DNA from: Candidatus Formimonas warabiya
GTDB taxonomy: Bacteria; Bacillota; Dehalobacteriia; Dehalobacteriales; Dehalobacteriaceae
Direction: 5' to 3'
DNA: 64,000 nucleotides
Assembly (NCBI RefSeq): GCF_002777255.1
Contig: NZ_CP017634.1
Location: 248,001 to 312,000, forward strand
Of the stretch, positions 1-64,000 are shown in pieces; within the stretch, counting starts at the first letter, position 1, and every line of letters starts with the position of its first letter. Position numbers and translations under genes: made by a program. The notes under the pieces are model-generated. The model did no database searches. It was not told where the DNA came from and saw only the letters and a list, made by a program, of their open reading frames with translations.

Positions 1-1
1 G

Positions 2-1216
2 CCGATCCCTTCCCTGGCAAGCAAGGTGGCCGCTTTACCATATGATGTCATGGACAGCGCCGAGGCTCGTCTGATGGTAAAAGGAAATCCCTATTCCTTT
101 CTTCATGTGGATAAAGCGGAAATAGACCTGGATCCGGCTGTTGACCTGTATGATGGTCAAGTATATGAAAAAGCAAAAAAAAATCTGCACAAGATGGTTG
201 ACGCAGGAACCCTGGTTCAGGATGACCAGAGATGTTTCTATATCTATCAGCAAACAATGGATGGCCGGGCGCAAACCGGTTTGGTGGGCTGTACTTCCAT
301 TGATGATTATCTGAATAATATCATTAAAAAGCATGAACTTACCCGGGCAGAAAAGGAGCAGGACCGGATCCGTCACGTGGATTGCTGCAACGCCAATACG
401 GGGCCCATCTTTTTGACCTACCGGGCCCAAGGGGAAATCAATCAAATCATCGAAGATTGGATGGGCGGGCACAGCCCGGTTTGCGATTTTGTTTCGGAAG
501 ACGAAATTGGTCACCGGGTCTGGGTGATCGACCATGCTTCCACCATTACCCAGCTGATCAGGGCCTTTGAGCAAATAGAAACTTTGTATATTGCGGATGG
601 GCATCACCGGGCTGCTTCCGCTGTGAAAGTGGGTTTGAAAAGAAGAACACAATTTCCGCAATTCCGGGGCGATGAGGAGTTCAACTTTTTCCTGGCAGTG
701 CTCTTTCCCGATGAACAGCTACATATTATGGACTACAACAGGGTGGTCAAAGATCTAAACGGCCATACACCGGATCAGTTTCTGGAAAAGGTAAAGGAGA
801 AGTTCACTGTTTTGGCTTACCAGGGAACCGGGCCATGCCGACCTCCGGAAAAGCATTCCTTTGGCATGTATCTTGGGGGTCAGTGGTATTTATTAAAGGC
901 AAATGAGGGAACATACCAAGAAAATGATCCTATGGACAGGTTGGATGTCTCTATTTTGCAAAACAATATCTTGACTCCCATCTTAGGAATAGAGGATCCC
1001 CGGACCGATAAAAGGATCGATTTCGTGGGCGGCATAAGAGGACTGGAGGAATTGGAACGGCGGGTCCAGGCAGGGATGCAGGTGGCTTTCTCCATGTTTC
1101 CCACGACCATTGACGATTTAATGGCCATTGCCGATGCCGGGGCAGTAATGCCGCCAAAATCTACCTGGTTTGAGCCCAAATTGAGAAGTGGTTTGTTTAT
1201 CCATGAATTATCATAA
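2..1216 (+). CDS. DUF1015 family protein (5' end outside window)
   Basis: The reading frame is open from base 2, before the first possible start (GTG at 26), so the gene begins upstream of the window. The visible protein has the DUF1015 (PF06245) signature: an AALPYDVMD motif near the start, an IADGHHR motif in the middle (nt ~589-612) and a PPKSTWFEPKLRSGLF C-terminal motif. Biochemical function of the family is not established. It lies 24 bp before serC on the same strand, a pairing common in Clostridia, which suggests a role linked to serine metabolism; this is inference from context only. Confidence 0.9.
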   Translation, partial: PIPSLASKVAALPYDVMDSAEARLMVKGNPYSFLHVDKAEIDLDPAVDLYDGQVYEKAKKNLHKMVDAGTLVQDDQRCFYIYQQTMDGRAQTGLVGCTSIDDYLNNIIKKHELTRAEKEQDRIRHVDCCNANTGPIFLTYRAQGEINQIIEDWMGGHSPVCDFVSEDEIGHRVWVIDHASTITQLIRAFEQIETLYIADGHHRAASAVKVGLKRRTQFPQFRGDEEFNFFLAVLFPDEQLHIMDYNRVVKDLNGHTPDQFLEKVKEKFTVLAYQGTGPCRPPEKHSFGMYLGGQWYLLKANEGTYQENDPMDRLDVSILQNNILTPILGIEDPRTDKRIDFVGGIRGLEELERRVQAGMQVAFSMFPTTIDDLMAIADAGAVMPPKSTWFEPKLRSGLFIHELS

Positions 1217-1240
1217 AAAATTTAAAAAAGGAGAATGATC

Positions 1241-2317
1241 ATGAGTAGAGTTTATAATTTTTCCGCAGGTCCCGCCATGCTTCCGGAACCCGTGTTGATG
1301 AAAGCGGCGGAAGAGATGCTGGACTACAATGGATCCGGGATGTCCGTAATGGAAATGAGCCACCGGTCAAAAGTTTATCTCTCCATTATTGAAAACGCTG
1401 AAGCACTGCTCAGAAAACTGATGCATATTTCGGACGACTATACGGTATTGTTCCTTCAGGGCGGAGCTTCCCAGCAATTTGCCATGATTCCCATGAACCT
1501 GCTGGGCGGGAACCGAAAAGTTGATTTTATCCATACCGGGACCTGGACGAAAAAAGCGATGACGGAAGCGAAGCTTGTTGCTAACGTCCATGTGGCGGCT
1601 TCCTCAGAAGATAAGAATTTTTCTTATATCCCGGAAAATTATACCTTTTCCCCCGATGCCGATTATGTCCATATCTGTACCAATAATACGATTGAGGGCA
1701 CGGTATTCACCCACATTCCCGACACGGGAAATATTCCTTTAGTCGCCGACATGTCCAGCAACATAATGTCGGAGGAAATCGACGTAACAAAATTTGGCCT
1801 GATCTTCGCCGGCGCTCAGAAAAATTTGGGACCTTCCGGACTGACGGTGGTGATTGTCCGGAATGATCTGGTGGGCAAGCACGGGGAGAATACGCCGGTG
1901 TTTTTCCGCTATGAAACCCATGCCAAAGAAAAGTCCATGTACAATACACCCCCCTGCTATAGTATTTATATTGCCGGTTTGGTGTTTGAGTGGATGGATC
2001 AATTGGGTGGGGTAAAAGCGATGGAAGAGATAAACAGGGAGAAAGCCCAAATCTTATATGATTTTATTGATGAATCCGAAATGTTCACCTCTCCCGTAGA
2101 CCCACGCTATCGTTCCCTGATGAATATACCTTTTGCTGCTCCTAATGATGAATTGAATAAAAAGTTTATCTCGGAAGCGGGCAAAGCGGGATTGTTAACT
2201 CTGGCCGGACACAGGTCGGTAGGGGGAATGCGGGCCAGCATTTATAATGCCATGCCGGTAGAAGGTGTCCGGAAACTGGTTGCGTTCATGAAAAAATTTG
2301 AAATGGAAAATAAATAA
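1241..2317 (+). CDS. serC: Phosphoserine aminotransferase
   Basis: Class V PLP-dependent aminotransferase converting 3-phosphohydroxypyruvate plus glutamate to O-phosphoserine and 2-oxoglutarate in serine biosynthesis (cytosolic). It opens with the family motif YNFSAGPAMLP and has the PLP lysine in GAQKNLGPSG at about residue 194; the C-terminal GGMRASIYNA motif is intact. Length of 358 aa is normal. I prefer ATG 1241 over ATG 1235 because the GGAG ribosome site (1230-1233) lies only 1 base before 1235 but 7 bases before 1241. It follows the DUF1015 gene closely and ends at a hairpin terminator. No serA is visible next to it. Confidence 0.96.
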   Translation: MSRVYNFSAGPAMLPEPVLMKAAEEMLDYNGSGMSVMEMSHRSKVYLSIIENAEALLRKLMHISDDYTVLFLQGGASQQFAMIPMNLLGGNRKVDFIHTGTWTKKAMTEAKLVANVHVAASSEDKNFSYIPENYTFSPDADYVHICTNNTIEGTVFTHIPDTGNIPLVADMSSNIMSEEIDVTKFGLIFAGAQKNLGPSGLTVVIVRNDLVGKHGENTPVFFRYETHAKEKSMYNTPPCYSIYIAGLVFEWMDQLGGVKAMEEINREKAQILYDFIDESEMFTSPVDPRYRSLMNIPFAAPNDELNKKFISEAGKAGLLTLAGHRSVGGMRASIYNAMPVEGVRKLVAFMKKFEMENK

Positions 2318-2333
2318 AAAGGCTTTATGCGTT

Positions 2334-2364
2334 GGAACCTTGGTGAAGAGCCAGGGTTCTTTTG
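2334..2364 (+). terminator. Rho-independent terminator after serC
   Basis: Arms GAACCTTGG (2335-2343) and CCAGGGTTC (2351-2359) form a GC-rich hairpin followed by a short T run. It closes the DUF1015-serC unit. Confidence 0.7.
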
Positions 2365-2468
2365 CTACCCGAAGATAAAATTTGAACGGACCGGCTGAAA
2401 TGTGGAACATTTTGATTTTTCAGGGCGTCTAATTTGCAATATAATGCATCATGAGGAGATGGCTTTTT

Positions 2469-3518
2469 ATGAAAAAACGGTTTTGCTTACCCGGCATTTT
2501 CATCTTGTTGTTTGCTTTAAGTGTGCAGTGTGCCTTTGCTGATGATACCGGAACGCTTGCCCTAAAATTAAATGCACGCCCCCTTGAGACGAAGGCTGTG
2601 ATCCATGAAGGCAGTCTTTATCTTCCCCTTCGCCCTGTTAGTGAGTCCTTGGGTTATGAGGTAAAATGGACACAAGGGGATCAGACAGTCATGATCAGTG
2701 CAAAAGACAAAGTCATCTTGCTGAATTTCAAAGATGGGAAGATGGCGGTGGATGATCATGATTCTTACATCACAGAGGGTCCCCTTTTTATTAAAGGCAA
2801 GACCTATATGCGGGCTGATTTTTTTTCCGATCACCTTTCTTTGCAGGTACAATGGGATCAAACGAAGGGTGAAGTGGCGCTGAATAGCATCAAGGAAAAT
2901 GCCGTCTCTATTCGAACCGTAAAAGAGTATTCGGAAACCGAAGGGCTGAAATCGACGGTGCAATATCCTGTGCTTGATGGCCTTGAGAATAAATCAGTGC
3001 AGGATGAAATGAATGCGCATTTTAAGCAGTTGGCTGATCAGGCGTATCAAGAAGGGGTCGGAAATGCAGCAGAGCTGGCCCCCTATGTCCGCGAATATCC
3101 GGATATGCCCGGCCAATGCGAGACATATTTTAATTATCAGATCAAATACAACCGGAATGATGTCATCGGCCTGGTCTTTCAAAATTACCAATATTCTGGC
3201 GGTGCCCATGGCGGTACTCTTCAGACCTCCTATACCATCAATTTAAAAACAGGGATTCAGTATGCTTTAAAAGATCTCTTCCAGGAAAATACAGATTATG
3301 TTTCCCTCATCAGCGATCAGGTTAAGAAACAGCTGGAGGAAAGAGATCTAGCCGAAGCTTTGTTTGAACCCTTTGATAAAATTGGCGAGAATCAGTCTTA
3401 TTATCTTTCCAATAACGGAGTCGTGGTCTATTTCCAGCAATATGAGATTTTGCCCTATGCCGCAGGTATTCAGGAATTTACGGTGGATGCTTCTTCGCTG
3501 AACTCTTTGTTCCAATAG
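2469..3518 (+). CDS. Exported stalk-domain protein with DUF3298/RsiV-like C-terminus
   Basis: Secreted protein of 349 aa: N-terminal signal peptide ending at CAFA-DD, then a copper-amine-oxidase N-domain ('stalk', PF07833) at about residues 30-140 (LYLPLRPVSESLGYEVKW is diagnostic), then a region like DUF4163/DUF3298 as found in RsiV-type anti-sigma factors (NYQYSGGAHGGT and the YTINLKTG strand). I chose ATG 2469 because AGGAG at 2454-2458 sits 10 bases before it; the in-frame ATG 2451 lacks a ribosome site and would spoil the signal peptide. Despite the domain name no copper enzyme is implied. Likely binds the cell wall or a periplasmic-side ligand; the exact role is unknown. Confidence 0.82.
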   Translation: MKKRFCLPGIFILLFALSVQCAFADDTGTLALKLNARPLETKAVIHEGSLYLPLRPVSESLGYEVKWTQGDQTVMISAKDKVILLNFKDGKMAVDDHDSYITEGPLFIKGKTYMRADFFSDHLSLQVQWDQTKGEVALNSIKENAVSIRTVKEYSETEGLKSTVQYPVLDGLENKSVQDEMNAHFKQLADQAYQEGVGNAAELAPYVREYPDMPGQCETYFNYQIKYNRNDVIGLVFQNYQYSGGAHGGTLQTSYTINLKTGIQYALKDLFQENTDYVSLISDQVKKQLEERDLAEALFEPFDKIGENQSYYLSNNGVVVYFQQYEILPYAAGIQEFTVDASSLNSLFQ

Positions 3519-3626
3519 CCGGATCTGTGCCGTAACGCTTTTTACCCGATAGCATGGACTGGGCAAAAGGGGGAAAGTATGTATCCAATGAATACACCAT
3601 AAAAAATTTGAAAGGGGAACCATAGT

Positions 3627-3869
3627 TTGTCTAAGAAAAATTTATCGGGTAAAATTGAGCTCAGTAAAGAAGCAAGAGAGGATATGATACTGGAAATCAA
3701 AACATATTTTCTCAAGGAGAAAGACGAAGATTTAGGGGATTTAGCAGCCGGTCTGATCCTGGACTTTTTCCTGGAGAAACTAGCACCCCACGCTTACAAT
3801 CAAGGCGTTTATGATTCGTACAAATATATGAGTGAGAGAACGGAAGATTTATTAGGGATTCTAAAGTAA
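3627..3869 (+). CDS. DUF2164 family small protein
   Basis: 80-aa cytosolic protein resembling DUF2164 (PF09932): the core EDLGDLAAGLILDFFLEKLAPHAYNQGVYDS fits the family's conserved acidic/aromatic block. Starts at TTG 3627 with AAAGGGGA (3611-3618) as ribosome site; there is no better ATG. Function of the family is unknown. It sits between two stalk-domain genes and shortly before a Smr-domain gene. Confidence 0.75.
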   Translation: MSKKNLSGKIELSKEAREDMILEIKTYFLKEKDEDLGDLAAGLILDFFLEKLAPHAYNQGVYDSYKYMSERTEDLLGILK

Positions 3870-3986
3870 CGATCAATCTTGACATAGGGCGCAAAGACCA
3901 ATCAAAAAATGGCCGCCCGGATCCCGGATGCGTGGACCACCCCAAACAAGAGGCGGGAGATAGTTGTAAAGAAGGTCGAGATTACA

Positions 3987-4247
3987 ATGAATCAGCACAA
4001 ATCACAGGGTGTGATTGAGCTTGATATCCATGGTATGACCAAATATCAGGCAAAGGTTTACATCGATAGTCAATTAAAGCAGGCTAAGTCAGATATCTAT
4101 ATCATTCGTGTTGTCCATGGCTATCATGGGGGAACACAGCTGCGAGAAATGGTCCGCACAGAATATAAAGGCAATCCCAAAGTTAAGAGGGTGGAGCATG
4201 GCTTGAATCCGGGGATTACAGAGCTGATCTTGCGGGAGTTATACTAG
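3987..4247 (+). CDS. Smr-domain protein
   Basis: 86-aa protein that is almost entirely a Smr domain (PF01713), the C-terminal nuclease/DNA-RNA-binding module of MutS2. Diagnostic motifs are LDIHGMTKYQA near the N-terminus and the VVHGYHGGTQLR loop (HGxGxGxLR-like; here the G residues are partly replaced by YHGG). ATG 3987 is preceded by AAGGT at 3972-3976; the frame is open further upstream to 3909, but those codons (rich in R/P/W) do not resemble the family and lack a ribosome site. Stand-alone Smr proteins are common in Firmicutes; substrate unknown. Followed at once by a strong terminator. Confidence 0.85.
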   Translation: MNQHKSQGVIELDIHGMTKYQAKVYIDSQLKQAKSDIYIIRVVHGYHGGTQLREMVRTEYKGNPKVKRVEHGLNPGITELILRELY

Positions 4248-4257
4248 GCTGGAGGTC

Positions 4258-4292
4258 AAAACCTGATGCAATTGTATCAGGTTTTATTTTAT
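4258..4292 (+). terminator. Strong Rho-independent terminator
   Basis: Perfect 10-bp arms AAAACCTGAT (4258-4267) and ATCAGGTTTT (4276-4285) with an 8-nt loop and a T-rich tail. The bases from 4293 to 4466 hold no recognisable gene. Confidence 0.85.
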
Positions 4293-4466
4293 CATCATTG
4301 AGGGACATGCTACCTATGCCTGTGCCAGAAGAGATGAAACGGCGCCGGGAATAAATCGGCTATTGGAGCAATGACAAAGGAACAAAATTTGCCTTTTCCT
4401 CGTCTGTTAATCTAAACATAGGATGTTAAACGGACATACGGATTTCTAAAAAAGGAGGTAACCAAC

Positions 4467-5648
4467 ATGAAAATAGCATGGAAAACCGGAGTGCTTGCAA
4501 TGTTGATCCTGCTTACCCTGTCATGGACAGCTCTCGCCAAAGGAAATGATATCCAAGTAAAAATAAATTCCTTTGGTGAGTGGGGTGAGATTGTCCAAAA
4601 CAGCCTGGAGTTCGGGGATCAGGAAAAACCAAGAATAGAGCAGGGAAGAATATTCATTCCCTTGCGAAAAATTGCGGAGAACTCTGGATATACCGTCTTA
4701 TTTGATGGAGAAGCCAAGAGAGTTGATCTGCTTGACCGCTATGGGAAGAAGATTGAATTGACTTTGTTCAGTAAAAAAGCGACAGTGAACAACAAAACGG
4801 TAGATTTGGATGTGCCTGCTAAAATGATTAACCGGGTAACCTTTGTTCCCCTTCGATTTATCAGTGAGAGTTTTGATCAGGTAGTGAAGTGGGATCCTGC
4901 AACGCGTACGGTATTTATTGACAATTTCATCATTTCTACACCGGATTATCTCTTTAATCAAAAAACATTGGAATTAAGCAAGCGGGATGAATCGGGTAAA
5001 GGACAGCATCTGGTGCTGGGGAAGATCCCCATGAGTGTGGATTGGGTCAGTATGTACGTAACAAAGACCAAAAACGGAAATGATGTCATTGTCATCAATA
5101 ATAATTCCGGGGCACCTCATTTGTACTATGATATCCATACCATCTACGTTTCAGGAAACGAGATCATCGATCAAAGTGTGGTAAATGCTTTATTTCCCGG
5201 GAAGGCAGTCATTAGTTCAGATGGAGAAAAGGTTGCGATGGGGGATGGAAAAATAGTCCGGGTTTATGACGACAAAACGAAAAAGGTGCAATATGAATAT
5301 GATCTGCTAGCCCTTTTTGAAGCAGAAAAAGATCCCAATCAGGGTGGCTCCTGGGAAACAACCTATGCGATTTTAGGTTTCGGAGATCATTATATTTTGG
5401 TGAAAGATACATATAAAATGCTGACCAAAATGATTTACTTAGATACTAACAAAATTGTAAATGTTTATGAAGCGGTTCTGTCAAAAGAGGAGCAGGAAGA
5501 GGCGTTGAAAAATGCAGGCCCCTTCGGAAGTGGAGATCGTTTAGAATTTATTGAAGAAGAGAACGGGAAGTTAATTTTTAGTAAATCCTACTATGAGGCA
5601 CCTTATATAAAAACAAAAAAAGTAGAGTATAGTCTGGAAAGTTTATAA
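4467..5648 (+). CDS. Exported stalk-domain protein
   Basis: 393-aa secreted protein: signal peptide of about 24 residues ending TALA-KG, then a copper-amine-oxidase N-domain/stalk region at about residues 45-155 (RIFIPLRKIAENSGY and VTFVPLRFISESFDQ are two copies of its hallmark strand). The remaining ~240 residues have alternating beta-strand character but no motif I recognise. A perfect AAAGGAGGT ribosome site (4450-4458) precedes ATG 4467. One of three stalk proteins in this stretch; probably a cell-surface protein. Function not assignable. Confidence 0.8.
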   Translation: MKIAWKTGVLAMLILLTLSWTALAKGNDIQVKINSFGEWGEIVQNSLEFGDQEKPRIEQGRIFIPLRKIAENSGYTVLFDGEAKRVDLLDRYGKKIELTLFSKKATVNNKTVDLDVPAKMINRVTFVPLRFISESFDQVVKWDPATRTVFIDNFIISTPDYLFNQKTLELSKRDESGKGQHLVLGKIPMSVDWVSMYVTKTKNGNDVIVINNNSGAPHLYYDIHTIYVSGNEIIDQSVVNALFPGKAVISSDGEKVAMGDGKIVRVYDDKTKKVQYEYDLLALFEAEKDPNQGGSWETTYAILGFGDHYILVKDTYKMLTKMIYLDTNKIVNVYEAVLSKEEQEEALKNAGPFGSGDRLEFIEEENGKLIFSKSYYEAPYIKTKKVEYSLESL

Positions 5649-5720
5649 AAAAGCAGGTCTGGCAATGTCCGAACAGCCTTTAGAGCATGTTTACTATTTT
5701 CAAAAGGAGTTGTGGAAAGA

Positions 5721-6569
5721 ATGAAAAAGCTTTTCTCGGGAATTTTTCTTACCGGGATGCTCCTATGTGCAGCGTTGCCTGCCTATGGAGCAAACATTCA
5801 AATCAACGTGGACAGTGTTGCTATTACCTCCGATGTGGCGCCTGAAACCGTGAACAATCATACCATGGTGCCTTTACGGGTGATCAGCGAAAATCTGGGT
5901 GCTAAGGTTACTTGGGCGAATTCCGAAGTGACTCTCTCTAAAAGCGGCCTGCAGGTGATGTTAAAATTGAGCGACGGCGCGGCGGTGCGAAACGGCGAAA
6001 CGGTACTGCTTGATGCCAAACCATATTTAAAGAATAGTCGTGTCATGGTTCCCCTGCGCTTTCTGGCAGAAACATTCGGCTGCGCTGTCAATTACAAAGA
6101 CCGCGTCGTCACCGTGGATACGGAGCCATTGATCATAGATGGGGTACAAGTGAAAGCATTGCAACAAGAATACCACATGACCATGGGCGGCGTAGTGCAG
6201 CAGATCAAAGGAAATGCGTATAACAAAGCCATTTATGATCTGGTTTTAGAAAACAAAGGCAGCCAGGCAGAAGCTCCGGCCAAGTATTCCTGGATGGTCG
6301 ATATCGACACACCTGGCGCTTATTATAAAATTGGCCAATATGATTTTTTGGATCTAAATGGGAACAGCATCCAACGCTTTGATATTTATGGTTTGATTGA
6401 AGCGCTTCCCGCGGAAATTTTGGCCGGATATCCCAAGGCTTTGATTTATGACGCTACCGGGAACCAATGGTATTTGTTTAGCGATACGGCCATTCAATCC
6501 ATCAATCAGTTAATTGATACGGCCACAAAGAACGGCTTCCTAACAGTAATCAGCAATACGGTGGTGTGA
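5721..6569 (+). CDS. Exported stalk-domain protein
   Basis: 282-aa secreted protein with signal peptide cut near PAYG-AN and a full stalk domain (PF07833) at about residues 25-135, with both hallmark strands HTMVPLRVISENLGAKVTW and RVMVPLRFLAETFGCAV. The C-terminal half has no recognised domain. ATG 5721 is preferred to GTG 5712: AAAGGAG (5703-5709) is only 2 bases from the GTG but 11 from the ATG, and the ATG gives a cleaner signal peptide. Same orientation as its neighbours, with 72 bp to the previous gene, so it may be co-transcribed. Confidence 0.82.
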   Translation: MKKLFSGIFLTGMLLCAALPAYGANIQINVDSVAITSDVAPETVNNHTMVPLRVISENLGAKVTWANSEVTLSKSGLQVMLKLSDGAAVRNGETVLLDAKPYLKNSRVMVPLRFLAETFGCAVNYKDRVVTVDTEPLIIDGVQVKALQQEYHMTMGGVVQQIKGNAYNKAIYDLVLENKGSQAEAPAKYSWMVDIDTPGAYYKIGQYDFLDLNGNSIQRFDIYGLIEALPAEILAGYPKALIYDATGNQWYLFSDTAIQSINQLIDTATKNGFLTVISNTVV

Positions 6570-6638
6570 GAGAACTCTGTCATGTGAAATAGGGGATAGG
6601 GATAATTAATCTTGCAATGAAAAGGAGGCCTTTTAGCA

Positions 6639-8054
6639 GTGAATAAAAAGTGGCTTGTCGAGATGATGACAGTTGTGCTGATTGTAGCAATTCTCGCAAG
6701 TGTAGCTTTTGCAGATCGTGCGCTCAGTCTGGGAAAGACGGCAGAACAGGAAAAGATGCCGGATTCTCTGCCCCAGGTCCTCCCAGACCTTTTCCGGAAT
6801 CTGGCCGGTAAGTTTGAAGGTATCGATATCCCTATTTACCTGCCTGCTTACCTTCCCGGTACTGGTCCTTACGGTGTAGCCAACTTTATAGCAACAAAGA
6901 ATAGCTACAGCTTTGAAGTTATAAAAGTAGATAATTCTAACTTATCGGAAACCGCTAAACCTATTTCTATGGCCGATAGCGTAGTTTTCATATCAGCTTC
7001 GGGAACTCCTTTTGCTCCCTACCCTACCGAGGAGCAGCTTTTTGCCAAACCTTCCGGAACCGTGCAACTAGACGGGACAGCGGTCAACTCTTATGAAAAT
7101 GGCATGGAGGTTACCTGGTCTAAGGGGAACTGGGAGTTTTTTGCCGTGGGTCAAGCAGAGCAAGAAGGCTTTCGTGTCGCCAGGGAAATGATGCAGGCTC
7201 TCCCCGCTGACGAGGATTTAGTGCCGGGTGGGATTCGGGGTAAGTTACGGGTCAGCCAGTTAGGCAATTCCATCTATGTCACAGCCAGTTGGACTTATGA
7301 CGGCAAAATCTGGTATATCCTGGATGGAAGGAGTTCTCCCGGTGAGAGGATGAAGATGCTGCAATCCGTAACCAGATTGGCGGAGCAACAAGAAGCAAGG
7401 GAGGGGTATTACCCCCGGGTGCCTGAAAAAATTACCACTCCGGAAATGGCTGTGCAGGCCTATTTCGATGCCTTGTATTTTGCCAATAACCTTACCCTTG
7501 ATCAAATGGCTGCCGTAGGGGGGACTCTGGGAATGGAAAAAGAGCCGTATCCGGCGGCTTACAGCTATTGGAGCAAAGAATGGCAAGGGAAAAACAGTTA
7601 TGAACAGTTTCTCGCGTCCTGGGCAGGGACTGCCCATGTTGAGCTGTTAAAACTCCTTCCGGCGGGTGAAGAAAAGGCGGAAAAACGTTTTTTTGTGGAA
7701 TCCAAACACCTTGAGGTGGTGGGTGAAAAGTTGCGCCCGGGTATTTTCTATTATACAGGTTTCTTTACTGTGCGAGAGACACCTGATGGCTGGCGGATCA
7801 CCGGCGGTGAACTGGAACCGGAAAATCTCGGATGGCAGCTGGGGGGGCATCAACCATGGCGGGGCGATGCCGAGCAGGTAGCCCGTGTTTTAGGATTGGG
7901 GGCGAGTATCGATACGCCCCTGGGAGAGGCTGTCACCATAGAGAATCCGGACGGTACGGTAACGGTGAGATTTGTGGATGCCCAAGGAAAAGAAACAGGT
8001 GCCGTTACTTTATACAAACCGGAAGATGGTATCTGGCAAGTGATAGATCAATAA
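6639..8054 (+). CDS. Exported protein of unknown function
   Basis: 471-aa protein beginning at GTG 6639, 11 bases after AAAAGGAGG. An N-terminal hydrophobic segment (TVVLIVAILASVAFA) looks like a signal peptide. Residues ~50-190 (IPIYLPAYLPG ... YSFEV ... GWSKG-type strand) resemble DUF4367-like lipoprotein modules that bind to the wall; residues ~265-370 look like an NTF2-like or DUF-type alpha+beta domain; the final ~60 residues form beta strands. No catalytic motif is visible. It ends the run of exported proteins and is followed by a terminator. Domain assignments are weak. Confidence 0.65.
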   Translation: MNKKWLVEMMTVVLIVAILASVAFADRALSLGKTAEQEKMPDSLPQVLPDLFRNLAGKFEGIDIPIYLPAYLPGTGPYGVANFIATKNSYSFEVIKVDNSNLSETAKPISMADSVVFISASGTPFAPYPTEEQLFAKPSGTVQLDGTAVNSYENGMEVTWSKGNWEFFAVGQAEQEGFRVAREMMQALPADEDLVPGGIRGKLRVSQLGNSIYVTASWTYDGKIWYILDGRSSPGERMKMLQSVTRLAEQQEAREGYYPRVPEKITTPEMAVQAYFDALYFANNLTLDQMAAVGGTLGMEKEPYPAAYSYWSKEWQGKNSYEQFLASWAGTAHVELLKLLPAGEEKAEKRFFVESKHLEVVGEKLRPGIFYYTGFFTVRETPDGWRITGGELEPENLGWQLGGHQPWRGDAEQVARVLGLGASIDTPLGEAVTIENPDGTVTVRFVDAQGKETGAVTLYKPEDGIWQVIDQ

Positions 8055-8130
8055 TGGACACCTCATTGGTTAAATATACCGCAGAAGGAAGCTGACACCT
8101 TTGGTATAAAAGCGTAATCAGAGTGGTTTT

Positions 8131-8167
8131 GAAGAGCCGTGGAGTAAAATCTGCGGTTCTTCTTTAT
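8131..8167 (+). terminator. Rho-independent terminator
   Basis: GAAGAGCCG (8131-8139) pairs with CGGTTCTTC (8154-8162, one G-U), followed by TTTAT. It separates the exported-protein genes from the activator gene. Confidence 0.65.
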
Positions 8168-8208
8168 CGTAAGATTATAATATAATTAGTTTAAAAAACT
8201 ACAGCTTG

Positions 8209-8238
8209 TTGTGGAATATTTTATGAAGAGTGTATACT
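8209..8238 (+). promoter_or_regulatory. Sigma-A-type promoter of the activator gene
   Basis: TTGTGG (8209-8214) and TATACT (8233-8238) separated by 18 bp, about 60 bp before the start codon at 8298. Confidence 0.5.
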
Positions 8239-8297
8239 AAGCTTATAACGAGACAGAAAGTGGATCAGCTCTAAAGTCATTCTATGAGGTGAAAAAT

Positions 8298-9662
8298 ATG
8301 CTGATAAAATATCTTGATGCTATTTCCAAAATATTTGATCATGTAGATGCCTTAATTATTATTAATAAGCAGGGGATAGTGGAGTATTCCATTATCTATA
8401 ATCCGGAAATCCATAGTTTTGTGAATGACGGGTTTGTGGGAAAACATGTTTTTGAAGTTTATCCCTCATTAACTGAAGAGACCAGCAATCACTTTCGGGT
8501 GATGAAAAGTGGTCAGCCCATTATCAATGAAACAGAAACCATCACCGATATGAACGGGAAACAAATTACCTTTGTTAATTCTACTTTTCCCATTGAATAT
8601 AATTCGGAAATTATTGGCACCATCGAAGCATCTGTAATCGCATCGATGGGTGAAAAAATTCCTCATCAGTCTGCGCAGGCAATAAGGGGAGATAAACCAT
8701 CCCATTCCTTATATACTTTAGACGATATCATTACCATAAATCCGGGTTTGCTGGAAATAAAAGAAAAGATCAGGAGAGTTGCCCATACAGAATCTTCCGT
8801 TGTGATATCCGGAGATACAGGGACCGGAAAAGAACTTGTCGCCCAGGCTATCCATAGCCATAGCCAGAGGAGAAGCGAACCTTTTATATCTCTTAATTGT
8901 TCAGCTATCCCGGTAACGATTTTGGAAAGTATCTTGTTTGGAACAGTTAAAGGTAGTTTTACCGGGGCAGAAAACAAGAAAGGTTTATTTGAACTGGCGA
9001 ATAAAGGTACTTTGTTTCTGGATGAACTGAATTCCATGGATATGGCCATCCAATCTAAATTATTAAAAGCGATTGAAGAGAAAAAAATTCGGCGGGTGGG
9101 CGGTGAAGAAGAGATTGATATCAATATTCGGTTTATTGGGGCAATGAATGTAAATCCATTTAAAGCCATTGAAAGCGGGTTATTGAGAAAGGACTTGTTT
9201 TATCGCCTGAGTGTGATCCAGATCAATATGCCATCCCTTGTAGAAAGGCGGGAGGACATCAATATCTTAGTTGATTTTTTTATGAAAAAATACAATCTGG
9301 CCATGAAAAAAAATATTAACCAAATCAGCGATATCGTAAAAGAAACATTTAACAATTATGCTTGGCCAGGAAATGTGAGGGAGTTGAGAAACGCCGTGGA
9401 ATACGCTTTTAATATGGCCTCCAATAATTTCATTACTTTGAAAGAAATTCCGGAACATATTGTCTATCATAATTATAATAAAATCAAAGATTATCATGTG
9501 GGTGCCGGTCAAGAGAAACCTCTCAAGGAAATGGTGGAGTTTTATGAAAAAGAATTGATTACGAATACCTTATCCATAACGAAAAATATCACCCAGGCGG
9601 CGAAAAAACTGAAAATAACAAGACAGGCCCTGCAATATAAAATAGAAAAGTATGGGTTATAA
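8298..9662 (+). CDS. PAS-domain sigma-54-dependent transcriptional activator
   Basis: 454-aa enhancer-binding protein. Residues ~1-115 form a PAS sensor; ~140-370 the AAA+ domain with Walker A (SGDTGTGKE), Walker B (GTLFLDELN) and R-finger region (RKDLFYRLSV); the C-terminus is a Fis-type HTH (ITQAAKKLKITRQALQYKI). The sigma-54 contact loop reads GSFTGA rather than GAFTGA. ATG 8298 is chosen because GAGGTG (8286-8291) precedes it; GTG 8289 overlaps that site. The next gene, a lysine 2,3-aminomutase, has a textbook sigma-54 promoter, so this protein is its likely activator. The PAS ligand is unknown; an amino acid or a redox signal are possibilities. Confidence 0.92.
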   Translation: MLIKYLDAISKIFDHVDALIIINKQGIVEYSIIYNPEIHSFVNDGFVGKHVFEVYPSLTEETSNHFRVMKSGQPIINETETITDMNGKQITFVNSTFPIEYNSEIIGTIEASVIASMGEKIPHQSAQAIRGDKPSHSLYTLDDIITINPGLLEIKEKIRRVAHTESSVVISGDTGTGKELVAQAIHSHSQRRSEPFISLNCSAIPVTILESILFGTVKGSFTGAENKKGLFELANKGTLFLDELNSMDMAIQSKLLKAIEEKKIRRVGGEEEIDINIRFIGAMNVNPFKAIESGLLRKDLFYRLSVIQINMPSLVERREDINILVDFFMKKYNLAMKKNINQISDIVKETFNNYAWPGNVRELRNAVEYAFNMASNNFITLKEIPEHIVYHNYNKIKDYHVGAGQEKPLKEMVEFYEKELITNTLSITKNITQAAKKLKITRQALQYKIEKYGL

Positions 9663-9689
9663 AAAATTACTCGCGGAATAAGAAAAACG

Positions 9690-9706
9690 ATGATGTTATT
9701 TATCAT
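9690..9706. promoter_or_regulatory. Possible activator binding site (inverted repeat)
   Basis: ATGAT-N7-ATCAT inverted repeat about 140 bp upstream of the sigma-54 promoter, at the distance expected for an upstream activator site. Only one short palindrome is visible, so the assignment is tentative. Confidence 0.25.
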
Positions 9707-9722
9707 AAAAGGGAAAAGACAG

Positions 9723-9772
9723 AAGGCAATAAAACTTGCGAAAATAGGGTAAGTTTTTTTGCCTTTATTTTT
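9723..9772 (+). terminator. Terminator after the activator gene
   Basis: AAGGCAATAAAACTT (9723-9737) pairs with AAGTTTTTTTGCCTT (9751-9765) with a single mismatch, followed by TATTTTTG. Confidence 0.8.
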
Positions 9773-9847
9773 GTTGATATCAGTGCTAAGAAGCGGGAAA
9801 GGGTAATTTACCGCACTCTTCCTGGGAAATCAACCTTTGAGTTTGCT

Positions 9848-9865
9848 TTGGCACAATAGTTGCAT
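9848..9865 (+). promoter_or_regulatory. Sigma-54 (-24/-12) promoter of the aminomutase gene
   Basis: TTGGCAC (9848-9854), AATAG, TTGCAT (9860-9865): the invariant GG (9850-9851) and GC (9862-9863) are separated by exactly 10 bp, matching the RpoN consensus almost perfectly. Transcription should begin near 9874, leaving a ~44-nt leader before the start codon. Confidence 0.9.
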
Positions 9866-9917
9866 TAAGATACCGCAATCAGCTGATTTATTATTTAAGT
9901 TTTGGAGGTAATTACTC

Positions 9918-11186
9918 ATGCGAGCGTTCAAAGAAATCTCCCTTTGGAAGGATGTATCAGAGGAAAAATGGCATGATTGGCATTGGCAGATCGCTAATCG
10001 CATTACAAATCTAACACAATTAAAACAAGTTATCAATCTGACTAAGGAAGAGGAACGGGGTATTCATGATTGTTTAAAAAGTTTACGGATGGCGATCACG
10101 CCCTATTATGCAACACTGATGAGTCCTAGTGATCCCAAATGCCCTGTCCGCTTGCAGGCAGTTCCCACAGAACCGGAGCTCGTGCGCAATTCTGACGATT
10201 TAGATGATCCGACTTTTGAAGATATTGATTCCCCGGCACCCCATTTAACGCATCGATATCCGGATAGAGTGCTTTTTTTGGCTACCGATCAATGTTCCAT
10301 GTATTGCAGGCATTGTACACGCAGGCGCCTTGTCGGATCACAGGATGGAGCATATGGACCGGAAGAATTGGAAGCTGCATTTCAATATCTTCAAAAGACA
10401 CCCCAAGTCAGAGACGTGGTTGTCTCTGGGGGAGACCCATTAACACTCAGTACGGAAAGGCTGGAACAGATTATTAAAAGGCTGCGGGCAATTCCACACA
10501 TGGAAATAATTCGCATCGGAACCAGGGCCCCGGTTGTTATGCCTCAGAGAATCACGGATGAATTGTGTGACATGCTTCATCAATATCATCCGATCTGGCT
10601 GAATACGCATTTTAACAACCCCAAAGAAATAACGGCAGAATCTGAGCAGGCGTTAGCGAAGCTTGCTGATGCAGGAATTCCCCTGGGAAATCAGTCGGTG
10701 CTGCTCAAAGGGGTTAATGATTGCCCGAATATAATGAAAAAATTAGTTCAAACACTAGTCAAGAATCGTGTTCGCCCCTATTATTTATACCAGTGTGACC
10801 GGTCGGTAGGCATCCAACACTTCTGTACCTCGGTGGGAAAAGGGATAGAAATAATGGAAAGCTTGAGAGGTCATACATCCGGATTAAGCATACCAACTTA
10901 TGTGATCGAGGCGGTGGGAGGTGGGGGCAAATGTCCGGTTTTGCCTCAGTATCTAATTTCCCGAAATGACCGAAAAGTAATTTTAAGAAATTTCGAGGGT
11001 GTGATATCGACCTATACCGAACCCGAGGATAATCGAAGTGTCTGTGATTGCGAAGACTGTCAGGCTGAAAGGGCAAAAAAGGAGTTAAACGGCCTGAGGA
11101 ACTTTTATACAGATCGAAAAATAATGATGGAGCCAGGTGAGCTGCCAAGAGCAAAGAGAAGAAAAAATGCGGGTCCTGTAGCATAG
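9918..11186 (+). CDS. kamA: Lysine 2,3-aminomutase (radical SAM, PLP)
   Basis: 422-aa KamA/AblA-type enzyme interconverting L-lysine and L-beta-lysine. The radical-SAM cluster motif CSMYCRHC is at C126/C130/C133. The PLP-lysine region is GGGGKCPVLPQY and the C-terminal zinc-type cysteines lie in CDCEDC. Of the two acidic residues that bind the substrate epsilon-amine in the Clostridium enzyme (D293 and D330), the first is kept (D294 in QCDRS) and the second is Glu (E331 in VIEAVGGGGK); the Lys/Asn pair of glutamate 2,3-aminomutase is absent. Ribosome site GGAGGT at 9903-9908. No kamDE, kdd, kce or acetyltransferase ablB is nearby, so fermentation versus osmolyte use is open. Sigma-54 dependent. 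Confidence 0.9.
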   Translation: MRAFKEISLWKDVSEEKWHDWHWQIANRITNLTQLKQVINLTKEEERGIHDCLKSLRMAITPYYATLMSPSDPKCPVRLQAVPTEPELVRNSDDLDDPTFEDIDSPAPHLTHRYPDRVLFLATDQCSMYCRHCTRRRLVGSQDGAYGPEELEAAFQYLQKTPQVRDVVVSGGDPLTLSTERLEQIIKRLRAIPHMEIIRIGTRAPVVMPQRITDELCDMLHQYHPIWLNTHFNNPKEITAESEQALAKLADAGIPLGNQSVLLKGVNDCPNIMKKLVQTLVKNRVRPYYLYQCDRSVGIQHFCTSVGKGIEIMESLRGHTSGLSIPTYVIEAVGGGGKCPVLPQYLISRNDRKVILRNFEGVISTYTEPEDNRSVCDCEDCQAERAKKELNGLRNFYTDRKIMMEPGELPRAKRRKNAGPVA

Positions 11187-11198
11187 GGACCCTTTTTT
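11171..11198 (+). terminator. Terminator overlapping the kamA stop codon
   Basis: GGGTCC (11171-11176) and GGGACCC (11186-11192) followed by TTTTTT. The hairpin begins inside the last codons of kamA. Confidence 0.8.
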
Positions 11199-11331
11199 AT
11201 ACTCGGATAGTATTAAACGTCTCGATAATTTCAGGATTATTGGTTACGAGGTCAAAAACCTGTTCTACAGTGAGGGTGGTCACAATACACAGGGCCAGAG
11301 CTATATAGTTACGAACATTTCTATTTTTCAC
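11197..11331 (-). CDS. Small hypothetical protein, 44 aa
   Basis: A 44-codon frame starting at GTG (11331-11329 on the complementary strand), 6 bases after a very strong GGAGGAG ribosome site. The product starts VKNRNVRNYIALALC, has a hydrophobic stretch (IALALCIVTTLTV) and an acidic C-terminal half (NNPEIIETFN). The frame is open further upstream to a TTG at 11388, but without a ribosome site there. I recognise no family. The ribosome site argues that it is translated; the convergent end overlaps the kamA terminator. Confidence 0.5.
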   Translation of the reverse strand: MKNRNVRNYIALALCIVTTLTVEQVFDLVTNNPEIIETFNTIRV

Positions 11332-11528
11332 TTTCGTCTCCTCCGATGCTAGATACTGTCTGTAATTAATAGTGCCCTGACTAGCCAAAATTAAACTATT
11401 AACTTTATGTCACTTTATCCATTTTTTGAGCCGGCGCACGGCCCAATTGATTAGTAAGGCCTGAACATGTCCGAAAGCAGCCAGTATTTTTTCTCTATGA
11501 ATGTTATACTAAAAGCGAGGTGAAATAG

Positions 11529-13049
11529 ATGGCCAAAAAAGAAATACAACCGATCCTTTTAGACGACAAAGCGTGCTATGCTGCTTTAAGTGCGCATGAT
11601 ACGCGCTTTGACGGCCGTTTTTTTGTTGGTGTTTCTTCTACCGGCATCTATTGTCGTCCGGTCTGCCCGGTAAAGCTGCCTAAGGAAGAAAATTGTTCCT
11701 ATTTTGTCAGTGCGGCTGCAGCTGAAGCGGCGGGATACAGGCCATGCCTCAGATGCCGTCCGGAATTGGCGCCGGGCCTGGCTCCGGCGGGTGCTGTAGC
11801 CCGGATTGCCCGTAAGGCCGCATTCATCATGGAAGAGGATTGTTTGACTGACCATAAGATCTCTGACCTGGCCCATATGCTGGGGATTACGGATCGGCAT
11901 TTGCGCCGGGCTTTTTCTGCTGAATACGGGGTGTCTCCCGTGCAATATCTGCAGACTTGGAAATTGCTTTTGGCAAAAAATTTGCTTACCGATACCCAAC
12001 TTTCCGTAACGGAAGTAGCATTGATCGCAGGTTTTGGCAGTATCCGCAGATTTAATGATCTGTTCAAAAAGCATTACCGGTTTACGCCGAGCCAGCTCAG
12101 GGGTATAGGCAAAAATGTTCCGGAAAATCAGGAGGGAATTACCCTGCCCCTGGGCTACCGGCCTCCCTATGCATGGGATCAGCTGATTTCCTTTCTTGCC
12201 GCTCGTGCCGTGCCGGGTGTGGAAAGTGTGAGAGACGGTGTTTACCGCCGCACAGTAACGATCCAGAACGGGGAAGCCAGTTATCAGGGCTGGGTCTCCG
12301 TTGCCAATATGCCGAAGAAAAATTCTCTTTCCGTTACCCTGGCTCCGGTACTTTTACCCGTTTTATCCCGGGTGCTGGCACGGATAAGAGGTCTTTTTGA
12401 TGTAAATAGCAGTCCCCTGGAAATATCTGAAAAGCTCACAATTATGAATGCGCTTGTGCCGGATATCTGCATGCCGGGGATCCGCTTACCGGGGTGTTTT
12501 GATCCCTTTGAAATGTCAGTGCGCGCCGTTTTGGGGCAGCAGGTGACGGTTCAGGCTGCACGTACGCTGGCCATGCGTTTCGCCGCTGCCTTTGGTAAGA
12601 AAATCCTGACTCCCTTTGAAGAGCTGAACGTGACCTTTCCCGGTCCGGATCTTATTTATGGCCTTGAAGCTCCCATCGAAAACCATTTGGGTCCTCTAGG
12701 CATAACAGGCGCGCGCGCACGTTCCATTTTTGCTTTGGCCGAAGCTTTAGTGACCGGCTCGATTTCATTTTCCCAGCGTGCCGACCCGGAGCAGGAGATG
12801 GAAAAGCTGCTCAAACTTCCCGGATTTGGTTTGTGGACCGTCCAATATATTGGCATGCGTGCCCTTAACTGGCCGGATGCTTTTCCTCATACCGATTATG
12901 GAGTAAAGAAGGCACTTTTCGGCATGACACCCAAGGAGATTTTGGATGTATCGCAGGCATGGAGACCGTGGCGCTCCTATGCAACCATTACCTTATGGAG
13001 TTCACTGGAGAAAAAGATAAAAATTAAGAAGGGGTTGGGAAAATTATGA
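11529..13049 (+). CDS. Ada-type regulator fused to AlkA-like 3-methyladenine DNA glycosylase
   Basis: 506-aa adaptive-response protein. Residues ~10-85: Ada zinc-binding/methyl-acceptor domain with the four-Cys set in GIYCRPVCPVK and CLRCRPE. Residues ~95-195: AraC-type double HTH (ISDLAHMLGITDRHLRRAF; VTEVALIAGFGSIRRFNDLF). Residues ~200-310: AlkA N-terminal domain. Residues ~330-500: HhH-GPD glycosylase with LPGFGLWTVQYIGMRAL and the catalytic Asp in PHTDYGVKK. It senses methyl-phosphotriesters and excises alkylated bases. ATG 11529 follows GAGGTGAAA. The stop overlaps the ogt start by 4 bp, so the two are translationally coupled and probably autoregulated. Confidence 0.93.
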   Translation: MAKKEIQPILLDDKACYAALSAHDTRFDGRFFVGVSSTGIYCRPVCPVKLPKEENCSYFVSAAAAEAAGYRPCLRCRPELAPGLAPAGAVARIARKAAFIMEEDCLTDHKISDLAHMLGITDRHLRRAFSAEYGVSPVQYLQTWKLLLAKNLLTDTQLSVTEVALIAGFGSIRRFNDLFKKHYRFTPSQLRGIGKNVPENQEGITLPLGYRPPYAWDQLISFLAARAVPGVESVRDGVYRRTVTIQNGEASYQGWVSVANMPKKNSLSVTLAPVLLPVLSRVLARIRGLFDVNSSPLEISEKLTIMNALVPDICMPGIRLPGCFDPFEMSVRAVLGQQVTVQAARTLAMRFAAAFGKKILTPFEELNVTFPGPDLIYGLEAPIENHLGPLGITGARARSIFALAEALVTGSISFSQRADPEQEMEKLLKLPGFGLWTVQYIGMRALNWPDAFPHTDYGVKKALFGMTPKEILDVSQAWRPWRSYATITLWSSLEKKIKIKKGLGKL

Positions 13050-13573
13050 TCTATACTTGTACCGTCGATACGCCTTTAGGGGCGATGACGGCTTCCGCGG
13101 AAAAAGGAGCGCTCACCGGATTATGGTTTCTGGGAGAAAAATACTATCCGCCTAAAACAGACACATGGGTGAGTGCGCCTGATGATACTGTTTTTCAGGC
13201 ATTGCAAGTTTGGTTGTCGGATTATTTTTCCGGTAAGAATTCCAAACCTAACCTGCGGCTTGATCCCCAAGGAACGCCTTTTCAGAAAACTGTTTGGGAG
13301 ATCCTTTTAAAAATCCCTTATGGGCAAGTTACTACTTACGGCGAGATTGCAAAGAAGATTGCCCTGCTGCGGGGAGTGCCCTCTATGTCTGCCCAAGCTG
13401 TAGGCGGTGCCGTGGGGCATAACCCTATTTCTATCCTGATTCCATGCCACAGGGTCATTGGCTCCAATGGAAGCCTCACGGGTTATGCAGGAGGTATTGA
13501 CAAAAAGAAGGCCTTACTTGAGCTGGAATATGTAGATCTGGACCGTCATTTTGATACGAAAAACCGTGGATAA
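13046..13573 (+). CDS. ogt: Methylated-DNA--protein-cysteine methyltransferase
   Basis: 175-aa suicide repair protein that takes O6-alkyl groups from guanine onto its own cysteine. Catalytic motif IPCHRVIG at about residues 131-138, with the binding-wing motif LTGYAGGIDKK after it and the HTH region TTYGEIAKKI before. The ATGA overlap with the Ada/AlkA gene gives a two-gene alkylation-damage operon in which the sensor/glycosylase and the direct-reversal enzyme are made together. Confidence 0.95.
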   Translation: MIYTCTVDTPLGAMTASAEKGALTGLWFLGEKYYPPKTDTWVSAPDDTVFQALQVWLSDYFSGKNSKPNLRLDPQGTPFQKTVWEILLKIPYGQVTTYGEIAKKIALLRGVPSMSAQAVGGAVGHNPISILIPCHRVIGSNGSLTGYAGGIDKKKALLELEYVDLDRHFDTKNRG

Positions 13574-13594
13574 AATAAGTCCACGGTTCTTTTT
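13562..13594. terminator. Terminator between convergent ogt and pseudouridine synthase genes
   Basis: Perfect arms AACCGTGGA (13562-13570) and TCCACGGTT (13580-13588) followed by CTTTTTC. It can serve ogt; the reverse side has fewer T residues. Confidence 0.75.
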
Positions 13595-13619
13595 CTGATG
13601 ATTTTCGGGTCAGATACTA

Positions 13620-14519
13620 CTACTTCTTTACCAGTTGATCGATAGCTTTCTGGATGTCTGCCGCCAAGGGAACCTCTAGAATGATTTCTTTTCCACTGCG
13701 CGGGTGGATGAAGCATAGCCTGTCGGCGTGCAGCGCCTGCCGGTCTATCCATGGTGAAGGAAACCCGTATAGGAGGTCGCCGCATACCGGGTGGCCGAGA
13801 AAGCTCAAATGCACCCGGATCTGATGGGTGCGGCCGGTCTCCAGTTTTAGGGAGAGCAAGGTGTGTCCCGGATATCGATCAAGGACTTTGTAATGGGTGA
13901 CCGCCGGACTTCCCTCTTGATGGACTACTCTCCGGCGCCTTTCCTCATCGGGCCGGGCAATGGGCTGGTCGACACGACCACAGTCTTTGGCCAGCTCGCC
14001 TTCGACCAAGGCGATATATCTTCGCTCAAGGATGCGGCCCTTTCTCTTATTAAATATACTCTGGTGGGCAAACTGGCTTTTCCCGATGAGGACCAATCCA
14101 GAAGTGTCCCTATCCAGGCGGTTTATGGGGCGAAAAAGGGTGTTCCGGCCCAATCCCTGCCAGTAATAGGTGACCGCATTAGCTAAGGTACCGGTACCTC
14201 CCATTTTGGAGGGGTGCGTGGACATCCCCGGAGGCTTGTTCACCACCAGAAAGTCCTCATCTTCGTAAACGATGTTCAGGGGAATAGGCTCCGGAATGAT
14301 TCTGTTCTCCTCGGGAAAGTCCATATCAATGATAACCAAATCTCCGGAATGGATGCGGCAGTTCGTGCGGGCCGTGTACCCATTTACCTTTATTTTACTC
14401 TGCTGTTTGAGCTTTACCACCAGAGCATGGGATAATGAAAGTTTCCCGTACAGGATATCACGCAGAAAAGTATCCTCATCGAGAGCATCTGCGGTGTATG
14501 TTAGCTGTGTATGATTCAA
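13620..14519 (-). CDS. RluA-family pseudouridine synthase
   Basis: 299-aa RNA pseudouridine synthase. An S4-like N-terminal part (residues ~1-85) precedes the catalytic domain with the invariant Asp in NRLDRDTSGLVL. Other family motifs are VVNKPPGMSTHPS, RRYIALVEG, LETGRTHQIRVHLSFLGHPVCGD and ALHADRLCFIHP. Position specificity within rRNA or tRNA cannot be told from the sequence. It starts with TTG at 14519, 6-7 bases after GTGAGGAAA on the complementary strand; no ATG is better placed. Divergent from the next gene. Confidence 0.9.
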   Translation of the reverse strand: MNHTQLTYTADALDEDTFLRDILYGKLSLSHALVVKLKQQSKIKVNGYTARTNCRIHSGDLVIIDMDFPEENRIIPEPIPLNIVYEDEDFLVVNKPPGMSTHPSKMGGTGTLANAVTYYWQGLGRNTLFRPINRLDRDTSGLVLIGKSQFAHQSIFNKRKGRILERRYIALVEGELAKDCGRVDQPIARPDEERRRRVVHQEGSPAVTHYKVLDRYPGHTLLSLKLETGRTHQIRVHLSFLGHPVCGDLLYGFPSPWIDRQALHADRLCFIHPRSGKEIILEVPLAADIQKAIDQLVKK

Positions 14520-14610
14520 TTTTTCCTCACTTTTTACAATTTGTCCTTCTTATTTCCGATTTTAACATAAATACGGGTGACATGAAAGTTTGGAGAAGGG
14601 GAAGTTACGA

Positions 14611-14639
14611 TTGACACTGAAGTCATTTTCGTCTATTAT
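14611..14639 (+). promoter_or_regulatory. Sigma-A promoter of the cyclohydrolase-like gene
   Basis: TTGACA (14611-14616), 17 bp, TATTAT (14634-14639): near-consensus vegetative promoter, 44 bp before the start codon. Constitutive expression is therefore plausible. Confidence 0.75.
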
Positions 14640-14683
14640 ATATGGGATTATTTGCAAAAATACATAATGAGAAGAGGTAATTT

Positions 14684-15682
14684 ATGCTCTTACCGCTTAG
14701 TCAAATACCTGAACTTAGTCCAAATCTTCAGGCTTTTTCACTGGTTCATGAATTCATGTCCCGATGCGAACAACTGCGCGTCAAAGTTTTCGAGCAGCGT
14801 GGTGCTACGGTGATCGACTGCGGCGTTCATGTCGAAGGAGGCCTGGAAGCAGGAATTCTATTTTCTAAAATTTGCCTGGGCGGATTAGCCGACGTTAAAT
14901 TGAACTGGGCAGATATCAACGGACTGCGCTTCCCCGCGGTGGAAGTATTTACCGATCATCCCATCCGTGCTTGCATGGCTTCCCAATATGCCGGCTGGCC
15001 CATTAAAAGTGGGAATCAATTATTCATGGGTTCCGGACCGGCCTGTGCCATTGTTCATCGGGGCAGTCTATTTCGCATGCTGGGCTATGAAGACCGCTCC
15101 GAGATTGCCATCCTCTGTTTAGAATCTCATAAACTGCCTACGCATGATGTGATTGAGCACATTATTGAGGCATGCTGCTGCAAGCCGAAGAATCTTTATG
15201 TTTTGGTGGCTCCTACCACCTCCCTGGTGGGAACAGTTCAGGTGGCGGCACGGGCCTTGGAAACGGGATTATTTAAACTGAGAAGAATCGGTTATGATTT
15301 GGGAAAGATCCTCTCCGGTGGCGGCGTTTGTCCCGTTTCCCCCGTAGCGCACAATACGCTTAGTGGGTTAGGACGAACCAATGATGCCATCTCTTATGGG
15401 TCAACGGTACTTTGTAACCTTCGCGATGAGGATGAAACATTAAAGCAGGTAGTGAAGCAAGTTCCGTCCTGTGCTTCGGCAGAATATGGGCGGGCTTACA
15501 TGGAAATCAGCACAGGCCACGATAATTTTTTTAATCTAAGCCCGGATCAGTTTAATCCTGCTGTCGTGTGGTTATGTAATCTGAACAGCGGGAACTCATT
15601 TCATGCCGGAGTTTTACGGCCGGATGTTTTGTCCCGGTCATTTGGTTTAGAATATGCGGATCCGGAGGGGGAGAGAAGTTAA
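14684..15682 (+). CDS. Methenyltetrahydromethanopterin cyclohydrolase homologue
   Basis: 332-aa protein with the Mch fold signatures: TVIDCGVHVEGGLEAG and CLGGLADVKL near the N-terminus, SQYAGWPI followed by FMGSGPACAI around residue 110, VLVAPTTSLVGTVQVAARALE near 180, and GRTNDAISYGS near 240. In archaea and methylotrophs Mch hydrolyses methenyl-H4MPT to formyl-H4MPT. Firmicutes use tetrahydrofolate (FolD) for this step, and no other H4MPT gene is in the window, so the substrate here may differ. AAGAGGTAA precedes ATG 14684. An acyl-CoA-ligase-like gene follows 132 bp downstream. Homology is strong; the activity is not proven. Confidence 0.82.
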   Translation: MLLPLSQIPELSPNLQAFSLVHEFMSRCEQLRVKVFEQRGATVIDCGVHVEGGLEAGILFSKICLGGLADVKLNWADINGLRFPAVEVFTDHPIRACMASQYAGWPIKSGNQLFMGSGPACAIVHRGSLFRMLGYEDRSEIAILCLESHKLPTHDVIEHIIEACCCKPKNLYVLVAPTTSLVGTVQVAARALETGLFKLRRIGYDLGKILSGGGVCPVSPVAHNTLSGLGRTNDAISYGSTVLCNLRDEDETLKQVVKQVPSCASAEYGRAYMEISTGHDNFFNLSPDQFNPAVVWLCNLNSGNSFHAGVLRPDVLSRSFGLEYADPEGERS

Positions 15683-15814
15683 ATTAGAAGCTATTGATTA
15701 ACGGATGGTACCACTTTATAATAATATAGTATAGTGTTTTGTTATTTTATGTAGTACGGATTATTTTTAAATATAAAATACTTCATGTTTGTAGAACGGG
15801 AGGATAGATCAATC

Positions 15815-17449
15815 ATGCCTATTACGGAAATATTATCACATAATGCCGAGGCGTATGGACAGGAGATATGCCTGACAGAGATTAATTTGGATCTCCAGGA
15901 CAGTCACCATGTGATCTGGCGGGAGTATGAACTGATTGAAAACAACCCGGCCGGTGAATACCGGCGGGAAATGACCTGGCGTGTTTTTGACGAGAAGGCA
16001 AACCGCATGGCCAACTTATTGCTGAAAAGAGGCATCAAAAAAGGGGACAAGGTAGCGATTCTTTTAATGAATTGCCTGGAGTGGCTGCCCATTTATTTTG
16101 GAATCTTAAAATCCGGTGCCATAGCAGTTCCCTTGAATTTTCGTTACACGGCAGAAGAAATAAAATATTGTTTGGATTTATCCGAAACCATTGCCCTGAT
16201 TTTCGGGCCTGAGTTTATTGGCCGGATCGAAACCATTTATGATCAGATCCCTAAAGTGAAGACACTTTTATTTGCCGGGGAAAACCGTCCTACTTTTGCG
16301 GAAAACTATGACCGCCTTACGGCCAATTGTTCCTCCGAAGCCCCCTATATTGAACTGAGAGACGAAGATGATGCAGCCATTTATTTCTCCTCAGGGACGA
16401 CGGGATTTCCCAAGGCAATTTTGCATACGCACCAAAGCCTGATGTCGGCATGTATGACGGAAAATAAACATCACGGTCAAACCCGGGAAGATAATTTTTT
16501 ATGCATTCCGCCCCTTTATCATACCGGCGCCAAGATGCATTGGTTCGGTAGTTTGCTCTCCGGGAGCAAAGCCGTATTGCTGCGCGGAATTAAGCCGGAA
16601 TGGATCCTAAAAACAGTCTCAGAAGAAAAGATTACTATTGTTTGGCTTTTAGTTCCTTGGGCCCAGGACATTCTGGACGCCATTGAAAGAGGAGATGTCA
16701 GGCTGGAAGATTATGACCTTTCCCAGTGGAGACTGATGCATATCGGTGCCCAACCGGTTCCCCCCAGCTTAATTCATCGTTGGAAAAAGTATTTTCCCCA
16801 TCATCTTTATGATACGAACTATGGCCTGAGTGAATCCATCGGTCCCGGGTGTGTCCATTTAGGGATTGAGAATATTCATAAAGTCGGTGCCATCGGCATA
16901 CCGGGTTACAATTGGGAAGTCAAGGTTGCCGACGAGGACGGATGCCCTGTACCCCAGGGACAGGTGGGAGAATTGGTGGTCAAGGGCCCGGGCGTAATGA
17001 AATGTTACTTTAATGATCCGGAAGCGACTGTGGCTGTGCTGAAGGACGGCTGGCTTTTTACCGGGGATATGGCACGTATCGATGAAGATGGTTTTATTTA
17101 TTTGGTTGACCGCAAAAAAGATGTCATTATCAGCGGGGGCGAAAATATCTACCCGGTGCAAATCGAAGATTTTCTTCATGGGCATGGGGCGATTAAGGAT
17201 GTAGCAGTGATTGGCCTGCCCGACCCGCGTATTGGTGAAATCGCGGCGGCGATCATTGAACTTAAGCCGGGCTGCCAGTGCACGGAAAAAGAAATCATGG
17301 CCTTCTGTTCTTCCCTGCCCAGATATAAACGCCCGCGCCAGATCATATTTGATCGTATTCCGCGCAACCCTACCGGTAAAATTGAAAAGCCGAAGCTTCG
17401 GGAAAAATATTGCGGGGGAAGCTTAGTGGCAGCCCAAACCCAGAATTGA
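15815..17449 (+). CDS. AMP-dependent acyl-CoA synthetase/ligase
   Basis: 544-aa class I adenylate-forming enzyme (acid + ATP + CoA to acyl-CoA + AMP). P-loop-like motif YFSSGTTGFPKAI at about residue 195, the A5 motif NYGLSESIG, A7 motif LFTGDMARIDEDGF, A8 hinge DRKKDVIISGGENIYP and the catalytic A10 lysine in NPTGKIEKPKLR. Substrate cannot be read from sequence; the N-terminus RREMTWRVFDEKANRMANLLLKRGIKKGD is that of medium/long or aryl acid ligases. ATG 15815 is chosen because GGAGG (15799-15803) lies 11 bases upstream; ATG 15785 has no site. Paired with the Mch homologue. Confidence 0.9.
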   Translation: MPITEILSHNAEAYGQEICLTEINLDLQDSHHVIWREYELIENNPAGEYRREMTWRVFDEKANRMANLLLKRGIKKGDKVAILLMNCLEWLPIYFGILKSGAIAVPLNFRYTAEEIKYCLDLSETIALIFGPEFIGRIETIYDQIPKVKTLLFAGENRPTFAENYDRLTANCSSEAPYIELRDEDDAAIYFSSGTTGFPKAILHTHQSLMSACMTENKHHGQTREDNFLCIPPLYHTGAKMHWFGSLLSGSKAVLLRGIKPEWILKTVSEEKITIVWLLVPWAQDILDAIERGDVRLEDYDLSQWRLMHIGAQPVPPSLIHRWKKYFPHHLYDTNYGLSESIGPGCVHLGIENIHKVGAIGIPGYNWEVKVADEDGCPVPQGQVGELVVKGPGVMKCYFNDPEATVAVLKDGWLFTGDMARIDEDGFIYLVDRKKDVIISGGENIYPVQIEDFLHGHGAIKDVAVIGLPDPRIGEIAAAIIELKPGCQCTEKEIMAFCSSLPRYKRPRQIIFDRIPRNPTGKIEKPKLREKYCGGSLVAAQTQN

Positions 17450-17588
17450 AAAGGTAGAAAAGAAGAATTGATGCTATCAGCAAGGAATCCTCAATAATAG
17501 CATTGGATATGTTCCCGAATACAGTACACGTTGAGACTGTAGTAAAGTTAGAGAAGTTGTAGAATTGAATAATGACAATAGATTACAG

Positions 17589-17622
17589 CCCTTGAGTGTC
17601 AAAATGATGCTCAGGGGTTTTT
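17589..17622 (+). terminator. Terminator after the ligase gene
   Basis: CCCTTGAG (17589-17596) pairs with CTCAGGGG (17610-17617) with one bulged T, then TTTTT. The rest of 17450-17640 shows only a weak ATGCTAT/ATAGCAT repeat. Confidence 0.7.
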
Positions 17623-17660
17623 GCTTGGGATTTGGCAAGAATTTCAGTAGTTATTTTTTG

Positions 17661-17710
17661 TTGACATATAGTCTAATTGGACTATAAAATATGGTAGTCT
17701 AATTAGACTA
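17661..17710 (+). promoter_or_regulatory. Promoter with two palindromic operators and no downstream gene
   Basis: TTGACA (17661-17666), 16 bp, TATAAA (17683-17688). A near-perfect palindrome lies inside the spacer and -10 (17668-17685, ATAGTCTAAT/TGGACTAT) and a perfect 16-bp one (TAGTCTAATTAGACTA) at 17695-17710. This is the layout of a MarR-type autoregulated gene, yet the next 110 bp contain only a 21-codon frame (17765-17830, MRKRVFIYLSADLK...) and a terminator. Either the regulated gene was deleted or a short RNA is made. Confidence 0.6.
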
Positions 17711-17793
17711 TACATCAATTTCAAGTCCGTTCGGGGGCTCCAAGTTGATTCTATCTATGGTGAAATGAGGAAAAGAGTGTTTATATATCTGTC

Positions 17794-17822
17794 AGCAGAC
17801 TTGAAATACAGTCTGCTTTTAA
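17794..17822 (+). terminator. Terminator-like hairpin
   Basis: AGCAGACT (17794-17801) and AGTCTGCT (17810-17817) with an 8-nt loop and TTTTA tail. Together with the promoter at 17661 it delimits a possible transcript of about 130 nt. Confidence 0.65.
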
Positions 17823-17826
17823 TATC

Positions 17827-17883
17827 TTGACAATAACGATATTCGATGTTATCATGCAAACAAATTATATCGATATTCGATAT
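17827..17883 (+). promoter_or_regulatory. padR promoter with two CGATATTCGA operators
   Basis: TTGACA (17827-17832), 17 bp, TATCAT (17850-17855). CGATATTCGA occurs within the spacer (17837-17846) and again in a 17-bp perfect palindrome ATATCGA-TAT-TCGATAT (17867-17883) just after the -10. Their position indicates autorepression by the PadR protein encoded next. Confidence 0.7.
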
Positions 17884-17901
17884 TTATAAAGGAATGATTA
17901 C

Positions 17902-18222
17902 ATGGCCAGAGAAAAATATCAAACATTAACAGAGCAAATGTTTTATATCCTTATTTGCCTAAAAAATGAGGCCTGTGGTGTTGATATTATGAAAATGGTA
18001 GCAGAGCTTACAGATGGCAGAGTGCTCATTGGCCCTGGAACCTTATACAGCTTATTGGATAACTTTGTCAAGGAAAAAATGATTATCGAGACTAAGACGG
18101 AAAATCGAAAAAAAAGCTATATTATTACAAATCTTGGTAATGAAATGCTTGAAAAGGAATATCGCCGACTAACAAAGCGGAAAAACGATTACGAAGCACT
18201 CGTAAAAGGTGGTGGGCAGTGA
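17902..18222 (+). CDS. PadR family transcriptional regulator
   Basis: 106-aa PadR winged-helix repressor: LTEQMFYILICLKNEACGVDIMKMV, the recognition block LIGPGTLYSLLDNFVKEKMI and the KSYIITNLGNEML wing. Ribosome site AAAGGAAT precedes ATG 17902. Its stop (18220-18222) overlaps the next start by one base. PadR plus DUF2812 membrane protein is a recurrent Firmicute pair; in those, PadR represses the membrane protein gene and itself. The inducer is unknown. Confidence 0.9.
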   Translation: MAREKYQTLTEQMFYILICLKNEACGVDIMKMVAELTDGRVLIGPGTLYSLLDNFVKEKMIIETKTENRKKSYIITNLGNEMLEKEYRRLTKRKNDYEALVKGGGQ

Positions 18223-19610
18223 TGAAAAATAAAGTTAAAAAGGTGATAAATTTTAGATTTGACCGTTATAAGGGCACAGAAATCAAATTGGAGAAACTGG
18301 CTGCAAAGGGATTATTTCTGGAGGAGTGCGGTGCCTTTTTATGGACATTTCGAAAAGGAGAGCCGAAGAATTTAAAATACACAGTTACATATTTTTCTGA
18401 GGGGTCAGTATTTAATCCCGATATTACTGATAATCAGCAAACGTATTTCGATTATGCCAAGGCTGCCGGTTGGAATTTTGTAACCCAATTCAACCAAATG
18501 CAAATCTTTTGCAGCGAAGCTGACAACCCCATACCATTTGAGACGGATGAAAAAGAGAAATTTGACAATATCAAAAGATGTATGAAAAAGAGCTTCCTTC
18601 CATCGATAATAGTTATGATTCTGGTTTTTATGTTTAATTTGGTTGTGCAGTTCAATTCATTTCAATTGAATCCAATAGATTTTTTGTCAGATCCCAGTCG
18701 ATTGTTTTCTGTTGCCATGATTTTGGCGGTTGTTATTTATGAAGTGTATTTCTTGCTGGATTACTTCATTTGGTGTAAACGCTCAGAGCGCTCGATTGCC
18801 AGTGGTGGAGAATGTGCTGAAAATATCAGCATGGTGCGCAGAATTGTCCATCTCATCTTTATGAGTTTTAGCTTTGTTAGCTTTGGTTACTTTTTGTATT
18901 ACCTCGTTTTTAAAATTAGCTGGTTCGGGGTATTCCTATGCATCATACAAATGCCCATTCTGCTGATAGTATTTTGGTTGTCAATCAAATATTTGAAAAA
19001 GAAAAAAGCATCGGCTACGATAAATAAAGTGATATCCTTTACTGTGCTGATCATTGCTGATTTTGCATATCTCGCATTCATTGTATTGTTCACGATTAAA
19101 TTTGGCTTTAATGTAGGTGCTGGCTCGGATTATCGCACCGTTGTTTAGCCGATTACCGCAACAACCAGTCATGAGTACAGGCTGTATAGGGATGATATCC
19201 CCCTTACCTGTGAAGCTTTATACGGTGATATTGATTATGACTATTATTCGTATGAAAAAGAGATAGATAGCACATTGTTCCTTACCAAACGCAATTATCG
19301 GCAAGATTCATTGCCCGCAAAAGACGCACCTCCGCGGCTCGAATACGATATCTTAGAACCGCAATTTAAGTTTGTTTATCATCTCGCCAAGAAGCATCTG
19401 CTTGAGATACCCCAGTGGCGAGAGGATATAAGCTTTGAGTCTATCGACAACGAAATTTTCGGCACGGTAGAAGCTTATCAGCAGCATTATGATGATACGC
19501 CAACAGGTGAATACATTTTGCTTTTTGAAAATAAAATTATTGCCCTAAATATGGAAGAATCGCCAACCACAAAACAAATTTCCATCATTAAAGAAAAGTT
19601 ACGAATTTAA
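18222..19610 (+). pseudogene. DUF2812 membrane protein gene with an in-frame TAG stop
   Basis: The gene starts at ATG 18222 with a DUF2812 domain (residues ~5-105; VINFRFDRYKGTEIKLEKLAAKG and WTFRKGEPKNLKYTVTYF), followed by about four membrane segments. A TAG codon at 19146-19148 ends this part after ~308 residues, but the same frame continues without any other stop to TAA at 19608-19610 (PITATTSHEYRLYRDDIPL ... IALNMEESPTTKQISIIKEK). The downstream part reads as the natural outer C-terminal domain. A point nonsense mutation is the simplest reading; both halves could still be made separately or by readthrough. Confidence 0.8.
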
Positions 19611-19725
19611 CTTTAGAAAGCGAGTGAGCCTGAAAGCGCGGTATAATGATTACAGCAGCAGAAAAACAGGAATTTGGCGGGCAGTTTTGAACTGCGGATT
19701 ATTTATAGTTTAGGGAGAATGTAAT

Positions 19726-20472
19726 ATGAGCAATCAAAATATTTATGATAACCAGGATTTTTTTAACGGCTATCATTCATTACGGAGCAGTAAGGATAAT
19801 AACTACAACGATTTATTGGAACAGCCTGCAATGGCAGATATGTTGCCGGATTTGACAGGTAAAAAAGTTTTAGATTTAGGTTGCGGCTATGGTCATAATT
19901 GTCTTGATTTTATACGAAATGGTGCTGACCGAGTTGTGGGGCTGGATATATCAGAAAAAATGCTTGAAGTCGCCAGGAACGAGTCCAATGATGTAAAGAT
20001 TGAATATATCAATATGAGCATGACTGAAATATCATCTATCACTGAACGATTTGATTTTGTTTACAGTTCCCTTGCGTTTCATTATATAGAGGATTTTTCA
20101 AAGCTTATAAAAGATAGTTATCGCTTGTTAAATTCTGGCGGTTATTTGCTGTATTCACAGGAGCATCCTATTATCACAGCTACGATTGATGATAAAGGAC
20201 ATTTCAATCAAGATGAAACCGGGAACTGCGTATCCTATACTTTCTCAAATTACAATCAAGCCGGGAGACGTGAAATCCATTGGTATGTTGACGGAGTTAT
20301 AAAATATCATCGTCCTATGGGAGAATTGTTGACTACCATTGCAAAAGCGGGCTTTATTCTGGAAGAAGTTTGTGAACCGACGCCAAAAGATTGGGCGGTC
20401 CGCAAACTACCAAGTATAAAAAAAGAATTTTTGAAACCTTGTTTTTTGATTGTGAAAGCAAAAAGGCAATAG
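19726..20472 (+). CDS. Class I SAM-dependent methyltransferase
   Basis: 248-aa cytosolic methyltransferase. SAM-binding motif I is KVLDLGCGYGHN at about residue 45; motif II region RVVGLDISEKMLEVAR; then FDFVYSSLAFHYIEDF and LNSGGYLLYSQEHP. The type is that often annotated as small-molecule (ubiE-like) methyltransferase. Good ribosome site AGGGAGAA before ATG 19726. Neighbours give no clue to substrate. Confidence 0.85.
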   Translation: MSNQNIYDNQDFFNGYHSLRSSKDNNYNDLLEQPAMADMLPDLTGKKVLDLGCGYGHNCLDFIRNGADRVVGLDISEKMLEVARNESNDVKIEYINMSMTEISSITERFDFVYSSLAFHYIEDFSKLIKDSYRLLNSGGYLLYSQEHPIITATIDDKGHFNQDETGNCVSYTFSNYNQAGRREIHWYVDGVIKYHRPMGELLTTIAKAGFILEEVCEPTPKDWAVRKLPSIKKEFLKPCFLIVKAKRQ

Positions 20473-20516
20473 AAGATTATCAGCTAATGTGACCAATTTA
20501 GCAAGGAGGCTTTTCT

Positions 20517-20762
20517 ATGATAGATTATGGATTAAAAAATAAGGTTGTGTTAATTACTGGTGCAAATAACCCACAAGGTATTGGAGCAGCAACAGCGTAT
20601 GCTTTCGCGGCAGAAGGAGCAAAAATCATACTTGTATATAAAAAGAATTTCACCCAGGCTATCCCAAAAAATGGTGAGAGAATGAGAATTAAGAACGACG
20701 GCATTTCAGGTCAATCTATAACACTGCACCCCCCACGCAGGAGGATGTCGATTATCTGGTAA
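20517..20762 (+). pseudogene. Truncated short-chain dehydrogenase/reductase
   Basis: Only the first ~45 residues match an SDR: KNKVVLITGANNPQGIGAATAYAFAAEGAKIILVY, the Rossmann TGxxxxxGIG motif and first helix. After about 20650 the sequence is unrelated to SDRs and the frame ends at 20762, ~170 residues too early and without the YxxxK active site. A GGAGG ribosome site and ATG 20517 remain. A deletion has joined this start to unrelated sequence. Confidence 0.75.
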
Positions 20763-20917
20763 ACCTGCCGAGTCAAGCAAACGTCTACATCGAAACGGAC
20801 CAGAAGGTTATTTCGACTGTGAAGGAGGAAACCGCGGCCTTCCTTACAGGACAGAAGATAGCGGAAACGACTACCCAATTGATTCAGGACAGGGTGAGCA
20901 AATACTTAAATGAATAA
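20711..20917 (+). pseudogene. C-terminal remnant resembling an ABC substrate-binding protein
   Basis: A frame without start codon ends at TAA 20915-20917 and reads SIYNTAPPTQEDVDYLVNL, later VYIETDQKVISTVKEET, AAFLTGQKIAETTTQLIQDRV. This amphipathic ending (ETAAFLTGQK...AETTxLIQDRVxxYLxE) is typical of extracellular solute-binding protein C-termini. No N-terminal part is present. It overlaps the end of the SDR fragment in another frame. Confidence 0.5.
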
Positions 20918-21041
20918 TACAAAAAACAAGGTGTGGCTTTCCGCCAAGGGGATATCAGAGGGGTATGACATCTTTTTTGCCCACTCAAGGCATGTGGAGA
21001 GTATAGTTCTGATGACGAATAGTAGTTTCAAGGGCAAATAA
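20910..21041 (+). pseudogene. 43-codon fragment, possible rRNA methyltransferase C-terminus or junk
   Basis: ATG 20910 overlaps the previous stop; product begins MNNTKNKVWLSAKG and ends SRHVESIVLMTNSSFKGK. RHVESIVLMT resembles the near-C-terminal HVE(T/S)VVLL motif of TrmA/RumA-type uracil methyltransferases, but nothing else matches. Probably more deletion debris. Confidence 0.3.
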
Positions 21042-21048
21042 GGCGGGC

Positions 21049-21071
21049 AAACCACTATATGTAGTGGTTTT
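21049..21071. terminator. Short perfect hairpin
   Basis: AAACCACTA (21049-21057), loop TATG, TAGTGGTTT (21062-21070). Terminator-like but the T run is short. Confidence 0.5.
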
Positions 21072-21264
21072 GGAGCAAAAAACGATTAAAACGGGCTGAA
21101 GAAGTGCATTTTCTGGCCCTTTTTATACATGAATCGGTGATTTTTGGTGATGGCACCCTAGAAGCACACTTTTTATAAATCCAATGGCATCGGGTGAGGA
21201 ATCGTGATGCCGTTGCCTTAAACTCATGAATCAACCTAATTTTAATGTGATTATTTTAACAGCA

Positions 21265-21311
21265 AAGTACCAGAAATCAACGCTAAACGCGTAATTTCTG
21301 GTACTTTTTTG
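21265..21311 (+). terminator. Strong terminator before the TetR/phosphotransferase pair
   Basis: Perfect 13-bp arms AAGTACCAGAAAT (21265-21277) and ATTTCTGGTACTT (21294-21306) followed by TTTT. The sequence between 21072 and 21264 shows nothing recognisable. Confidence 0.85.
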
Positions 21312-21424
21312 ATAATCTATATAGGATTTAGTAATTTGCCAGTGTTCGTTATTCCCTAATAAAATCTTCCTGGATGAAAAATCTGTTCTGAGAATACATA
21401 TCAAATAAAATTTTTAACATACTA

Positions 21425-21474
21425 TTGACCGAATCGGTTTTTAGTAATACTATATCATCATAAACCGATTCGGT
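21425..21474 (+). promoter_or_regulatory. tetR-rph promoter with two ACCGAWTCGGT operators
   Basis: TTGACC (21425-21430), 17 bp, TACTAT (21448-21453). Perfect 11-bp palindromes ACCGAATCGGT (21428-21438, over the -35) and ACCGATTCGGT (21464-21474, just after the start site) bracket the promoter. This is the expected layout for autorepression by the TetR protein encoded at 21500. Confidence 0.75.
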
Positions 21475-21499
21475 TGACGTTGCGTGAGGTGAGATAATC

Positions 21500-22114
21500 T
21501 TGGAGAAATTTTTCAGTCTACCTGTAGTGAAACAAAATAAAATCATTGATGCGGCGCTTAAAGTCTTCGGCACCAACGGCTATAAAAAGGCCTCCGTGAG
21601 CGATATAGCCAATGCCGCGGGGATTTCCAAGGCTATGGTTTTTCATTATTTCGGATCAAAAAAGGCATTATATCTTTATTTGATTGAGTTCTGCGGCAAT
21701 CTTTTTATGAAAGAAGTCGATGAAAAGCTTGATAATACAGTTACCGACTTCTTTGACAGAATTAAAATGATAACCGGCATTGAGATTTCGCTTATGAAGA
21801 GGCACCCTGCAATCTTATCCTTTTTAACAAGTATTTATTTTGAAAACCATGAAGAAGTTCAAGCTGACATCAAAGCTATTTTGGCAAAGGGCGAAGATTT
21901 TAGAAATAAAATTGCTTTTGAAGGCATGGATACTTCTAAATTCAGGGCCAATATTGATGTAAAACTGGTTATGAAAATCCTTTCCTGGATTGCTGACGGG
22001 TATGCTGCTCAAGCATCAAAAAATCCAGAAGCCGATTATGACGCCTTATTCCAAGAATTAAACAATTGCTTGGTTTTGCTGAAAAACAACTTTTATAAAG
22101 ATGAATATCTATAA
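21500..22114 (+). CDS. TetR/AcrR family regulator
   Basis: 204-aa repressor. N-terminal HTH at residues ~8-55 (IIDAALKVFGTNGYKKASVSDIANAAGISKAMVFHYFGSKKALYLYLIEF pattern); the C-terminal ~145 residues are a helical ligand domain without recognised family. Starts at TTG 21500, 8 bases after GAGGTGAG. It lies 32 bp before the rifamycin-phosphotransferase-like gene and downstream of two matching palindromes, so it most likely controls itself and that gene in response to a drug-like ligand. Confidence 0.9.
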   Translation: MEKFFSLPVVKQNKIIDAALKVFGTNGYKKASVSDIANAAGISKAMVFHYFGSKKALYLYLIEFCGNLFMKEVDEKLDNTVTDFFDRIKMITGIEISLMKRHPAILSFLTSIYFENHEEVQADIKAILAKGEDFRNKIAFEGMDTSKFRANIDVKLVMKILSWIADGYAAQASKNPEADYDALFQELNNCLVLLKNNFYKDEYL

Positions 22115-22146
22115 TTGTCATTCACGAAATGGAAAGGAAAATATGT

Positions 22147-24849
22147 ATGAATGCTTATGTACTCAGCTTTCAGGAAATCGACAAAACAAAGCTGGCTGTT
22201 GTCGGGGGTAAAGGCGCGAACCTCGGTGAATTATCCAGAATTGAAGGGATAACTGTGCCGGAGGGCTTCTGCGTCACTACAGAAGCATATAAAAGAACCA
22301 TCGAACAAGCACCGGAATTTAATGCTTTGCTGGAGCAGCTATCTCTTCTAAATCCGGAGGACAGAGAAAGAGTTAGTGAAATCAGCGGTAAGATCCGCAG
22401 CGCTATCGAAGAGACGCCAATTGCAAAAGAAATTGAAGAGGCGGTAACCCGTCATCTGACGGCGCTGGGAGATCAAAACGCCTATGCCGTACGGTCCAGC
22501 GCCACGGCGGAGGATCTGCCGACGGCATCTTTTGCCGGCCAGCAGGATACGTATTTAAACATTATCGGCAGGGAAGCGATCCTGAAGCACATCAGCAAGT
22601 GCTGGGCGTCGCTTTTCACGGACCGGGCGGTGATCTATCGCCTGCAGAACAATTTTGACCACAACAAGGTCCATCTAGCAGTTGTCATCCAGAAGATGGT
22701 TTTCCCGGACGCGGCGGGGATCATGTTTACGGCCGACCCAGTCACGTCCAACAGGGAGGTTGTGTCCATCGACGCCAGCTTCGGGCTCGGCGAGGCGCTT
22801 GTATCCGGTCTGGTGGATGCCGATATTTATAAGGTGCGGGAGGGCAATATCGTCAGCAAAAAGATATCGGCGAAAAAACTGGCGATCTATGGACTCAAAG
22901 AAGGCGGCACGAAGGAAGTGCAGCTGGGGCCCGACAAACAGAATGCACAGACGCTGACGGATGCGCAGATTTTGGAGATGGAGAAAACAGGCCGAAAGAT
23001 CGAGGCGTATTTCGGCCGCCCCCAGGACATCGAATGGTGCATGAGTTGGGGACATTCCTCCGACCCCAGAGATTGGCCCCAAAGAGAGGTGCATCCCCTT
23101 TCCTCTAAGGGGAAATTCTATATCGTCCAGAGCCGCCCCATCACCACCTTATATCCTGTGCCGGAGGTGAAGGACGGGAAAAATCACGTCTATATGTCGT
23201 TAGGTCACCAGCAGATGATGACAGATGTCGTGAAGCCGTTAGGCCTGTCCTTCTTCCCGATTTGGCTTAAGAAGATTACCAGCGATCCCATGGTCGAGGC
23301 CGGCGGGCGGATGTATATGGACGTATCTTATGAGCTTGCTTCTCCGATAGCATCAAAGATTTTTGTCAAAAGCGGTCTCGGTTCGGTAGACACGTTGATA
23401 CAGAAAGCCCTCACCAATATCCTGAAAAGAAAGGATTATATCAAAACATTGCCCCGCGGGAAGACGACGATGGGCTTGAGCGGTGGCTCGATGGGGCAGT
23501 TGATTTCCGGCTTCATGCAAGCGAGAAAAATCGAACGGGAGAATGACGCCCATCTTCTTCACAAAATTATTAACAAGCATGATGCGCATGTTCGTGATCT
23601 GGAGCAAAGGATAGACGGCAAAACGGGAGCAGGCCTGTTCGACTTTATTCTGCGGGATATGGATGAGGCCTTTAAGACGATCGTTGTGGACAACTCCGCC
23701 GCGGCCATTGCCGGTGTCTTAGCTCCCGGCTGGCTTAAAAAGCACATGGAGAAATGGCTGAATGAAAAGGATGTCGTCGATGTCCTTACCCAATCACTGT
23801 CCAATAATGTCACCGCGGAAATGGGGCTTGAGTTACTGGATGTGGCGGATGTGGTCAGGCAATATCCGGCGGTGCTTGAATATTTCCAGTATGCATCCGA
23901 TGCAACCTTTTTCGAGGAACTGGAAAAGCTTGACGGCGGTAAAACGGTCAGCGATTCCATGCGGGACTACCTGAGTAAATTCGGTGTGCGCTGCCCCGGT
24001 GAAATCGATATTACCAGAACCAGATGGGCTGAGAAGCCGACGATGCTGATTCCCCTGATTATAAATAATATCAAGAATTTCGAACCGGGTTCCCATCAAA
24101 TTATATTTGAACAAAAACGGTTGGAGGCAGAACGGAAGGAACAAGAGCTGGTCGAAAAATTGCAGAAGCTGCCCGGCGGCAAGCAGAAGGCGGAAAAGAC
24201 AAAAAAGAAGATCAGCGTTATGCGCAATTTTGTCGGCTTCCGGGAGTACCCCAAGTATGCGATGATGCAGCATTTTTATGTGTATAAACAAGCTATAAAG
24301 AAAGAGGCCGCCTTGCTGGTTCAAACAGGAGTGATTCAGGAGCCGGAGGATATCTATTATCTGACCTTTGAGGAACTGCGGGAAGTTATCCGCACAAACC
24401 AACTGGATTACAGCATCATCACGAAGCGAAAGGCTGATTACGAGGTCTATGAGAAATTGACACCGCCCCGGGTGATGACATCTGACGGTGAAATCATTAC
24501 CGGCGAGTATGACACCGGCGATATCCCTAAGAGCGCTTTGATTGGAGTCGCTGTTTCATCAGGTGTCATTGAAGGCCAGGCGCGTATCGTTTTAAACCTG
24601 GAGGATGCCCACATTGAGGAGGGCGATATACTGGTAACAGCTTTTACTGATCCCAGCTGGACGCCGCTGTTTGTATCGATAAAAGGTCTGGTTACCGAAG
24701 TAGGCGGGATGATGACCCATGGCGCTGTTGTTGCCAGGGAGTACGGTATTCCCGCAGTAGTAAGCGTAGAAAACGCTACCAAGCTGATTAAAGATGGGCA
24801 AAAGATTCGTGTAAACGGAACGAAAGGATATGTGGAGATCCTTGAGTAG
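22147..24849 (+). CDS. Rifamycin phosphotransferase-like / PEP-synthase-family enzyme (copy 1)
   Basis: 900-aa PEP-utilizer. Residues ~1-320: ATP-grasp domain (VVGGKGANLGELSRIEG, AVRSSATAEDLPTASFAGQQDTYL, FTADPVTSNREV). Residues ~345-800: helical middle domain beginning SLGHQQMMTDVVKPLGLSFF, as in rifamycin-inactivating Rph. C-terminus: swivelling His domain with catalytic H858 in GGMMTHGAVVAREYGIPAVV. There is no PEP/pyruvate barrel, which favours Rph over PpsA. Rph transfers the beta-phosphate of ATP to rifamycin. ATG 22147 fits AAAGGAA at 22133. About 20 residues (nt ~23040-23110) are inserted relative to copy 2 at 31820. Under TetR control. Confidence 0.82.
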   Translation: MNAYVLSFQEIDKTKLAVVGGKGANLGELSRIEGITVPEGFCVTTEAYKRTIEQAPEFNALLEQLSLLNPEDRERVSEISGKIRSAIEETPIAKEIEEAVTRHLTALGDQNAYAVRSSATAEDLPTASFAGQQDTYLNIIGREAILKHISKCWASLFTDRAVIYRLQNNFDHNKVHLAVVIQKMVFPDAAGIMFTADPVTSNREVVSIDASFGLGEALVSGLVDADIYKVREGNIVSKKISAKKLAIYGLKEGGTKEVQLGPDKQNAQTLTDAQILEMEKTGRKIEAYFGRPQDIEWCMSWGHSSDPRDWPQREVHPLSSKGKFYIVQSRPITTLYPVPEVKDGKNHVYMSLGHQQMMTDVVKPLGLSFFPIWLKKITSDPMVEAGGRMYMDVSYELASPIASKIFVKSGLGSVDTLIQKALTNILKRKDYIKTLPRGKTTMGLSGGSMGQLISGFMQARKIERENDAHLLHKIINKHDAHVRDLEQRIDGKTGAGLFDFILRDMDEAFKTIVVDNSAAAIAGVLAPGWLKKHMEKWLNEKDVVDVLTQSLSNNVTAEMGLELLDVADVVRQYPAVLEYFQYASDATFFEELEKLDGGKTVSDSMRDYLSKFGVRCPGEIDITRTRWAEKPTMLIPLIINNIKNFEPGSHQIIFEQKRLEAERKEQELVEKLQKLPGGKQKAEKTKKKISVMRNFVGFREYPKYAMMQHFYVYKQAIKKEAALLVQTGVIQEPEDIYYLTFEELREVIRTNQLDYSIITKRKADYEVYEKLTPPRVMTSDGEIITGEYDTGDIPKSALIGVAVSSGVIEGQARIVLNLEDAHIEEGDILVTAFTDPSWTPLFVSIKGLVTEVGGMMTHGAVVAREYGIPAVVSVENATKLIKDGQKIRVNGTKGYVEILE

Positions 24850-24958
24850 GTGAATCGTTAGGTTAGGCTAAATTCGTTTCTAATGTAATCAATTGTGTAA
24901 GAAGATTTATGTAAAAGATATGTAAATTATTACCAATAATAAAAATTAATGGAATGAA

Positions 24959-25008
24959 TTGACTGACCAGTCAAGGTATGATATATTTAAATTGACTGGC
25001 TAGTCAAT
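24959..25008 (+). promoter_or_regulatory. ABC operon promoter with two TTGACT-N4-AGTCAA operators
   Basis: TTGACT (24959-24964), 17 bp, TATATT (24982-24987). Perfect palindromes TTGACTGACCAGTCAA arms at 24959-24974 and ATTGACTGGCTAGTCAAT at 24991-25008. The TetR at 27533, last gene of this operon, is the likely binder. Confidence 0.75.
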
Positions 25009-25032
25009 TTAAAATTTCAGGAGGAATCACTC

Positions 25033-25884
25033 ATGAAGGCTATCGAGGTCAAACATTTGACCTTTTCCTATGACGGTAGGGTCAATGCGGTTGACGACAT
25101 TTCATTTACTGTTGAACAGGGCGAAGTATTCGGTTTTTTGGGCCCTAGCGGCGCAGGGAAATCGACGACCATCAAACTCCTGACGCGCCTTCTTGTGCCG
25201 AAGGCAAACAGGGTTTTTGTTCTGGGGCAGGATATGGCGAAGGCTGATTATAGGTTTATGCGCAGGATCGGGATTGCATTTGAGAACGATGTGCTCTACC
25301 CTGAATTGACCGGCTTTGAAAATTTATATTATCACGCAAAGTTGTACGGGATCGGGAAACAGGAAATTGAAGAGGTAATGAAAATGCTGGATATCCTCGA
25401 CGCCCGGGATAAGCCTGCATCGCAGTATTCAAAAGGCATGAAAACCCGTCTTGTGCTGGCAAGGGCGCTGGTTACAAAGCCGCAGATCCTGTTTCTCGAC
25501 GAGCCCACAAGCGGCATGGACCCGGATATCGCTTCCTATGTGCGCAAGGTGTTAAAAGAGTTAAATAAAAATGGTACGACACTGTTTGTAACTACTCATG
25601 ACATGCATGAAGCGGAACAGCTTTGCGATAGGATCGCATTTTTCAGCAGTGGAAAGATCGTAGCAGTCGACACCCCTGAATCTTATAAAAAACGCTACGG
25701 GGAAAGCCGGATTCTGTTTCAAGTTGGTAGTGATAGCCTACAGATCGACAGAAAAGACAAAGAGGAATTATTAAAGCTGATTAAGCAGGATCAGTGGGAC
25801 AGCATCCACAGTCAAGAAGCAACCCTTGAGGATATCTTCATTAAGGTTGTGGGCCGCGGACTGAAGGAGGGTGATGAATTATGA
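25033..25884 (+). CDS. ABC transporter ATP-binding protein
   Basis: 283-aa exporter ATPase: Walker A GPSGAGKST (~residue 40), signature region SQYSKGMKTRLVLARAL in place of canonical LSGGQ, Walker B ILFLDEPTSGMDP and switch His in TTHDMHEAEQL. The C-terminal ~60 residues resemble the DrrA/CcmA-type extension. GGAGGAAT precedes ATG 25033. Its stop overlaps the next gene by 4 bp. Forms a drug or lipid exporter with the two permeases that follow. Confidence 0.93.
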   Translation: MKAIEVKHLTFSYDGRVNAVDDISFTVEQGEVFGFLGPSGAGKSTTIKLLTRLLVPKANRVFVLGQDMAKADYRFMRRIGIAFENDVLYPELTGFENLYYHAKLYGIGKQEIEEVMKMLDILDARDKPASQYSKGMKTRLVLARALVTKPQILFLDEPTSGMDPDIASYVRKVLKELNKNGTTLFVTTHDMHEAEQLCDRIAFFSSGKIVAVDTPESYKKRYGESRILFQVGSDSLQIDRKDKEELLKLIKQDQWDSIHSQEATLEDIFIKVVGRGLKEGDEL

Positions 25885-26579
25885 GGGAAGAGTTTGTTAA
25901 GCTTATGCGTGGCAGCTTGACCAAGCCAATTTTCGGCCAACTGATCCTCTATGTACTCTTGTATAACACAGCCAGTCTGCTAGTCCCCGGCTTCATGCTG
26001 AAATGGGGTGGGCTGATCGCGGTTTTTATCGTAACGCTGATGTTGGACATGACATTCTGGATTACCGCTCTGCCGATTGCGAAGGACAAGGAGACGAACA
26101 TGATTCAGGTCATGCGGACAAGCAGAGGCATATTCGCTTACTTTCGTGGAAAACACCTACTTGTCCTCTCTTCAATGGGTATTATGGCGCTTCTGCTGCG
26201 TGCGACAAACCTTCTGAATGTGCAGACGGCCGTATTTATATACCTGACGCTGCTTGTCGTTCTGGTAATGATGGGGCTGGCGCTCATCACTGTGATATTC
26301 ATAAAGAATCAGTTTTATATCCTTGGCATCGGCAGTTTTTTCAATGTGTTATCCATTATTGTATTATGCCGAATGGCGCTGCCGATGTGGAATATCCCGA
26401 AAATTCCTTTTAATCCGTTTAATGAGCTGATACGGGGATACTACGACCTGTTTTATCCGCTTGCCGGAGGGGCTGTGCAGTTTAATCTGATCGCGCTTAC
26501 CATCATTGCGGTCGGCTTTTACCTTGTATGCACTGCATTGTTTTATGAGTTTACGTATAAAAACGGTTTTTTGCTATAG
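25881..26579 (+). CDS. ABC-2 type permease subunit
   Basis: 232-aa integral membrane protein with about six hydrophobic helices (LILYVLLYNTASLLVPGF, LIAVFIVTLMLDMTFWI, YLTLLVVLVMMGLALITVIF, LNLIALTIIAVGFYLVC-like). It begins in the 4-bp overlap with the ATPase. The arrangement ATPase-permease-permease matches two-permease exporters such as the fluoroquinolone-type systems, but the substrate is not readable. Confidence 0.8.
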   Translation: MREEFVKLMRGSLTKPIFGQLILYVLLYNTASLLVPGFMLKWGGLIAVFIVTLMLDMTFWITALPIAKDKETNMIQVMRTSRGIFAYFRGKHLLVLSSMGIMALLLRATNLLNVQTAVFIYLTLLVVLVMMGLALITVIFIKNQFYILGIGSFFNVLSIIVLCRMALPMWNIPKIPFNPFNELIRGYYDLFYPLAGGAVQFNLIALTIIAVGFYLVCTALFYEFTYKNGFLL

Positions 26580-26594
26580 AAGGGGGCGACGTTT

Positions 26595-27533
26595 ATGTTT
26601 TGGTTTTACTGCTTAAAAGAGCTTAAGCTTGCAAAGAGAAACATGTTTTTTCTTCTGCTGATCATCCTGCCTGTTTTAACCTCTCTGGCCGGGGTGGCGC
26701 TTACGAACGTCTATTCAGAAACGCCCAAGATCGTATTGCTCGAAGAGGACCAAAGGTCAGTGCCCGAAGGGGTGACGGTAATTCGTGTGTCCGATGACGC
26801 GAATATGATAAAAAGAGTGAATGATATCGACTTTGCTATCGGAATCATTGATGATAAAACAATCACGGACGGACGCGAATCGGAAGCCGTGATCTCGTCG
26901 GCTGAAAAGATCGCCATGGGAAGCGCCCCTGAAAACATGGGAAAAATGCCGGAGGATACAAAACGCAAAATTTTGAGCTTTGCGCTTTTTTCAGCATTCA
27001 CGGGAGCTACCGCACTGATTCTGAAGCTTGTGGAGGAGCGGGAACATCATACGGTGGATCTCTATAAAACGGAACCCTCCCCCGACATTTATCCGGTCGG
27101 TGCCAAACTGCTTGTGTCTGCAGTGCTCGGCGCTGTCGCGTATGCCATCAGCGTTTGGATCTTGAAAACGCCGGCAAACTTTTTAACGCTGGTCGTACTC
27201 TATATTTTGGGGATGGGCCTTGGCTCGGTTCTGACGATATTCATTGCCTATGTTTCCGAGAATCAATCCCAGGCGATCGCCGTATTAAAACCGGTTGCCG
27301 TGTTTGTCATGATATTGCCGCCCATCTTAGGTCTTATCTTCGGCGGCGTCCTGCACAAGATCGCACTGATTACCCCCTTCTACTGGCTTTTGCAGTTTAT
27401 ATACAGTATCTATAACGGCGTGGTTTCGTGGCAATATTTGAGTGCACTTGCTGCCGCAGTCATTGTCGGTTTCCTAACCATACTATTTACATGGCACCGG
27501 TCGCCGTACGGTAGAAAAAGGAGTAATGCGTAA
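26595..27533 (+). CDS. ABC-2 type permease subunit
   Basis: 312-aa membrane protein: one N-terminal helix (MFFLLLIILPVLTSLAGVAL), an outer domain of ~110 residues (VLLEEDQRSVPEGVTVIRVSD...), then five C-terminal helices; this is the usual ABC-2 topology. AGAAGGGGG precedes ATG 26595. The stop TAA shares a base with the ATG of the tetR gene (TAATG). Confidence 0.83.
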   Translation: MFWFYCLKELKLAKRNMFFLLLIILPVLTSLAGVALTNVYSETPKIVLLEEDQRSVPEGVTVIRVSDDANMIKRVNDIDFAIGIIDDKTITDGRESEAVISSAEKIAMGSAPENMGKMPEDTKRKILSFALFSAFTGATALILKLVEEREHHTVDLYKTEPSPDIYPVGAKLLVSAVLGAVAYAISVWILKTPANFLTLVVLYILGMGLGSVLTIFIAYVSENQSQAIAVLKPVAVFVMILPPILGLIFGGVLHKIALITPFYWLLQFIYSIYNGVVSWQYLSALAAAVIVGFLTILFTWHRSPYGRKRSNA

Positions 27534-28189
27534 TGTACAACAGTTTTGAAAAACTGCCTGAGGAAAAAAGGAATCTGATCTTAAGAATAAGCATAGAGGA
27601 GTTTGTCCAAAATGGGTACTACAAAGCCTCGACCGATACGATAACGAGCCGGGCCGGAATATCCAAAGGAATCCTTTTTCACTATTTCAAGAATAAAAAA
27701 GGGCTGTTTCTATATCTCACCGAGCACACAAGAGACATGTTGGAGCAAAAGACACGGCTAGAAATGGAAAAGCTCCGTGAGGACGACTATTTCGAGCGGA
27801 TCAAAAAGATGATGATAATCAAATACCGGATTGCGATAGATTATCCGCTTGAAACGGAGTTTGCGACGAAAGCACTTCTGATGCCTCCAGTGGAGGCATC
27901 AGAAGAAATTGCGGCGCTGAATTCGAAGTATATGGCAAAGTACAGAGAAAAATCGATGCAGGATTTCGTGTACGATAAAAAACTTCTTGAAAAGCTCCCG
28001 TTGCGCATGGCTCCGGAGAAGGTGATTGAGGTAAGTGCTTTTATTTTAGAGCAGCTTGGAGCGAAATATTTTGAAAAATATAAATCGCAGGGCGAAAATA
28101 AAAACTTTGAGGGATTTATTGAAGAGCTTGACTTTTTAAATAATATTATCAAATATGGTGTGATTGAGAAGAACAGGCCTACTCAATAG
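27533..28189 (+). CDS. TetR family regulator (ABC operon)
   Basis: 218-aa repressor with N-terminal HTH (RISIEEFVQNGYYKASTDTITSRAGISKGILFHYFKNKKGLF region, residues ~12-58) and a helical ligand domain. Translationally coupled to the permease by TAATG. As the last gene of the operon it would sense the exported compound and bind the twin TTGACT-N4-AGTCAA sites at 24959-25008. Confidence 0.88.
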   Translation: MYNSFEKLPEEKRNLILRISIEEFVQNGYYKASTDTITSRAGISKGILFHYFKNKKGLFLYLTEHTRDMLEQKTRLEMEKLREDDYFERIKKMMIIKYRIAIDYPLETEFATKALLMPPVEASEEIAALNSKYMAKYREKSMQDFVYDKKLLEKLPLRMAPEKVIEVSAFILEQLGAKYFEKYKSQGENKNFEGFIEELDFLNNIIKYGVIEKNRPTQ

Positions 28190-28212
28190 CGTTCTTCTTA
28201 AAAATAAATTAT

Positions 28213-28398
28213 TCAGGATTGTTTGAGTATTAAGTATAATGAAAGTGGCTGGTTTTCAGCAAAGGCGCGAACACCCGACGGCATCGACTCGGTCGGTACA
28301 AACGCCGAGCTGATAAACGGCAGGAAGAGTAACGGATAGGAAAAGGCGCTTGCACCGTCCACCGATTTTGCGGACAGACCGGTAGTTATAGACGACAA
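28213..28398 (-). pseudogene. Remnant of an ABC-2 permease
   Basis: The complementary strand encodes TTGLSAKSVDGASAFSYPLL, then FLPFISSAFVPTESMPSGV and RAFAENQP: the highly typical C-terminal block of DrrB-type ABC-2 permeases (FxSSAFVPxExMPxWLxxFAxxQP). The rest of the permease is missing and there is no start signal. It shows that another exporter once stood here. Confidence 0.7.
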
Positions 28399-28415
28399 AA
28401 ACAGAAGATAGATAA

Positions 28416-28450
28416 AAAATGAGGAGCAGATAATTTCTGCTTCTCATTTT
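28416..28450. terminator. Hairpin between convergent ABC operons
   Basis: Arms AAAATGAGGAGCAGA (28416-28430) and TCTGCTTCTCATTTT (28436-28450), one G-U pair, A-run before and T-run after, so it can terminate in both directions. Confidence 0.75.
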
Positions 28451-28467
28451 CATAAACTATTAATCAC

Positions 28468-29244
28468 TTATTTATGATCTGCGTAACGCCACCATAAAAG
28501 GGTTCCCGACATGCCGGCGGCAGAGGCCAGGAGCAAAACCGCATAGCTCGCAAATCCGAGGTTTATTACGCCCGCCGCGCCGGTATACAGTGCCGGAACA
28601 GCCCAAGGAAAATAAGCTCCCCATCCCAATGCGCCGGCAACCTGGGCAAGAACGATTGTCAAAACCACAAAGGCCATCGGTGCCATATATCCGCCGCCCG
28701 CGGATGCGAAAAACGCCACCGGAAAGCTGACAAGTATCGTCAGGATTCCCGATACCAGCAGGATCAGCAGACCTTGTGCCGCGATCCCGGGCGACCACCC
28801 CGGAATGACAATGCAAAAGCCTATCAACAGGCCAAACACGATAATGAGCAGTGTCAGCAGGATACACCACAGAGCTGTTGCGGCAAATTTGGACCACACG
28901 ACGGTGGGCCGGGGCGCCGGCAGGGCAATGAGATCCTTGAACGTCCGGTCGGAATATTCTCGCCCAAAAATCCAGCTCACGACAAAACCGAAAAGGAACA
29001 TGCCGCCGATCGAAACGGCCTGCGAAAGAAAATTTAAATAAGTCCGCCAGTCCACCCTGCCGACCAGCTGTGCTTTTGTGCCGATCAACCCCATTTTACG
29101 AGCATAGTCTGGGCTTTTGGAGACATACATGAGAAGTCCCATCATCAGAGGAACAAACACGGCGGCAAGCAATGTGATCCAAAAAGTTTTTGAACGTCTC
29201 ATCTTCAATAATTCAGCCTTGCAGGATGCTGTAAACCACGTCAT
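28468..29244 (-). CDS. ABC-2 permease (bacitracin/lantibiotic-type exporter)
   Basis: 258-aa membrane protein with six helices (FWITLLAAVFVPLMMGLLMY; GGMFLFGFVVSWIFG; CILLTLLIIVFGLLIGFCIV and three more); GREYSDRTFKDLIALP is the conserved cytoplasmic loop of the BcrB/NatB-like ABC-2 family. ATG 29244 follows AAAGGAGG on the complementary strand; the frame is open further upstream but inside the ATPase gene. The start overlaps the ATPase stop by 4 bp. Confidence 0.87.
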   Translation of the reverse strand: MTWFTASCKAELLKMRRSKTFWITLLAAVFVPLMMGLLMYVSKSPDYARKMGLIGTKAQLVGRVDWRTYLNFLSQAVSIGGMFLFGFVVSWIFGREYSDRTFKDLIALPAPRPTVVWSKFAATALWCILLTLLIIVFGLLIGFCIVIPGWSPGIAAQGLLILLVSGILTILVSFPVAFFASAGGGYMAPMAFVVLTIVLAQVAGALGWGAYFPWAVPALYTGAAGVINLGFASYAVLLLASAAGMSGTLLWWRYADHK

Positions 29245-30167
29245 AGCGCTTTCTCCTCCTTTGCGCCGATCATTCTTAAAAAGTAGGATTCCAGATCCTC
29301 CACCTCGGTGTAGAGGCTTTTGGGATAACAATGATGCTCCGCGAGTAGCCGGGCGATCATTTCCGGCTTTTCAACCGCACGTGCATCGCTTGTTTGAAGG
29401 CCGCCGTCTTCCGCTGCGGTCACAGCGAAGCCTGCCTCCGCCAGGATCTGATTCATCAGCCCGTTATCTCCGCCCTTTAGCAAAAGGCGCTTGCGGCGGG
29501 ATTTTTCCATTGTTGCACTGTCAAGCTCCTGCAGGAGCCTGCCGGAATGGATGATCCCGATCCGGGAAGCCAGGCGGGAGATCTCGCTTAAAATATGGCT
29601 GGAGATAAAAATGGTGACGCCGTGGTTTTGGGCAAGGTCAAGAAGAAAATCCCGGATTTCCACAATACCTGCCGGGTCAAGGCCGTTTGATGGTTCGTCG
29701 AGCAGAAGCACCCTGGGGTTGTGTATGAGAGCTTTTGCAAGCCCCAGCCTTTGCGCATTGCCAAGCGACAGATGCTTTACCTGCCTGTCGGCGTATTCCT
29801 GAAGCTTCAGTTTTTCCATGATTCGATCAATAAAGTCCGGTTCCTTCAGTCCCCGCAAACCAAAGACAATTTCGAGATTCTCGCGCACGGAAAGCTCCGG
29901 ATAGGAATAGGGCATCTCGACAAGATAACCGACATCCCTCCACAGGTCATATGCCCCGGCGTGAATCCTTTTACCAAACAAAAAGGCGTTGCCGGAAGAT
30001 GGCCGGATCATCCCGAGAAGCATCCGGATGGTAGTCGTCTTGCCTGCTCCGTTGAGCCCTAAAAAACCGTAAATTTCCCCTTCTCCGACATTCAGCGAGA
30101 GATCGCTTACGGCAGTAACCTTCCCGTATCGTTTGGTCAGATGCTTCGTGTTGAGTATTTCAGTCAT
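29241..30167 (-). CDS. ABC transporter ATP-binding protein (BcrA-like)
   Basis: 308-aa ATPase: Walker A GLNGAGKTTT, LSLGNAQRLGLAKAL signature, Walker B VLLLDEPSNGLDP, switch His in ISSHILSEISRL. The block YLVEMPYSYPELSVRENLEI is typical of bacitracin/lantibiotic-immunity type ATPases. ATG 30167 is preceded by GAGGAGG (30174-30180 on the complement); the longer frame lacks a site. It overlaps the TetR gene end by 8 bp, giving an operon tetR-ATPase-permease. Confidence 0.92.
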   Translation of the reverse strand: MTEILNTKHLTKRYGKVTAVSDLSLNVGEGEIYGFLGLNGAGKTTTIRMLLGMIRPSSGNAFLFGKRIHAGAYDLWRDVGYLVEMPYSYPELSVRENLEIVFGLRGLKEPDFIDRIMEKLKLQEYADRQVKHLSLGNAQRLGLAKALIHNPRVLLLDEPSNGLDPAGIVEIRDFLLDLAQNHGVTIFISSHILSEISRLASRIGIIHSGRLLQELDSATMEKSRRKRLLLKGGDNGLMNQILAEAGFAVTAAEDGGLQTSDARAVEKPEMIARLLAEHHCYPKSLYTEVEDLESYFLRMIGAKEEKAL

Positions 30168-30765
30168 GGGGAGCCTCCTCTCTGCAAAGTCCGTCAACAA
30201 CGAGATTGACAAGCAGTTCAATCATTTTGGGGTATATGGCTTCTCCAATTTCCTTTTTATGAAAGGCCATAAAAAATATAGACCGAAAAAGTGCGGCGAC
30301 CATCTCAGGATCTTCGTTAAAACGGATGCCGTTCTCGTGCCATCTTTGAATGAGCGGCAGCAGGGAGTCTGTATCCCGGTTTAGATGGGCCTTCAGTTCC
30401 TGTTCCGGCAGCTTGCGAAGCAGTTCCTGCATATTATCATCAAAGGTAACTTGCCGGATAAATGGGTTGGTATCGACCACCTCGTATGCACGCAGAAGGA
30501 ATTTCTTAACAGAGTCTTTGTCATTTGAAATAGTTTCACTCAGCTTAAGTTTAATCTTAGCCTCTTCCAGTTCCAGAATTTTAAAGTAAAGAGCCTCCTT
30601 GGAGGGGTAAAAAATATAGAACGAACCCTGGGAGATGTGAACGGCTTTCGTAATCTCTTCGATACTGGTCTTTTTCAAACCATAAGTGCTAAAGAGGCGC
30701 CGTCCCTGCTCGATGATCTCACTGTTGATCCGCTCTTTTTCATGATCCGTAAAACCTTTTGGCAT
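30160..30765 (-). CDS. TetR family regulator (second ABC operon)
   Basis: 201-aa repressor; HTH in IIEQGRRLFSTYGLKKTSIEEI then TKAVHISQGSFYIFYPSKEALYFKILE. ATG 30765 follows AGGGG on the complement. First gene of a three-gene operon with an exporter; an inverted repeat lies just upstream. Confidence 0.88.
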   Translation of the reverse strand: MPKGFTDHEKERINSEIIEQGRRLFSTYGLKKTSIEEITKAVHISQGSFYIFYPSKEALYFKILELEEAKIKLKLSETISNDKDSVKKFLLRAYEVVDTNPFIRQVTFDDNMQELLRKLPEQELKAHLNRDTDSLLPLIQRWHENGIRFNEDPEMVAALFRSIFFMAFHKKEIGEAIYPKMIELLVNLVVDGLCREEAPHD

Positions 30766-30785
30766 AGTATTCAACCCCTTGCGAT

Positions 30786-30816
30786 TATATGAATGTATAA
30801 TATTTTTATTCATATA
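30786..30816 (-). promoter_or_regulatory. Operator of the second ABC operon
   Basis: Inverted repeat TATATGAAT (30786-30794) / ATTCATATA (30808-30816) 20-50 bp before the TetR start, in an AT-rich promoter region. Likely autoregulatory site. Confidence 0.55.
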
Positions 30817-30869
30817 AAATATATACCCCTTTTATGGTACTGTCAAGCGGTGGGTTTACTGGAAAAGAG

Positions 30870-31088
30870 TCAGGAGATTTCTATAATTCGGGGGTCAACC
30901 ATGGAAGTATATCCGATTTTAATAAAACACGCCTTATAATGTTTAGCTAACAAGGGCGATACCCGGGCGTGGCTCTCGGCGGTGTTCATTCCAGGATGAA
31001 GGATCAGATTTGCACGAACACTGGTGCCATCCGCCGCCGTGGTGAAAACTAAGCCTTGAGACTTTAAAATAGCAGGCGCTTTAGACAC
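30870..31088 (-). other. Uncharacterised open frame, possible gene remnant
   Basis: A 72-codon GTG frame (SKAPAILKSQGLVFTTAADG ... HPGMNTAESHARVSPLLAKH) fills the gap between the divergent TetR genes. Composition is protein-like, but there is no ribosome site and I recognise no family. Could be a fragment of a lost gene or a chance frame. Confidence 0.25.
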
Positions 31089-31095
31089 GATAAAG

Positions 31096-31132
31096 TGAGA
31101 TGATTCTCATATGAGATACTTCTCATATCGAA
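31096..31132 (+). promoter_or_regulatory. Overlapping TGAGA/TCTCA operators before the second tetR-rph pair
   Basis: TGAGA-N4-TCTCA (31096-31109) overlaps a perfect 12-bp palindrome TCTCATATGAGA (31105-31116), and a degenerate copy TCTCATATCGAA follows at 31121-31132. They lie 36-72 bp before the GTG start, where the promoter must be. Confidence 0.6.
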
Positions 31133-31167
31133 TGATGTATGTTATGATGCTATCAGGAGGTGATCGT

Positions 31168-31764
31168 GTGCCAAAAGACACTTTTTATAATTTAAGTGAC
31201 GAGAAGAAAAAGAGAATATTTGACGCTGCCATGCAGGAGTTCTCAAACCGGCGCTTCAGTGACGCATCCCTCAACCAGATTGTGAAGGCTGCCAAAATAC
31301 CCTGGGGAAGCTTTTATCAGTATTTTAATGATAAAGAGGACATCTATCTTTATATGTTGGAAGAAATTGCAAAGGAAAAGCAGGAGATTCTCAGATGCGC
31401 AGAAGACTTAGACCAGGATGCGGACGTTTTTGAAACGATGATTCATAAAGCTAAAGCAGCCCTTGAACTGAGCAAAGTAAAACCGGAATATTCCCGGATC
31501 GGGATGCAGATGGAGTTGGATAACAGTGAATTTATTATGAAAATCCGTAGAATATCCGCCGAAAAATATATAAGAATGATTGAGCGTGATAAAAAGCGCG
31601 GTCTCATCAAACCGGAAACTGATTCCGAACTTGTGTTAAATATGATTTTCACATTCGGTTTAAATGAGTATTACAGGAACGGATTAGACGAGGAAAGGTA
31701 TTTAAAGATGCTTAACGATGTTATCAAAATAATCAAGGAAGGAATTGCAGTATTTAAGGAATGA
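31168..31764 (+). CDS. TetR family regulator (second rph pair)
   Basis: 198-aa repressor with HTH in RIFDAAMQEFSNRRFSDASL then NQIVKAAKIPWGSFYQYFNDKEDIYLYML. GTG 31168 is selected since a perfect AGGAGGTGAT (31155-31164) precedes it; ATG 31111 lies inside the operator. The sequence is clearly different from the TetR at 21500 although both sit directly before an Rph-like gene. Probably controls itself and that enzyme. Confidence 0.88.
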   Translation: MPKDTFYNLSDEKKKRIFDAAMQEFSNRRFSDASLNQIVKAAKIPWGSFYQYFNDKEDIYLYMLEEIAKEKQEILRCAEDLDQDADVFETMIHKAKAALELSKVKPEYSRIGMQMELDNSEFIMKIRRISAEKYIRMIERDKKRGLIKPETDSELVLNMIFTFGLNEYYRNGLDEERYLKMLNDVIKIIKEGIAVFKE

Positions 31765-31819
31765 TAGATACGATTATCTGATCGGTTTGGCCATCAAAAC
31801 AATGGAAAGGAGACTAGGC

Positions 31820-34450
31820 ATGAATTCATATGTACTCCGGTTTGAAAAAATCGATAAACAAAAGCTCATGGTGGTTGGCGGTAAAGGGGCCAACCTGGGG
31901 GAACTATCCAGGATTGAAGGGATACGGGTACCGGAGGGTTTTTGTGTTACCACCGAAGCGTACAAAAGAATAATCGGGGAAATGTCAGAATTAAACTCAT
32001 TACTGGATCAATTGTCCCTGCTAAAGGTGGAAGACAGAGAAAGAATCAAGGAAATTAGCAAAAAAGTTCGCCAAGTCATCGAAGGAATAGCCATTGCCAG
32101 GGATATCGAGGAAGAGATCGTTCGTGATCTCGCTAAGCTTGGTGAGGATAATGCCTATGCCGTGCGTTCCAGCGCCACGGCAGAGGACTTGCCGAATGCC
32201 TCCTTTGCAGGCCAGCAGGATACGTATTTGAACATTAAAGGAAAAGATTCCATTCTGCAGCATATCAGCAAGTGCTGGGCGTCGCTGTTTACCGATCGTG
32301 CCGTGACCTACCGCATCCAAAACGGCTTCGACCACCGCAAAGTCTATTTATCTGTTGTCATCCAGCGGATGGTTTTTCCCCAGGCTGCCGGGATTATGTT
32401 CACGGCTGATCCCGTCACCTCCAACCGGAAGGTACTGTCCATCGATGCCAGCTTCGGGCTTGGCGAGGCGCTGGTCTCCGGCCTGGTGAATGCTGATATT
32501 TACAAAGTACGGGAGGGCAGAATCGTCAATAAGAAAATATCCACCAAGAAACTGGCCATCTACGCTTTAGAAAAAGGTGGTACGCAGGAGCGGGAGATCG
32601 AGCCCGGACGTCAGAACATGCAGACGCTGACGGATGAGCAGATTTTACAGCTTGAGAGCATGGGCAGAAAGATCGAGGCTTATTTCAACTGCCCGCAGGA
32701 TATTGAATGGTGTCTTGTTGATCATGCTTTTTATATTGTCCAGAGTCGCCCCATCACAACGCTATACCCGATTCCCGAAGTGACCGATGGGAAAAATCAT
32801 GTATTTGTATCGGTGGGACATCAACAGAATATGACGGATGCCATCAGACCACTGGGGATGTCTATGCTCCAACTATTAGGTACTCGCTTTTCCACATTAT
32901 CAATGCCGCAAGCCGGGGGAAGGTGGTTCCTCGATGTAGCCCATGATCTCACCTCACCCATCGGGCGAAGCATGGTACTGGCTATGGGTAAAAGCGACCC
33001 GCTCATAGGGAATGCGATCCGGAGTCTAATAAAGCGAAAAGACTTTATGAAATCATTATCGCATGGAAAGAAAACCATTGGTTTGGGCAGCAGCGGGCTA
33101 TCCTGGGCGTTTCTCGTTCAGACTATCAAGATCTATCGCAAACCAGATGAAGCGGTTATTCAAAGTCTTATGTCGCGTAACGAAGCGTCTGTCAGAGACC
33201 TGCAGAAAAGGATTGCAGGCTTATCGGGAGAGGAACTGTTTACCTTTATACCGGAGGACTTTAAGGAATTGCAAGACATCATGTACAATCCGGGCAGCAT
33301 GGGAGCGATCTCAGTTTTGTTACTGGCGACGAACTGGCTCAATAAGAACTTGGGAAAATGGTTGGGCGAGAAAAATGTGGCCGACATACTCTCAAAATCG
33401 GTAGAAAATAACCCTGCCTCTGAGATGGGGCTTGCGTTGTTGGATGTAGCAGACGTCGTCCGGCAATATCCGGAGGTAATTGAATATTTTCATCATCCCA
33501 GTGATGAGGCCTTTTTTGAAGGCCTGACCAAGCTGGAAGGCGGCGAGGCGGTTAGCCGCTCTCTACGGGCGTATCTTGATAAAAACGGCATGCGTTGTTC
33601 CGGCGAGCTGGATATAACCAGACCGCGCTGGAGCGAACAGCCGACCACGCTCGCCTCAATGATTCTCGGCAATATCAAGAATTTCGCGCCCCATGCGCAC
33701 AAAACCATATTTGAGCAGGGCCGTCTGGAGGCTGAACAAAAAGCGCAGGATCTTCTGAGCCGGCTCGAGAAGCTGCCCGGGGGCAAGAAAAAGGCCCAAA
33801 AAACAAAGAAGATGATCAATACTCTACGAACCTTAGCTGGCTATCGGGAATATCCCAAATATGCCCTCACACAACGTTTCTTTATCTGTAAACAGGCGTT
33901 GCTGAAGGAAGCTGACAACCTTGTACGAAAAGGTATCATCCGTGATAAGGAAGATATCTATTATCTGTATTTTGAGGAGCTGAGAGAGGCGGTTAAAACA
34001 CACCGGCTGGATTATAGCATTATAACCAAGCGAAAAGCGGAATACGAGGTCTTTGACAAGCTGACGCCGCCTCGGGTGATGACGTCTGAGGGAGAGATTA
34101 TATCCGGCGAATACAATATGGAAAACATCCCCCAAGGGGCCTTGGCCGGTATAGCCGTTTCATCCGGCGTCGTCGAGGGCCGGGCGCGGGTTGTTTTAAA
34201 GATGGAAGACGTCGACATAGAGGAAGATGACATTTTGGTAACCGCATTCACTGACCCCAGCTGGTCTCCTCTGTTCGTATCCATTAAGGGCTTAGTGACG
34301 GAAGTAGGCGGAGTGATGACGCATGGCGCAGTTGTCGCGCGGGAATACGGACTTCCGGCAGTCGCAGGCGTGGAGAATGCTACCAAGCTGATCAAAGAGG
34401 GGCAGAGGATCCTAGTCAACGGAACGGAAGGATATGTCCAAATCTTGTAA
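31820..34450 (+). CDS. Rifamycin phosphotransferase-like / PEP-synthase-family enzyme (copy 2)
   Basis: 876-aa paralogue of the enzyme at 22147 with the same order: ATP-grasp (MVVGGKGANLGELSRIEG, FAGQQDTYLN), helical middle domain starting SVGHQQNMTDAIRPLGMSML, and the swivelling domain with catalytic H835 in GGVMTHGAVVAREYGLPAV. N- and C-terminal domains are very similar to copy 1, the middle substrate-binding part (residues ~360-530) much less so. ATG 31820 follows AAAGGAG (31806-31812). It lacks the 20-residue insertion of copy 1. Likely inactivates a different or additional antibiotic. Confidence 0.82.
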   Translation: MNSYVLRFEKIDKQKLMVVGGKGANLGELSRIEGIRVPEGFCVTTEAYKRIIGEMSELNSLLDQLSLLKVEDRERIKEISKKVRQVIEGIAIARDIEEEIVRDLAKLGEDNAYAVRSSATAEDLPNASFAGQQDTYLNIKGKDSILQHISKCWASLFTDRAVTYRIQNGFDHRKVYLSVVIQRMVFPQAAGIMFTADPVTSNRKVLSIDASFGLGEALVSGLVNADIYKVREGRIVNKKISTKKLAIYALEKGGTQEREIEPGRQNMQTLTDEQILQLESMGRKIEAYFNCPQDIEWCLVDHAFYIVQSRPITTLYPIPEVTDGKNHVFVSVGHQQNMTDAIRPLGMSMLQLLGTRFSTLSMPQAGGRWFLDVAHDLTSPIGRSMVLAMGKSDPLIGNAIRSLIKRKDFMKSLSHGKKTIGLGSSGLSWAFLVQTIKIYRKPDEAVIQSLMSRNEASVRDLQKRIAGLSGEELFTFIPEDFKELQDIMYNPGSMGAISVLLLATNWLNKNLGKWLGEKNVADILSKSVENNPASEMGLALLDVADVVRQYPEVIEYFHHPSDEAFFEGLTKLEGGEAVSRSLRAYLDKNGMRCSGELDITRPRWSEQPTTLASMILGNIKNFAPHAHKTIFEQGRLEAEQKAQDLLSRLEKLPGGKKKAQKTKKMINTLRTLAGYREYPKYALTQRFFICKQALLKEADNLVRKGIIRDKEDIYYLYFEELREAVKTHRLDYSIITKRKAEYEVFDKLTPPRVMTSEGEIISGEYNMENIPQGALAGIAVSSGVVEGRARVVLKMEDVDIEEDDILVTAFTDPSWSPLFVSIKGLVTEVGGVMTHGAVVAREYGLPAVAGVENATKLIKEGQRILVNGTEGYVQIL

Positions 34451-34496
34451 CAGGATGACGGTATTTTTTTGCTTTAGAAGGGATAAATGATGTGAA

Positions 34497-34540
34497 CCTA
34501 TAAAAAGCGACCCAGTCAGGGTCGTTTTTATAGGTGGAAA
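34497..34540 (+). terminator. Terminator after the second rph-like gene
   Basis: CCTATAAAAAGCGACCC (34497-34513) pairs with GGGTCGTTTTTATAGG (34519-34534) with one bulged G. Confidence 0.85.
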
Positions 34541-34599
34541 GAGATTTGAGGTGATTATGCCTCGGTGTATCAAACCAAACGAAAAAAAGTTTCTTGAAT

Positions 34600-34681
34600 A
34601 TTTTAGACTAATAATATAATATAATTATATAAGAATATTATTATATGATAATAAATATTAGATACATGGGAGGAAGATGGC
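34600..34681 (+). promoter_or_regulatory. AT-rich promoter region of the lipoate/DGC operon
   Basis: The 34600-34665 stretch is almost pure A/T with repeated ATATTATTATAT-type words and imperfect inverted repeats, so no single -35/-10 pair can be chosen. GGGAGG (34668-34673) is the ribosome site for TTG 34682. The repeats could bind one of the nearby ArsR proteins; unproven. Confidence 0.35.
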
Positions 34682-36091
34682 TTGGAGAAGGTTAATCCAT
34701 TGAAGACCCAAATAGCTATTTTAGGTGGCGGTCCTGCAGGCTATGTAGCGGCAATGAGAGCAGCTCAACTGGGAGCAGAAGTAGTTTTGGTAGAAGAAAG
34801 AGAATTAGGCGGAGTTTGTTTAAATCGTGGATGCATACCGACCAAGGCCTTATTAAAAAATTCTGAGGTAGCGTATTTATGTCATGGTGCAAAGGAATAC
34901 GGTATCGATGCCCTGGTATCCGATATGGATTGGCAGTCAGCTTGGTTACGTAAAGAACGTGTGGTAAAGAACCTGCGTTTGGGTCTGGAACATTTGATAA
35001 CCGAACAAAAAATCGTGTTATTAAGAGGACGGGGAGAAATACTGAATCCTCGAGAATTAACTGTATATATGGAAGATGGAAGGGTTAAAGTTTCCTTTAG
35101 TAAACTAATTATTACCGTAGGTTCAGATCCGTCTCTTCCTAATATTCCTGGTATTCATTGTCTTGGGGTGATCACCAGTAATGAGGCATTGGAACTGCAG
35201 GAGGTTCCAAAATCATTGGTTATTGTGGGAGCCGGTGCCGTAGGATTAGAATTTGCCCATATCTTTAACAATGTGGGCTCTAAAGTAACTGTGATAGAAG
35301 CAGAAGATAGCATTTTACCCCAAGAAGATGAGGAAATTACAAAAGAACTGCTGAAAATTCTAAAAAGGCGTGGGATCGGATTTAAGCTTGCGTCTACTGT
35401 CAAAGAAATACATGAGAAACACGGTTTATTGGAAATATCAATGACCGATAAAAACAAAGAAATGGTTATAAATACTGACAAAGTGTTAATGGCGGTGGGG
35501 AGAAAACTTAGGACAGCTACTCCTGATATAATCAATCTAGGCATTAAAACTGACAGCAAAGGCGCTATTTTGGTAAATGAGAGGATGGAAACAAGTATAG
35601 AGGGTATTTATGCTGCCGGAGATGCCATCGGGGGGAAGCTTCTGGCCCATTTAGCCTATTCGGAGGGGTTTGCGGCAGTAGAGAACGCATTGGGTTTCGG
35701 AACCAGGGTTCATTATGATGCTGTTCCTTCCTGTGTTTATACTCAACCGGAGGTTGCTGCCGTGGGTATTCATGAAAGGGAAGCCCGGAAGCGCGGTATT
35801 CCTGTGAAAGTTGGACGATCCGATTTCCGCCATAATGGCCGTGCTTTGACATTGAATACAAGAGAGGGCTTTGTGAAAGTTGTAATTAGAGCTGATGATC
35901 ATGTAATCATTGGCGGGCAAATTTTAGGCCCGGAAGCATCGGAAATGATCTCTGAATTAACATTAGCGATTACCTTAGGTGTTAAAGCTGAAGTATTAGC
36001 GAGGATGATTCATCCCCATCCTACCTTAAGCGAAGCGATTATGGAGGCATGTGGAGATGCAATTGGCATGGCTATTCATCAGGTAAAATGA
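34682..36091 (+). CDS. Dihydrolipoamide dehydrogenase-like flavoprotein
   Basis: 469-aa FAD/NAD(P) disulfide oxidoreductase. FAD motif ILGGGPAGYVAAMRAAQLGA, redox-active cysteines in GGVCLNRGCIPTK (~residues 46-51), NAD motif VIVGAGAVGLEFAHIF, FAD motif IEGIYAAGDAIGG, and C-terminal catalytic His-Glu in HPHPTLSEA. It re-oxidises dihydrolipoyl groups with NAD+. Starts at TTG 34682, 8 bases after GGGAGG. No 2-oxoacid dehydrogenase or glycine-cleavage P/T genes lie nearby; instead it heads an operon with its own GcvH-like carrier and lipoate ligase, which is its probable partner. Confidence 0.92.
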   Translation: MEKVNPLKTQIAILGGGPAGYVAAMRAAQLGAEVVLVEERELGGVCLNRGCIPTKALLKNSEVAYLCHGAKEYGIDALVSDMDWQSAWLRKERVVKNLRLGLEHLITEQKIVLLRGRGEILNPRELTVYMEDGRVKVSFSKLIITVGSDPSLPNIPGIHCLGVITSNEALELQEVPKSLVIVGAGAVGLEFAHIFNNVGSKVTVIEAEDSILPQEDEEITKELLKILKRRGIGFKLASTVKEIHEKHGLLEISMTDKNKEMVINTDKVLMAVGRKLRTATPDIINLGIKTDSKGAILVNERMETSIEGIYAAGDAIGGKLLAHLAYSEGFAAVENALGFGTRVHYDAVPSCVYTQPEVAAVGIHEREARKRGIPVKVGRSDFRHNGRALTLNTREGFVKVVIRADDHVIIGGQILGPEASEMISELTLAITLGVKAEVLARMIHPHPTLSEAIMEACGDAIGMAIHQVK

Positions 36092-36133
36092 TTTTTTGTG
36101 AACACAATTTTAATAAATAGGAGGGGAAGAAAC

Positions 36134-36508
36134 ATGGAAGAGAATGAAAAACAACTACCCGGCTTTATTATGTGTGTGTGTACCGGGAAATGCCCCGGCT
36201 TTTCCAAAATGGATATCTGGGATTTTATCAATCAGGTAAGGGTGGAACTTCCGGTGGAGTATGGTTTTATTCATCCCCAGCTTTGTGAAGAGGATGGAGA
36301 CAGATTTTTGGCGGACTTTTTAAAAGCGCACCGAAAGGTGATAATTGGGGGCTGTGCTCCCAACATGCAGAAAAAGCTGTTCCGGGATGCCTTTTCTCAT
36401 GCCGGGCTCGATATTCATAGAGATCTGATTCCCCTTGATGTGCGGGATATGACAACAGAAGAAGCAGTGGCCAAGGTCCAACAGGCTTTGGATGAACTGG
36501 AGGGTTGA
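36134..36508 (+). CDS. Stand-alone HdrA N-terminal-like Fe-S protein
   Basis: 124-aa protein resembling only the N-terminal cluster-binding domain of heterodisulfide reductase HdrA: CVCTGKCPG near the start, LCEEDGDRFLADFLKAH (compare HdrA C-x3-GQ-x-LI) and VIIGGCAPNMQKKLF (HdrA VVAxCSPxMHExTF), then VRDMTTEEAVAKVQ. The flavin and ferredoxin parts of HdrA are missing, and the ferredoxin is encoded as the next gene. ATG 36134 follows AGGAGGGG; the frame extends to GTG 36098 without a site. Probably carries an Fe-S cluster and passes electrons with its neighbours; inferred. Confidence 0.72.
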   Translation: MEENEKQLPGFIMCVCTGKCPGFSKMDIWDFINQVRVELPVEYGFIHPQLCEEDGDRFLADFLKAHRKVIIGGCAPNMQKKLFRDAFSHAGLDIHRDLIPLDVRDMTTEEAVAKVQQALDELEG

Positions 36509-36510
36509 AG

Positions 36511-36804
36511 ATGGGTGAAAATACCTTTATGGGCGTGCCCCGGGATAAGATTGATTGGGCACCGGCCATTGATTATGTCAAGTGCGATTACTGTATGGAA
36601 TGTGTGAAGTTCTGTCCTCACCAGGTTTTTGAAGTAAGGGAAAACGAAGAGAAACGGCTTATTGTAAAAAATCCGCACAATTGTGTGGTATTCTGCCGGG
36701 CCTGCGGAAAAACCTGTGGCCCCGATGCCCTCGCTTTTCCTAATAAAAATGAGACGACAAAAAGAATCAAAGAAATCAGGAAGGAGTTGGGGGGAAGTGA
36801 GTAA
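36511..36804 (+). CDS. Two-cluster ferredoxin-like protein
   Basis: 97-aa protein with two four-Cys sets: CDYCMECVKFCP (CxxCxxCxxxCP) at residues ~25-36 and CVVFCRACGKTC (Cx3Cx2CxxxC) at ~58-69; both could hold [4Fe-4S]. ATG 36511 is 2 bases past the previous stop region and fits the GGAGGG at 36498; the end overlaps the next gene by 8 bp. Electron carrier for the lipoate/DGC operon. Confidence 0.85.
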   Translation: MGENTFMGVPRDKIDWAPAIDYVKCDYCMECVKFCPHQVFEVRENEEKRLIVKNPHNCVVFCRACGKTCGPDALAFPNKNETTKRIKEIRKELGGSE

Positions 36805-37654
36805 AACCTATGCCATCCTTCCCTGCAATGGATTAGACAAACCGGCGGGATCTTTAACCAGAGAAATTGCTCTGCGGCTGACGGAGCAGACCGGGAGTGA
36901 AATACTTTGTCCGGTCCTGTACCGGGTATCGGATAGCCGGTACAACCAGATAGCGGCAGAAAAACCTCTTGCGGTGATTGACGGATGCGGTACCCGCTGT
37001 GCCTCGAAGCTTGCTGCGGAAAAGGGATTGAAAATTGCTGAAAAGATTAATATTACCGAGGAGAGCAAGAAGTACAATATTAAAATTGGCCCTTCTTCAA
37101 GAATGGGACCAAACGAGTTGCTCCTATGTGATTTAATCGTAAAGAGCCTATTTGAAGAAAAACCGAAAGAAGAGCAGAAAGCGAAAGAAGCAGTTGTTTT
37201 CCCGACGGAATTTGAGTATGAACGATATCAAAAAGACAAATTTATTTTCCGGGTTCCCCAACAAGGTTTCTACTTTAACGAAAATGATTGCTGGGCCTAT
37301 GTAGTCGGCAATAAAGCCCGGATTGGTGTTACCGACTTTGTGCAAAAGAGCCTCTCGGATATTATGTTTTTTACTCCTCCATCCATTGGCAGTGAAATAG
37401 AGCAGTTTGGTGAAGCAGGTTCTATTGAGTCAGGGAAAGCGGTCTTTGAAATTATTTGCCCGGTTTCCGGGATCGTTACCGCAATCAATGATCAACTGTT
37501 GGATTATCCTGAATACATTAATGACAACCCCTATGAAAAAGGGTGGATCGTGGAGTTAAAATTAATAGACTTTGAAAGTGACAAAGAGCTTTTATTGGAC
37601 ACCGAAAGTTATTTCAAGATCATGAAAAGGAAGGTCGATGAGTTTCATGTCTAA
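36797..37654 (+). CDS. DGC-domain (putative zinc-binding) protein fused to a GcvH-like lipoyl carrier
   Basis: 285-aa fusion. Residues ~1-95: DGC domain (PF08859-like) with PCNGLDKPAGSLTREIAL, a mid Cys (ILCPVLY) and the hallmark IDGCGTRCASKLAAEKG. Residues ~130-265: GcvH/LbpA-type lipoyl domain with KARIGVTDFVQKSLSDIMF and the lipoylation lysine in SIESGKAVFEI, then PYEKGWIVELKL. GTG 36797 lies 10 bases after AAGGAG (36781-36786). A lipoate ligase and a dihydrolipoamide dehydrogenase in the same operon support its being lipoylated. The fusion itself is uncommon; it implies the DGC domain acts directly on the lipoyl arm. Confidence 0.82.
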   Translation: MSKTYAILPCNGLDKPAGSLTREIALRLTEQTGSEILCPVLYRVSDSRYNQIAAEKPLAVIDGCGTRCASKLAAEKGLKIAEKINITEESKKYNIKIGPSSRMGPNELLLCDLIVKSLFEEKPKEEQKAKEAVVFPTEFEYERYQKDKFIFRVPQQGFYFNENDCWAYVVGNKARIGVTDFVQKSLSDIMFFTPPSIGSEIEQFGEAGSIESGKAVFEIICPVSGIVTAINDQLLDYPEYINDNPYEKGWIVELKLIDFESDKELLLDTESYFKIMKRKVDEFHV

Positions 37655-38048
37655 GAAGGTAAAAGTAATCCCGTGCAGTGGCATCGGTAAGGTCCATGGC
37701 CTGTTAGCCCGGGAAATGGCCTTAAAGATTGCTCAGGAGATTTGTATTGAAGAAGCTGAAACAGACTGCCTGGCCCATATTGTCACCGGAGATCAGGAGA
37801 TTTCAGACCGGATCAAAGATGGGAAATGTATGACCATAGACGGCTGTCCCAAAATGTGTGCTGCCAAAAGTGTAGCCTACATTGGCGGAAATATTGCAGA
37901 AAAATTCCGGGTAGTAGACGCTTTGAAAGAATACCGGGGAGCGGCGCCGGGTAGTGCTACTGCTCTTAATGAAGAAGGTTGGAAGATTGTTGATGAGACA
38001 TCGGAAAAATTAGCAGCCCGAGTGAGGGAAATTTACAGGGAGGAATAG
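37638..38048 (+). CDS. DGC-domain putative zinc-binding protein
   Basis: 136-aa protein with the DGC cysteine pattern: IPCSGIGKVHGLLAREMALK, ETDCLAHIV, DGKCMTIDGCPKMCAAKS. The family is annotated as putative zinc-binding because of its regularly spaced cysteines; function is unproven. ATG 37638 overlaps the previous gene by 17 bp and follows AAGGAAGG; ATG 37647 is an alternative. Second of three DGC units in this operon. Confidence 0.8.
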   Translation: MSFMSKKVKVIPCSGIGKVHGLLAREMALKIAQEICIEEAETDCLAHIVTGDQEISDRIKDGKCMTIDGCPKMCAAKSVAYIGGNIAEKFRVVDALKEYRGAAPGSATALNEEGWKIVDETSEKLAARVREIYREE

Positions 38049-38050
38049 AA

Positions 38051-38467
38051 ATGGAACTGGTTAAAATTGGAGTCATTTCGTGCAGTGGGGAAGACTGTTT
38101 TGGAGGAACCGTCTCACGTTTAGCGACAAGAAAAATTCTTGAGAGAATTCGTTTAGGAGAAGCGGTCACCATTTGTTTACCACTATTTATTGCCGGAGGG
38201 GAAGAAGAACGGGGATTTGCTCAAGCACACCCTACAATTACCGTTGACGGCTGCGGAAAATGGTGTGCCAAGAGGGCTACGGAAAAACTAAGCGGAAAGG
38301 TCAGTGATGTTGTCCAGGTAGCGGATATCATTGGGCAAAAGACTGCCGAAGGTCCGGCGCTTTCTACCCGAAACGTAACCAAGGAACACATGGAAATGGT
38401 TGATCAAGTAGTGGAAGACATCCGGATCAAATTTGACCGTATCGCTGACGGCTATTACAAAAAATAG
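38051..38467 (+). CDS. DGC-domain putative zinc-binding protein
   Basis: 138-aa paralogue: ISCSGEDCFGGTVSRLATRK, VTICLPLF, ITVDGCGKWCAKRATEKLSG. It differs from the other two by an extra Cys (GEDC) near the N-terminus. Two bases after the previous stop, with AGGGAGGAA as ribosome site. Third DGC unit. Confidence 0.8.
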   Translation: MELVKIGVISCSGEDCFGGTVSRLATRKILERIRLGEAVTICLPLFIAGGEEERGFAQAHPTITVDGCGKWCAKRATEKLSGKVSDVVQVADIIGQKTAEGPALSTRNVTKEHMEMVDQVVEDIRIKFDRIADGYYKK

Positions 38468-38486
38468 GTTAAGCCGGGGGAAAAAC

Positions 38487-39488
38487 ATGATTTATGAGAA
38501 ACCGAAAACATGCATATACAAATCTGTGTCATCTGATCCGTGGGTAAATCAGGCTTTGGAAGAATACCTTTTGAAACAGTGTTCCCCGGAGAGGATCATA
38601 CTTTATTTATGGCAAAATGACAAAACGGTGGTCATCGGCAGAAACCAAAATGCCTGGAAAGAGTGCCGCCATCTTGAACTGGAAAAGGACGGGGGAAAAC
38701 TTGCCCGCCGGTTATCAGGTGGGGGAGCTGTGTATCACGACTTAGGCAACTTAAACTTTACTTTTGCGATGAACAAAAGGCATTATGATTTGTCAAAACA
38801 GTTAGGGGTAGTTTTACGGGCCTTAAACAGGCTTGGGTTGAAGGGGGAATTTTGGGGGAGAAACGATCTGGTCATTGAAGGTAAAAAGTTTTCCGGCAAC
38901 GCATATTATTTTCATCGGGAGAATGCTTTGCATCATGGGACGATCCTGGTTCATTGCGATTTAATGAAACTTAGTCGTTACTTGCAGGTATCCCAGGAAA
39001 AAATTATTTCGAAAGGGGTTGATTCTGTCCGGTCAAGAGTAGTTAACCTATCGGAGATTTCTGAATCGATCACCTTAAGTGATGTGGCAAAAAGTATGGA
39101 GGAGAGCTTTCATGATATCTACGAGGGGGATGCCCAACCAATAGCAGTTGACCAAGATAGTTTTAATATCGGGCCATTGGTGGAAAAGTATTCCTCTTGG
39201 GAATGGCGCTTTGGTAACACTCCTCAATTTGATATTTCCTTAAGCCAACGTTTCAGTTGGGGAGAGATAGAAATCGGATTTTGCCTAAAAAGCGGTTACA
39301 TTGATGCCGTGAAAGTTTTTTCTGACGCTCTGGAAGAAAGATTAATCAGAGACATCAGGAAAAGTTTAGAAGGCTGTTTATTTAAAAAGGACAGCATGCT
39401 TGACCGGATTAAAAATGTGAGGGCTCAATCTGACAAGCAACAAATGGTCCATGATGTTACCCGATGGCTTGAGGCAAAAGAATTATAA
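38487..39488 (+). CDS. Lipoate--protein ligase
   Basis: 333-aa LplA-family enzyme that adenylates lipoate and attaches it to a carrier lysine. N-terminal LWQNDKTVVIGRNQNAW, the lipoyl-AMP motif RRLSGGGAVYHDLGNLNFTF, and the catalytic lysine in KKFSGNAYYFHR; a C-terminal accessory domain (FDISLSQRFSWGEIEIGF) matches bacterial LplA. ATG 38487 follows CCGGGGGAA; the frame is open to 38433 inside the previous gene. Being last in the operon with a GcvH-like domain suggests a dedicated ligase for that carrier. Confidence 0.92.
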   Translation: MIYEKPKTCIYKSVSSDPWVNQALEEYLLKQCSPERIILYLWQNDKTVVIGRNQNAWKECRHLELEKDGGKLARRLSGGGAVYHDLGNLNFTFAMNKRHYDLSKQLGVVLRALNRLGLKGEFWGRNDLVIEGKKFSGNAYYFHRENALHHGTILVHCDLMKLSRYLQVSQEKIISKGVDSVRSRVVNLSEISESITLSDVAKSMEESFHDIYEGDAQPIAVDQDSFNIGPLVEKYSSWEWRFGNTPQFDISLSQRFSWGEIEIGFCLKSGYIDAVKVFSDALEERLIRDIRKSLEGCLFKKDSMLDRIKNVRAQSDKQQMVHDVTRWLEAKEL

Positions 39489-39599
39489 GGGATCATAGCT
39501 GCCGTTCACTTACTCTCTGATTTGCAGAGGTTGAGATTAAGTTGTAGAATATTCTGGTAATAAGTAAATTAGTATATGATGAAAGAGAGTGAGTCAATT

Positions 39600-39974
39600 T
39601 TGGACAAAAGAATATATAAAGCATTTAAAGCCCTCGGTGAACCTACCCGGTTGAAAATTATTAAGATGCTTTCTGTTCAGGGTATGTGTGTTTGTGAATT
39701 AAGCGAAGTACTGGATATGCTTCAGCCCAGGGTTTCTCAACACCTAAAGATTTTGAAAGACGCGGAACTGGTCGTTGAAAACAAGGAAGGGTATTTTATC
39801 TGTTATACCTTAAATACTGCGGAATTAGCTAGTTTATGGAAGGAATTTTTTACATTCCTGGGAGCAGATCTGACAGATTTGCCTGGCTATGAGAAAGAAA
39901 TTGCCCGCATGGGTACCTTGGCATGCAATGAAAAAATCAAGGAAATAAAAGAAAAATTGAAAAAAGAATGCTGA
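39600..39974 (+). CDS. ArsR family metalloregulator
   Basis: 124-aa winged-helix repressor: AFKALGEPTRLKIIKML, the metal-site motif GMCVCELSEVL (C30 and C32, like the ELCVCDL arsenite site of ArsR), then RVSQHLKILKDAELV. TTG 39600 is chosen because AGAGAGTGAG precedes it; two ATG codons at 39576 and 39579 have no site. It stands 111 bp after the lipoate ligase and before a CMD gene. An arsenite-type sensor here is the main hint that the lipoate/DGC operon belongs with arsenic genes. Confidence 0.85.
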   Translation: MDKRIYKAFKALGEPTRLKIIKMLSVQGMCVCELSEVLDMLQPRVSQHLKILKDAELVVENKEGYFICYTLNTAELASLWKEFFTFLGADLTDLPGYEKEIARMGTLACNEKIKEIKEKLKKEC

Positions 39975-40086
39975 CGTTGTGTATATCTTCGTAACAATTA
40001 AACGTTCGGAGGTGATGGCAAGAGTCAGAGCATCGGGACTATTCTTTAGAAGTAAAGCGATTAAAAAAGGGAGAGGTGTATGATCA

Positions 40087-40410
40087 ATGAGGATGCTGGC
40101 GGAATTGTTTCCGGAATTTGCCCAAAAGTTGGATGAAATTGACGAGTTATACAAAGAGAAACGGCTGATTGATGAAAAAACCTATCAGTTTATTTGTTTT
40201 GCCGTATCCATTAAGGCAAGATCCAAACCTTGTGTGATTAAACATTTTAAAGGTGCGCTAGATGCAGGTGCTACTCCCAGGGAATTAGCTTACATATTTG
40301 CTCTTGTCATGCGGGAGGCTGCTGGTGCAGATGATTGCTGGACCCATGATGTACTAGGAGATTGGACCGAAATTGTTGCGGGCAACGTGGATTGTGGTTG
40401 TCAAAAATAA
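40087..40410 (+). CDS. Carboxymuconolactone decarboxylase (AhpD-like) family protein
   Basis: 107-aa CMD-fold protein: FAVSIKARSKPCVIKHFKGA followed by LDAGATPRELAYIFALVMREAAGAD. In AhpD peroxidase-type members the motif is CxxCxxxH; here it is SKPCVIKH, so only the second Cys and the His remain. It ends with VDCGCQK, an extra cysteine pair. GGGAGAGGTG precedes ATG 40087. CMD proteins recur in arsenic gene clusters; the reaction is unknown. Confidence 0.8.
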   Translation: MRMLAELFPEFAQKLDEIDELYKEKRLIDEKTYQFICFAVSIKARSKPCVIKHFKGALDAGATPRELAYIFALVMREAAGADDCWTHDVLGDWTEIVAGNVDCGCQK

Positions 40411-40545
40411 ATTGTTTTTCGCATGCGCAGTGAACGCAAATTCTAATAGGGAAGAACTTTACTCCGGTATAGTTCTTACATAGGCAGGCTCTTTTCCTTT
40501 CATGATTTTAGTGTACCAGTACTTGTTTAGGTAGGGGGTATTCTC

Positions 40546-40764
40546 ATGGGAAGATGTATAGATTGTGGAATTTTAATCCGAACGGAGCCGCATAAATGTT
40601 ATCGATACAATACGGAGCTTTCCGAACAGGAGATTTTAAGAGAAAGAGACTGCCTATTCTTTACCGAACCAGAGTATGATGACGGAGAGCCTGTACCACC
40701 CAGTCAGTTGGTCCTATTAAAAGAGTTGGATATCAAAAGCAGAAAAATGCAAGGGCCGGTTTAA
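40546..40764 (+). CDS. Small protein with a partial zinc-ribbon
   Basis: 72-aa protein starting MGRCIDCGILIRTEPHKCYRY: one CxxC plus HxC pair, then an acidic tail (FTEPEYDDGEPVPPSQ). Clear GTAGGGGG ribosome site before ATG 40546 and a terminator after it. I do not recognise a family. Confidence 0.6.
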   Translation: MGRCIDCGILIRTEPHKCYRYNTELSEQEILRERDCLFFTEPEYDDGEPVPPSQLVLLKELDIKSRKMQGPV

Positions 40765-40795
40765 GATAGAAGACTTAAAGGAAGTATCGCTCGAG

Positions 40796-40818
40796 CACCC
40801 CTTTTGGGGTGTTTTTAA
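40796..40818 (+). terminator. Rho-independent terminator
   Basis: CACCCC (40796-40801), TTTT loop, GGGGTG (40806-40811), T5 tail. Confidence 0.8.
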
Positions 40819-40910
40819 AATTCGCACAAAGTGAATGACTAAATTTTGTGGCCCCTGGGCCCATTTTTTATAAAACATATTGATATTTTTCTATATGGGG
40901 CATAGAATAA

Positions 40911-40934
40911 TGATATAGATATATTTCTATATCA
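40911..40934 (+). promoter_or_regulatory. ArsR operator before arsR-acr3
   Basis: Perfect inverted repeat TGATATAG-N8-CTATATCA, 42 bp before the arsR start. Related half-sites (TGATATTTTTCTATAT at 40881-40896, TTATCTATATCA at 40942-40953) flank it. This fits the 12-2-12-type sites of ArsR repressors. Confidence 0.7.
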
Positions 40935-40975
40935 TAGAACATTATCTATATCAGTTCACGAGGATGGGGTGAATA

Positions 40976-41302
40976 ATGGTTATTTATCGTGAATACGTTC
41001 CCGTTTTTAAAGCTCTTGCCGATGAAACAAGATTGAAAATTATCGACATGCTTTCCTGCGGAGAACTTTGTGCCTGCAAGATATTGGAGAGTTTTCATAT
41101 TACCCAGCCTACCTTGTCTTATCATATGAAAATCTTGACCGAGAGCGGTATCGTGATAGGACGCAGAGAGGGAGCCTGGATGCATTATTCTTTGGATCAA
41201 AAGAGAATGGAAGAAATAAAAACGTTTTTGAGTGATTTAAGTCAAGATGACGAAAACTGTATTTGTAAAAGTATCAATTGGGATGGTGAAAAGTGTAAAT
41301 AA
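40976..41302 (+). CDS. arsR: Arsenical-resistance repressor
   Basis: 108-aa Ars[21 protein letters not shown], the As(III) site [12 protein letters not shown] (C32 and C34), [20 protein letters not shown] recognition helix and a C-terminal CICK pair. GGATGGGGTGA precedes ATG 40976. Directly followed by ACR3, which it should repress in the absence of arsenite or antimonite. Confidence 0.93.
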
Positions 41303-41385
41303 CTTTTACGAGAACAAAAGGAATGGTAGCATCGTATTTTACCACACGATCATCGATAAGATTATTTTTTAAGGAGGAAAAATCG

Positions 41386-42441
41386 ATGGGTGAGCATGTT
41401 TCCGCAAAATTAGGTTTTCTGGACCGATTTTTAACATTATGGATTTTTCTTGCCATGGCAATAGGGGTGGGAATTGGCTATGTATTTCCCGGAGTCGCTG
41501 ATTTACTAAATAAGTTTTCCGTAGGAACGACATCCATTCCCATCGCCGTAGGATTAATCGTGATGATGTATCCCCCTCTGGCCAAGGTAAGATATGAGGA
41601 ACTGGGAAAAGTATTTAAAAACAGGAAGGTAGTAACCCTTTCGTTGGTTCAAAACTGGATCATTGGTCCGGTGTTCATGTTTATTTTAGCGATCATCTTC
41701 CTGCATAATTATCCGGAATATATGGCAGGTTTAATTCTAATTGGCCTGGCGCGCTGCATTGCCATGGTTATTGTTTGGAACAGTCTTGCGAGAGGTGATT
41801 CAGAATACGCTGCTGCATTGGTAGCATTAAATTCTATTTTTCAAGTGATTTTCTTTTCCTTTTATGCCTATATTTTTATTACACTGTTGCCTCAATGGAT
41901 CGGCATGAAGGGAATGGTCGTGCATATTTCCATGGGTGAAGTGGCAAAAAGCGTAGCTGTTTATCTGGGAATTCCCTTCGTTGCAGGTTTCTTAACACGC
42001 TATTTTCTTGTGCCGGCCAAAGGAAAAGAATGGTATGAAAAAACATTTGTACCGAAAATCAGCCCGATAGCCCTGATTGCTTTGCTTTTTACGATTGTTG
42101 TCATGTTTTCATTAAAAGGAAACTACATTATTAAGTTGCCCATGGATGTAGTAAGAATTGCTATACCTCTGGTGATCTACTTCTTAGTGATGTTTTTAGT
42201 CTCCTTTTATATTAGCCATCGGATGGGTGTTAATTATGAGCAGACAACAACTTTATCTTTTACTGCGGCAAGTAATAACTTTGAGTTAGCCATCGCAGTT
42301 GCTGTAGCGGTATTTGGCATTGAATCAGGCCAGGCTTTTGCGGCTGTAATAGGTCCCTTAATCGAGGTCCCGGTAATGATTTGGCTTGTCAATGTGGCTC
42401 TTGGTTTTAAGAAAAAATATTTTTCGAAAGCATCCATGTAA
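41386..42441 (+). CDS. acr3: ACR3-type arsenite efflux permease
   Basis: 351-aa membrane protein of ten predicted helices that exports As(OH)3/arsenite with the membrane potential. Characteristic blocks: [38 protein letters not shown], the conserved Cys in [15 protein letters not shown], and [18 protein letters not shown] with the functional Glu. ATG 41386 follows AAGGAGG; upstream in-frame ATG 41323 has no ribosome site. Co-transcribed with arsR. Confidence 0.95.
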
Positions 42442-42506
42442 CCTTTTTCAGATGGAAACCAGGATTAAAAAATGGCAAAAATTTTTTATAAGGATATTTG
42501 CACAAT

Positions 42507-42523
42507 ACTTGCACAATACAAGT
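42507..42523 (+). promoter_or_regulatory. MarR operator before marR
   Basis: ACTTG-CACAATA-CAAGT, a 17-bp inverted repeat 34 bp before the marR start. The same 17-bp geometry recurs before arsM at 43016-43032. Confidence 0.65.
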
Positions 42524-42556
42524 AAATGTTCTATACTGTATCTAGAGGTGAAAAAA

Positions 42557-43000
42557 TTGGAAGATGTCAATGAGTTGATTCATCTTTTCGTACGCCGATA
42601 TGGATTACTCAATGCAAATTGTTGTGAGTCTTGTTGCGGGCAGGATGTATCGCTGGTCCAAAGCCATATATTGTACGAAATAAAAAGAAAGAAGAACCCA
42701 TCCATGCAAAGTGTGGCCGATGAACTTGGCATCGACATCACTACTTTCAGTCGGCAAATCAAATCATTGGTGACGAAAGGACTGATCGAAAAAGCTTTGG
42801 ATGAAGAGGATAAAAGAGTAAATGTATTAAGTCTAACTAGTGAAGGAGAAAGGGTATCTCTACTATTGCGTCAATATATGGAGAAACACATAGAACGTGT
42901 TTTTTCCTTCATGACGGAATTTGAGAAAGAATCGGTAATCCATTCTTTAAAATTACTGACTTGGGCGTTGACAAAAGCCGGGCCTTGTTGTACAGACTAA
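42557..43000 (+). CDS. Cys-rich MarR family regulator of the arsenic region
   Basis: 147-aa winged-helix protein: SHILYEIKRKKNPSMQSVAD, ELGIDITTFSRQIKSLVTKG and ALDEEDKRVNVLSLTSEGE are MarR hallmarks. The N-terminus carries CCESCCG (residues ~22-28) and the C-terminus GPCC, unusual for MarR and suggestive of thiol sensing of As(III) or another soft metal. Starts at TTG 42557, 6 bases after GAGGTG. It lies between ACR3 and arsM, and matching palindromes precede both marR and arsM. Confidence 0.82.
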   Translation: MEDVNELIHLFVRRYGLLNANCCESCCGQDVSLVQSHILYEIKRKKNPSMQSVADELGIDITTFSRQIKSLVTKGLIEKALDEEDKRVNVLSLTSEGERVSLLLRQYMEKHIERVFSFMTEFEKESVIHSLKLLTWALTKAGPCCTD

Positions 43001-43015
43001 ATTTTTTAAGAATAT

Positions 43016-43032
43016 ACTTGCAAAATGCAAGT
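43016..43032 (+). promoter_or_regulatory. MarR operator before arsM
   Basis: ACTTGC-AAAAT-GCAAGT perfect inverted repeat, 27 bp before arsM. Same outer arms and length as the site at 42507. Confidence 0.7.
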
Positions 43033-43058
43033 AAAGATAAAGAAAAGGGGCGCTGATA

Positions 43059-43862
43059 ATGGATTTTAATGTGAAGGAAACGGTGAAAGAGAAATATGGT
43101 AATATTGCCAAAAATGTTACCGGAGTGAAAAAGAGCAGTTGTTGCAGCAGTCCGTGTTGCGGAGAAGATATCTCCGCAGGATTATATGATATGGAAACCA
43201 TCAAGAATTTGCCTCAAGAAGCTGTTAATGCCTCACTTGGTTGTGCCAATCCATTACTCTTTGCCGGTCTAAAAGAAGGGGAAATAGTTCTTGATTTAGG
43301 AAGCGGAGGAGGAATCGATGTATTTCTTGCCTCAAAATATGTAGGAGATGCCGGAAAAGTCTACGGGCTTGACATGACAGATGAAATGTTGGAGCTGGCG
43401 AATAGAAATAAAGAAACGGCAGGTATCACCAATGTATCCTTTTTAAAAGGGTACATAGAAGAGATTCCTTTGCCGGATGAGTCGGTTGATGTGATTATGT
43501 CAAACTGTGTGATTAATCTGTCCGAAAATAAGGAAAAGGCACTTTCCGAAGCTTACCGGGTACTTAAAAAAGGCGGGAGACTGGCTATTGCAGATATTGT
43601 TACTTTGAAAGATATTCCCAGTGAAGCGAAAAAAAATGCTGAAATGTGGGTTGGGTGCCTGGCTGGTGCGTTGAATGCAAATGAGTATAAAAAATTATTA
43701 AGTACTGTTGGGTTTGAAGAAATTAAAGTTGACCCTATTCATGTTTATACCAAAGAAATAATTTTAGACTTGGCTAAACCGTTCGGTTTTGATACAAAAA
43801 GCATTGGTTTAGACGCCATTGATGGGGCATTTGCCGGGGCAGCGATTAAAGCAAGGAAATAA
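43059..43862 (+). CDS. arsM: Arsenite S-adenosylmethionine methyltransferase
   Basis: 267-aa ArsM. It methylates As(III) using SAM and thiols. SAM motif VLDLGSGGGIDVFLAS; As-binding cysteines C62 (GCANPL), C150 (SNCVINL) and C200 (WVGCLAG) are all present, with an N-terminal CC-SSP-CC cluster (C28, C29, C33, C34). Length and the AFAGAAIKARK ending are normal. AAAGGGG precedes ATG 43059. Regulated probably by the neighbouring Cys-rich MarR. Confidence 0.94.
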   Translation: MDFNVKETVKEKYGNIAKNVTGVKKSSCCSSPCCGEDISAGLYDMETIKNLPQEAVNASLGCANPLLFAGLKEGEIVLDLGSGGGIDVFLASKYVGDAGKVYGLDMTDEMLELANRNKETAGITNVSFLKGYIEEIPLPDESVDVIMSNCVINLSENKEKALSEAYRVLKKGGRLAIADIVTLKDIPSEAKKNAEMWVGCLAGALNANEYKKLLSTVGFEEIKVDPIHVYTKEIILDLAKPFGFDTKSIGLDAIDGAFAGAAIKARK

Positions 43863-43892
43863 TTGAAAGCTTACCCTTTCGGTTAAATAAGA

Positions 43893-43926
43893 AGGGTCCC
43901 AACAATTGCCGTGGGGCCCTTTTTCC
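43893..43926 (+). terminator. Terminator after arsM
   Basis: AGGGTCCCA (43893-43901) pairs with TGGGGCCCT (43912-43920, one G-U), then TTTTCC. Confidence 0.75.
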
Positions 43927-44009
43927 TTTTAAATCGGACTTTACCAAATTTTATTAAATTTCCTTCCTCAGTGTGAAATATTCAGCAATGAAAAGATTAA
44001 GTACATTGC

Positions 44010-45602
44010 CTAGGTCTTGCAATATTTTACAGCTTCCTCATAAATTCTGCGGTACTTTATCCTTTTTGGCACGGCCCAGAGCGCCTCAAAGCCGGAGAGA
44101 TATTCCCCTTTGTAAAGAGAGAGGATTTTTTGAGCGGTATCGATACAGGGCTGCTGTTCAAAAGCGCTGCAGGCCGCTTCAAACAAATCGATATCGGACG
44201 TGATTTCGTCCCGACAGAGGATGTAATGCTTTTGATGGTTCACCACAGAAAGGGAAATGCCAAGGCCGGCAAGGTCTGTTCTGATGTGGGTAATATTGAC
44301 ATCGATCAATTTTTTGATATTCCGGGATTCGGAGTCAAACCAGATGGCTTCATAGATCTGCTCCTTCGTGGCCCCATCGTCGCCCGCGTCAATAAGAAAT
44401 GCCAGAAGCTCGCGCTCTTTTTTGGAGCGCATTTTTACCGGCCTCTTTCTGTTTTTACAGGCAAAAACGGAGAAACCGCCAAAGGTTTCAATATAGATTT
44501 TCTTTTCCCCAAAGCCTGCCAGATCCATCATCTGCCTTGCAAAATCAGGTTCGATGTCATTGGCGAGGGCGTACTGAAGAATAATCCCGTACCGGTCTCG
44601 CATTTTAAAATAACTGTATATTCCGTTTCGGGAGCATAGCTGAAGGCAGCGGCTTGCTGGTGAAAAGCGCGTGGTACCGGAACACGGTGCCGCTGGTCCT
44701 GATCGTAAAAATATTGCGCGCGGCCAGGCTGTCCAGAATAAGCCTGGCGTTTTGGATGCCCAATACAGCATTCAGCATCGGCGCATCCAGTTCCTCAAAG
44801 CAGGCGGTGGTGTGCAGAAAATCCACCACCTCCGGCGCGAGGCGCAGGATGCATTCATGAAGGAGGTATTCATACAGCGTATCATGACCGTGGGATGGGG
44901 TCGCCCCAGGTGAAATGCCGTTTTGAAAAAGCACCTTAAAGGAACCGAAGGCCAGAGGCCATCCTTCTGCCAGCGCGTAAAGATGGTCGTCATCAAAGCC
45001 AATAAAACGCGCTGCCTCATCCTTGGTAAATTGCATTTCCTTTTGCGTAAGTTCCAGAATTTTCCCTCGCGCCCGCAGGGCCGCCAGTCCCGGCCAGGGA
45101 ATCTCGCGGCTGCCCAGGCAAAGCCGCACGTTTTCCGGCAGGTATTTCATGATGTAAGCAATAAGCTCTCTTAACCCGGGATCGTTAATGGTATGGAGGT
45201 CATCCAGAAGGATGGCAAAGCTGCCGAAAGCTTTTCCAGGCTGTTTAAAAACGCATTGGCAAGGAGCGTGATGAAATTCTCTCTGCCCTCAAAGGGCATA
45301 AATTCCGAGGTGGAAAAGCGGTAACCCTGAAACACCCGGCCCACAGCCTCGCTTAATAAGCCGACAAAAGTGAAAATCTCATTTTTCCCGTCAAGCGAAA
45401 TCCAAACAGCAATCTTATAGGAGCCCGCTATTTGTGCAAGCAGCGTAGTCTTTCCGTAGCCCGCTCCGGCATGAATATAGATAAGTCTTTTGGGACTTTG
45501 AAGAATGGTGTCCAAAAGCTCCTGGCGGACAAGTCCCCCCGGAGTCGCTTTCGGGCACGTCAGCCTCACGCCTGCAATGCCGCTCATTTCAGATACCCCC
45601 AT
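44010..45602 (-). pseudogene. Frameshifted MalT/LuxR-type ATPase regulator with BTAD domain
   Basis: Three pieces in different frames on the complementary strand make one gene. First (45602 to ~45220): NTPase with Walker A IYIHAGAGYGKTTLLAQIA. A frameshift near 45215-45225 moves LLDDLHTINDPG (Walker B) into the next frame, which continues to ~44650 (LCLGSREIPWPGLAALRARG, LAEGWPLAFGS). A second break near 44640-44660 leads to a C-terminal winged helix and BTAD part (SKKERELLAFLIDAGDDGAT, LIDVNITHIRTDL, YKGEYLSGFEALW). The central helical-repeat region of such ~1000-aa activators is largely missing, so it is decayed, not just frameshifted. Confidence 0.8.
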
Positions 45603-45685
45603 AAAATTGTTTTGACTCTCTTGCTATATCATAGGTCTGTTAATTAAAAAGGAAATGTTAGAAAAAAGTCGAATTTAATATTTTT

Positions 45686-45703
45686 GTTAACTATTTTGTT
45701 AAC
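45686..45703. promoter_or_regulatory. Tandem GTTAAC repeat
   Basis: GTTAAC at 45686-45691 and 45698-45703, start-to-start distance 12 bp, bracketed by T-rich sequence. The identical spacing recurs at 56482-56499 in front of the sigma-54 activator gene. Confidence 0.4.
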
Positions 45704-45756
45704 CGTTGGTTTTATATAATATATATGGTAATCCCGTGAAATGGAGGTAGTACTGA

Positions 45757-46011
45757 ATAACTGACAGAAACTTTTCCAGTGGAGCCGGAGAGGCGTGCAG
45801 ATTCACCGTACCAGAGACCCGATTTCCCCGCAGAGGAAAATGCTATGTAAAAAGTAAAGCCCTGTCAGGGGAGGAATGTCATCCGGTCTGTAACTTCTGC
45901 ACCATATGGACCTCGCTCCCCGACAGTGAAAGTCTTGCGGTGACACATATTTTCAAATGTTCCTTGTGCGGATACGACAAACGGGCAAAGAAAGAGGTCG
46001 GGAATAAATGA
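45757..46011 (+). other. Start-less open frame with zinc-ribbon cysteines
   Basis: In the 530-bp gap before the transporter gene, the frame from 45757 to TGA 46011 encodes CHPVCNFC and, 25 residues later, FKCSLCGYDKRAKKE: a plausible CxxxCxxC/CxxC zinc ribbon. There is no ATG, GTG or TTG start with a ribosome site in the frame. MEVVLNN (ATG 45741) begins in another frame nearby, so a frameshifted small gene or a remnant is possible. Confidence 0.3.
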
Positions 46012-46049
46012 AGAAACCAATAAAGTTGTCATAAAGGAGAGGGTCGCTT

Positions 46050-46106
46050 GTGAACATGAAAGAGGTAAAAATGGAAAAAGCAGAGGAAGCCATTAAGAAT
46101 TTCTAG
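46050..46106 (+). CDS. Possible 18-aa leader peptide
   Basis: GTG 46050 follows AAAGGAGAGG (46033-46042) and encodes VNMKEVKMEKAEEAIKNF, ending 27 bp before the transporter start. Too short for recognition; it might be a leader or a remnant. Confidence 0.25.
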   Translation: MNMKEVKMEKAEEAIKNF

Positions 46107-46133
46107 CTTAAATTTTCGTAAAGGGGAAAAATA

Positions 46134-48389
46134 ATGGGGAATAAAATACTGAGAATAGTGCTTGTCCTTATTCTTGTTTTCTCATTGGCTGGCTGCAGAA
46201 ACGAGAGCGGACAGACAACCGGAGCCGACGATAACAGCGGCAAGCTAAATACCGTTGATGACCTCAAAGATAAACGGATTGGGGTTTTGTTAGGCGGTAT
46301 TCACGACGATTACGCAAATAAGACTTATCCTGATGCCACCGTCTTGCAGTATAAAAGCCAATCCGACCTGATTCTTGCCGTAAAGACAGGAAAGGTCGAC
46401 GCGGCTTTCTATACCCACGAATCACTGCTGACGATGATGCGGGAGGACGATAAGCTGGCTTTTTTAGGGCAGAATCTGTTTAGAGTGCCCATGGGCATGG
46501 GCTTTAACCAGAACAATGATGCCTTGCGGGAAGAGTTCAACACATTTTTAGCTGAAATCAAAAATAACGGCGTTTATGACGACATGGTCAAGAGATGGAT
46601 CACCGACGGAACCACAGAAATGCCGGTGCTAGAAAACCCCAAAAACAACGGCCGTCTCGTCGTGGGTGTCGTCAGCGACAAAGGGATGCCTTTTGCCATT
46701 GTGAAAAACAACAAAATAGTTGGTTTTGATATTGAAATGGCAGAAAGATTTGCCGCTTATTTGGGAAAAGAACTTGTTCTGGAGGACATGGAATTCAGCA
46801 GCCTGATTTCCGCTGCTGCCGGCAATAAGATTGATATGATCGACAGCACCCTGGTGATCACGGAAGAAAGAAAGAAGCAGATTGATTTTTCCGACCCCTA
46901 TTATGAATTAGGGGCAAGCGTCTTTGCCCTGAAAAAAAATATCGCCCGCTATGACGACAGTAGTCAAGAAAATGGGGCGATGACGCTGGATGATTTAAAA
47001 GATAAGCGGATCGGAGTTTTGACCGGCTCGGCAGGCGACAATGCCGCCCGGCAGAGATTTCCCCAGGCCCAAATATTTGATATGAACAATATTATTGATG
47101 CCGCTGGGGCACTGAGTAGCAACAAGATCGATGCAGTTGTCTTTGAGCGCACCACCCTCCAAGATATTGCCAAACAGAATCCGGATTTAGAACTGATCAA
47201 GGAGCCGGTACAATTAGTTGATGTGGCTATTGCCCTAAAGAAAGACAATCCCCTTTTATTAAATTCGGTAAACCAGGCCATCACAGATCTGGAGAATCAA
47301 GGAACTCTGGATGAGATGAAAAAGCGCTGGTTTACCGAAGGTAATTTGCCGGCCATGCCCCAGTTTGATCCTCCTGCTGCCCAGGAAACCTTGCGCGTGG
47401 GCACCGAGGCACTGATGCCTCCCTTTGAATTTGTCACCGGCACCAATGAAGTGAGCGGTTTTGATATCGAGCTGGCAGAGCGTATCGGCCAGGCCCTGGG
47501 CAAAAAGGTAGTCGTTGAGAATATGAACTTTTCCGCCCTGATACCGGCCCTGCAATCCGGCAAAATTGATCTGGCTATTTCCTGCTTTAATGTAACCGAG
47601 GAACGCAAACAAAAGGTTGATTTCTCCAGGCCCTATCATACCAGTGATACGGCGGCGATGGTAAAAAAAGCGGTAAACGTTTCCCAGTTCCGTAAAATCT
47701 TCGGCAATATCAAAACCAGTTTCTACAGCAATATCATCATGGAGCAGCGTTACCTGCTGATCGTTGACGGCTTGAAAATAACTGTCCTCATCTCGTTGCT
47801 TTCCGTAATTTTTGGTACGCTGCTGGGGGCCCTCATCTGTTTCATGCGCATGGCGAAAAACCAGGTCCTGAGCAGGATGGCCCGGGTTTACATCTCCATC
47901 TTGCGGGGAACTCCGGTGCTGGTCCTGTTGATGCTCGTTTTCTATGTGGTGTTTGCCTCGGTAGATATTAACCCGGTACTGGTGGCGGTGATCGCCTTTG
48001 GTATGAACTTTGGCGCCTATGTTTCCGAAATGTTCCGCACCGCCATCGAAAGTGTTGACAAAGGACAAAGGGAGGCCGGGATTGCCGGTGGTTTTACCGC
48101 CCTGCAAACCTTCCTCTATATTATCATGCCCCAGGCGGTGAGACAGGTGCTGCCGGTCTATAAGGGGGAGTTTATCTCCCTGGTCAAAATGACTTCTGTT
48201 GTTGGGTATATCGCCGTCCAGGACCTGACCAAGGCCAGCGACATCATCAGAAGCCGCACCTTTGACGCCTTCTTCCCCCTGGTAATGGTGGCGGTGCTCT
48301 ATTTTATCATCTCCGGGCTGTTGGCCCTGGCCCTGGACTATATCGGCCTGAAAACAGACCCGAAAAGAAATCGTAAACAGGTGGTGTAA
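46134..48389 (+). CDS. Amino-acid ABC transporter: tandem substrate-binding domains fused to permease
   Basis: 751-aa lipoprotein-type protein: signal peptide with lipobox SLAGC; then SBP_bac_3-type domains in tandem (a half-domain ~35-165; a full domain ~170-400, RLVVGVVSDKGMPFAIV ... ERKKQIDFSDPYYELGA; a lobe ~405-530, LRVGTEALMPPFEFVTG ... VDFSRPYHTSD), then a His/Glu/Gln/Arg-type permease (~545-740) with ILRGTPVLVLLMLVFYV and the EAA loop EAGIAGGFTALQTFLYIIMPQAVRQ. Family transports polar amino acids. No ATP-binding subunit is adjacent, which is unusual; it must borrow one or act as a sensor. AAAGGGGAAA precedes ATG 46134. Confidence 0.9.
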   Translation: MGNKILRIVLVLILVFSLAGCRNESGQTTGADDNSGKLNTVDDLKDKRIGVLLGGIHDDYANKTYPDATVLQYKSQSDLILAVKTGKVDAAFYTHESLLTMMREDDKLAFLGQNLFRVPMGMGFNQNNDALREEFNTFLAEIKNNGVYDDMVKRWITDGTTEMPVLENPKNNGRLVVGVVSDKGMPFAIVKNNKIVGFDIEMAERFAAYLGKELVLEDMEFSSLISAAAGNKIDMIDSTLVITEERKKQIDFSDPYYELGASVFALKKNIARYDDSSQENGAMTLDDLKDKRIGVLTGSAGDNAARQRFPQAQIFDMNNIIDAAGALSSNKIDAVVFERTTLQDIAKQNPDLELIKEPVQLVDVAIALKKDNPLLLNSVNQAITDLENQGTLDEMKKRWFTEGNLPAMPQFDPPAAQETLRVGTEALMPPFEFVTGTNEVSGFDIELAERIGQALGKKVVVENMNFSALIPALQSGKIDLAISCFNVTEERKQKVDFSRPYHTSDTAAMVKKAVNVSQFRKIFGNIKTSFYSNIIMEQRYLLIVDGLKITVLISLLSVIFGTLLGALICFMRMAKNQVLSRMARVYISILRGTPVLVLLMLVFYVVFASVDINPVLVAVIAFGMNFGAYVSEMFRTAIESVDKGQREAGIAGGFTALQTFLYIIMPQAVRQVLPVYKGEFISLVKMTSVVGYIAVQDLTKASDIIRSRTFDAFFPLVMVAVLYFIISGLLALALDYIGLKTDPKRNRKQVV

Positions 48390-48562
48390 GCCTATGATTT
48401 ATGTCTAAAGAAAATGTAAGGTTGTTTGATGAAGAAGGCACTGAGGAAAGCAAGGTTCCCGAATATAAATAAAAATGCCAAGAAGGCATGTCTGATGCCA
48501 GAAAGGCTCTGTGTAACGGACACAGATCATCTAAAATAAACATAAATGAGGGAGATGTCAAT

Positions 48563-48859
48563 ATGAATATCAATAAGACACTGGATGGAAGTAAATTAAC
48601 CTTATCTCTTGCAGGCAGGCTGGACAGCAATACCGCCCCCCTGCTGGAGACGGAACTGAAAGCAAGCCTGGAAGACATAACGGAACTGGTAATGGATTTT
48701 GCCGAACTGGTCTACCTGTCCAGTGCGGGGCTTCGCGTCATTCTCACCGGACAGAAGCAGATGAATAAGCAGGGCAAAATGGTGCTTGTCAATGTCAATG
48801 AAACAGTGATGGAGATTTTTCAGGTAACCGGTTTTGCAGAAATTCTCACCATCGAGTAA
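48563..48859 (+). CDS. STAS-domain anti-sigma factor antagonist
   Basis: 98-aa SpoIIAA/RsbV-like protein: LTLSLAGRLDSNTAPLLETE and the phospho-acceptor region VYLSSAGLRVIL with the conserved Ser. In partner switching the dephosphorylated form binds the kinase. ATG 48563 follows GAGGGAGAT; a longer frame to 48488 lacks a site. The SpoIIE phosphatase and RsbW-like kinase needed to complete the switch lie in the same operon. Confidence 0.9.
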   Translation: MNINKTLDGSKLTLSLAGRLDSNTAPLLETELKASLEDITELVMDFAELVYLSSAGLRVILTGQKQMNKQGKMVLVNVNETVMEIFQVTGFAEILTIE

Positions 48860-48871
48860 GAATGAAAGGGC

Positions 48872-50644
48872 ATGATGAAGGATAATTACTACTTAATCAG
48901 TAAAAGTTTTCAAAGATACCTGGTCCCGTCCATATTGGCTATTCTGGGCGGGAATATCAGCTTCATGGCTGACCATATCATCGCCGGAAAAGTACTGGGA
49001 AGTAATGCCCTCGCTGCCATGAGTATGGTAAATCCTTTATTTTTCCTGTTCACAACGCTGGGGACCCTGATTTGTGTCGGCTCTTCCACCATGGCATCTA
49101 TTTGTTTAGGCAAAGAGGATAGGCATACGGCAAATAAACTTTTCACCCTTACTGCGCTGCTGGTTTTGATTTTGGGCGGATTAATCAGCATTACAGGATA
49201 CCTATTTCTGAATCCTCTCGTAAACCTCATCAGTGATGGAAAAGAACTTCATGCCATGGTTTATGAGTATTGCCGGGGACTGATACCGGGTTCAATCTGC
49301 ATTATGGCTGTCTACCTTCCCTTGAACTTTTTCCGGATTGAAGGGAGAGGCCATCTGGGCATGATGATGTTTCTCATCATGGCCGTGCTGGACATTGGGC
49401 TGGACCTGTATTTTACCCTTGTGCTGGGGATGGGGATGTTTGGCCTGGCCATTGCAACGGTCTTCAGTTCTCTGATTGCAGTGATCGTGATGTTTCCTTT
49501 CCTTTTCACCAAGGGAGGATACCGCTTCGTATCCATTGGTAAATCCATACGGCTGGTAAACGGTATCCTCATTGTCGGAAGTCCCCCGGCCCTAAACAAC
49601 TTTTATTCCGTGATCAGGACATTTATCTTAAATATGCTGATCTTAGCCTTTGGAGGACCCGTTGCGGTAGCCGGCTTTGCCTTTGTCAACAGCGTCAATA
49701 CGCTGGCCCAGGCAATTGTTTCCGGGATTGCCCAAACAGTATCCCCTTTGGTTGGCGTGTTTTACGGTGAACATGATGTCATCAGCATCCGGAAAGTATT
49801 TACCCTTGCCATCAAATTTGGCCTTGCCTCCATGGTGGTATTTAGTATTCTTATCTCCGTATTTGCCCGACAAATCTGTCTCTTGTTCGGACTGACTTCC
49901 ACCGGGCAGCAGCAGATCGCGATTCCTGCCCTCGTCATATGTTCCCTTAGTCTGACTGGGGTTATGGTGAACCAGATATTAGGCTACTATTACATGACCA
50001 TAGGCAGAACAAAAATAGCCAACCTGCTTACGCTGTGCAGAGGGCTTTTATTCATCGTCTTGGCGGCTTTGATGCTGTCGCAAGTATGGGGACTTTACGG
50101 GATTTGGATTAGTTTTTCCGTGAGCGAGCTTTTAACCCTTGCCATCGTTATGATCACTGCCAGGCAAACGCTCCGCAGGGAGAGGGAGTTGAGCGGAGTG
50201 CTTCTGCTGAACCACCGTGACGTCGATGAAGGAAGATTTATTTCTTTTTCCGTGGATACCAATGTGGAGGCGGTCATGGAAAGCTCAGATAAAATAAGCG
50301 ATTTCTGTGAAAACTGCCGCCTGAATCCCAAACAATCAATGGTGATCAGCTTAGCCATTGAAGAAATACTCCTATTAATGCTGAAACAGGTATTTGAAGG
50401 CAAAGATCATGATTCCATTGATGTGAAGATCTTTGTCCGGGATGACAGGGTTATCATGCGGTTCCGGTGCGGGGGCAGAAAATTCAACCCTCTTGAATAC
50501 TATAAGACAGCCATGGAAAAATCCCATGGGCCTGAGGACCTTGATACGGATGAAAGCATGGGTCTTAAGCTCATTTCTAAGATGGCAAAGAAGGTAGATT
50601 ATTCCACGAATCTCGGTCTGAACAACATTATTATCAGGCTTTAA
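48872..50644 (+). CDS. MATE transporter fused to a degenerate HATPase (RsbW-like) domain
   Basis: 590-aa protein. Residues ~1-445 are a MATE/NorM-type multidrug transporter with twelve helices (SILAILGGNISFMADHIIAG, MVNPLFFLFTTLGTLICVG, and a symmetric second half). Residues ~455-590 look like an anti-sigma HATPase_c domain: VMESSDKISDFCENCRLNPK, ISLAIEEILLLMLKQVFEG (N-box without Asn), VIMRFRCGGRKFNP (G1 box without the Asp) and MGLKLISKMAKKVDYS (G2). Loss of both key residues suggests it no longer binds ATP but may still bind the STAS protein. The gene follows the STAS gene by 12 bp. Confidence 0.82.
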   Translation: MMKDNYYLISKSFQRYLVPSILAILGGNISFMADHIIAGKVLGSNALAAMSMVNPLFFLFTTLGTLICVGSSTMASICLGKEDRHTANKLFTLTALLVLILGGLISITGYLFLNPLVNLISDGKELHAMVYEYCRGLIPGSICIMAVYLPLNFFRIEGRGHLGMMMFLIMAVLDIGLDLYFTLVLGMGMFGLAIATVFSSLIAVIVMFPFLFTKGGYRFVSIGKSIRLVNGILIVGSPPALNNFYSVIRTFILNMLILAFGGPVAVAGFAFVNSVNTLAQAIVSGIAQTVSPLVGVFYGEHDVISIRKVFTLAIKFGLASMVVFSILISVFARQICLLFGLTSTGQQQIAIPALVICSLSLTGVMVNQILGYYYMTIGRTKIANLLTLCRGLLFIVLAALMLSQVWGLYGIWISFSVSELLTLAIVMITARQTLRRERELSGVLLLNHRDVDEGRFISFSVDTNVEAVMESSDKISDFCENCRLNPKQSMVISLAIEEILLLMLKQVFEGKDHDSIDVKIFVRDDRVIMRFRCGGRKFNPLEYYKTAMEKSHGPEDLDTDESMGLKLISKMAKKVDYSTNLGLNNIIIRL

Positions 50645-50679
50645 TAACTACAATTTAGGTACAAGTAAGGAGGTTAATC

Positions 50680-52740
50680 ATGCGCATCGGCAAAAAAATC
50701 TTATTATCTCTCTTGGGATTAGCCTTATTGGTCACCATCCTGTTGGGGGCAGTGTCATTTTATGGATTTTCTGATATTAAAGCAACGTTTCAGGAAGAAA
50801 ACAAGACCGCCATTGATGAACTCTACAAGAAAAATGTGGCGGAAATAACCCAGAGCAGCTCCAAACTGGCTATTTCTCTGGCAAACTACAATGCTCAGAC
50901 CATTAACATAGATTTTGAGAGAATTATGGGCGAACTCAAAACCATGAAAGGTGATATTGAGACCCTCTATAAAAATGGCGGGACCACCGATTATACCTCC
51001 CTCAGCAGATATGAGGAGTATATTATCTCCCAGGCGGCAAACCCCAGCAAGAAGGAAATAGATCAGACACTGAAAACCTTGAGTGCGGCTACACCTATGT
51101 TTGACAATATCTTACGCATTGAGCCGAAGATTTCCTTAGCCTACCTGGTACTGGAAAACGGCATGGTTATTTCCAGCTCCGATACCTTTTACGAGGCGGT
51201 AGAAAAAGCGGATATGCGCACAAGAGCCTGGTATAAGGATGCCGTAGCGGCAGGTACTGTCCACTGGTCCGATCTTTACTCAGGTACGGATTCCAGAAGT
51301 TATGTCACGTGCGCTACTCCGGTTTATGATCAAAAGGGCACCCTCATCGGGGTACTGGCCTTTGATCTTCGCGTCAGTGAAATCTCGGAAAAGGTGCTAA
51401 ACGTAGAAAACAGTTCTTATATCGCTTCATTTATTATGAACAGGAACGGAACCGTGCTGCTCAGTTCACTGGACCTGGAAGAGACGGCAAACAAACCGTA
51501 TTTTCAAAAATTGATCAGCAGCATGGATTTAAAAACAGCCAAATCCGATTATTATGCCGACGACAGTTCCATCATCGGTTATGCCCCCATCAAATCCACG
51601 GATTGGCTTTTGGTTACGGTGCTGGATTTTAACTTAATGATGGCGCCGGTACAATCTGTGGCCAAGTCCGTATCCGCTACGGGAGCGAAAATGGCACAGG
51701 TGATCACAGAAGAGACAACGAAGGTGCTGGTCGTTTTCCTGATGATCATTCTGGCCCTCGTACTCCTGGTATTTATCACCGCCACTCGCCTGAGCAAGTC
51801 GATCACCAAGCCCGTGGAAATCTTAGCCAACGGAGCGAAAGTAATTGGAGAAGGCAACCTGGATTATGAATTTGCCGACCTGGGCCGTGATGAGATGGGC
51901 ATGCTGGCGGCAACCATTAATGGGATGACTGTTCGCCTCAAAGAGTATATGGGACAGGTGGCAAAAGCTGCCGCGGAAAAGCAGCGATTGGAATCCGAGC
52001 TTGACGTCGCCAGGAGCATCCAGCTGGGCATGCTGCCCAAAAGGATTGACTGCCCGGGTTATGACGTCTCCGGCATGATGCTTCCGGCCAAAGAGGTAGG
52101 AGGAGACTTCTATGATTTCTTCCTGGTCGGTGAGGATAAGCTCTGTTTTGTGGTGGCAGACGTTTCGGGAAAGGGAGTCGGCGCGGCCCTGTTTATGACC
52201 ATTGCCAAGATGGTCATTAAAACGGCGGCACAGGCAAATAATGTCACGGTAAATGAGCTTTTAGGCATCGCCAATAACCTGCTCTGCCAGGAAAATCCTG
52301 CTGAGCTTTTCGTGACGGCTTATGTGGGCATCATGGATATTGATACCGGAGAGGCTTCTTATGCCTGTGCCGGGCATAATCCCCCTGTGATCAGTCACAG
52401 AGACGGCACAGTTGAATTTATTCCTGTTAAAAACAAACTTCCTCTTGCGGCAATGGAAGAAACAAAATACCCCATCATGCACATGCGGCTTTTGGAAGGG
52501 GAGACCTTAATCTTATATACGGACGGCGTTACAGAGGCAACCAATAGGGAAAATGAACTGTATGGGGATGCCCGTTTGCTGAGTATTGTGAAAGAGCTGC
52601 ATGGGGCGACCATACATGAAGTGATTCATGGCGTCAAAGCAAATGTGGATCTATTTGTTGCCGAAGCCCCCCAATTTGACGATATTACCATCGTGGCCAT
52701 TCGAAGAATAGGGAAAGAGGAAGAGAGAATCTCAAGATGA
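50680..52740 (+). CDS. Membrane-bound SpoIIE-type PP2C phosphatase with dCache sensor
   Basis: 686-aa sensor phosphatase. N-terminal helix (LLSLLGLALLVTILLGAVSF), outer dCache-like domain ~35-350 (WYKDAVAAGTVHWSDLYSG, IIGYAPIKSTDWLLVTVLD), second helix ~355-375, HAMP ~376-430, short coiled coil, then PP2C/SpoIIE ~450-680 with metal-site motifs VGGDFYDFF, VVADVSGKGVGAALFM, LYTDGVTEA and FDDITIVAI. Dephosphorylates a STAS protein when the outer sensor is engaged. dCache domains often bind amino acids, which would fit the operon's amino-acid-binding protein; inference. AAGGAGGT before ATG 50680; stop overlaps next start. Confidence 0.92.
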   Translation: MRIGKKILLSLLGLALLVTILLGAVSFYGFSDIKATFQEENKTAIDELYKKNVAEITQSSSKLAISLANYNAQTINIDFERIMGELKTMKGDIETLYKNGGTTDYTSLSRYEEYIISQAANPSKKEIDQTLKTLSAATPMFDNILRIEPKISLAYLVLENGMVISSSDTFYEAVEKADMRTRAWYKDAVAAGTVHWSDLYSGTDSRSYVTCATPVYDQKGTLIGVLAFDLRVSEISEKVLNVENSSYIASFIMNRNGTVLLSSLDLEETANKPYFQKLISSMDLKTAKSDYYADDSSIIGYAPIKSTDWLLVTVLDFNLMMAPVQSVAKSVSATGAKMAQVITEETTKVLVVFLMIILALVLLVFITATRLSKSITKPVEILANGAKVIGEGNLDYEFADLGRDEMGMLAATINGMTVRLKEYMGQVAKAAAEKQRLESELDVARSIQLGMLPKRIDCPGYDVSGMMLPAKEVGGDFYDFFLVGEDKLCFVVADVSGKGVGAALFMTIAKMVIKTAAQANNVTVNELLGIANNLLCQENPAELFVTAYVGIMDIDTGEASYACAGHNPPVISHRDGTVEFIPVKNKLPLAAMEETKYPIMHMRLLEGETLILYTDGVTEATNRENELYGDARLLSIVKELHGATIHEVIHGVKANVDLFVAEAPQFDDITIVAIRRIGKEEERISR

Positions 52741-54098
52741 ACAACAGAGCTGAAGAATTGATCTATGATCATTTTATAGATAAATTTCTTGGGAAAACAG
52801 AACAGTGTGTGGGTGTGGAAATTGAACTGCCTGTGCTGAATCTGGCCAGGCAGCCGGTGGAACCGGAATTTTCCCAAGCCATGGTTGATCTATTGGTACA
52901 CCGGTTTCAATTCAGGCCGACCGGATTCACTCTGGAGGGTTTTCCTAGCGAAGCAGTCAATGACAAGGGAGATGTCTTTTCCTTTGAAACCAGCTTTAAC
53001 ACCATTGAATTCTCCATGGGAAAAGAAAGAAGTGTTATCGAAATAGCCGATCGTTTCTATCCGTATTTAAGGGCTTTAAAAGAGCTTGAGAAATCACACC
53101 ATCATCTCATATGCGGAATGGGTACAAATCCTTATGCGGAATATGCGGACAGCAAACCACTGCATACGCCGGCTCTGACGGCCAAATCCCAGTTCTTAAA
53201 AAAATTCACCACCCATCATGACGGCGAAATCTTTCATGCATTTTCTGCCGCAACACAGACACATCTTGACGTCAGGCTTCCGGACCTTCCAAACCGGCTG
53301 AACCTGCTGGGAAAGTTAGCCTTTGCGGATGGCATACTTTTTGCCAATTCCCTTCCCTTTCCCTATGGACAAACCGGTGCTTGGAAAGCTAAGCTTCCCT
53401 TAAGCCTGGTCCAGGAAATGGGAGACCATACCTTGTGTTTCCGGGATACCCTCTGGCGGTTATGTGAAGCACCCAATACCGCTGCTTATGATCAGGACTA
53501 CCGTTCTATTGAAGATGTGGCAGGTCACTTGATGGATCTGAAGATCTTTTTAGTAAGTGATGGTAACGATGGATTTAGGCCGATCCGGCCCGTTAAATTC
53601 TCCGATTATTTCCAGGATCAGGACAAGCCGGAGCAGGACGTCTTATGCTTTCGCTCCCTTGAGCCCATTGCGGTCAGCAAACATGGAACCATTGAAATAA
53701 GGCATACTTGCACCCAACCCCTGTCGGAGATTTTTATCCCCACTGCTTTTTACACGGGCATTTCAGAAAATTATGGAGAAGCCGCGGAACTCGTCCAGGA
53801 ATTTTGGCGGGAAAACAAGATTGCCATGACCAACTCGGAACTACGCTGCCAGGCAGTGCACCAGGGAAGGATTGCCCCCCCGGAAAACATGCATTATTTT
53901 ATGAAAAACCTGGTCACTATTTCCTGGGAAGGGTTAAAGAAAAGAAATTTTGGCGAAGAAAAATATCTGGCCCACCTGATCCAGGCAGATGATCTCATGG
54001 AATGTCCTGCTAAAAGGCAGCTGCGTTTACTGCAAGAGGGCTTAACCTATCAAGAAATTATTTTGGCATACAGCGCAGTAGATACCTGCAAAAATTAA
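52737..54098 (+). CDS. Glutamate--cysteine ligase-like (GCS2 family) enzyme
   Basis: 453-aa ATP-dependent carboxylate-amine ligase fold: GVEIELPVLNL at the N-terminus, STxxGxE-like ETSFNTIEFSMG, THLDVRLPDLPNRLNLLGKLA and the IEIRHTCTQPLSE motif. Family members join glutamate to cysteine or another amine. The start overlaps the phosphatase gene by 4 bp, so it is tightly coupled to the signalling genes. No gshB or bifunctional gshF is present nearby. Whether it makes gamma-glutamylcysteine or another gamma-glutamyl compound is open. Confidence 0.82.
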   Translation: MNNRAEELIYDHFIDKFLGKTEQCVGVEIELPVLNLARQPVEPEFSQAMVDLLVHRFQFRPTGFTLEGFPSEAVNDKGDVFSFETSFNTIEFSMGKERSVIEIADRFYPYLRALKELEKSHHHLICGMGTNPYAEYADSKPLHTPALTAKSQFLKKFTTHHDGEIFHAFSAATQTHLDVRLPDLPNRLNLLGKLAFADGILFANSLPFPYGQTGAWKAKLPLSLVQEMGDHTLCFRDTLWRLCEAPNTAAYDQDYRSIEDVAGHLMDLKIFLVSDGNDGFRPIRPVKFSDYFQDQDKPEQDVLCFRSLEPIAVSKHGTIEIRHTCTQPLSEIFIPTAFYTGISENYGEAAELVQEFWRENKIAMTNSELRCQAVHQGRIAPPENMHYFMKNLVTISWEGLKKRNFGEEKYLAHLIQADDLMECPAKRQLRLLQEGLTYQEIILAYSAVDTCKN

Positions 54099-54138
54099 GG
54101 GCATCGGAAAACGACGAAAAAAGCGAGGGAAGAATCAA

Positions 54139-54540
54139 ATGGACTATCAATATAAAAAAACCATTGCTGATTTTGATTTAGAGATGCTGAACAGGGAAAT
54201 TGAAGCACTTTGTGCGGAAAACGAACTATTATCGGCCAAGCTGTGTACCCTTCAATTGATCATCGAAGAGCTTGCTACCAATATTATCAAATACGGCGGC
54301 AAAACCGGAAAAGATCACAGCTTAGAAATCAACATCTACACCGAGAAGGAGAAGATCGTGCTCATCATATCCGACAATACCGCTGCCTTTAACCCTCTTG
54401 AAGCGGAAGATCCTGATATCACCCAATCTTCAGAAGAGAGGAAGATTGGCGGCCTGGGTCTTTTCCTTGTGCGAAAAAAAGTTCAATCCCTCACCTATGA
54501 GAACAAGAATGGCCTGAACATTGTGAAGGCCGTGATCTGA
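54139..54540 (+). CDS. RsbW-like anti-sigma/serine kinase (HATPase)
   Basis: 133-aa GHKL ATPase: N-box IIEELATNIIKYGG with the Glu and Asn present, G1 box IISDNTAAFNP with the Asp, G2 box GGLGLFLVRK. Intact ATP site, unlike the domain on the MATE protein. It would phosphorylate the STAS protein at 48563. No sigma factor gene is in the operon, so its output partner lies elsewhere. AGCGAGGGAAG precedes ATG 54139. Confidence 0.88.
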   Translation: MDYQYKKTIADFDLEMLNREIEALCAENELLSAKLCTLQLIIEELATNIIKYGGKTGKDHSLEINIYTEKEKIVLIISDNTAAFNPLEAEDPDITQSSEERKIGGLGLFLVRKKVQSLTYENKNGLNIVKAVI

Positions 54541-54620
54541 TCAGCACCCGGGTAAGAAAACTTGAGCAGATGTTGAGAATATGGCCTAATTCCCCACCAG
54601 AGCAGGGGTAGAAAAAGTCC

Positions 54621-54648
54621 TCTCCAGGATGAAACACATCCTTGGAGA
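54621..54648. repeat. Inverted repeat in the gap before the SLH gene
   Basis: TCTCCAGGATG (54621-54631) and CATCCTTGGAGA (54637-54648) form a long hairpin with a 5-nt loop and one bulge; no T run follows, so it is not a standard terminator. CCCC/GGGG arms at 54592-54607 lie just before it. No riboswitch class recognised. Confidence 0.5.
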
Positions 54649-54741
54649 AAAATATCCGGTTAGCAAAAAAGAGGAGGGAAACTTTTTTTGCTCCAGGTCG
54701 TCTAAAAGGTATAACTTAAAAAATAGTGAAGGTGAATGGAA

Positions 54742-55446
54742 ATGAATCTTAAATCGAAATTGGTTCCCTTTTCAACTGCTGCGATCCTGACGATAGCATT
54801 AGCGGGAAATAGTTTTGCAGCTACCACTCCTTTTAGAGACCTCTCCAATGTAAATGCCCAAGAAAAAATTATTGCCCTGCAAGAAAACGGATATGTCAAG
54901 GGTATTTCTGACGGCGTGTTTGCCCCTGATCATACGATTACAGCGGCGGAAGGCATTCAATTTATTGTCAATGCCTTAAAACTGAATATTGATTCGGTAA
55001 GATTCCTAAAAGAGCCGAAAGCCACAGATTATTATCCCAATGCGAACAACGACGCCTGGTATGCCAATACGCTGATTGTTGCTGCAGTGAACGGACTGGA
55101 CCTTCCGGCTGATCTTGATCCGAGTCAGGAATGGACACGTGAAGAGTTTACGTACCATCTGATTCAAGCACTGGAACAAAAGGAAAATCTGCCCATGATC
55201 AATCTCGTTCCGGTTGAGATCGCCGATCAGGATCAAATCACAGTTGATTATCAAGGGGCCATTCAACGCGCCCTTGCTTATCATGTTGTTGAACTGGATG
55301 CAGGAGGAAACTTTTATCCCAAAGATAAAATCTCCCGTGCCGAAACCGCTGAACAAATCTATCAGGCCCTTGAATATGTCAAGGCCCATCCGGCACCGGC
55401 TCCAGATTCGACCGGGACGGAGACAGGTGAAACTTCTCTTGAATAG
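54742..55446 (+). CDS. S-layer-homology (SLH) domain protein
   Basis: 234-aa secreted protein: signal peptide ending SFAA-TT, then three SLH-type repeats at about residues 30-85 (FRDLSNVNAQEKIIALQENG, GISDGVFAPDHTITAAEGIQ), 95-150 (WYANTLIVAAVNGLDLP, WTREEFTYHLIQAL) and 165-215 (AIQRALAYHVVELDAGG, KISRAETAEQIYQAL), and a Pro/Thr-rich tail. SLH repeats bind pyruvylated cell-wall polymers; there is no other module. ATG 54742 has AAGGTGA 8 bases upstream; ATG 54736 is too close. Confidence 0.85.
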   Translation: MNLKSKLVPFSTAAILTIALAGNSFAATTPFRDLSNVNAQEKIIALQENGYVKGISDGVFAPDHTITAAEGIQFIVNALKLNIDSVRFLKEPKATDYYPNANNDAWYANTLIVAAVNGLDLPADLDPSQEWTREEFTYHLIQALEQKENLPMINLVPVEIADQDQITVDYQGAIQRALAYHVVELDAGGNFYPKDKISRAETAEQIYQALEYVKAHPAPAPDSTGTETGETSLE

Positions 55447-55473
55447 GTGTCCGGCACCAAAGATTTTCTTAAG

Positions 55474-55503
55474 GAACTATGGTAAAGACCATGGTTCTTT
55501 TTG
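55474..55503 (+). terminator. Terminator after the SLH gene
   Basis: AACTATGGT (55475-55483) and ACCATGGTT (55488-55496) with one G-U, then CTTTTT. Confidence 0.75.
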
Positions 55504-55506
55504 CAA

Positions 55507-55532
55507 AAAGGTCTGCCCGTGGGCAGACCTTT
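55507..55532. terminator. Second perfect hairpin
   Basis: AAAGGTCTGCCC (55507-55518), GT, GGGCAGACCTTT (55521-55532): a 26-bp palindrome that can terminate transcription from either side, including the convergent DoxX gene. Confidence 0.6.
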
Positions 55533-55586
55533 CCAAATTCTATGATGGGAAGTTTAAATCTACAACTCCAATATGGTAGAGGATCC

Positions 55587-56144
55587 TCAGTTAGATAAGC
55601 TTTTCTCTTTTGGCACTGTGAAATCAAACCCATCGTATTTTTTGAATCTGAGTAGTCCTTCTAATCCAATCATCTCCGCATATTTGGCGAATTTCATCAG
55701 TGCCAAGTTTGTCCAAATATAACCGAAGTTGTTAAAGGACCCGCCGGCGATGAACTGCATATTCATGAACGTGCCGATTAAAGCAGCCCAGAATACTCGA
55801 ACGCCCAGAATCAGGCATAGACCAACGCCGATTTCAAAAACAACGACCAGGACATCGGTCAATGCCGGCATCCCCAAAAAGACATGCTGGGCGATCCAGG
55901 CAAAACCTTGATTAATGGAAAAGGGATCAAAACGAGTCACATCGGGACCGGCAATATTGTTAACAAGGGTGTGAATTTTTTCTGCTGAATTGAGCGTGCC
56001 ATCGCTGAACCATGCTAATTTGCCCCATCCGGATTTCAGCCAGGACCATCCATAAATGATTCTTCCCACTGTCAAAATGAGTACCAGTACGGAAACTTTC
56101 CAATCCTTTAATTCTGTTTTTACGGCCTGAACATAGGCAGCCAT
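55587..56144 (-). CDS. DoxX family membrane protein
   Basis: 185-aa protein with four hydrophobic helices (VSVLVLILTVGRIIYGWSWL; ALTDVLVVVFEIGVGLCLIL; FWAALIGTFMNMQFIAGG; IWTNLALM). GWSWLKSGWGKL and SFNNFGYIWTN fit DoxX/DoxD-like subunits associated with thiosulfate:quinone oxidoreduction or membrane redox complexes; the exact role in Firmicutes is not settled. AAAGGAGG precedes ATG 56144 on the complement. A sigma-54 promoter lies 87 bp upstream and the divergent gene is a sigma-54 activator, so expression is conditional. Confidence 0.82.
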   Translation of the reverse strand: MAAYVQAVKTELKDWKVSVLVLILTVGRIIYGWSWLKSGWGKLAWFSDGTLNSAEKIHTLVNNIAGPDVTRFDPFSINQGFAWIAQHVFLGMPALTDVLVVVFEIGVGLCLILGVRVFWAALIGTFMNMQFIAGGSFNNFGYIWTNLALMKFAKYAEMIGLEGLLRFKKYDGFDFTVPKEKSLSN

Positions 56145-56230
56145 TTTGAAAACCTCCTTTGTAGTTTTGTCTTAATGAAAAATAAGAGCGGTAAAACTTC
56201 CCGGCGTCATGTTTATCACCCATAATGTCC

Positions 56231-56247
56231 TGCAAATATCATGCCAA
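56231..56247 (-). promoter_or_regulatory. Sigma-54 promoter of the DoxX gene
   Basis: On the complement: TTGGCAT (56247-56241), GATAT, TTGCA (56235-56231); GG and GC are separated by exactly 10 bp. Start of transcription is expected near 56220, about 75 nt before the start codon. Confidence 0.8.
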
Positions 56248-56286
56248 GTCTGAAAGCCCGTTTTGACGGGGTTCTGCGCAGAAGGT

Positions 56287-56517
56287 GTTAACTAATTTTT
56301 CAATAAAGTTTACACGAAGGTGGAGGAGCATAAGTAAATAATATCATATATATTAACTTCGTAGGAATAGTTGACCTGGGAAACCCTCTTTTTGTATGAT
56401 AGGGGTAAGAATAATCCTTATTTGAGAGGATACCTTTGATATTCTTATTTTATCACAAGGAAAAACGGGGAACAATAGACTGTTAACTGAACTGTTAACT
56501 CGGGAATCCAGGTTAAC
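56287..56517. promoter_or_regulatory. Repeated GTTAAC sites between DoxX and its probable activator
   Basis: GTTAAC occurs at 56287-56292, 56482-56487, 56494-56499 and 56512-56517. The last three lie just before the activator gene, spaced 12 and 18 bp, and 235-270 bp upstream of the DoxX sigma-54 promoter: a plausible upstream activator site that would also be autoregulatory. The rest of 56145-56538 is AT-rich without genes. Confidence 0.5.
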
Positions 56518-56538
56518 AGGAGAGGAAGGAGCGATGGG

Positions 56539-58767
56539 ATGAGGCCTGAACTACTCAAAGCGTTTCCCAGATTTACCCGGTTAAATGCCCAAAATAAAAT
56601 AGAGTTTGCCTGGAGAATGGAAGAGAGCATGCGGAACAGGATTGAAAAAGGCCTGCAGAATTTGCCGCAATGTCACGGGGATCCTGTTAAAGACTTTGGG
56701 AAGCTTGCCGGGCAGAAAAACATTCTGTCTGAGAAGGGCACCCTGGAACTCTATCAGGTTAACGGGAGTCTCAAGCATTTGGCCCTCCTTAATGAAGTAC
56801 CGGCAGGAGAGGCCAGTCAAGGTTTTTTGGATGGGCTCTTTCCCGTGGACAATTTGATCGATTATGCAACGGCCCCCCAAACGATTATTAATATCATTGC
56901 GGACCGTGTGAAAGAATCTGTCCAGTTTGAGCGATTTGATCTTGTTCGGGTTAATCGTTCCTTACGCCGGTTCAATTACGAATATTCCATCGGGGTTGAT
57001 ATTGAAGGACGGGTTCAGACGGCTTATAAAGAGATTTCAAACTCAGGCCTGGCCTGGGTACTTTATCATGAAAAACCCTATCTTGTAGAGAATTTTCTTC
57101 CTGAAACCCACCATTTTAGCGAGGATCCTTGGCTCTATCAGACCGGCTTTCGTTCCATACTCCGGGTACCCATTATCTTTAATCGCGGGGTGATCGGGGC
57201 AATTTTGCTGGCCAGTGTGGAACCTGAACGTTTTCAGGTAGAAGATGCTCTGCTCCTTGAGAAGCTTGCCCAAGGGGTCGCTCCGGCTTTTTTTCATGCC
57301 GGGGTACAGGAGGAACAGGAATACCATACCTTGGCTGCCGCGACCTTGCTTCAGACCATCGCCGGGATGGGAAAGCTGGGGAGAACGACAGAGTTTTTCG
57401 ATGCCTATTGCCAGGTATTAAGGCAGTTGGCTAAAACAGACCGGGTGGGCCTGTTTCTGATTGACGAGGAGGCGGACAAATACTGTTGTCTGGCAGAAGC
57501 CGGGAAGAAACTGGCGGTTTCCGGGGAGTGGCTTCCCATACGTAAGCTGCCCTTTCGGGAGATGCTTCAGTCCAAAAGCATTGTGGCCTTTAACCTTGCC
57601 GACCAGCGGCACATGTCTGTGGGTGAATTGCTTGGCCGGGGATTTACCGCTGTTCTCTATGCCCCCATTACAGACGCCAAAGGAAAGATTAGAGCCTGTC
57701 TGGGGACGGCTACCTCTGATGAAAGTGCCACCTCAAAGGAGATGGCGGGTTTGTTCAAAGTGGCCTGTGAACAATTGGCTTTCATTATGGCTCAGAGTAT
57801 CTTGAATTTAGGAAATGACTCCAAAATGACCCGGGATGTTGCCGTCAAACCGCCCGGGTTTGAAGAAGTTATCGGCTCTTCGCAAACCATTCAGGAGACC
57901 ATTCAAAAAGCGGCGGCAGTTTCTCAGTATGAATTCCCGATTCTTCTTTTAGGAGAGACGGGAACCGGGAAAGAGCTGTTTGCCAAAGCCATCCATCGTT
58001 CCAGTCCCCGGGCTAAGGGTCCTTTTATTGTGGTAAACTCTGCCGCGATTCCTGATAACTTGCTGGAATCGGAACTTTTCGGCTACAAAGAGGGCGCTTT
58101 CACAGGCGGGCTGAAAGGAGGAAAAAAAGGAAAAATCCTGCTCGCCCATGGGGGAACTCTCTTTCTCGATGAGATCGGGGAACTGTCCCTGGAATTACAG
58201 GCGAAGCTTCTGCGCGTGATTCAGGAAAAAGAGGTCGAACCGCTAGGTGCGGAAAAACCTGTCTCTATCGAGGTAAGGGTGATTTCGGCCACCCACAGAA
58301 ATCTCAAGGAAATGGTAAAAAGGCAGGAATTTAGAGAGGACCTGTATTACCGGTTGAATAGCATTGAAATAAAAATTCCCCCGCTGCGGGAGCGGGGAGA
58401 AGATATTATTGAACTTGCGGAAAGCATGTTAGAAGAGCTGGCCAGGCGGAATAGCAAGCGCATGAAAAAGTTATCCCATGAAGCAGTCCAGGCGCTGCTG
58501 GAATATGATTTTCCAGGAAACATTCGGCAGTTGCAAAATGTTATGAACTGGGCCTTTGTGTTTGCCGATGATGATCTGATCAAAATGGAAGATCTGCCCG
58601 CTGAGATTAAAAAGAATATCAGAGAAAATGTAGCGGTGTCGGAGAAAGAAGAACTGGCCAGACTTTTAAAAGCCTTTCATGGGAACAAAACAGAACTGGC
58701 CAACTATCTGGGCATCACACGGACCGGTTTGTGGAAGAAACTGAAGCGTTTAGGCCTGCAAAAATAA
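56539..58767 (+). CDS. GAF-domain sigma-54-dependent transcriptional activator
   Basis: 742-aa enhancer-binding protein. An N-terminal helical part (~1-110), GAF-like domains at ~115-260 ([20 protein letters not shown]) and ~275-430 ([21 protein letters not shown]), AAA+ at ~455-690 with [30 protein letters not shown] and [12 protein letters not shown], and a Fis-type HTH at the end ([20 protein letters not shown]). The sigma-54 loop reads GAFTGG instead of GAFTGA. GGAAGGAG precedes ATG 56539. Divergent from the sigma-54-dependent DoxX gene, its most likely target. Confidence 0.92.
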
Positions 58768-58811
58768 TAAAGTTGTTACGGACTGGGGATTTATAGCCCT
58801 TAAAATAATGC

Positions 58812-58840
58812 TTGACAAATAGCCTAAGATTTGATAGCAT
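58812..58840 (+). promoter_or_regulatory. Sigma-A promoter of the T-box transcript
   Basis: TTGACA (58812-58817), 17 bp, TAGCAT (58835-58840); transcription should start near 58847, just before the T-box leader. Confidence 0.75.
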
Positions 58841-58854
58841 ATCAAAAAATCGAT

Positions 58855-59155
58855 TAAATGCGATGACAGGGATAACACTTTGCGGTATGTCGCTACAGAG
58901 AGCTGTTAGATGCTGAGAAACAGTGCGCAGAGTAATAGTGGACTCACCCTTGAGCAGTTAGGTGAAAGCTGCGGAATCTATGATGACGACTGCAGCAAGT
59001 AAGTGGGAACGGGTTTCTCGCCGTTATCACGAGAGAGCATTCGTCATTCTGACTGATGCTTAGAGGGGGTATGTTTCATACCAAAAGGAGTGGTACCGCG
59101 GGAGCGTAAGGCTTTCGTCTCTGGCAGAAATGCTGAGGGACGAAGGCCTTTTTTA
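58855..59155 (+). ncRNA. T-box leader (tRNA-sensing riboswitch)
   Basis: Stem I elements: CTACAGAGAGC (AG-bulge) at 58893-58903, a distal hairpin CTGTT/AACAG (58902-58922) and GGTATGTC (58883-58890) pairing with GACTCACC (~58942-58949). The T-box itself is GAGTGGTACCGCGG (59088-59101), and the competing terminator pairs AAGGCTTTCGTCTCT (59108-59122) with AGGGACGAAGGCCTT (59136-59150) followed by T residues. The TGGT bulge implies a tRNA ending ACCA (discriminator A). I could not fix the specifier codon with confidence. Uncharged tRNA should permit readthrough into the gene at 59325. Confidence 0.92.
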
Positions 59156-59324
59156 TACTTTCAGGAATTTATCCGTTTCAAAGGGCTGAAAGTATAAGTA
59201 TCACCAAAGCTTCCGAGGGACATGGAGGACTAGGGGCACTGAAGCATCCATTTTTCTTTATCTCTAGTTAAAGAATCACAAGCGGCCGGACTAAACGGAC
59301 CCAGAAACGTTAGGAGGAATTATA

Positions 59325-61856
59325 ATGAAACTTGCGTTTTCCACACTTGGTTGTCCCGACTTCAGCTGGATCGACATCTATTCTATGGCCAAGGATCTTG
59401 GCTTTAACGGCATCGAAATCCGTGGACTGGGCAATGAAATATTTGCCGTCCAGGCCCAGCCTTTCACCGAATCCCAACTTCCCCAAACTGTAAAAAAGCT
59501 TTCTGAGTTGCGCCTCGAAATCCCTTGCCTCTCTTCCGGCTGCTGCTTGAAGTTTGCTGAAAACGCGGAAAAAAACCATGCTGAAATTATAGAATATATC
59601 CAGTTGGCCTCCAAGCTTGGCACCCCATACATCCGCATTCTTGCCGACTCGGAACCCCAGCCTAACGGCGAGGTGGATGATGGGGTTATTCTTGCCGCCC
59701 TGGAGAAATTAATCCCCATTGCCGAAGAGAAGGGCGTGACTTTGCTGGTGGAAACGAATGGTGTTTATACCGACACGTCCCGTCTATGTAGACTGCTTGA
59801 TCATGCGGCCAGTGATGCGGTGGCCGCCCTGTGGGATGTCCACCATCCCTACCGGTTTGCAGGGGAAAGACCTGAAAAGACGGTACAGAATCTGGGCGCC
59901 TATATTAAATATGTGCATATAAAAGATTCTGTTGTAGAGAATGGCACAACCCGGTATCGGATGATGGGGGAGGGAGATCTGCCCATTGACGACATGATGC
60001 GGGCCCTGCGTTCCATCAACTATGACGGCTATGTGTCCCTGGAATGGGTGAAGCGCTGGGCAGCGGACCTTGATGATGCGGGTGTTGTCTTTCCCAATTT
60101 TGCAAACTATATGAGCCGTTACATGGAAAAGAGTACGGCGAACGGACATCTTTTCGACAATAACGCCAAGACAGGGAAATATATCTGGCAGAAGGATACC
60201 TTAATTGACCTGACCTTTTCTCAGGTGCTTGACCGCATGGTGGAGGAGTTTCCCAACCAGTACGCTTTTCGCTATACTACAATGGACTATACCAGAACCT
60301 ATACCGAGTTTCGGGATGATGTAGATACCTTTGCCAGATCGCTAATTGCCATGGGGGTGAGGCCGGGTGATCATGTGTCCATCTGGGCCACCAATGTTCC
60401 TCAGTGGTTTATCACCTTCTGGGCAGCTACCAAGATCGGTGCGGTTCTTGTTACGGTAAACACGGCCTATAAAATCTATGAAGCGGAGTATCTGCTCCGC
60501 CAGTCGGATACCCATACACTGGTGATGATAGACGGCTATAAGGACTCCGACTATGTCGGTATTATAAAGGAACTTTGCCCCGAACTGGAGACTGCGGAGG
60601 CAGGGAAACCCCTGCATATCAAACGGCTGCCCTTCCTCAGGAATATCGTCACCGTTGATTCCAGGCAGAAGGGCTGTCTGACCTGGGAGGATGCTGTGGC
60701 CCTGTCCTGTAAAGTGCCAATTGAGGAGGTATACCGGCGGGCACTATCCATCAACAGACATGACGTGTGCAACATGCAGTATACTTCGGGAACTACAGGC
60801 TTTCCCAAGGGGGTCATGCTCACCCACTATAATGTGGTGAATAACGGCAAAAATATCGGCGACTGCATGGATCTTTCTACTGCTGACCGCATGATGGTTC
60901 ATGTGCCGATGTTCCACTGCTTTGGCATGGTGCTTGCCATGACGGCCGCAATGACCCATGGGGTTACCCTCTCTCCCATACCCTATTTTTCACCGAAGCA
61001 ATCCCTTGACTGTATCAACAAGGAGAGGATCACCTGCTTCCATGGCGTTCCTACCATGTTTATCGCCATGCTGGAACATGAGGATTTCCCCGCAACGGAC
61101 TTCTCCTATATGAGGACCGGCATTATGGCAGGCAGTCCCTGTCCTGTCAAAGTGATGCAGGATGTGGTGGACAAGATGAACATGACCGAAATTACCATTG
61201 TGTTCGGCCAGACAGAGGCTTCGCCCGGATGCACCCAGAGCCGGGTAGATGATTCCCTTGAGTTGCGTGTCAATACTGTAGGAAGAGTCTTGCCCGGTGT
61301 GGAATGCAAGATCGTCGATCCGGAGACCGGCAAGGATTTGCCCGATCATGTGGATGGTGAATTTGTAGCGCGGGGCTACAACATCATGAAAGGCTACTAT
61401 AAGATGCCTGAGGCGACGAGAGCTGCCATTGATGAAAATGGCTGGCTGCATACCGGCGATTTGGCCAGGCGCGATGAGAATGGGTACTACAAAATTACCG
61501 GACGCATCAAGGATATGATTATTCGGGGGGGAGAGAATATTTATCCCAAGGAAATTGAGGACTTTATCTATACCCATCCAAAAGTCAAGGATGTGCAAGT
61601 GATCGGGGTACCCGACAAACAGTACGGCGAGGAGATTATGGCATGTGTGATCCTCAAGGACGGCGTCACCCTGACTGCCGATGAGCTCAAGGATTATATC
61701 CGTTCCCACATGGCGAAGCACAAAACACCTCGCTACATCGATTTCGTCACAGAATTCCCCATGAATGCCGCCGGAAAGATTATGAAATATAAGATGCGGG
61801 AGCATGCAGTGGAGAAATTAGGTTTACAGGCAGAAAGCCGCATTGTGACTGCATGA
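59325..61856 (+). CDS. TIM-barrel (xylose-isomerase-like) domain fused to acyl-CoA synthetase
   Basis: 843-aa fusion. Residues ~1-270: sugar-phosphate isomerase/epimerase-type TIM barrel (AP-endonuclease family 2): MKLAFSTLGCPDFSWIDIYS, LGFNGIEIRG, GVTLLVETNG, ALWDVHHPYRFAG, VHIKDSV and GYVSLEW; the E/D/H metal ligands are kept. Residues ~290-835: adenylate-forming ligase with QYTSGTTGFPKGVMLTHYN, VFGQTEASPGC, WLHTGDLARRDENGYY, GRIKDMIIRGGENIYPKE and the A10 lysine in AAGKIMKYKMRE. TAGGAGGAA precedes ATG 59325. Controlled by a T-box, so linked to amino-acid supply. Probably activates the acid formed by the barrel domain; substrate unknown. The gap 59156-59324 shows nothing else. Confidence 0.9.
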   Translation: MKLAFSTLGCPDFSWIDIYSMAKDLGFNGIEIRGLGNEIFAVQAQPFTESQLPQTVKKLSELRLEIPCLSSGCCLKFAENAEKNHAEIIEYIQLASKLGTPYIRILADSEPQPNGEVDDGVILAALEKLIPIAEEKGVTLLVETNGVYTDTSRLCRLLDHAASDAVAALWDVHHPYRFAGERPEKTVQNLGAYIKYVHIKDSVVENGTTRYRMMGEGDLPIDDMMRALRSINYDGYVSLEWVKRWAADLDDAGVVFPNFANYMSRYMEKSTANGHLFDNNAKTGKYIWQKDTLIDLTFSQVLDRMVEEFPNQYAFRYTTMDYTRTYTEFRDDVDTFARSLIAMGVRPGDHVSIWATNVPQWFITFWAATKIGAVLVTVNTAYKIYEAEYLLRQSDTHTLVMIDGYKDSDYVGIIKELCPELETAEAGKPLHIKRLPFLRNIVTVDSRQKGCLTWEDAVALSCKVPIEEVYRRALSINRHDVCNMQYTSGTTGFPKGVMLTHYNVVNNGKNIGDCMDLSTADRMMVHVPMFHCFGMVLAMTAAMTHGVTLSPIPYFSPKQSLDCINKERITCFHGVPTMFIAMLEHEDFPATDFSYMRTGIMAGSPCPVKVMQDVVDKMNMTEITIVFGQTEASPGCTQSRVDDSLELRVNTVGRVLPGVECKIVDPETGKDLPDHVDGEFVARGYNIMKGYYKMPEATRAAIDENGWLHTGDLARRDENGYYKITGRIKDMIIRGGENIYPKEIEDFIYTHPKVKDVQVIGVPDKQYGEEIMACVILKDGVTLTADELKDYIRSHMAKHKTPRYIDFVTEFPMNAAGKIMKYKMREHAVEKLGLQAESRIVTA

Positions 61857-61894
61857 CAAACAGGGAAAGTTGGATTCAATAACGGTGCATAACC

Positions 61895-61940
61895 CAGGAG
61901 ACAGTCAACGTTCAAAAAATGTTGACTGTCTCCTGTTTTC
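61895..61940 (+). terminator. Very strong terminator after the fusion gene
   Basis: Perfect 15-bp arms CAGGAGACAGTCAAC (61895-61909) and GTTGACTGTCTCCTG (61921-61935), then TTTTCC. Confidence 0.9.
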
Positions 61941-61992
61941 CTGCTTTATATGAGATTCTTTTTTCAGGGTCAAAAATAAATAATTGAATGGT

Positions 61993-62046
61993 ATAGTATA
62001 CAAATAGATACTATTGCACAAAATTGTGCGTACTTGCAATAAAGTA
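61993..62046 (+). promoter_or_regulatory. Cluster of palindromes before the flavoprotein gene
   Basis: ATAGTAT-N8-ATACTAT (61993-62014), GCACAAAATTGTGC (62016-62029) and TACTT-N6-AAGTA (62031-62046) lie side by side 120-170 bp before the start codon. They suggest repressor control (MarR- or HxlR-like) by a protein not encoded here. Confidence 0.5.
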
Positions 62047-62162
62047 AAGTAATATTTATGATTAGATCATAGTACTTTTTGGAGAGTTCCTTTTTATAAG
62101 ACTTTCCGAAACCCGTCTAATGTGAGAGTAATCATCTCTCTGAAAAAAGGAGGAACAGGGGA

Positions 62163-62708
62163 ATGAAAGTTTTAGCGATTCAGGGAAGCCCGAGAAAAAA
62201 CGGAAATACAGCCGCTCTTTTGAAATGTTATTTACAGGGGCTAGTAAAAAATCATCAAGCAGAGGTCAAAACGATTGAAGTTGCGGAAAAAAACATTCAG
62301 TCATGCAAAGGATGTCAAGGGTGCAAAAGCTCTCCCGGAGACTGTGTGATCAAGGACGATATGGCGGAAATATATCCGGGTATTTTAGAGGCGGACGTCT
62401 TGGTGCTGGCGTCGCCCATTTACTGGTGGAATATTACGTCCCAAGCCAAGCAGTTTGTTGATCGGTTTTATGCCCTTAATTCCGGTGATAATTTTAAGGG
62501 GAAAAAGTTTGTCTTATTAATGACGTATGGCGGTGAAGAACCCAACTCGGGTGCGGAAATCATCAAAAACATGTTTCATGATATCTGTGATTATTTGAAA
62601 ATGGATTTTGCCCAGGCATACGGCGTATGTACCGGGGAAGTTTCTGTCCAGGATAATCCTCATGTGCAGGATGATGTTCATAATTTGGGAGCAGCCTTCA
62701 AATTATGA
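62163..62708 (+). CDS. NADPH-dependent FMN reductase / iron-sulfur flavoprotein family
   Basis: 181-aa flavodoxin-like protein: MKVLAIQGSPRKNGNTAALL is the FMN phosphate loop; SCKGCQGCKSSPGDCVIKDD has the compact cysteine motif (CxxCxxCx5-6C) of iron-sulfur flavoproteins; VLASPIYWWNITSQAKQFVDR is the second flavin loop. The cluster may or may not be present. Perfect AAGGAGG before ATG 62163. Single-gene unit preceded by palindromes, so probably a stress- or quinone-response reductase; substrate unknown. Confidence 0.9.
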   Translation: MKVLAIQGSPRKNGNTAALLKCYLQGLVKNHQAEVKTIEVAEKNIQSCKGCQGCKSSPGDCVIKDDMAEIYPGILEADVLVLASPIYWWNITSQAKQFVDRFYALNSGDNFKGKKFVLLMTYGGEEPNSGAEIIKNMFHDICDYLKMDFAQAYGVCTGEVSVQDNPHVQDDVHNLGAAFKL

Positions 62709-62743
62709 AAAAGAAATATTCGGTCAGCTGTTGGCTTTTTCAT
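62704..62743. terminator. Inverted repeat between convergent genes
   Basis: TATGAAAAAG (62704-62713) and CTTTTTCATA (62734-62743); arms end in A/T runs, so it may act as a bidirectional terminator. It overlaps the last codons of both genes. Confidence 0.5.
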
Positions 62744-64000
62744 AGGCCATAGGAATTTTTAATCCTTTGGCGATGGTTTCGTCAAGAGAAAAAAGATCAT
62801 CTTTATTAACTTCAGAAATAGATGTTTTGCCTAAAGATTTAATAGCGACCTCTAATTCAGCCTTGCAGGATAAGAAATACTTTGCCAGGGAATCGGCCCC
62901 CTTTTTTTTATTAAACTGGCCGGCATCTTTGCCTTTGTACCAAACAACCTGCGTGGGAGGCTCGAAGGGCAAGGACTTTAAAACCTGATCATGGGCCATC
63001 GCAAAGAGAGCCATTGAACCTAAATAACATGCGTCGGCCCCCAGTGCTACTGCTTTTAACACCTCCCCTGGTGTGCGAATTTTACCGCTGGCAATCAGGG
63101 AAACACTTTTATGGAACCCCGTCTTATCTAGCCAGTCCGCCCCTCGTGCCAGGGCAAAAACCGTGGGAACGCCAAAATCGTCTTCCAGAATGGGCGGGCC
63201 GCCATAGGTGGCGGCTTCTGCCCCATCCAGCACGATATAATCGGCCCCCGCATTACAGGCAATTTCCATATCCTGCTCCAGCCATTTTCCTGCCGCCAAT
63301 TTCGTGCCGACCGGTACGCCCCCACTCTTCTCTTGAAGATTCTGAATGAATTTCGGCAAATCGGTAATTTCCTGTACGCGCAACTGCCGGGAATGGGCAA
63401 CGGCATCTTTCCCTTTGGGATACTTAAAATCTTTGCGCAATTTTCGGTCGATATTTTTGGCATGAATGACATGGCCGGCTCCTCCCAGGGCCCCCTGCCC
63501 AAACTGAATTTCGACGGCAGAGCAGTTCTGAAGAATATGGTCAACATCGTTCCAATCCCCCCGGTTATATTGATAAATATAAGTATCTGCCGTCTCTCGT
63601 TCGGAAACTAAGTAGGGACCTTCCCCGGAGCAAATAGCTGTTTTTGCCTTAGATGCTCCCTTGGCTAAGGCCCATTTGGCGTCGGCACTCAGTGCTTCCC
63701 CATAAGCCATGGCTGAAACCATCATAGGAAGACCGATTTTAAAGGGCTTTTTGGCCTTTTTGCCAATGATTACCGAAGTGTCCACCGGTGTTTCAATGGG
63801 GGTGGGCAAATCCTTTAACTGGGCAAAGTTAAACATGAGGCTTTCCAGAGAAGGAAATTTTTTAGGCGAACCTAAGGGTCGATTAATTAACTCTCCTCGC
63901 TGGGCTCTTAAATTGGTTTCCAGAATGACCTGGGGACTGACCCGGGCGGTGGCGGAAATAAGCTCCCAAAGGTTTTCGTCATAAGGATCGGTCATAATTG
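62724..64000 (-). CDS. FMN-binding glutamate-synthase-family protein (probably 5'-truncated by the window)
   Basis: At least 423 aa matching the synthase/FMN domain of glutamate synthase large subunit (GltS-like, PF01645): LPMMVSAMAYGEALSADAKW, ICSGEGPYLVSER, VEIQFGQGALGGAGHVI, DYIVLDGAEAATYGGPPILE, SLIASGKIRTPGEVLKAVALGAD and CYLGSMALFAM. The amidotransferase domain is absent, so it is one of the stand-alone FMN oxidoreductases of unknown substrate. An ATG is present at 63995, but the frame remains open to the window end and family members have extra N-terminal residues, so the true start is likely outside. Confidence 0.85.
   Translation of the reverse strand, partial: IMTDPYDENLWELISATARVSPQVILETNLRAQRGELINRPLGSPKKFPSLESLMFNFAQLKDLPTPIETPVDTSVIIGKKAKKPFKIGLPMMVSAMAYGEALSADAKWALAKGASKAKTAICSGEGPYLVSERETADTYIYQYNRGDWNDVDHILQNCSAVEIQFGQGALGGAGHVIHAKNIDRKLRKDFKYPKGKDAVAHSRQLRVQEITDLPKFIQNLQEKSGGVPVGTKLAAGKWLEQDMEIACNAGADYIVLDGAEAATYGGPPILEDDFGVPTVFALARGADWLDKTGFHKSVSLIASGKIRTPGEVLKAVALGADACYLGSMALFAMAHDQVLKSLPFEPPTQVVWYKGKDAGQFNKKKGADSLAKYFLSCKAELEVAIKSLGKTSISEVNKDDLFSLDETIAKGLKIPMAYEKANS

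Follow-up and report, generated by a model that had tools for sequence, protein, structure and literature searches.

A conserved gene cassette with a lipoyl carrier is linked to arsenic genes

A seven-gene operon followed by an arsenic gene cluster

The operon at positions 34682-39488 of the window (the whole 64,000-nucleotide stretch of contig NZ_CP017634.1 of Candidatus Formimonas warabiya that we analysed) raises the question of what a lipoyl carrier does in an operon whose genes encode neither the GcvP and GcvT proteins of glycine cleavage nor the E1 and E2 components of a 2-oxoacid dehydrogenase. The original prediction had described the absence of these partners and the seven tightly packed genes correctly, as all seven open reading frames were found on the plus strand in the order Lpd, HdrA-N-like protein (HdrAN), ferredoxin, DGC-GcvH fusion, the stand-alone DGC proteins DGC1 and DGC2, and LplA (Table 1). 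The true starts are likely to be slightly shifted, lying at ATG 36134 for HdrAN, ATG 36511 for the ferredoxin, GTG 36797 for the fusion and ATG 38487 for LplA. Directly 3' of the operon lies an arsenic gene cluster (39576-43862) of which the prediction made no mention, and in which As(III)-type repressors are linked to arsenite efflux and methylation genes.

Table 1. Genes of the operon and of the adjoining arsenic cluster, in window coordinates
Feature	Position	Strand	Evidence
Lpd, dihydrolipoyl dehydrogenase	34682..36091	+	TIGR01350 507 bits (cut-off 409); redox disulfide CLNRGC intact
HdrAN, HdrA-N-like, 124 aa	36134..36508	+	profile match to HdrA N-domain; CVCTGKC...C...C
Ferredoxin 2x[4Fe-4S], 97 aa	36511..36804	+	Fer4_7/Fer4_10 at cut-off
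DGC-GcvH fusion, lipoyl carrier	36797..37654	+	DGC PF08859 65 bits and GCV_H PF01597 104 bits, single ORF
DGC1, stand-alone DGC protein	37638..38048	+	PF08859 55 bits
DGC2, stand-alone DGC protein	38051..38467	+	PF08859 61 bits
LplA, lipoate-protein ligase	38487..39488	+	TIGR00545 356 bits (cut-off 280); Lip_prot_lig_C
ArsR1, first ArsR-family repressor	39576..39974	+	NF033788 above cut-off; As(III)-type CVCEL motif
AhpD/CMD-fold protein, accessory	40087..40410	+	PF02627 30 bits
Second ArsR-family repressor	40976..41302	+	NF033788 above cut-off; ELCAC motif
ACR3 arsenite efflux transporter	41383..42441	+	TIGR00832 471 bits (cut-off 283)
ArsM arsenite methyltransferase	43059..43862	+	NF008823 309 bits (cut-off 263)

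An orthologue of ArsR1 also lies 3' of the cassette in two further loci (L038 and L039), and in L038 the cassette is followed by a 95% identical copy of the AhpD-like protein. Lpd, a lipoyl protein and an AhpD-fold protein occur together in the mycobacterial chain of Lpd, lipoyl SucB and AhpD as well, but an AhpD-like gene is close to few cassettes only and the protein encoded here has serine in place of the first active-site cysteine of CxxC. A search for an operator in the regions 5' of Lpd and ArsR1 revealed AT-rich sequence without a convincing common palindrome, TATATAAGAAT being one word shared by three orthologous promoters, and scans for promoters and terminators gave signals no better than chance.

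The lipoyl carrier and its Fe-S partners

The lipoyl domain of the fusion is of the GcvH type rather than the biotin_lipoyl E2 type. In the predicted structure (pLDDT 89) the GcvH half reaches a TM score of 0.93 to H-protein, and its ESxKA motif places the lipoyl lysine at K214 (codon 37436-37438), which is invariant in 78/78 sequences and which would be lipoylated. The intact fold and lysine, together with Lpd, are shared with the glycine cleavage system and could indicate an ordinary GcvH duplicate working for that system or for a 2-oxoacid dehydrogenase. Such a role is very improbable: the cassette is linked to neither gcvP/gcvT nor E1/E2 genes, gcvH and gcvP form a cluster of their own at 4.80 Mb in the window's genome, and the glycine decarboxylase GDC-P is missing from 7 of the 28 cassette-carrying genomes. 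The fusion to a DGC domain also sets the carrier apart, its scores lie below the NCBIfam GcvH cut-offs (109 of 117; 101 of 116), and a domain tree placed the fusion carrier domains on one side of a 100/100 branch, away from 11 ordinary GcvH proteins, in keeping with the predicted distinctness from glycine cleavage.

The DGC half of the fusion has four invariant cysteines (C10, C38, C64 and C68) and is homologous to DGC2 (hhalign E 4.5e-13), in which Cys 11, 42, 68 and 72 are kept in 100% of sequences; in DGC1, Cys 13, 44, 70 and 74 are kept in 96-100% of 82 copies. A kinship of DGC domains with ArsC or low-molecular-weight (LMW) phosphatases was considered and rejected, as the top Foldseek match, an LMW phosphatase, had an E-value of 0.014, no match was significant, and hhalign gave a probability of 9%.

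HdrAN matches no Pfam family, and its family profile aligned with solved HdrA N-domains (7bkb, E=2.4e-4; 9sfi, 6.4e-4; 5odc, 5.5e-3) such that the HdrA cysteines line up. Five cysteines are 100% conserved in 86 HdrAN homologues, as are eight in 85 copies of the ferredoxin. Lpd, HdrAN and the ferredoxin resemble the flavin, N-terminal and ferredoxin domains of HdrA distributed over separate genes, but HdrAN, with its 124 residues, corresponds to the N-domain only and has no FAD domain (NF041778, 16.7 bits of 1400), and the active-site subunit HdrB is absent. None of the curated NCBIfam models names HdrAN, DGC1 or DGC2 above its cut-off, so present annotation of these genes likely reads hypothetical, zinc-binding or GcvH.

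The sHdr/LbpA system, for example that of Hyphomicrobium denitrificans, likewise combines a GcvH-like lipoyl carrier outside central metabolism with an HdrA-related protein, a linked lipoate ligase and ArsR-family control, and archaeal sHdr clusters include Lpd. The sHdr genes are hdrC1B1A-hyp-hdrC2B2 (PMC6067878), whereas the locus encodes neither HdrB nor HdrC, its likeness to HdrA is limited to the N-domain, and the CCG (HdrB) domain is absent from the operon, the closest PF02754 match lying ~40 kb away. Its carrier is fused to DGC, its neighbours are arsenic genes, and the named hosts of the cassette are largely anaerobic. The carrier, which may or may not be of the LbpA type, scores 24.8 bits of 150 against the GcvH-related model NF045810. 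LplA is not an sLpl-type ligase but a canonical TIGR00545 enzyme, with 81 of 480 and 70 of 550 against the LplA-large and LplAB models, which in our reading stand near sLpl. The original prediction was therefore right to separate the operon from sHdr.

A five-gene core linked to arsenic genes

Among 80 related loci, spread over many bacterial phyla and the Asgard archaea, 76 contained every gene of the core HdrAN-Fd-DGC/GcvH-DGC-DGC, a recurrence that puts the arrangement far beyond chance; the core genes lay on one strand in 79/79 loci and in a single order in 75/79. Lineages of sediment and groundwater are among those with the cassette, and the named carriers, largely anaerobes, include Clostridium ljungdahlii, Acetobacterium, Desulfosporosinus, Eubacterium callanderi and Fusibacter 3D3 (locus L105); a search of 72,556 plasmid records gave no match. 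Not every locus includes Lpd and LplA, which are therefore optional parts. The redox cysteines of Lpd are 100% kept in 41 cassette-linked copies. The expected co-occurrence held for the fusion with HdrAN but only at part of the loci for Lpd and LplA, and the self-contained seven-gene unit first proposed gives way to a five-gene core joined to ars genes, with Lpd and LplA added at some loci. LplA adjoins the cassette in 5/7 genomes without glycine decarboxylase versus 2/19 with it (Fisher P ~0.006), an enrichment which suggests that the carrier needs lipoate.

Lipoyl enzymes are classical targets of arsenite, and the cassette might guard arsenic-poisoned lipoyl and Fe-S enzymes sacrificially or mend them, without handling arsenic directly, as the linked Lpd and LplA genes at part of the loci could suggest. 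This function is improbable, since the cassette occurs in genomes without glycine decarboxylase and repair would not call for a special carrier with a DGC domain attached.

An ArsR-type regulator is encoded within 10 kb of the cassette at 68 of 80 loci. ArsR-family repressors regulate sulfur oxidation as well (PMC12423496), so that ArsR alone is weak evidence for arsenic. Of 80 neighbouring ArsR proteins, 51 had a CxC motif within the DNA-binding region, as is typical for As(III) sensors. An arsenic-specific gene (ACR3, ArsA, ArsM, ArsP or ArsC) lay within 10 kb at 51/80 loci, representative ACR3, ArsA and ArsM neighbours being confirmed with curated models. The sequence available for the other 29 loci, many of them short contigs, contains no such gene, which speaks against the arsenic reading. 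Across 300 phylum genomes, HdrAN lay <20 kb from ACR3 in 12 of the 13 genomes having both (expected 0.18, P ~5e-22), and the five-gene form in 5 of 6 (P ~2e-9); for the five-gene form, mere joint presence with ACR3 was only weakly associated (P 0.12), physical distance being the striking part. We conclude that the link of the cassette to arsenic is strong. Among sulfur, electron and arsenic transfer, the three alternatives left side by side by the prediction, the neighbourhoods pick out arsenic.

Sulfur could nevertheless enter through arsenic stress if the lipoyl arm transported sulfane sulfur, a role suggested for LbpA, for making thio-arsenicals or arsenic sulfide. A cysteine desulfurase near the cassette in 16/80 loci, a rhodanese-like gene in 8 loci (family assigned by eye), the presence of Desulfosporosinus species and Fusibacter among the carriers and the mention of arsenic sulfide precipitation in PMC9751042 are compatible with this route. 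We regard it as rather unlikely, because the core lacks HdrB/HdrC, TusA and DsrE, the desulfurase is confined to a minority of loci, and the Bacteroidota rhodanese apparently has no catalytic cysteine.

A candidate lipoyl-dependent arsenic pathway

We assign a probability of roughly 0.55 to an undescribed lipoic-acid-dependent arsenic pathway, distributed over anaerobic bacteria and Asgard archaea. Arsenicals would be captured or reduced in it by a dihydrolipoyl arm that is bound to protein and supplied by NADH and ferredoxin. That the operon itself is an anaerobic arsenic-detoxification module built around this arm we consider an even bet. We infer the arsenic chemistry of the cassette, including arsenic binding, the electron route, the direction of transfer and the regulation, as follows. 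LplA or the host's own ligase would lipoylate K214, and the lipoyl disulfide would be reduced to the vicinal dithiol by Lpd with NADH, by low-potential electrons passing from the ferredoxin to HdrAN (probably [4Fe-4S]), or by both. Because dihydrolipoyl is a natural dithiol that binds As(III) strongly, this group could then capture trivalent arsenic, and it may also reduce oxidised or methylated arsenicals en route. The four-cysteine DGC domains, one fused and two free, would take arsenic from the lipoyl arm and hand it to an efflux pump (ACR3/ArsA, ArsP) or to ArsM, with As(III)-sensing ArsR repressors presumably controlling expression. A point against this reading is the Fe-S pair, which is difficult to account for if the lipoyl arm does no more than chelate arsenite.

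Alternatively, the cassette could be chiefly an electron chain for arsenate or methylarsenate reduction, in which dithiol and Fe-S electrons replace the thioredoxin-ArsC couple. No thioredoxin-type ArsC is encoded in the window's genome (its one PF03960 match, of the Spx/ArsC type, may be either, and its sole LMWPc protein is a housekeeping phosphatase encoded between rpiB and an MntP-like gene), and a strong ArsC match is missing from 11 of 28 carrier genomes. In other Bacillota, a minimal ferredoxin-HdrAN pair adjoins ArsR, ArsC and ACR3, so that supplying electrons may have been the more ancient role, but this pair then occurs together with ArsC. ArsC is present in 17/28 carrier genomes, at times in the same cluster, which rules out simple replacement of ArsC as a general rule, and the DGC domains are, as noted, not homologous to ArsC. 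A main role as reductase is thus possible but on balance doubtful.

Known ars operons (ArsR, ACR3, ArsA/D, ArsM, ArsP) share the neighbours and the As(III)-type repressors of the cassette, but the literature searched describes no accessory with a lipoyl carrier, HdrA-N-like or DGC proteins, and the cassette was described nowhere in this search, which covered a minority of the subscription journals. If the lipoyl-dependent pathway exists, lipoate would gain a new role in addition to those in 2-oxoacid dehydrogenases, in glycine cleavage and in sHdr, and the usual picture would be inverted, the cofactor of arsenic's textbook victims becoming a tool against arsenic. The pathway would also be a candidate for unexplained arsenic chemistry in anaerobes, such as the ability of Fusibacter 3D3, which lacks ArrAB, to grow on arsenate (PMC9751042), a report which nowhere mentions lipoyl, glycine cleavage or heterodisulfide genes. 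Culturable hosts carry the cassette, making the proposal testable now.

The five-gene cassette and its distribution

The original prediction placed seven genes in one operon, encoding Lpd, HdrAN (an HdrA-N-like protein of 124 aa), a ferredoxin, a DGC-GcvH fusion, two further DGC proteins (DGC1 and DGC2) and LplA; all seven were found where claimed, and domain and family searches agreed with the families named. From HdrAN to LplA the genes overlap or lie at most 19 bases apart, with Lpd 42 bases upstream of HdrAN. An HdrAN profile search of public genomes gave 125 relatives, from which 80 loci were kept. HdrAN, ferredoxin, DGC-GcvH, DGC1 and DGC2 are all present in 76/80, whereas Lpd (near 37/80) and LplA (near 12/80) are optional, so that the seven-gene unit, although complete in the window, reduces to a core of five. 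In the 79 complete loci (five additional loci included, two duplicates removed) the core always lies on one strand, in identical order in 75, and its largest gap has a median of 3 bases.

By record titles, the cassette occurs in Bacillota, Bacteroidota, Actinomycetota, Planctomycetota, Armatimonadota, Acidobacteriota, a Desulfovibrio MAG and Candidatus Geothermincola, and in Asgard archaea (Lokiarchaeota, Sigynarchaeota). Many carriers are isolates (Lucifera, Desulfosporosinus, Clostridium ljungdahlii, Acetobacterium, Caloramator, Fusibacter, Eubacterium, Sedimentibacter), so the cassette is no MAG artefact. The window's genome is a single contig of 6.44 Mb; in another genome of its family (G003) the cassette gene order matches that of a Desulfitobacteriaceae MAG (L114). 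A literature search found no description of the cassette, and no NCBIfam model (June 2026) scored above cut-off for HdrAN, DGC1 or DGC2. As a set, the module therefore appears to be new, although each component falls into a known superfamily and arsenic detoxification is a familiar kind of setting; it would be less so if the field treats all ars accessories as one kind.

The arsenic neighbourhood

Features around the operon in the window
Feature	Position	Strand	Remark
TetR-type regulator, then 901-aa PPDK_N/PEP-utiliser protein	31111-34450		architecture resembles rifamycin phosphotransferase
Lipoyl lysine codon of the fusion	37436-37438		K214
ArsR	start 39576	+ (operon's strand)	directly downstream of operon
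AhpD/CMD-like protein	40087-40410	+	after first ArsR
Cys-rich protein, 72 aa	40546-40764	+	without Pfam family; between AhpD-like protein and second ArsR
Second ArsR	start 40976	+	upstream of ACR3
ACR3	41383-42441	+	TIGR00832, 471 bits
ArsM	start 43059	+	NF008823, 309 bits

Neighbours were counted with profiles built from the loci, and representatives of ACR3, ArsA, ArsM, ArsP and ArsE were matched against curated libraries. ArsR-type genes were present in 68/80 loci, ArsE/MTH895-type thioredoxins in 42, ACR3 in 28, ArsC in 13, ArsM in 12, ArsA in 11, and ArsP-like permeases (PF03773) whole in 18 and half-size in 10; at least one arsenic-specific gene occurred in 51/80, and in 33 of the 48 loci covered by 17.5 kb or more. 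Independently of these loci, 300 phylum genomes were sampled: 16 carry HdrAN and 144 carry ACR3, and the two lay within 20 kb of each other in 12 of the 13 genomes with both (expected 0.18, P ~5e-22); the five-gene form lay within this distance of ACR3 in 5/6 genomes (P ~2e-9). Of 80 cassette-adjacent ArsR proteins, 51 have a CxC motif in their DNA-binding region, as is characteristic of classical As(III) sensors. Because ArsR-family repressors also control sulfur oxidation (PMC12423496), regulators alone are not decisive for arsenic.

The AhpD/CMD-like protein is 95% identical across genera to its counterpart at L038 (10624-10947), compared to 67% for Lpd, suggesting strong constraint or recent transfer; in both copies Ser replaces the first active-site Cys. 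The Cys-rich protein is kept beside ars genes in the related loci L038 and L039. At L042 (~10070-10500, minus strand), the ArsR gene just upstream of HdrAN is apparently interrupted by an in-frame TAG. In two Bacteroidota loci (L045, L048) the cassette is preceded by genes for ArsR, an ArsE-type thioredoxin, a thioredoxin lipoprotein, a DsbD/CcdA-like membrane protein and a rhodanese-like protein apparently missing its catalytic Cys; in L048 an HgcA-like (CdhD-domain) protein and a ferredoxin precede ACR3.

Candidate function

The lipoyl lysine and Cys 10, 38, 64 and 68 of the DGC half are invariant in the fusion (n=78), DGC1 and DGC2 have four Cys each (conserved at 96-100%), and every copy of HdrAN and of the ferredoxin has five and eight Cys, respectively. 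In an AlphaFold2 model of the fusion (pLDDT 89) the C-terminal half matches H-proteins (TM 0.93); the DGC fold (model pLDDT 92) gave no significant match in the PDB, and HdrAN can be aligned with the HdrA N-domain. Dihydrolipoyl, like other vicinal dithiols, has a high affinity for As(III). Judged from sequence, the lipoyl lysine, the twelve conserved Cys of the DGC domains, the Fe-S proteins and the disulfide of Lpd speak for thiol/redox chemistry, and the neighbours for an arsenic role. Together with this affinity, they lead us to favor a reading in which the reduced lipoyl arm would capture trivalent arsenic and the DGC proteins would relay it to efflux or methylation, the thiols being kept reduced by Lpd/NADH and ferredoxin-HdrAN.

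The main competing reading has the cassette catalytically reducing arsenate or methylated arsenicals. It is somewhat favored by a minimal ferredoxin-HdrAN pair lacking DGC-GcvH (L125-L132; eight further Bacillota genomes, half of the 16 with HdrAN), which fits electron delivery and adjoins ArsR, mostly with ArsC and ACR3 nearby. No thioredoxin-type ArsC turned up in the window's genome, leaving aside one PF03960 protein that may be of Spx or ArsC type, and 10 further carrier genomes have no strong ArsC match, but ArsC is present in 17/28. Desulfurase and rhodanese genes among the neighbours keep a sulfur-transfer variant alive beside arsenic capture and relay.

Relation to glycine cleavage and sHdr

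The prediction that the carrier serves neither glycine cleavage nor an sHdr system was supported. A domain tree splits it from ordinary GcvH with 100/100 support, the window's genome has a separate gcvH-gcvP cluster at 4.80 Mb, and glycine decarboxylase (GDC-P) is absent from 7/28 carrier genomes, among them a single-contig genome that is 99% complete (G243). LplA adjoins the cassette in 5/7 loci from genomes without GDC-P versus 2/19 with it (P ~0.006 by our own Fisher calculation, uncorrected for relatedness); cassettes in hosts without glycine cleavage thus tend to carry a ligase of their own, which fits a carrier that has to be lipoylated. Unlike sHdr, defined by hdrC1B1A-hyp-hdrC2B2 (PMC6067878), the window's operon contained no CCG protein when searched for one.

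At L035 (genome 3221000-3237000), a minus-strand cluster at 6757-10812 groups a second non-canonical GcvH (139 aa, VESGKW motif) with a UroD-type methyltransferase and with genes resembling GlcD and GlcF (CCG, Fe-S), all names except GcvH and CCG being assigned by eye; this cluster may be another lipoyl system outside glycine cleavage. Loci L094 and L081 have additional GcvH-like ORFs in the island that holds the DGC-GcvH fusion.

Follow-up and report, generated by a model that had tools for sequence, protein, structure and literature searches.

The described systems closest to the operon analyzed here are the RsbU/RsbV/RsbW and SpoIIE/SpoIIAA/SpoIIAB partner switches, whose output is a sigma factor, and SiaABCD of Pseudomonas aeruginosa, a partner switch that works without one. 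The operon shares with the first two the same three components and their motifs, and the C-terminal tail of its MATE protein has a predicted fold closest to the SpoIIAB and RsbW complexes; it differs from them in having no sigma factor and in carrying a second, degenerate HATPase on a transporter. As described in the part of its literature available to us, SiaABCD resembles the operon in its PP2C sensor phosphatase (SiaA), STAS-like protein (SiaC) and kinase (SiaB), and in acting on an enzyme instead of a sigma factor. However, its output is a diguanylate cyclase, which SiaC binds, and neither a transporter nor a fused pseudo-HATPase figures in that part of the description. By Pfam, none of the six proteins encoded in the operon has a GGDEF domain.

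Single components also have described counterparts. SLC26/SulP transporters carry a switch-type domain, but in the sections of the source at hand it is the STAS half, whereas P3 is a MATE protein with the HATPase half. The first 430 residues of P3 resemble the MATE efflux family, to which P3 adds a cytoplasmic HATPase-type domain, and P5 is distantly homologous to the YbdK/GCS2 ligases, being too divergent for direct recognition by Pfam. An earlier note on this DNA knew of no described system with this set of genes. This has to be narrowed: since sigma-independent switching is already known from SiaABCD, as far as the accessible part of its description goes, the principle is not new and the wiring is. 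The literature, searched at the level of titles and the first lines of abstracts, gave no description of a transporter-fused partner switch.

Components of the operon

The window is a stretch of 64,000 nucleotides from Candidatus Formimonas warabiya DCMF, an organism from groundwater. The six same-strand open reading frames that the earlier note had placed at 46134-54540 are all present and tightly packed (Table 1), with intergenic distances of 170, 12, 35, -4 and 40 bp from P1 to P6. The claimed 4-bp overlap of the P4 and P5 genes was verified, and Pfam identified no sigma factor among the six proteins, as had been stated. The domain names proposed at that time hold overall, with two qualifications: the P3 tail is weak in Pfam, and the GCS2 assignment of P5 is transitive. 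A scan for promoters and terminators returned counts equal to those of shuffled sequences and was uninformative, and a search against Rfam gave no match.

Table 1. Genes of the operon, with positions in the window and the domains or evidence behind each name.
Gene	Product	Position	Strand	Domains or basis
P1	SBP-permease	46134..48389	+	SBP_bac_3 + BPD_transp_1, 751 aa
P2	Stand-alone STAS antagonist	48560..48859 (most likely)	+	Pfam STAS, 99 aa
P3	MATE-HATPase	48872..50644	+	MatE; degenerate SpoIIAB/RsbW-type HATPase, C-terminal
P4	dCache_1-HAMP-SpoIIE (PP2C) membrane sensor phosphatase	50680..52740	+	Pfam, 686 aa
P5	Candidate GCS2-like carboxylate-amine ligase	52737..54098	+	Transitive homology, 453 aa
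P6	RsbW-like Ser kinase	54139..54540	+	HATPase_c_2, 133 aa

The three components of the switch have intact motifs. The frame of P2 as listed starts at 48488, and the downstream ATG adopted in Table 1 retains the full STAS match (Pfam, 5.7e-15; TIGR00377 exceeds its cut-off). Its putative phosphosite, Ser54, lies within YLSSAGLR, at a position occupied by Ser or Thr in all 34 aligned STAS sequences; we take it to be, by position, the equivalent of Ser58 of SpoIIAA. In the kinase P6 (HATPase_c_2, 1.8e-17), the EELATNI, SDNTAAF and GGLGLFLV boxes are intact in the motif alignment. The phosphatase P4 matches SpoIIE (8.8e-46), dCache_1 (3.2e-26) and HAMP (3.3e-11) in Pfam and has the catalytic motifs GGDFYD, ADVSGKG, TDGVTEA and FDDIT. 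The match of its residues 331-675 to SiaA (NF038263) scored 84.5 bits, whereas the cut-off is 700, and P4 is therefore not SiaA. Compared with what the available portion of the sources gives for the dCache_1AA motif (Y-R-W-Y-Y-D), residues R182, W184, Y185, Y200 and D229 of P4 match at the spacing of PctA, and A177 stands at the place of the first aromatic; the amino-acid motif of PctA opens with Y121. The same five positions, at the same spacing, are found in L008 and L009.

The identity of P5 is less direct. It matched no Pfam family at E<=1, PF04107 included, and its match to TIGR02050 was weak (E=0.058). A homologue with 26% identity (L014) matches GCS2 (PF04107) at 5e-7, and membership of P5 in this family is weakly suggested, by transitivity through L014. 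A single-sequence structure prediction of P5 was unusable (pLDDT of 30), and a sequence search of the PDB with the P5 profile gave E values of only 0.23-0.53.

The HATPase-type tail of the MATE protein

In P3, two stretches of MatE (PF01554, 1.9e-29) account for residues 1 to ~430 and are followed by a HATPase-type domain of ~140 residues (~452-590). HATPase_c_2 matched the whole protein at E=0.0072 and the tail alone at 2.8e-4, under the curated cut-off, and the best hit of a PDB sequence search with the tail profile had an E value of 0.23. The structure predicted by AF2 has a pLDDT of 82.7, and the best Foldseek matches of the tail model were the SpoIIAB-SpoIIAA and RsbW-RsbV complexes with their STAS partners (against 1tid_A, E of 1.9e-7, TM of 0.68 and 9% identity). 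The modeled tail clearly has a SpoIIAB/RsbW-type fold. The Asn of the N box and the Asp of the G1 box are residues of the ATP site, and motif alignments place Leu502 and Cys533 at these positions of the tail. A role as an active second kinase was ruled out, because the ATP-binding residues are gone. The dN/dS was 0.09-0.15 in the core of the pseudo-HATPase and 0.105-0.133 in the MATE part; by this measure the pseudo-HATPase is under purifying selection.

Both ATP-site residues were missing in the five fused HATPases compared first (5/5). Other fused MATEs retain them, and the rejection of a kinase role is therefore confined to the focal clade and a small number of others. In a tree including 50 of the 53 fused MATEs (three under 560 aa were dropped), the fused proteins fell on one side of a branch with an SH-aLRT of 87, and the Asn of the N box changed at least three times. 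SpoIIE was found within 6 kb in 18 of 31 fused-MATE loci and in none of the 20 unfused MATEs used as a control, six of which had a KIN or STAS match (four STAS and two opposite-strand matches to the KIN profile on open reading frames of 555-556 aa). A same-strand SpoIIE within 7 kb accompanied 20 of 21 loci with a degenerate HATPase versus 5 of 19 retaining the Asn (Fisher's test; P = 2e-5), in a set of 40 loci that was hand-picked among matches with long enough contigs, comes mostly from one order and includes the near-copies L051/L058, L053/L059 and L056/L160. Some contigs stop inside the 7-kb span, so that misses may be false; wider flanks were taken for 48 of the ~150 places listed by one search. 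With the flanks read for 38 of the 50 fused rows, the association between degeneracy and SpoIIE comes down to just two or three independent pairs and has no significance, and we therefore give it no weight as a test.

Conservation and a second module in the same genome

The linkage on which the earlier note had built was borne out by the neighborhood check: the same gene order recurs in a different bacterial family, and the set is therefore more than chance. The conserved core comprises the STAS antagonist, the MATE-HATPase, the dCache-HAMP-SpoIIE phosphatase, the GCS2-like ligase and the RsbW-like kinase. All five are present in G137, where the phosphatase gene is split; G018 has the order STAS-MATE-phosphatase-ligase with a truncated kinase gene; and phosphatase, ligase and kinase lie at a contig end in G613. 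The kinase homologue keeps its position in G137 and G613. The truncation in G018 and the split in G137 imply that these two genomes can do without the module or are losing it. Close homologues of P5 adjoin a P4 homologue in each of these three genomes, and the distant ones of G370 and G295 lie apart from switch genes. A MalT-like regulator beside the operon of G018 has weak similarity to broken reading frames upstream in the window (tblastn, 22.7%, E of 4.7e-8) and was set aside.

The SBP-permease, which had been counted as a component of the operon, falls outside this core. P1 has three SBP_bac_3 stretches (2.5e-69) and an ABC permease domain, BPD_transp_1 (3e-19), by Pfam, and no ABC ATPase gene lies downstream of it. 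In G018 and G137, the two other loci with a readable upstream region, the STAS gene is preceded by MBOAT/SGNH-like genes (named by eye) and not by a P1 gene, and we therefore do not regard P1 as core. It is retained as a possible accessory because a homologue (E of 1.2e-225) belongs to a second switch module elsewhere in the same genome, together with a STAS protein, a kinase and an ABC ATPase that also bears a degenerate HATPase. In most loci with such an ABC-pseudo-HATPase, switch genes were not nearby.

Proposed mechanism and alternative readings

We give somewhat better than even chances to a partner switch that responds to amino acids and acts directly on the transport of an amino-acid conjugate, with a biosynthetic enzyme linked to it. 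Judging from its motif residues, the extracytoplasmic dCache domain of P4 would bind an amino acid or a close analogue. P4 would then dephosphorylate P2 at Ser54 and P6 re-phosphorylate it, as suggested by the intact motifs and the precedent of RsbU/RsbV/RsbW. The tail of P3, which has lost the ATP-site residues and has the predicted fold that binds unphosphorylated STAS, may bind P2 and read its phosphorylation state, opening or closing the exporter. The cargo would probably be an amide that P5 forms between a carboxylate, be it glutamate or another one, and an amine or an amino acid. The earlier note had proposed that the switch controls transport or the ligase directly; the complete STAS-kinase-phosphatase set does have a transporter and an enzyme as its linked genes, rather than a sigma factor, and the direct control is what we infer. 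We favor it because of the conservation across families, the degenerate HATPase on the MATE protein and the STAS-enzyme fusions described below. The proposed switch also draws support from the second module, from the SpoIIE counts at fused and unfused loci, and from the enzymes adjoining fused MATEs elsewhere (GNAT, NRPS, DapF-like, GH3 and ATP-grasp), which act on amino acids or amides. Against it weigh the fused MATEs and ABC-pseudo-HATPase loci with no switch genes nearby, the truncated kinase gene of G018 and the split phosphatase gene of G137, the small number of independent pairs behind the link between degeneracy and SpoIIE, and A177 of P4 at the place of the first aromatic. If the proposal is true, partner switching would reach beyond transcription and cyclic-di-GMP synthesis to the post-translational gating of transport and small-molecule synthesis. 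It would also account for the anti-sigma-type domain at the end of numerous MATE proteins and of some ABC ATPases for amino acids, and NRPS and other amide-forming clusters would gain a regulatory handle. A testable prediction is that the pseudo-anti-sigma domain on the transporter binds the dephosphorylated STAS protein.

P6 resembles an ordinary anti-sigma kinase, and its target could be a sigma factor whose gene lies elsewhere; the genes for the MATE protein, the ligase and the SBP-permease would then be mere members of the regulon. ECF-type sigma genes do adjoin the operon in G018, G137 and G613, and another lies near the second module of the genome analyzed here. Yet in the three genomes a small partner gene of their own accompanies these genes, which run convergently to the operon, no sigma factor is found in or near the operon of the window, and the window has no match to these ECFs. 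As it also leaves the HATPase tail of the MATE protein and the STAS-enzyme fusions unexplained, we find this canonical arrangement quite unlikely. We judge it highly improbable that the tail is a structural or dimerization element unrelated to STAS, in a neighborhood of unrelated genes that were inherited as a cluster. Several fused MATEs would agree with this, since many that keep the Asn (e.g., L060-L065) and the degenerate fusion L004 lack switch genes within 7 kb. Against it stand the SpoIIE counts at fused and unfused loci, the modeled match to STAS-binding anti-sigma domains and the comparable tail carried by an ABC ATPase of a STAS-kinase operon.

The STAS-HATPase pair might instead be a docking device that couples an enzyme to the exporter, the product being handed over at the membrane and phosphorylation making or breaking the dock. 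This would suit the loci where a STAS-enzyme fusion lies beside a HATPase-MATE, either STAS-APH (L054, L055 and L158) or STAS-Condensation of an NRPS (L056, and L160 by homology), and those where the gene directly next to an unfused MATE gene encodes LPG_synthase_C-STAS, as identified by Pfam in L117 and from the length and the position of STAS in L113 and L114. In the focal operon, however, the STAS protein is free and P5 has no STAS domain, so that P2 would have to bridge P3 and P5 through a purely hypothetical contact with the latter; we consider docking unlikely here.

Beyond the proposed switch of the focal operon, we suggest tentatively, with rather less than even confidence, a widespread class of signaling modules in Bacillota in which the halves of an anti-sigma/anti-anti-sigma pair moved onto effectors. 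The HATPase half would sit on MATE exporters and ABC ATPases of importers, and the STAS half on an NRPS condensation domain, an APH-type kinase and an LPG-synthase-like transferase. Phosphorylation would gate either the transport cycle itself or a physical dock between enzyme and exporter, and the fused HATPase, having repeatedly lost its ATP site, would be left as a pure reader of STAS phosphorylation.

The operon and its conserved core

The six same-strand genes described in an earlier note are all present among the ORFs of the window, with intergenic gaps of 170, 12, 35, -4, and 40 bp in order. Pfam confirmed the names given to the SBP-permease (P1; SBP_bac_3 and BPD_transp_1), the stand-alone STAS protein (P2), the MATE-HATPase fusion (P3; MatE), the dCache_1-HAMP-SpoIIE phosphatase (P4), and the RsbW-like kinase (P6; HATPase_c_2). 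The ligase (P5), which the note had labeled GCS2, matched no Pfam family at E ≤ 1; however, since a 26% identical homolog (L014) matches PF04107 (5e−7), P5 is, judged from its sequence, probably a distant GCS2 relative.

When 398 genomes of the phylum were searched, P3 found matches in 4 (E ≤ 1e−70) and P5 in 5 (E ≤ 1e−10), the genome of the window being counted in both cases. The linkage expected by the note around the MATE-HATPase gene recurs: fusion and ligase occur together in two further genomes from another family (G018 and G137), in the order STAS, MATE-HATPase, phosphatase, ligase, kinase. In the order to which these two belong, 3 of 63 genomes have the ligase, which adds G613, where phosphatase, ligase, and kinase lie at a contig end. 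The SBP-permease gene, included in the set by the note, is absent from the G018 and G137 operons; the core therefore consists of five genes, and the first gene is accessory. The module is damaged in both genomes: G137 has all five core genes, with the phosphatase split into two ORFs, and the P6 match of the G018 kinase gene is limited to residues 1 to 28. The putative regulator fragments beside the window operon and the MalT-like regulator near the G018 operon share only weak similarity.

Coordinates of features (G, genomes searched; L, loci read)
Feature	Sequence	Position
Six-gene operon, one strand	Window	46134-54540
Three ORFs resembling fragments of one broken MalT/LAL-type regulator with BTAD-like C-terminal part	Window, minus strand	44010-45602
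MalT-like regulator	L008 (G018)	14279-16795
Kinase gene	L008 (G018)	about 4952-5098
Split phosphatase	L009 (G137)	11708-13744
ECF-type sigma and small-gene pair	L008	4157-4962
ECF-type sigma and small-gene pair	L009	15734-16605
ECF-type sigma and small-gene pair	L166	1-800
ECF-type sigma and small-gene pair	L126	14564-15538
MATE-HATPase and ABC exporter genes	L004	12069-18479
MATE-HATPase and ABC exporter genes	L149	393-5336
Kinase-DJ-1/PfpI domain fusion	L048	2499-3497
Second module	Genome of the window	about 5,891-5,895 kb
Possible third module	L163, genome of the window	about 5,902-5,917 kb
P2-like STAS gene	L139, genome of the window	near 3,137 kb
784-aa STAS protein and RsbW-like kinase	L127, genome of the window, near 391 kb	7124-10160

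The fused pseudo-HATPase and its family

The N-box Asn and G1-box Asp of GHKL proteins bind Mg-ATP. Five fusions were compared first (window, G018, G137, G275, and L004 of Desulfosporosinus fructosivorans, 79% identity); in each, the Asn is changed to Leu or Ser and the Asp to Cys or Asn, whereas both are retained in P6 and in the kinases of the other loci. An AlphaFold2 model of the P3 domain, built from a two-sequence alignment, reached a pLDDT of 82.7, and its best PDB matches were the SpoIIAB-SpoIIAA (1tid, E = 1.9e−7) and RsbW-RsbV (6m37) complexes, at 9 to 12% sequence identity. The dN/dS of the domain core in three pairs (0.088, 0.149, and 0.132), set against that of the MATE part (0.105, 0.109, and 0.133), shows that selection maintains this pseudo-HATPase despite the loss of its ATP site.

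Within the order that includes G275, a profile of the fused domain matched 85 of 189 genomes (E ≤ 1e−6); among the 398 genomes of the phylum, it matched 11. Reading of the loci revealed a MATE fusion in eight of these 11 (G000, G018, G032, G137, G145, G249, G275, and G320); the G386 match lay within a SpoIIE protein, and those of G310 and G400 were kinases and an ABC fusion. The two main types are fusions to MATE exporters (about 590 aa) and to ABC ATPases (about 370 aa). The MATE fusion adjoins a GNAT gene in 14 loci (L010, L046-L050, L080-L082, L085, and L154-L157), a DapF-like gene without Pfam match in four (L051, L053, L058, and L059; sequence reading), NRPS genes in L056, L065, and L078 (Pfam) and L054 and L083 (by eye), and genes of GH3-domain proteins in L055 (Pfam), L150 (similarity), and L057 (by eye). 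A NAD_binding_4 reductase domain ends the NRPS of L065 and L078. Though diverse, these neighbors could all plausibly act in the synthesis or modification of amino acids or amides. STAS domains are also fused to enzymes, as STAS-APH (L054, L055, and L158) and STAS-Condensation (L056 and, judged by homology, L160). In L117, which has similar counterparts in L113 and L114, a protein of the LPG_synthase_C-STAS type is encoded next to an unfused MATE gene. One GNAT-type switch locus, L048, encodes a kinase-DJ-1/PfpI fusion. By eye, peptide-exporter-type ABC genes adjoin the MATE-HATPase gene in L004 and L149, and small leader-like peptides lie near it in L004, which suggests a ribosomal-peptide cluster.

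In the loci read, no switch genes were found near most ABC fusions and many fused MATEs (e.g., L060-L064, beside an NlpC/P60 gene); these would therefore need partners in trans. A tree of the MATE part alone (50 fused and 20 unfused MATEs, aligned without the HATPase columns) was obtained by a quick search and showed several long branches. In it, the fused proteins formed one side of a single branch (SH-aLRT 87), and at least three changes were required to account for the loss of the Asn. Of 31 fused loci, 18 had a SpoIIE gene within 6 kb, versus 0 of 20 unfused MATE loci. Among 40 fused loci, window excluded, a same-strand SpoIIE gene lay within 7 kb in 20 of the 21 that had lost the Asn versus 5 of the 19 that kept it. 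This fits a requirement of the dead fused HATPase for a separate kinase-phosphatase pair, and is a lead, since the tree holds only 2 to 3 independent pairs, without significance.

Proposed mechanism, sigma link, and known systems

The P4 dCache domain carries R182, W184, Y185, Y200, and D229, spaced identically to R126, W128, Y129, Y144, and D173, the motif positions given for the amino-acid receptor PctA in PMC10104139; an amino-acid ligand is therefore likely by sequence. The spacing was checked in P4, L008, and L009; in P4, the opening aromatic residue of the motif was not at its expected place. In the phosphatases from GNAT-type loci, the shared part of the motif is limited to R-x-W-Y. For the switch whose parts, motifs, conservation, selection, and predicted fold are shown here, the likely sequence, with all interactions, substrate, and direction inferred, is as follows: an external amino acid would activate P4, which would dephosphorylate P2; P2 would then bind the P3 pseudo-HATPase and alter transport of the P5 product, opening or closing being alike possible, and P6 would reset P2.

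G018, G137, and G613 each have an ECF-type sigma gene and a small partner gene in convergent orientation to the operon, and a further such pair lies downstream of the second module described below, on the same strand; a sigma link is thus possible. The small partners of these pairs have a common LVTAAG motif. The note knew of no described system of this kind. Sigma-free partner switching is already known: SiaABC of P. aeruginosa targets the diguanylate cyclase SiaD, with HsbA-HsbD and a Sinorhizobium case cited as further examples (PMC7647112). A review (PMC8256260) notes SLC26 transporters that carry STAS tails, as well as a STAS-glycosyltransferase, whereas the window operon has a HATPase on a MATE protein. 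In the open-licence literature, covered mostly at the level of titles and abstract openings, no description was found of MATE or ABC proteins with HATPase tails, or of STAS-NRPS fusions.

Other modules in the same genome

The genome of the window encodes four strong stand-alone HATPase_c_2 proteins, seven STAS and five SpoIIE matches, and four ABC ATPases matching the ABC-pseudo-HATPase profile nearly full-length. One of these four ABC ATPases belongs to a second module, which comprises, in order, STAS (motif YISSAGLR), a kinase with boxes intact by eye, an SBP/permease homologous to P1 (E = 1.2e−225), and the ABC-pseudo-HATPase; accordingly, the MATE and amino-acid ABC types appear to use the same device within one genome. 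By eye, an ordinary switch is also present, since in L087 a kinase gene lies between SpoIIAA-like STAS and sigma-factor-like genes.

L163, possibly a third module, contains STAS, GNAT, two AMP-dependent ligase-like genes, SpoIIE, a 424-aa protein that begins like a HATPase but matches no Pfam family, and aminotransferase-like and xanthine-dehydrogenase-like genes; G386 (L151) has a related set. In L139, a P2-like stand-alone STAS gene follows an apparently degenerate 190-aa HATPase-like gene. The 784-aa protein of L127, with an N-terminal STAS domain, is encoded divergently from an RsbW-like kinase, and a xanthine-permease-like gene lies beside them.
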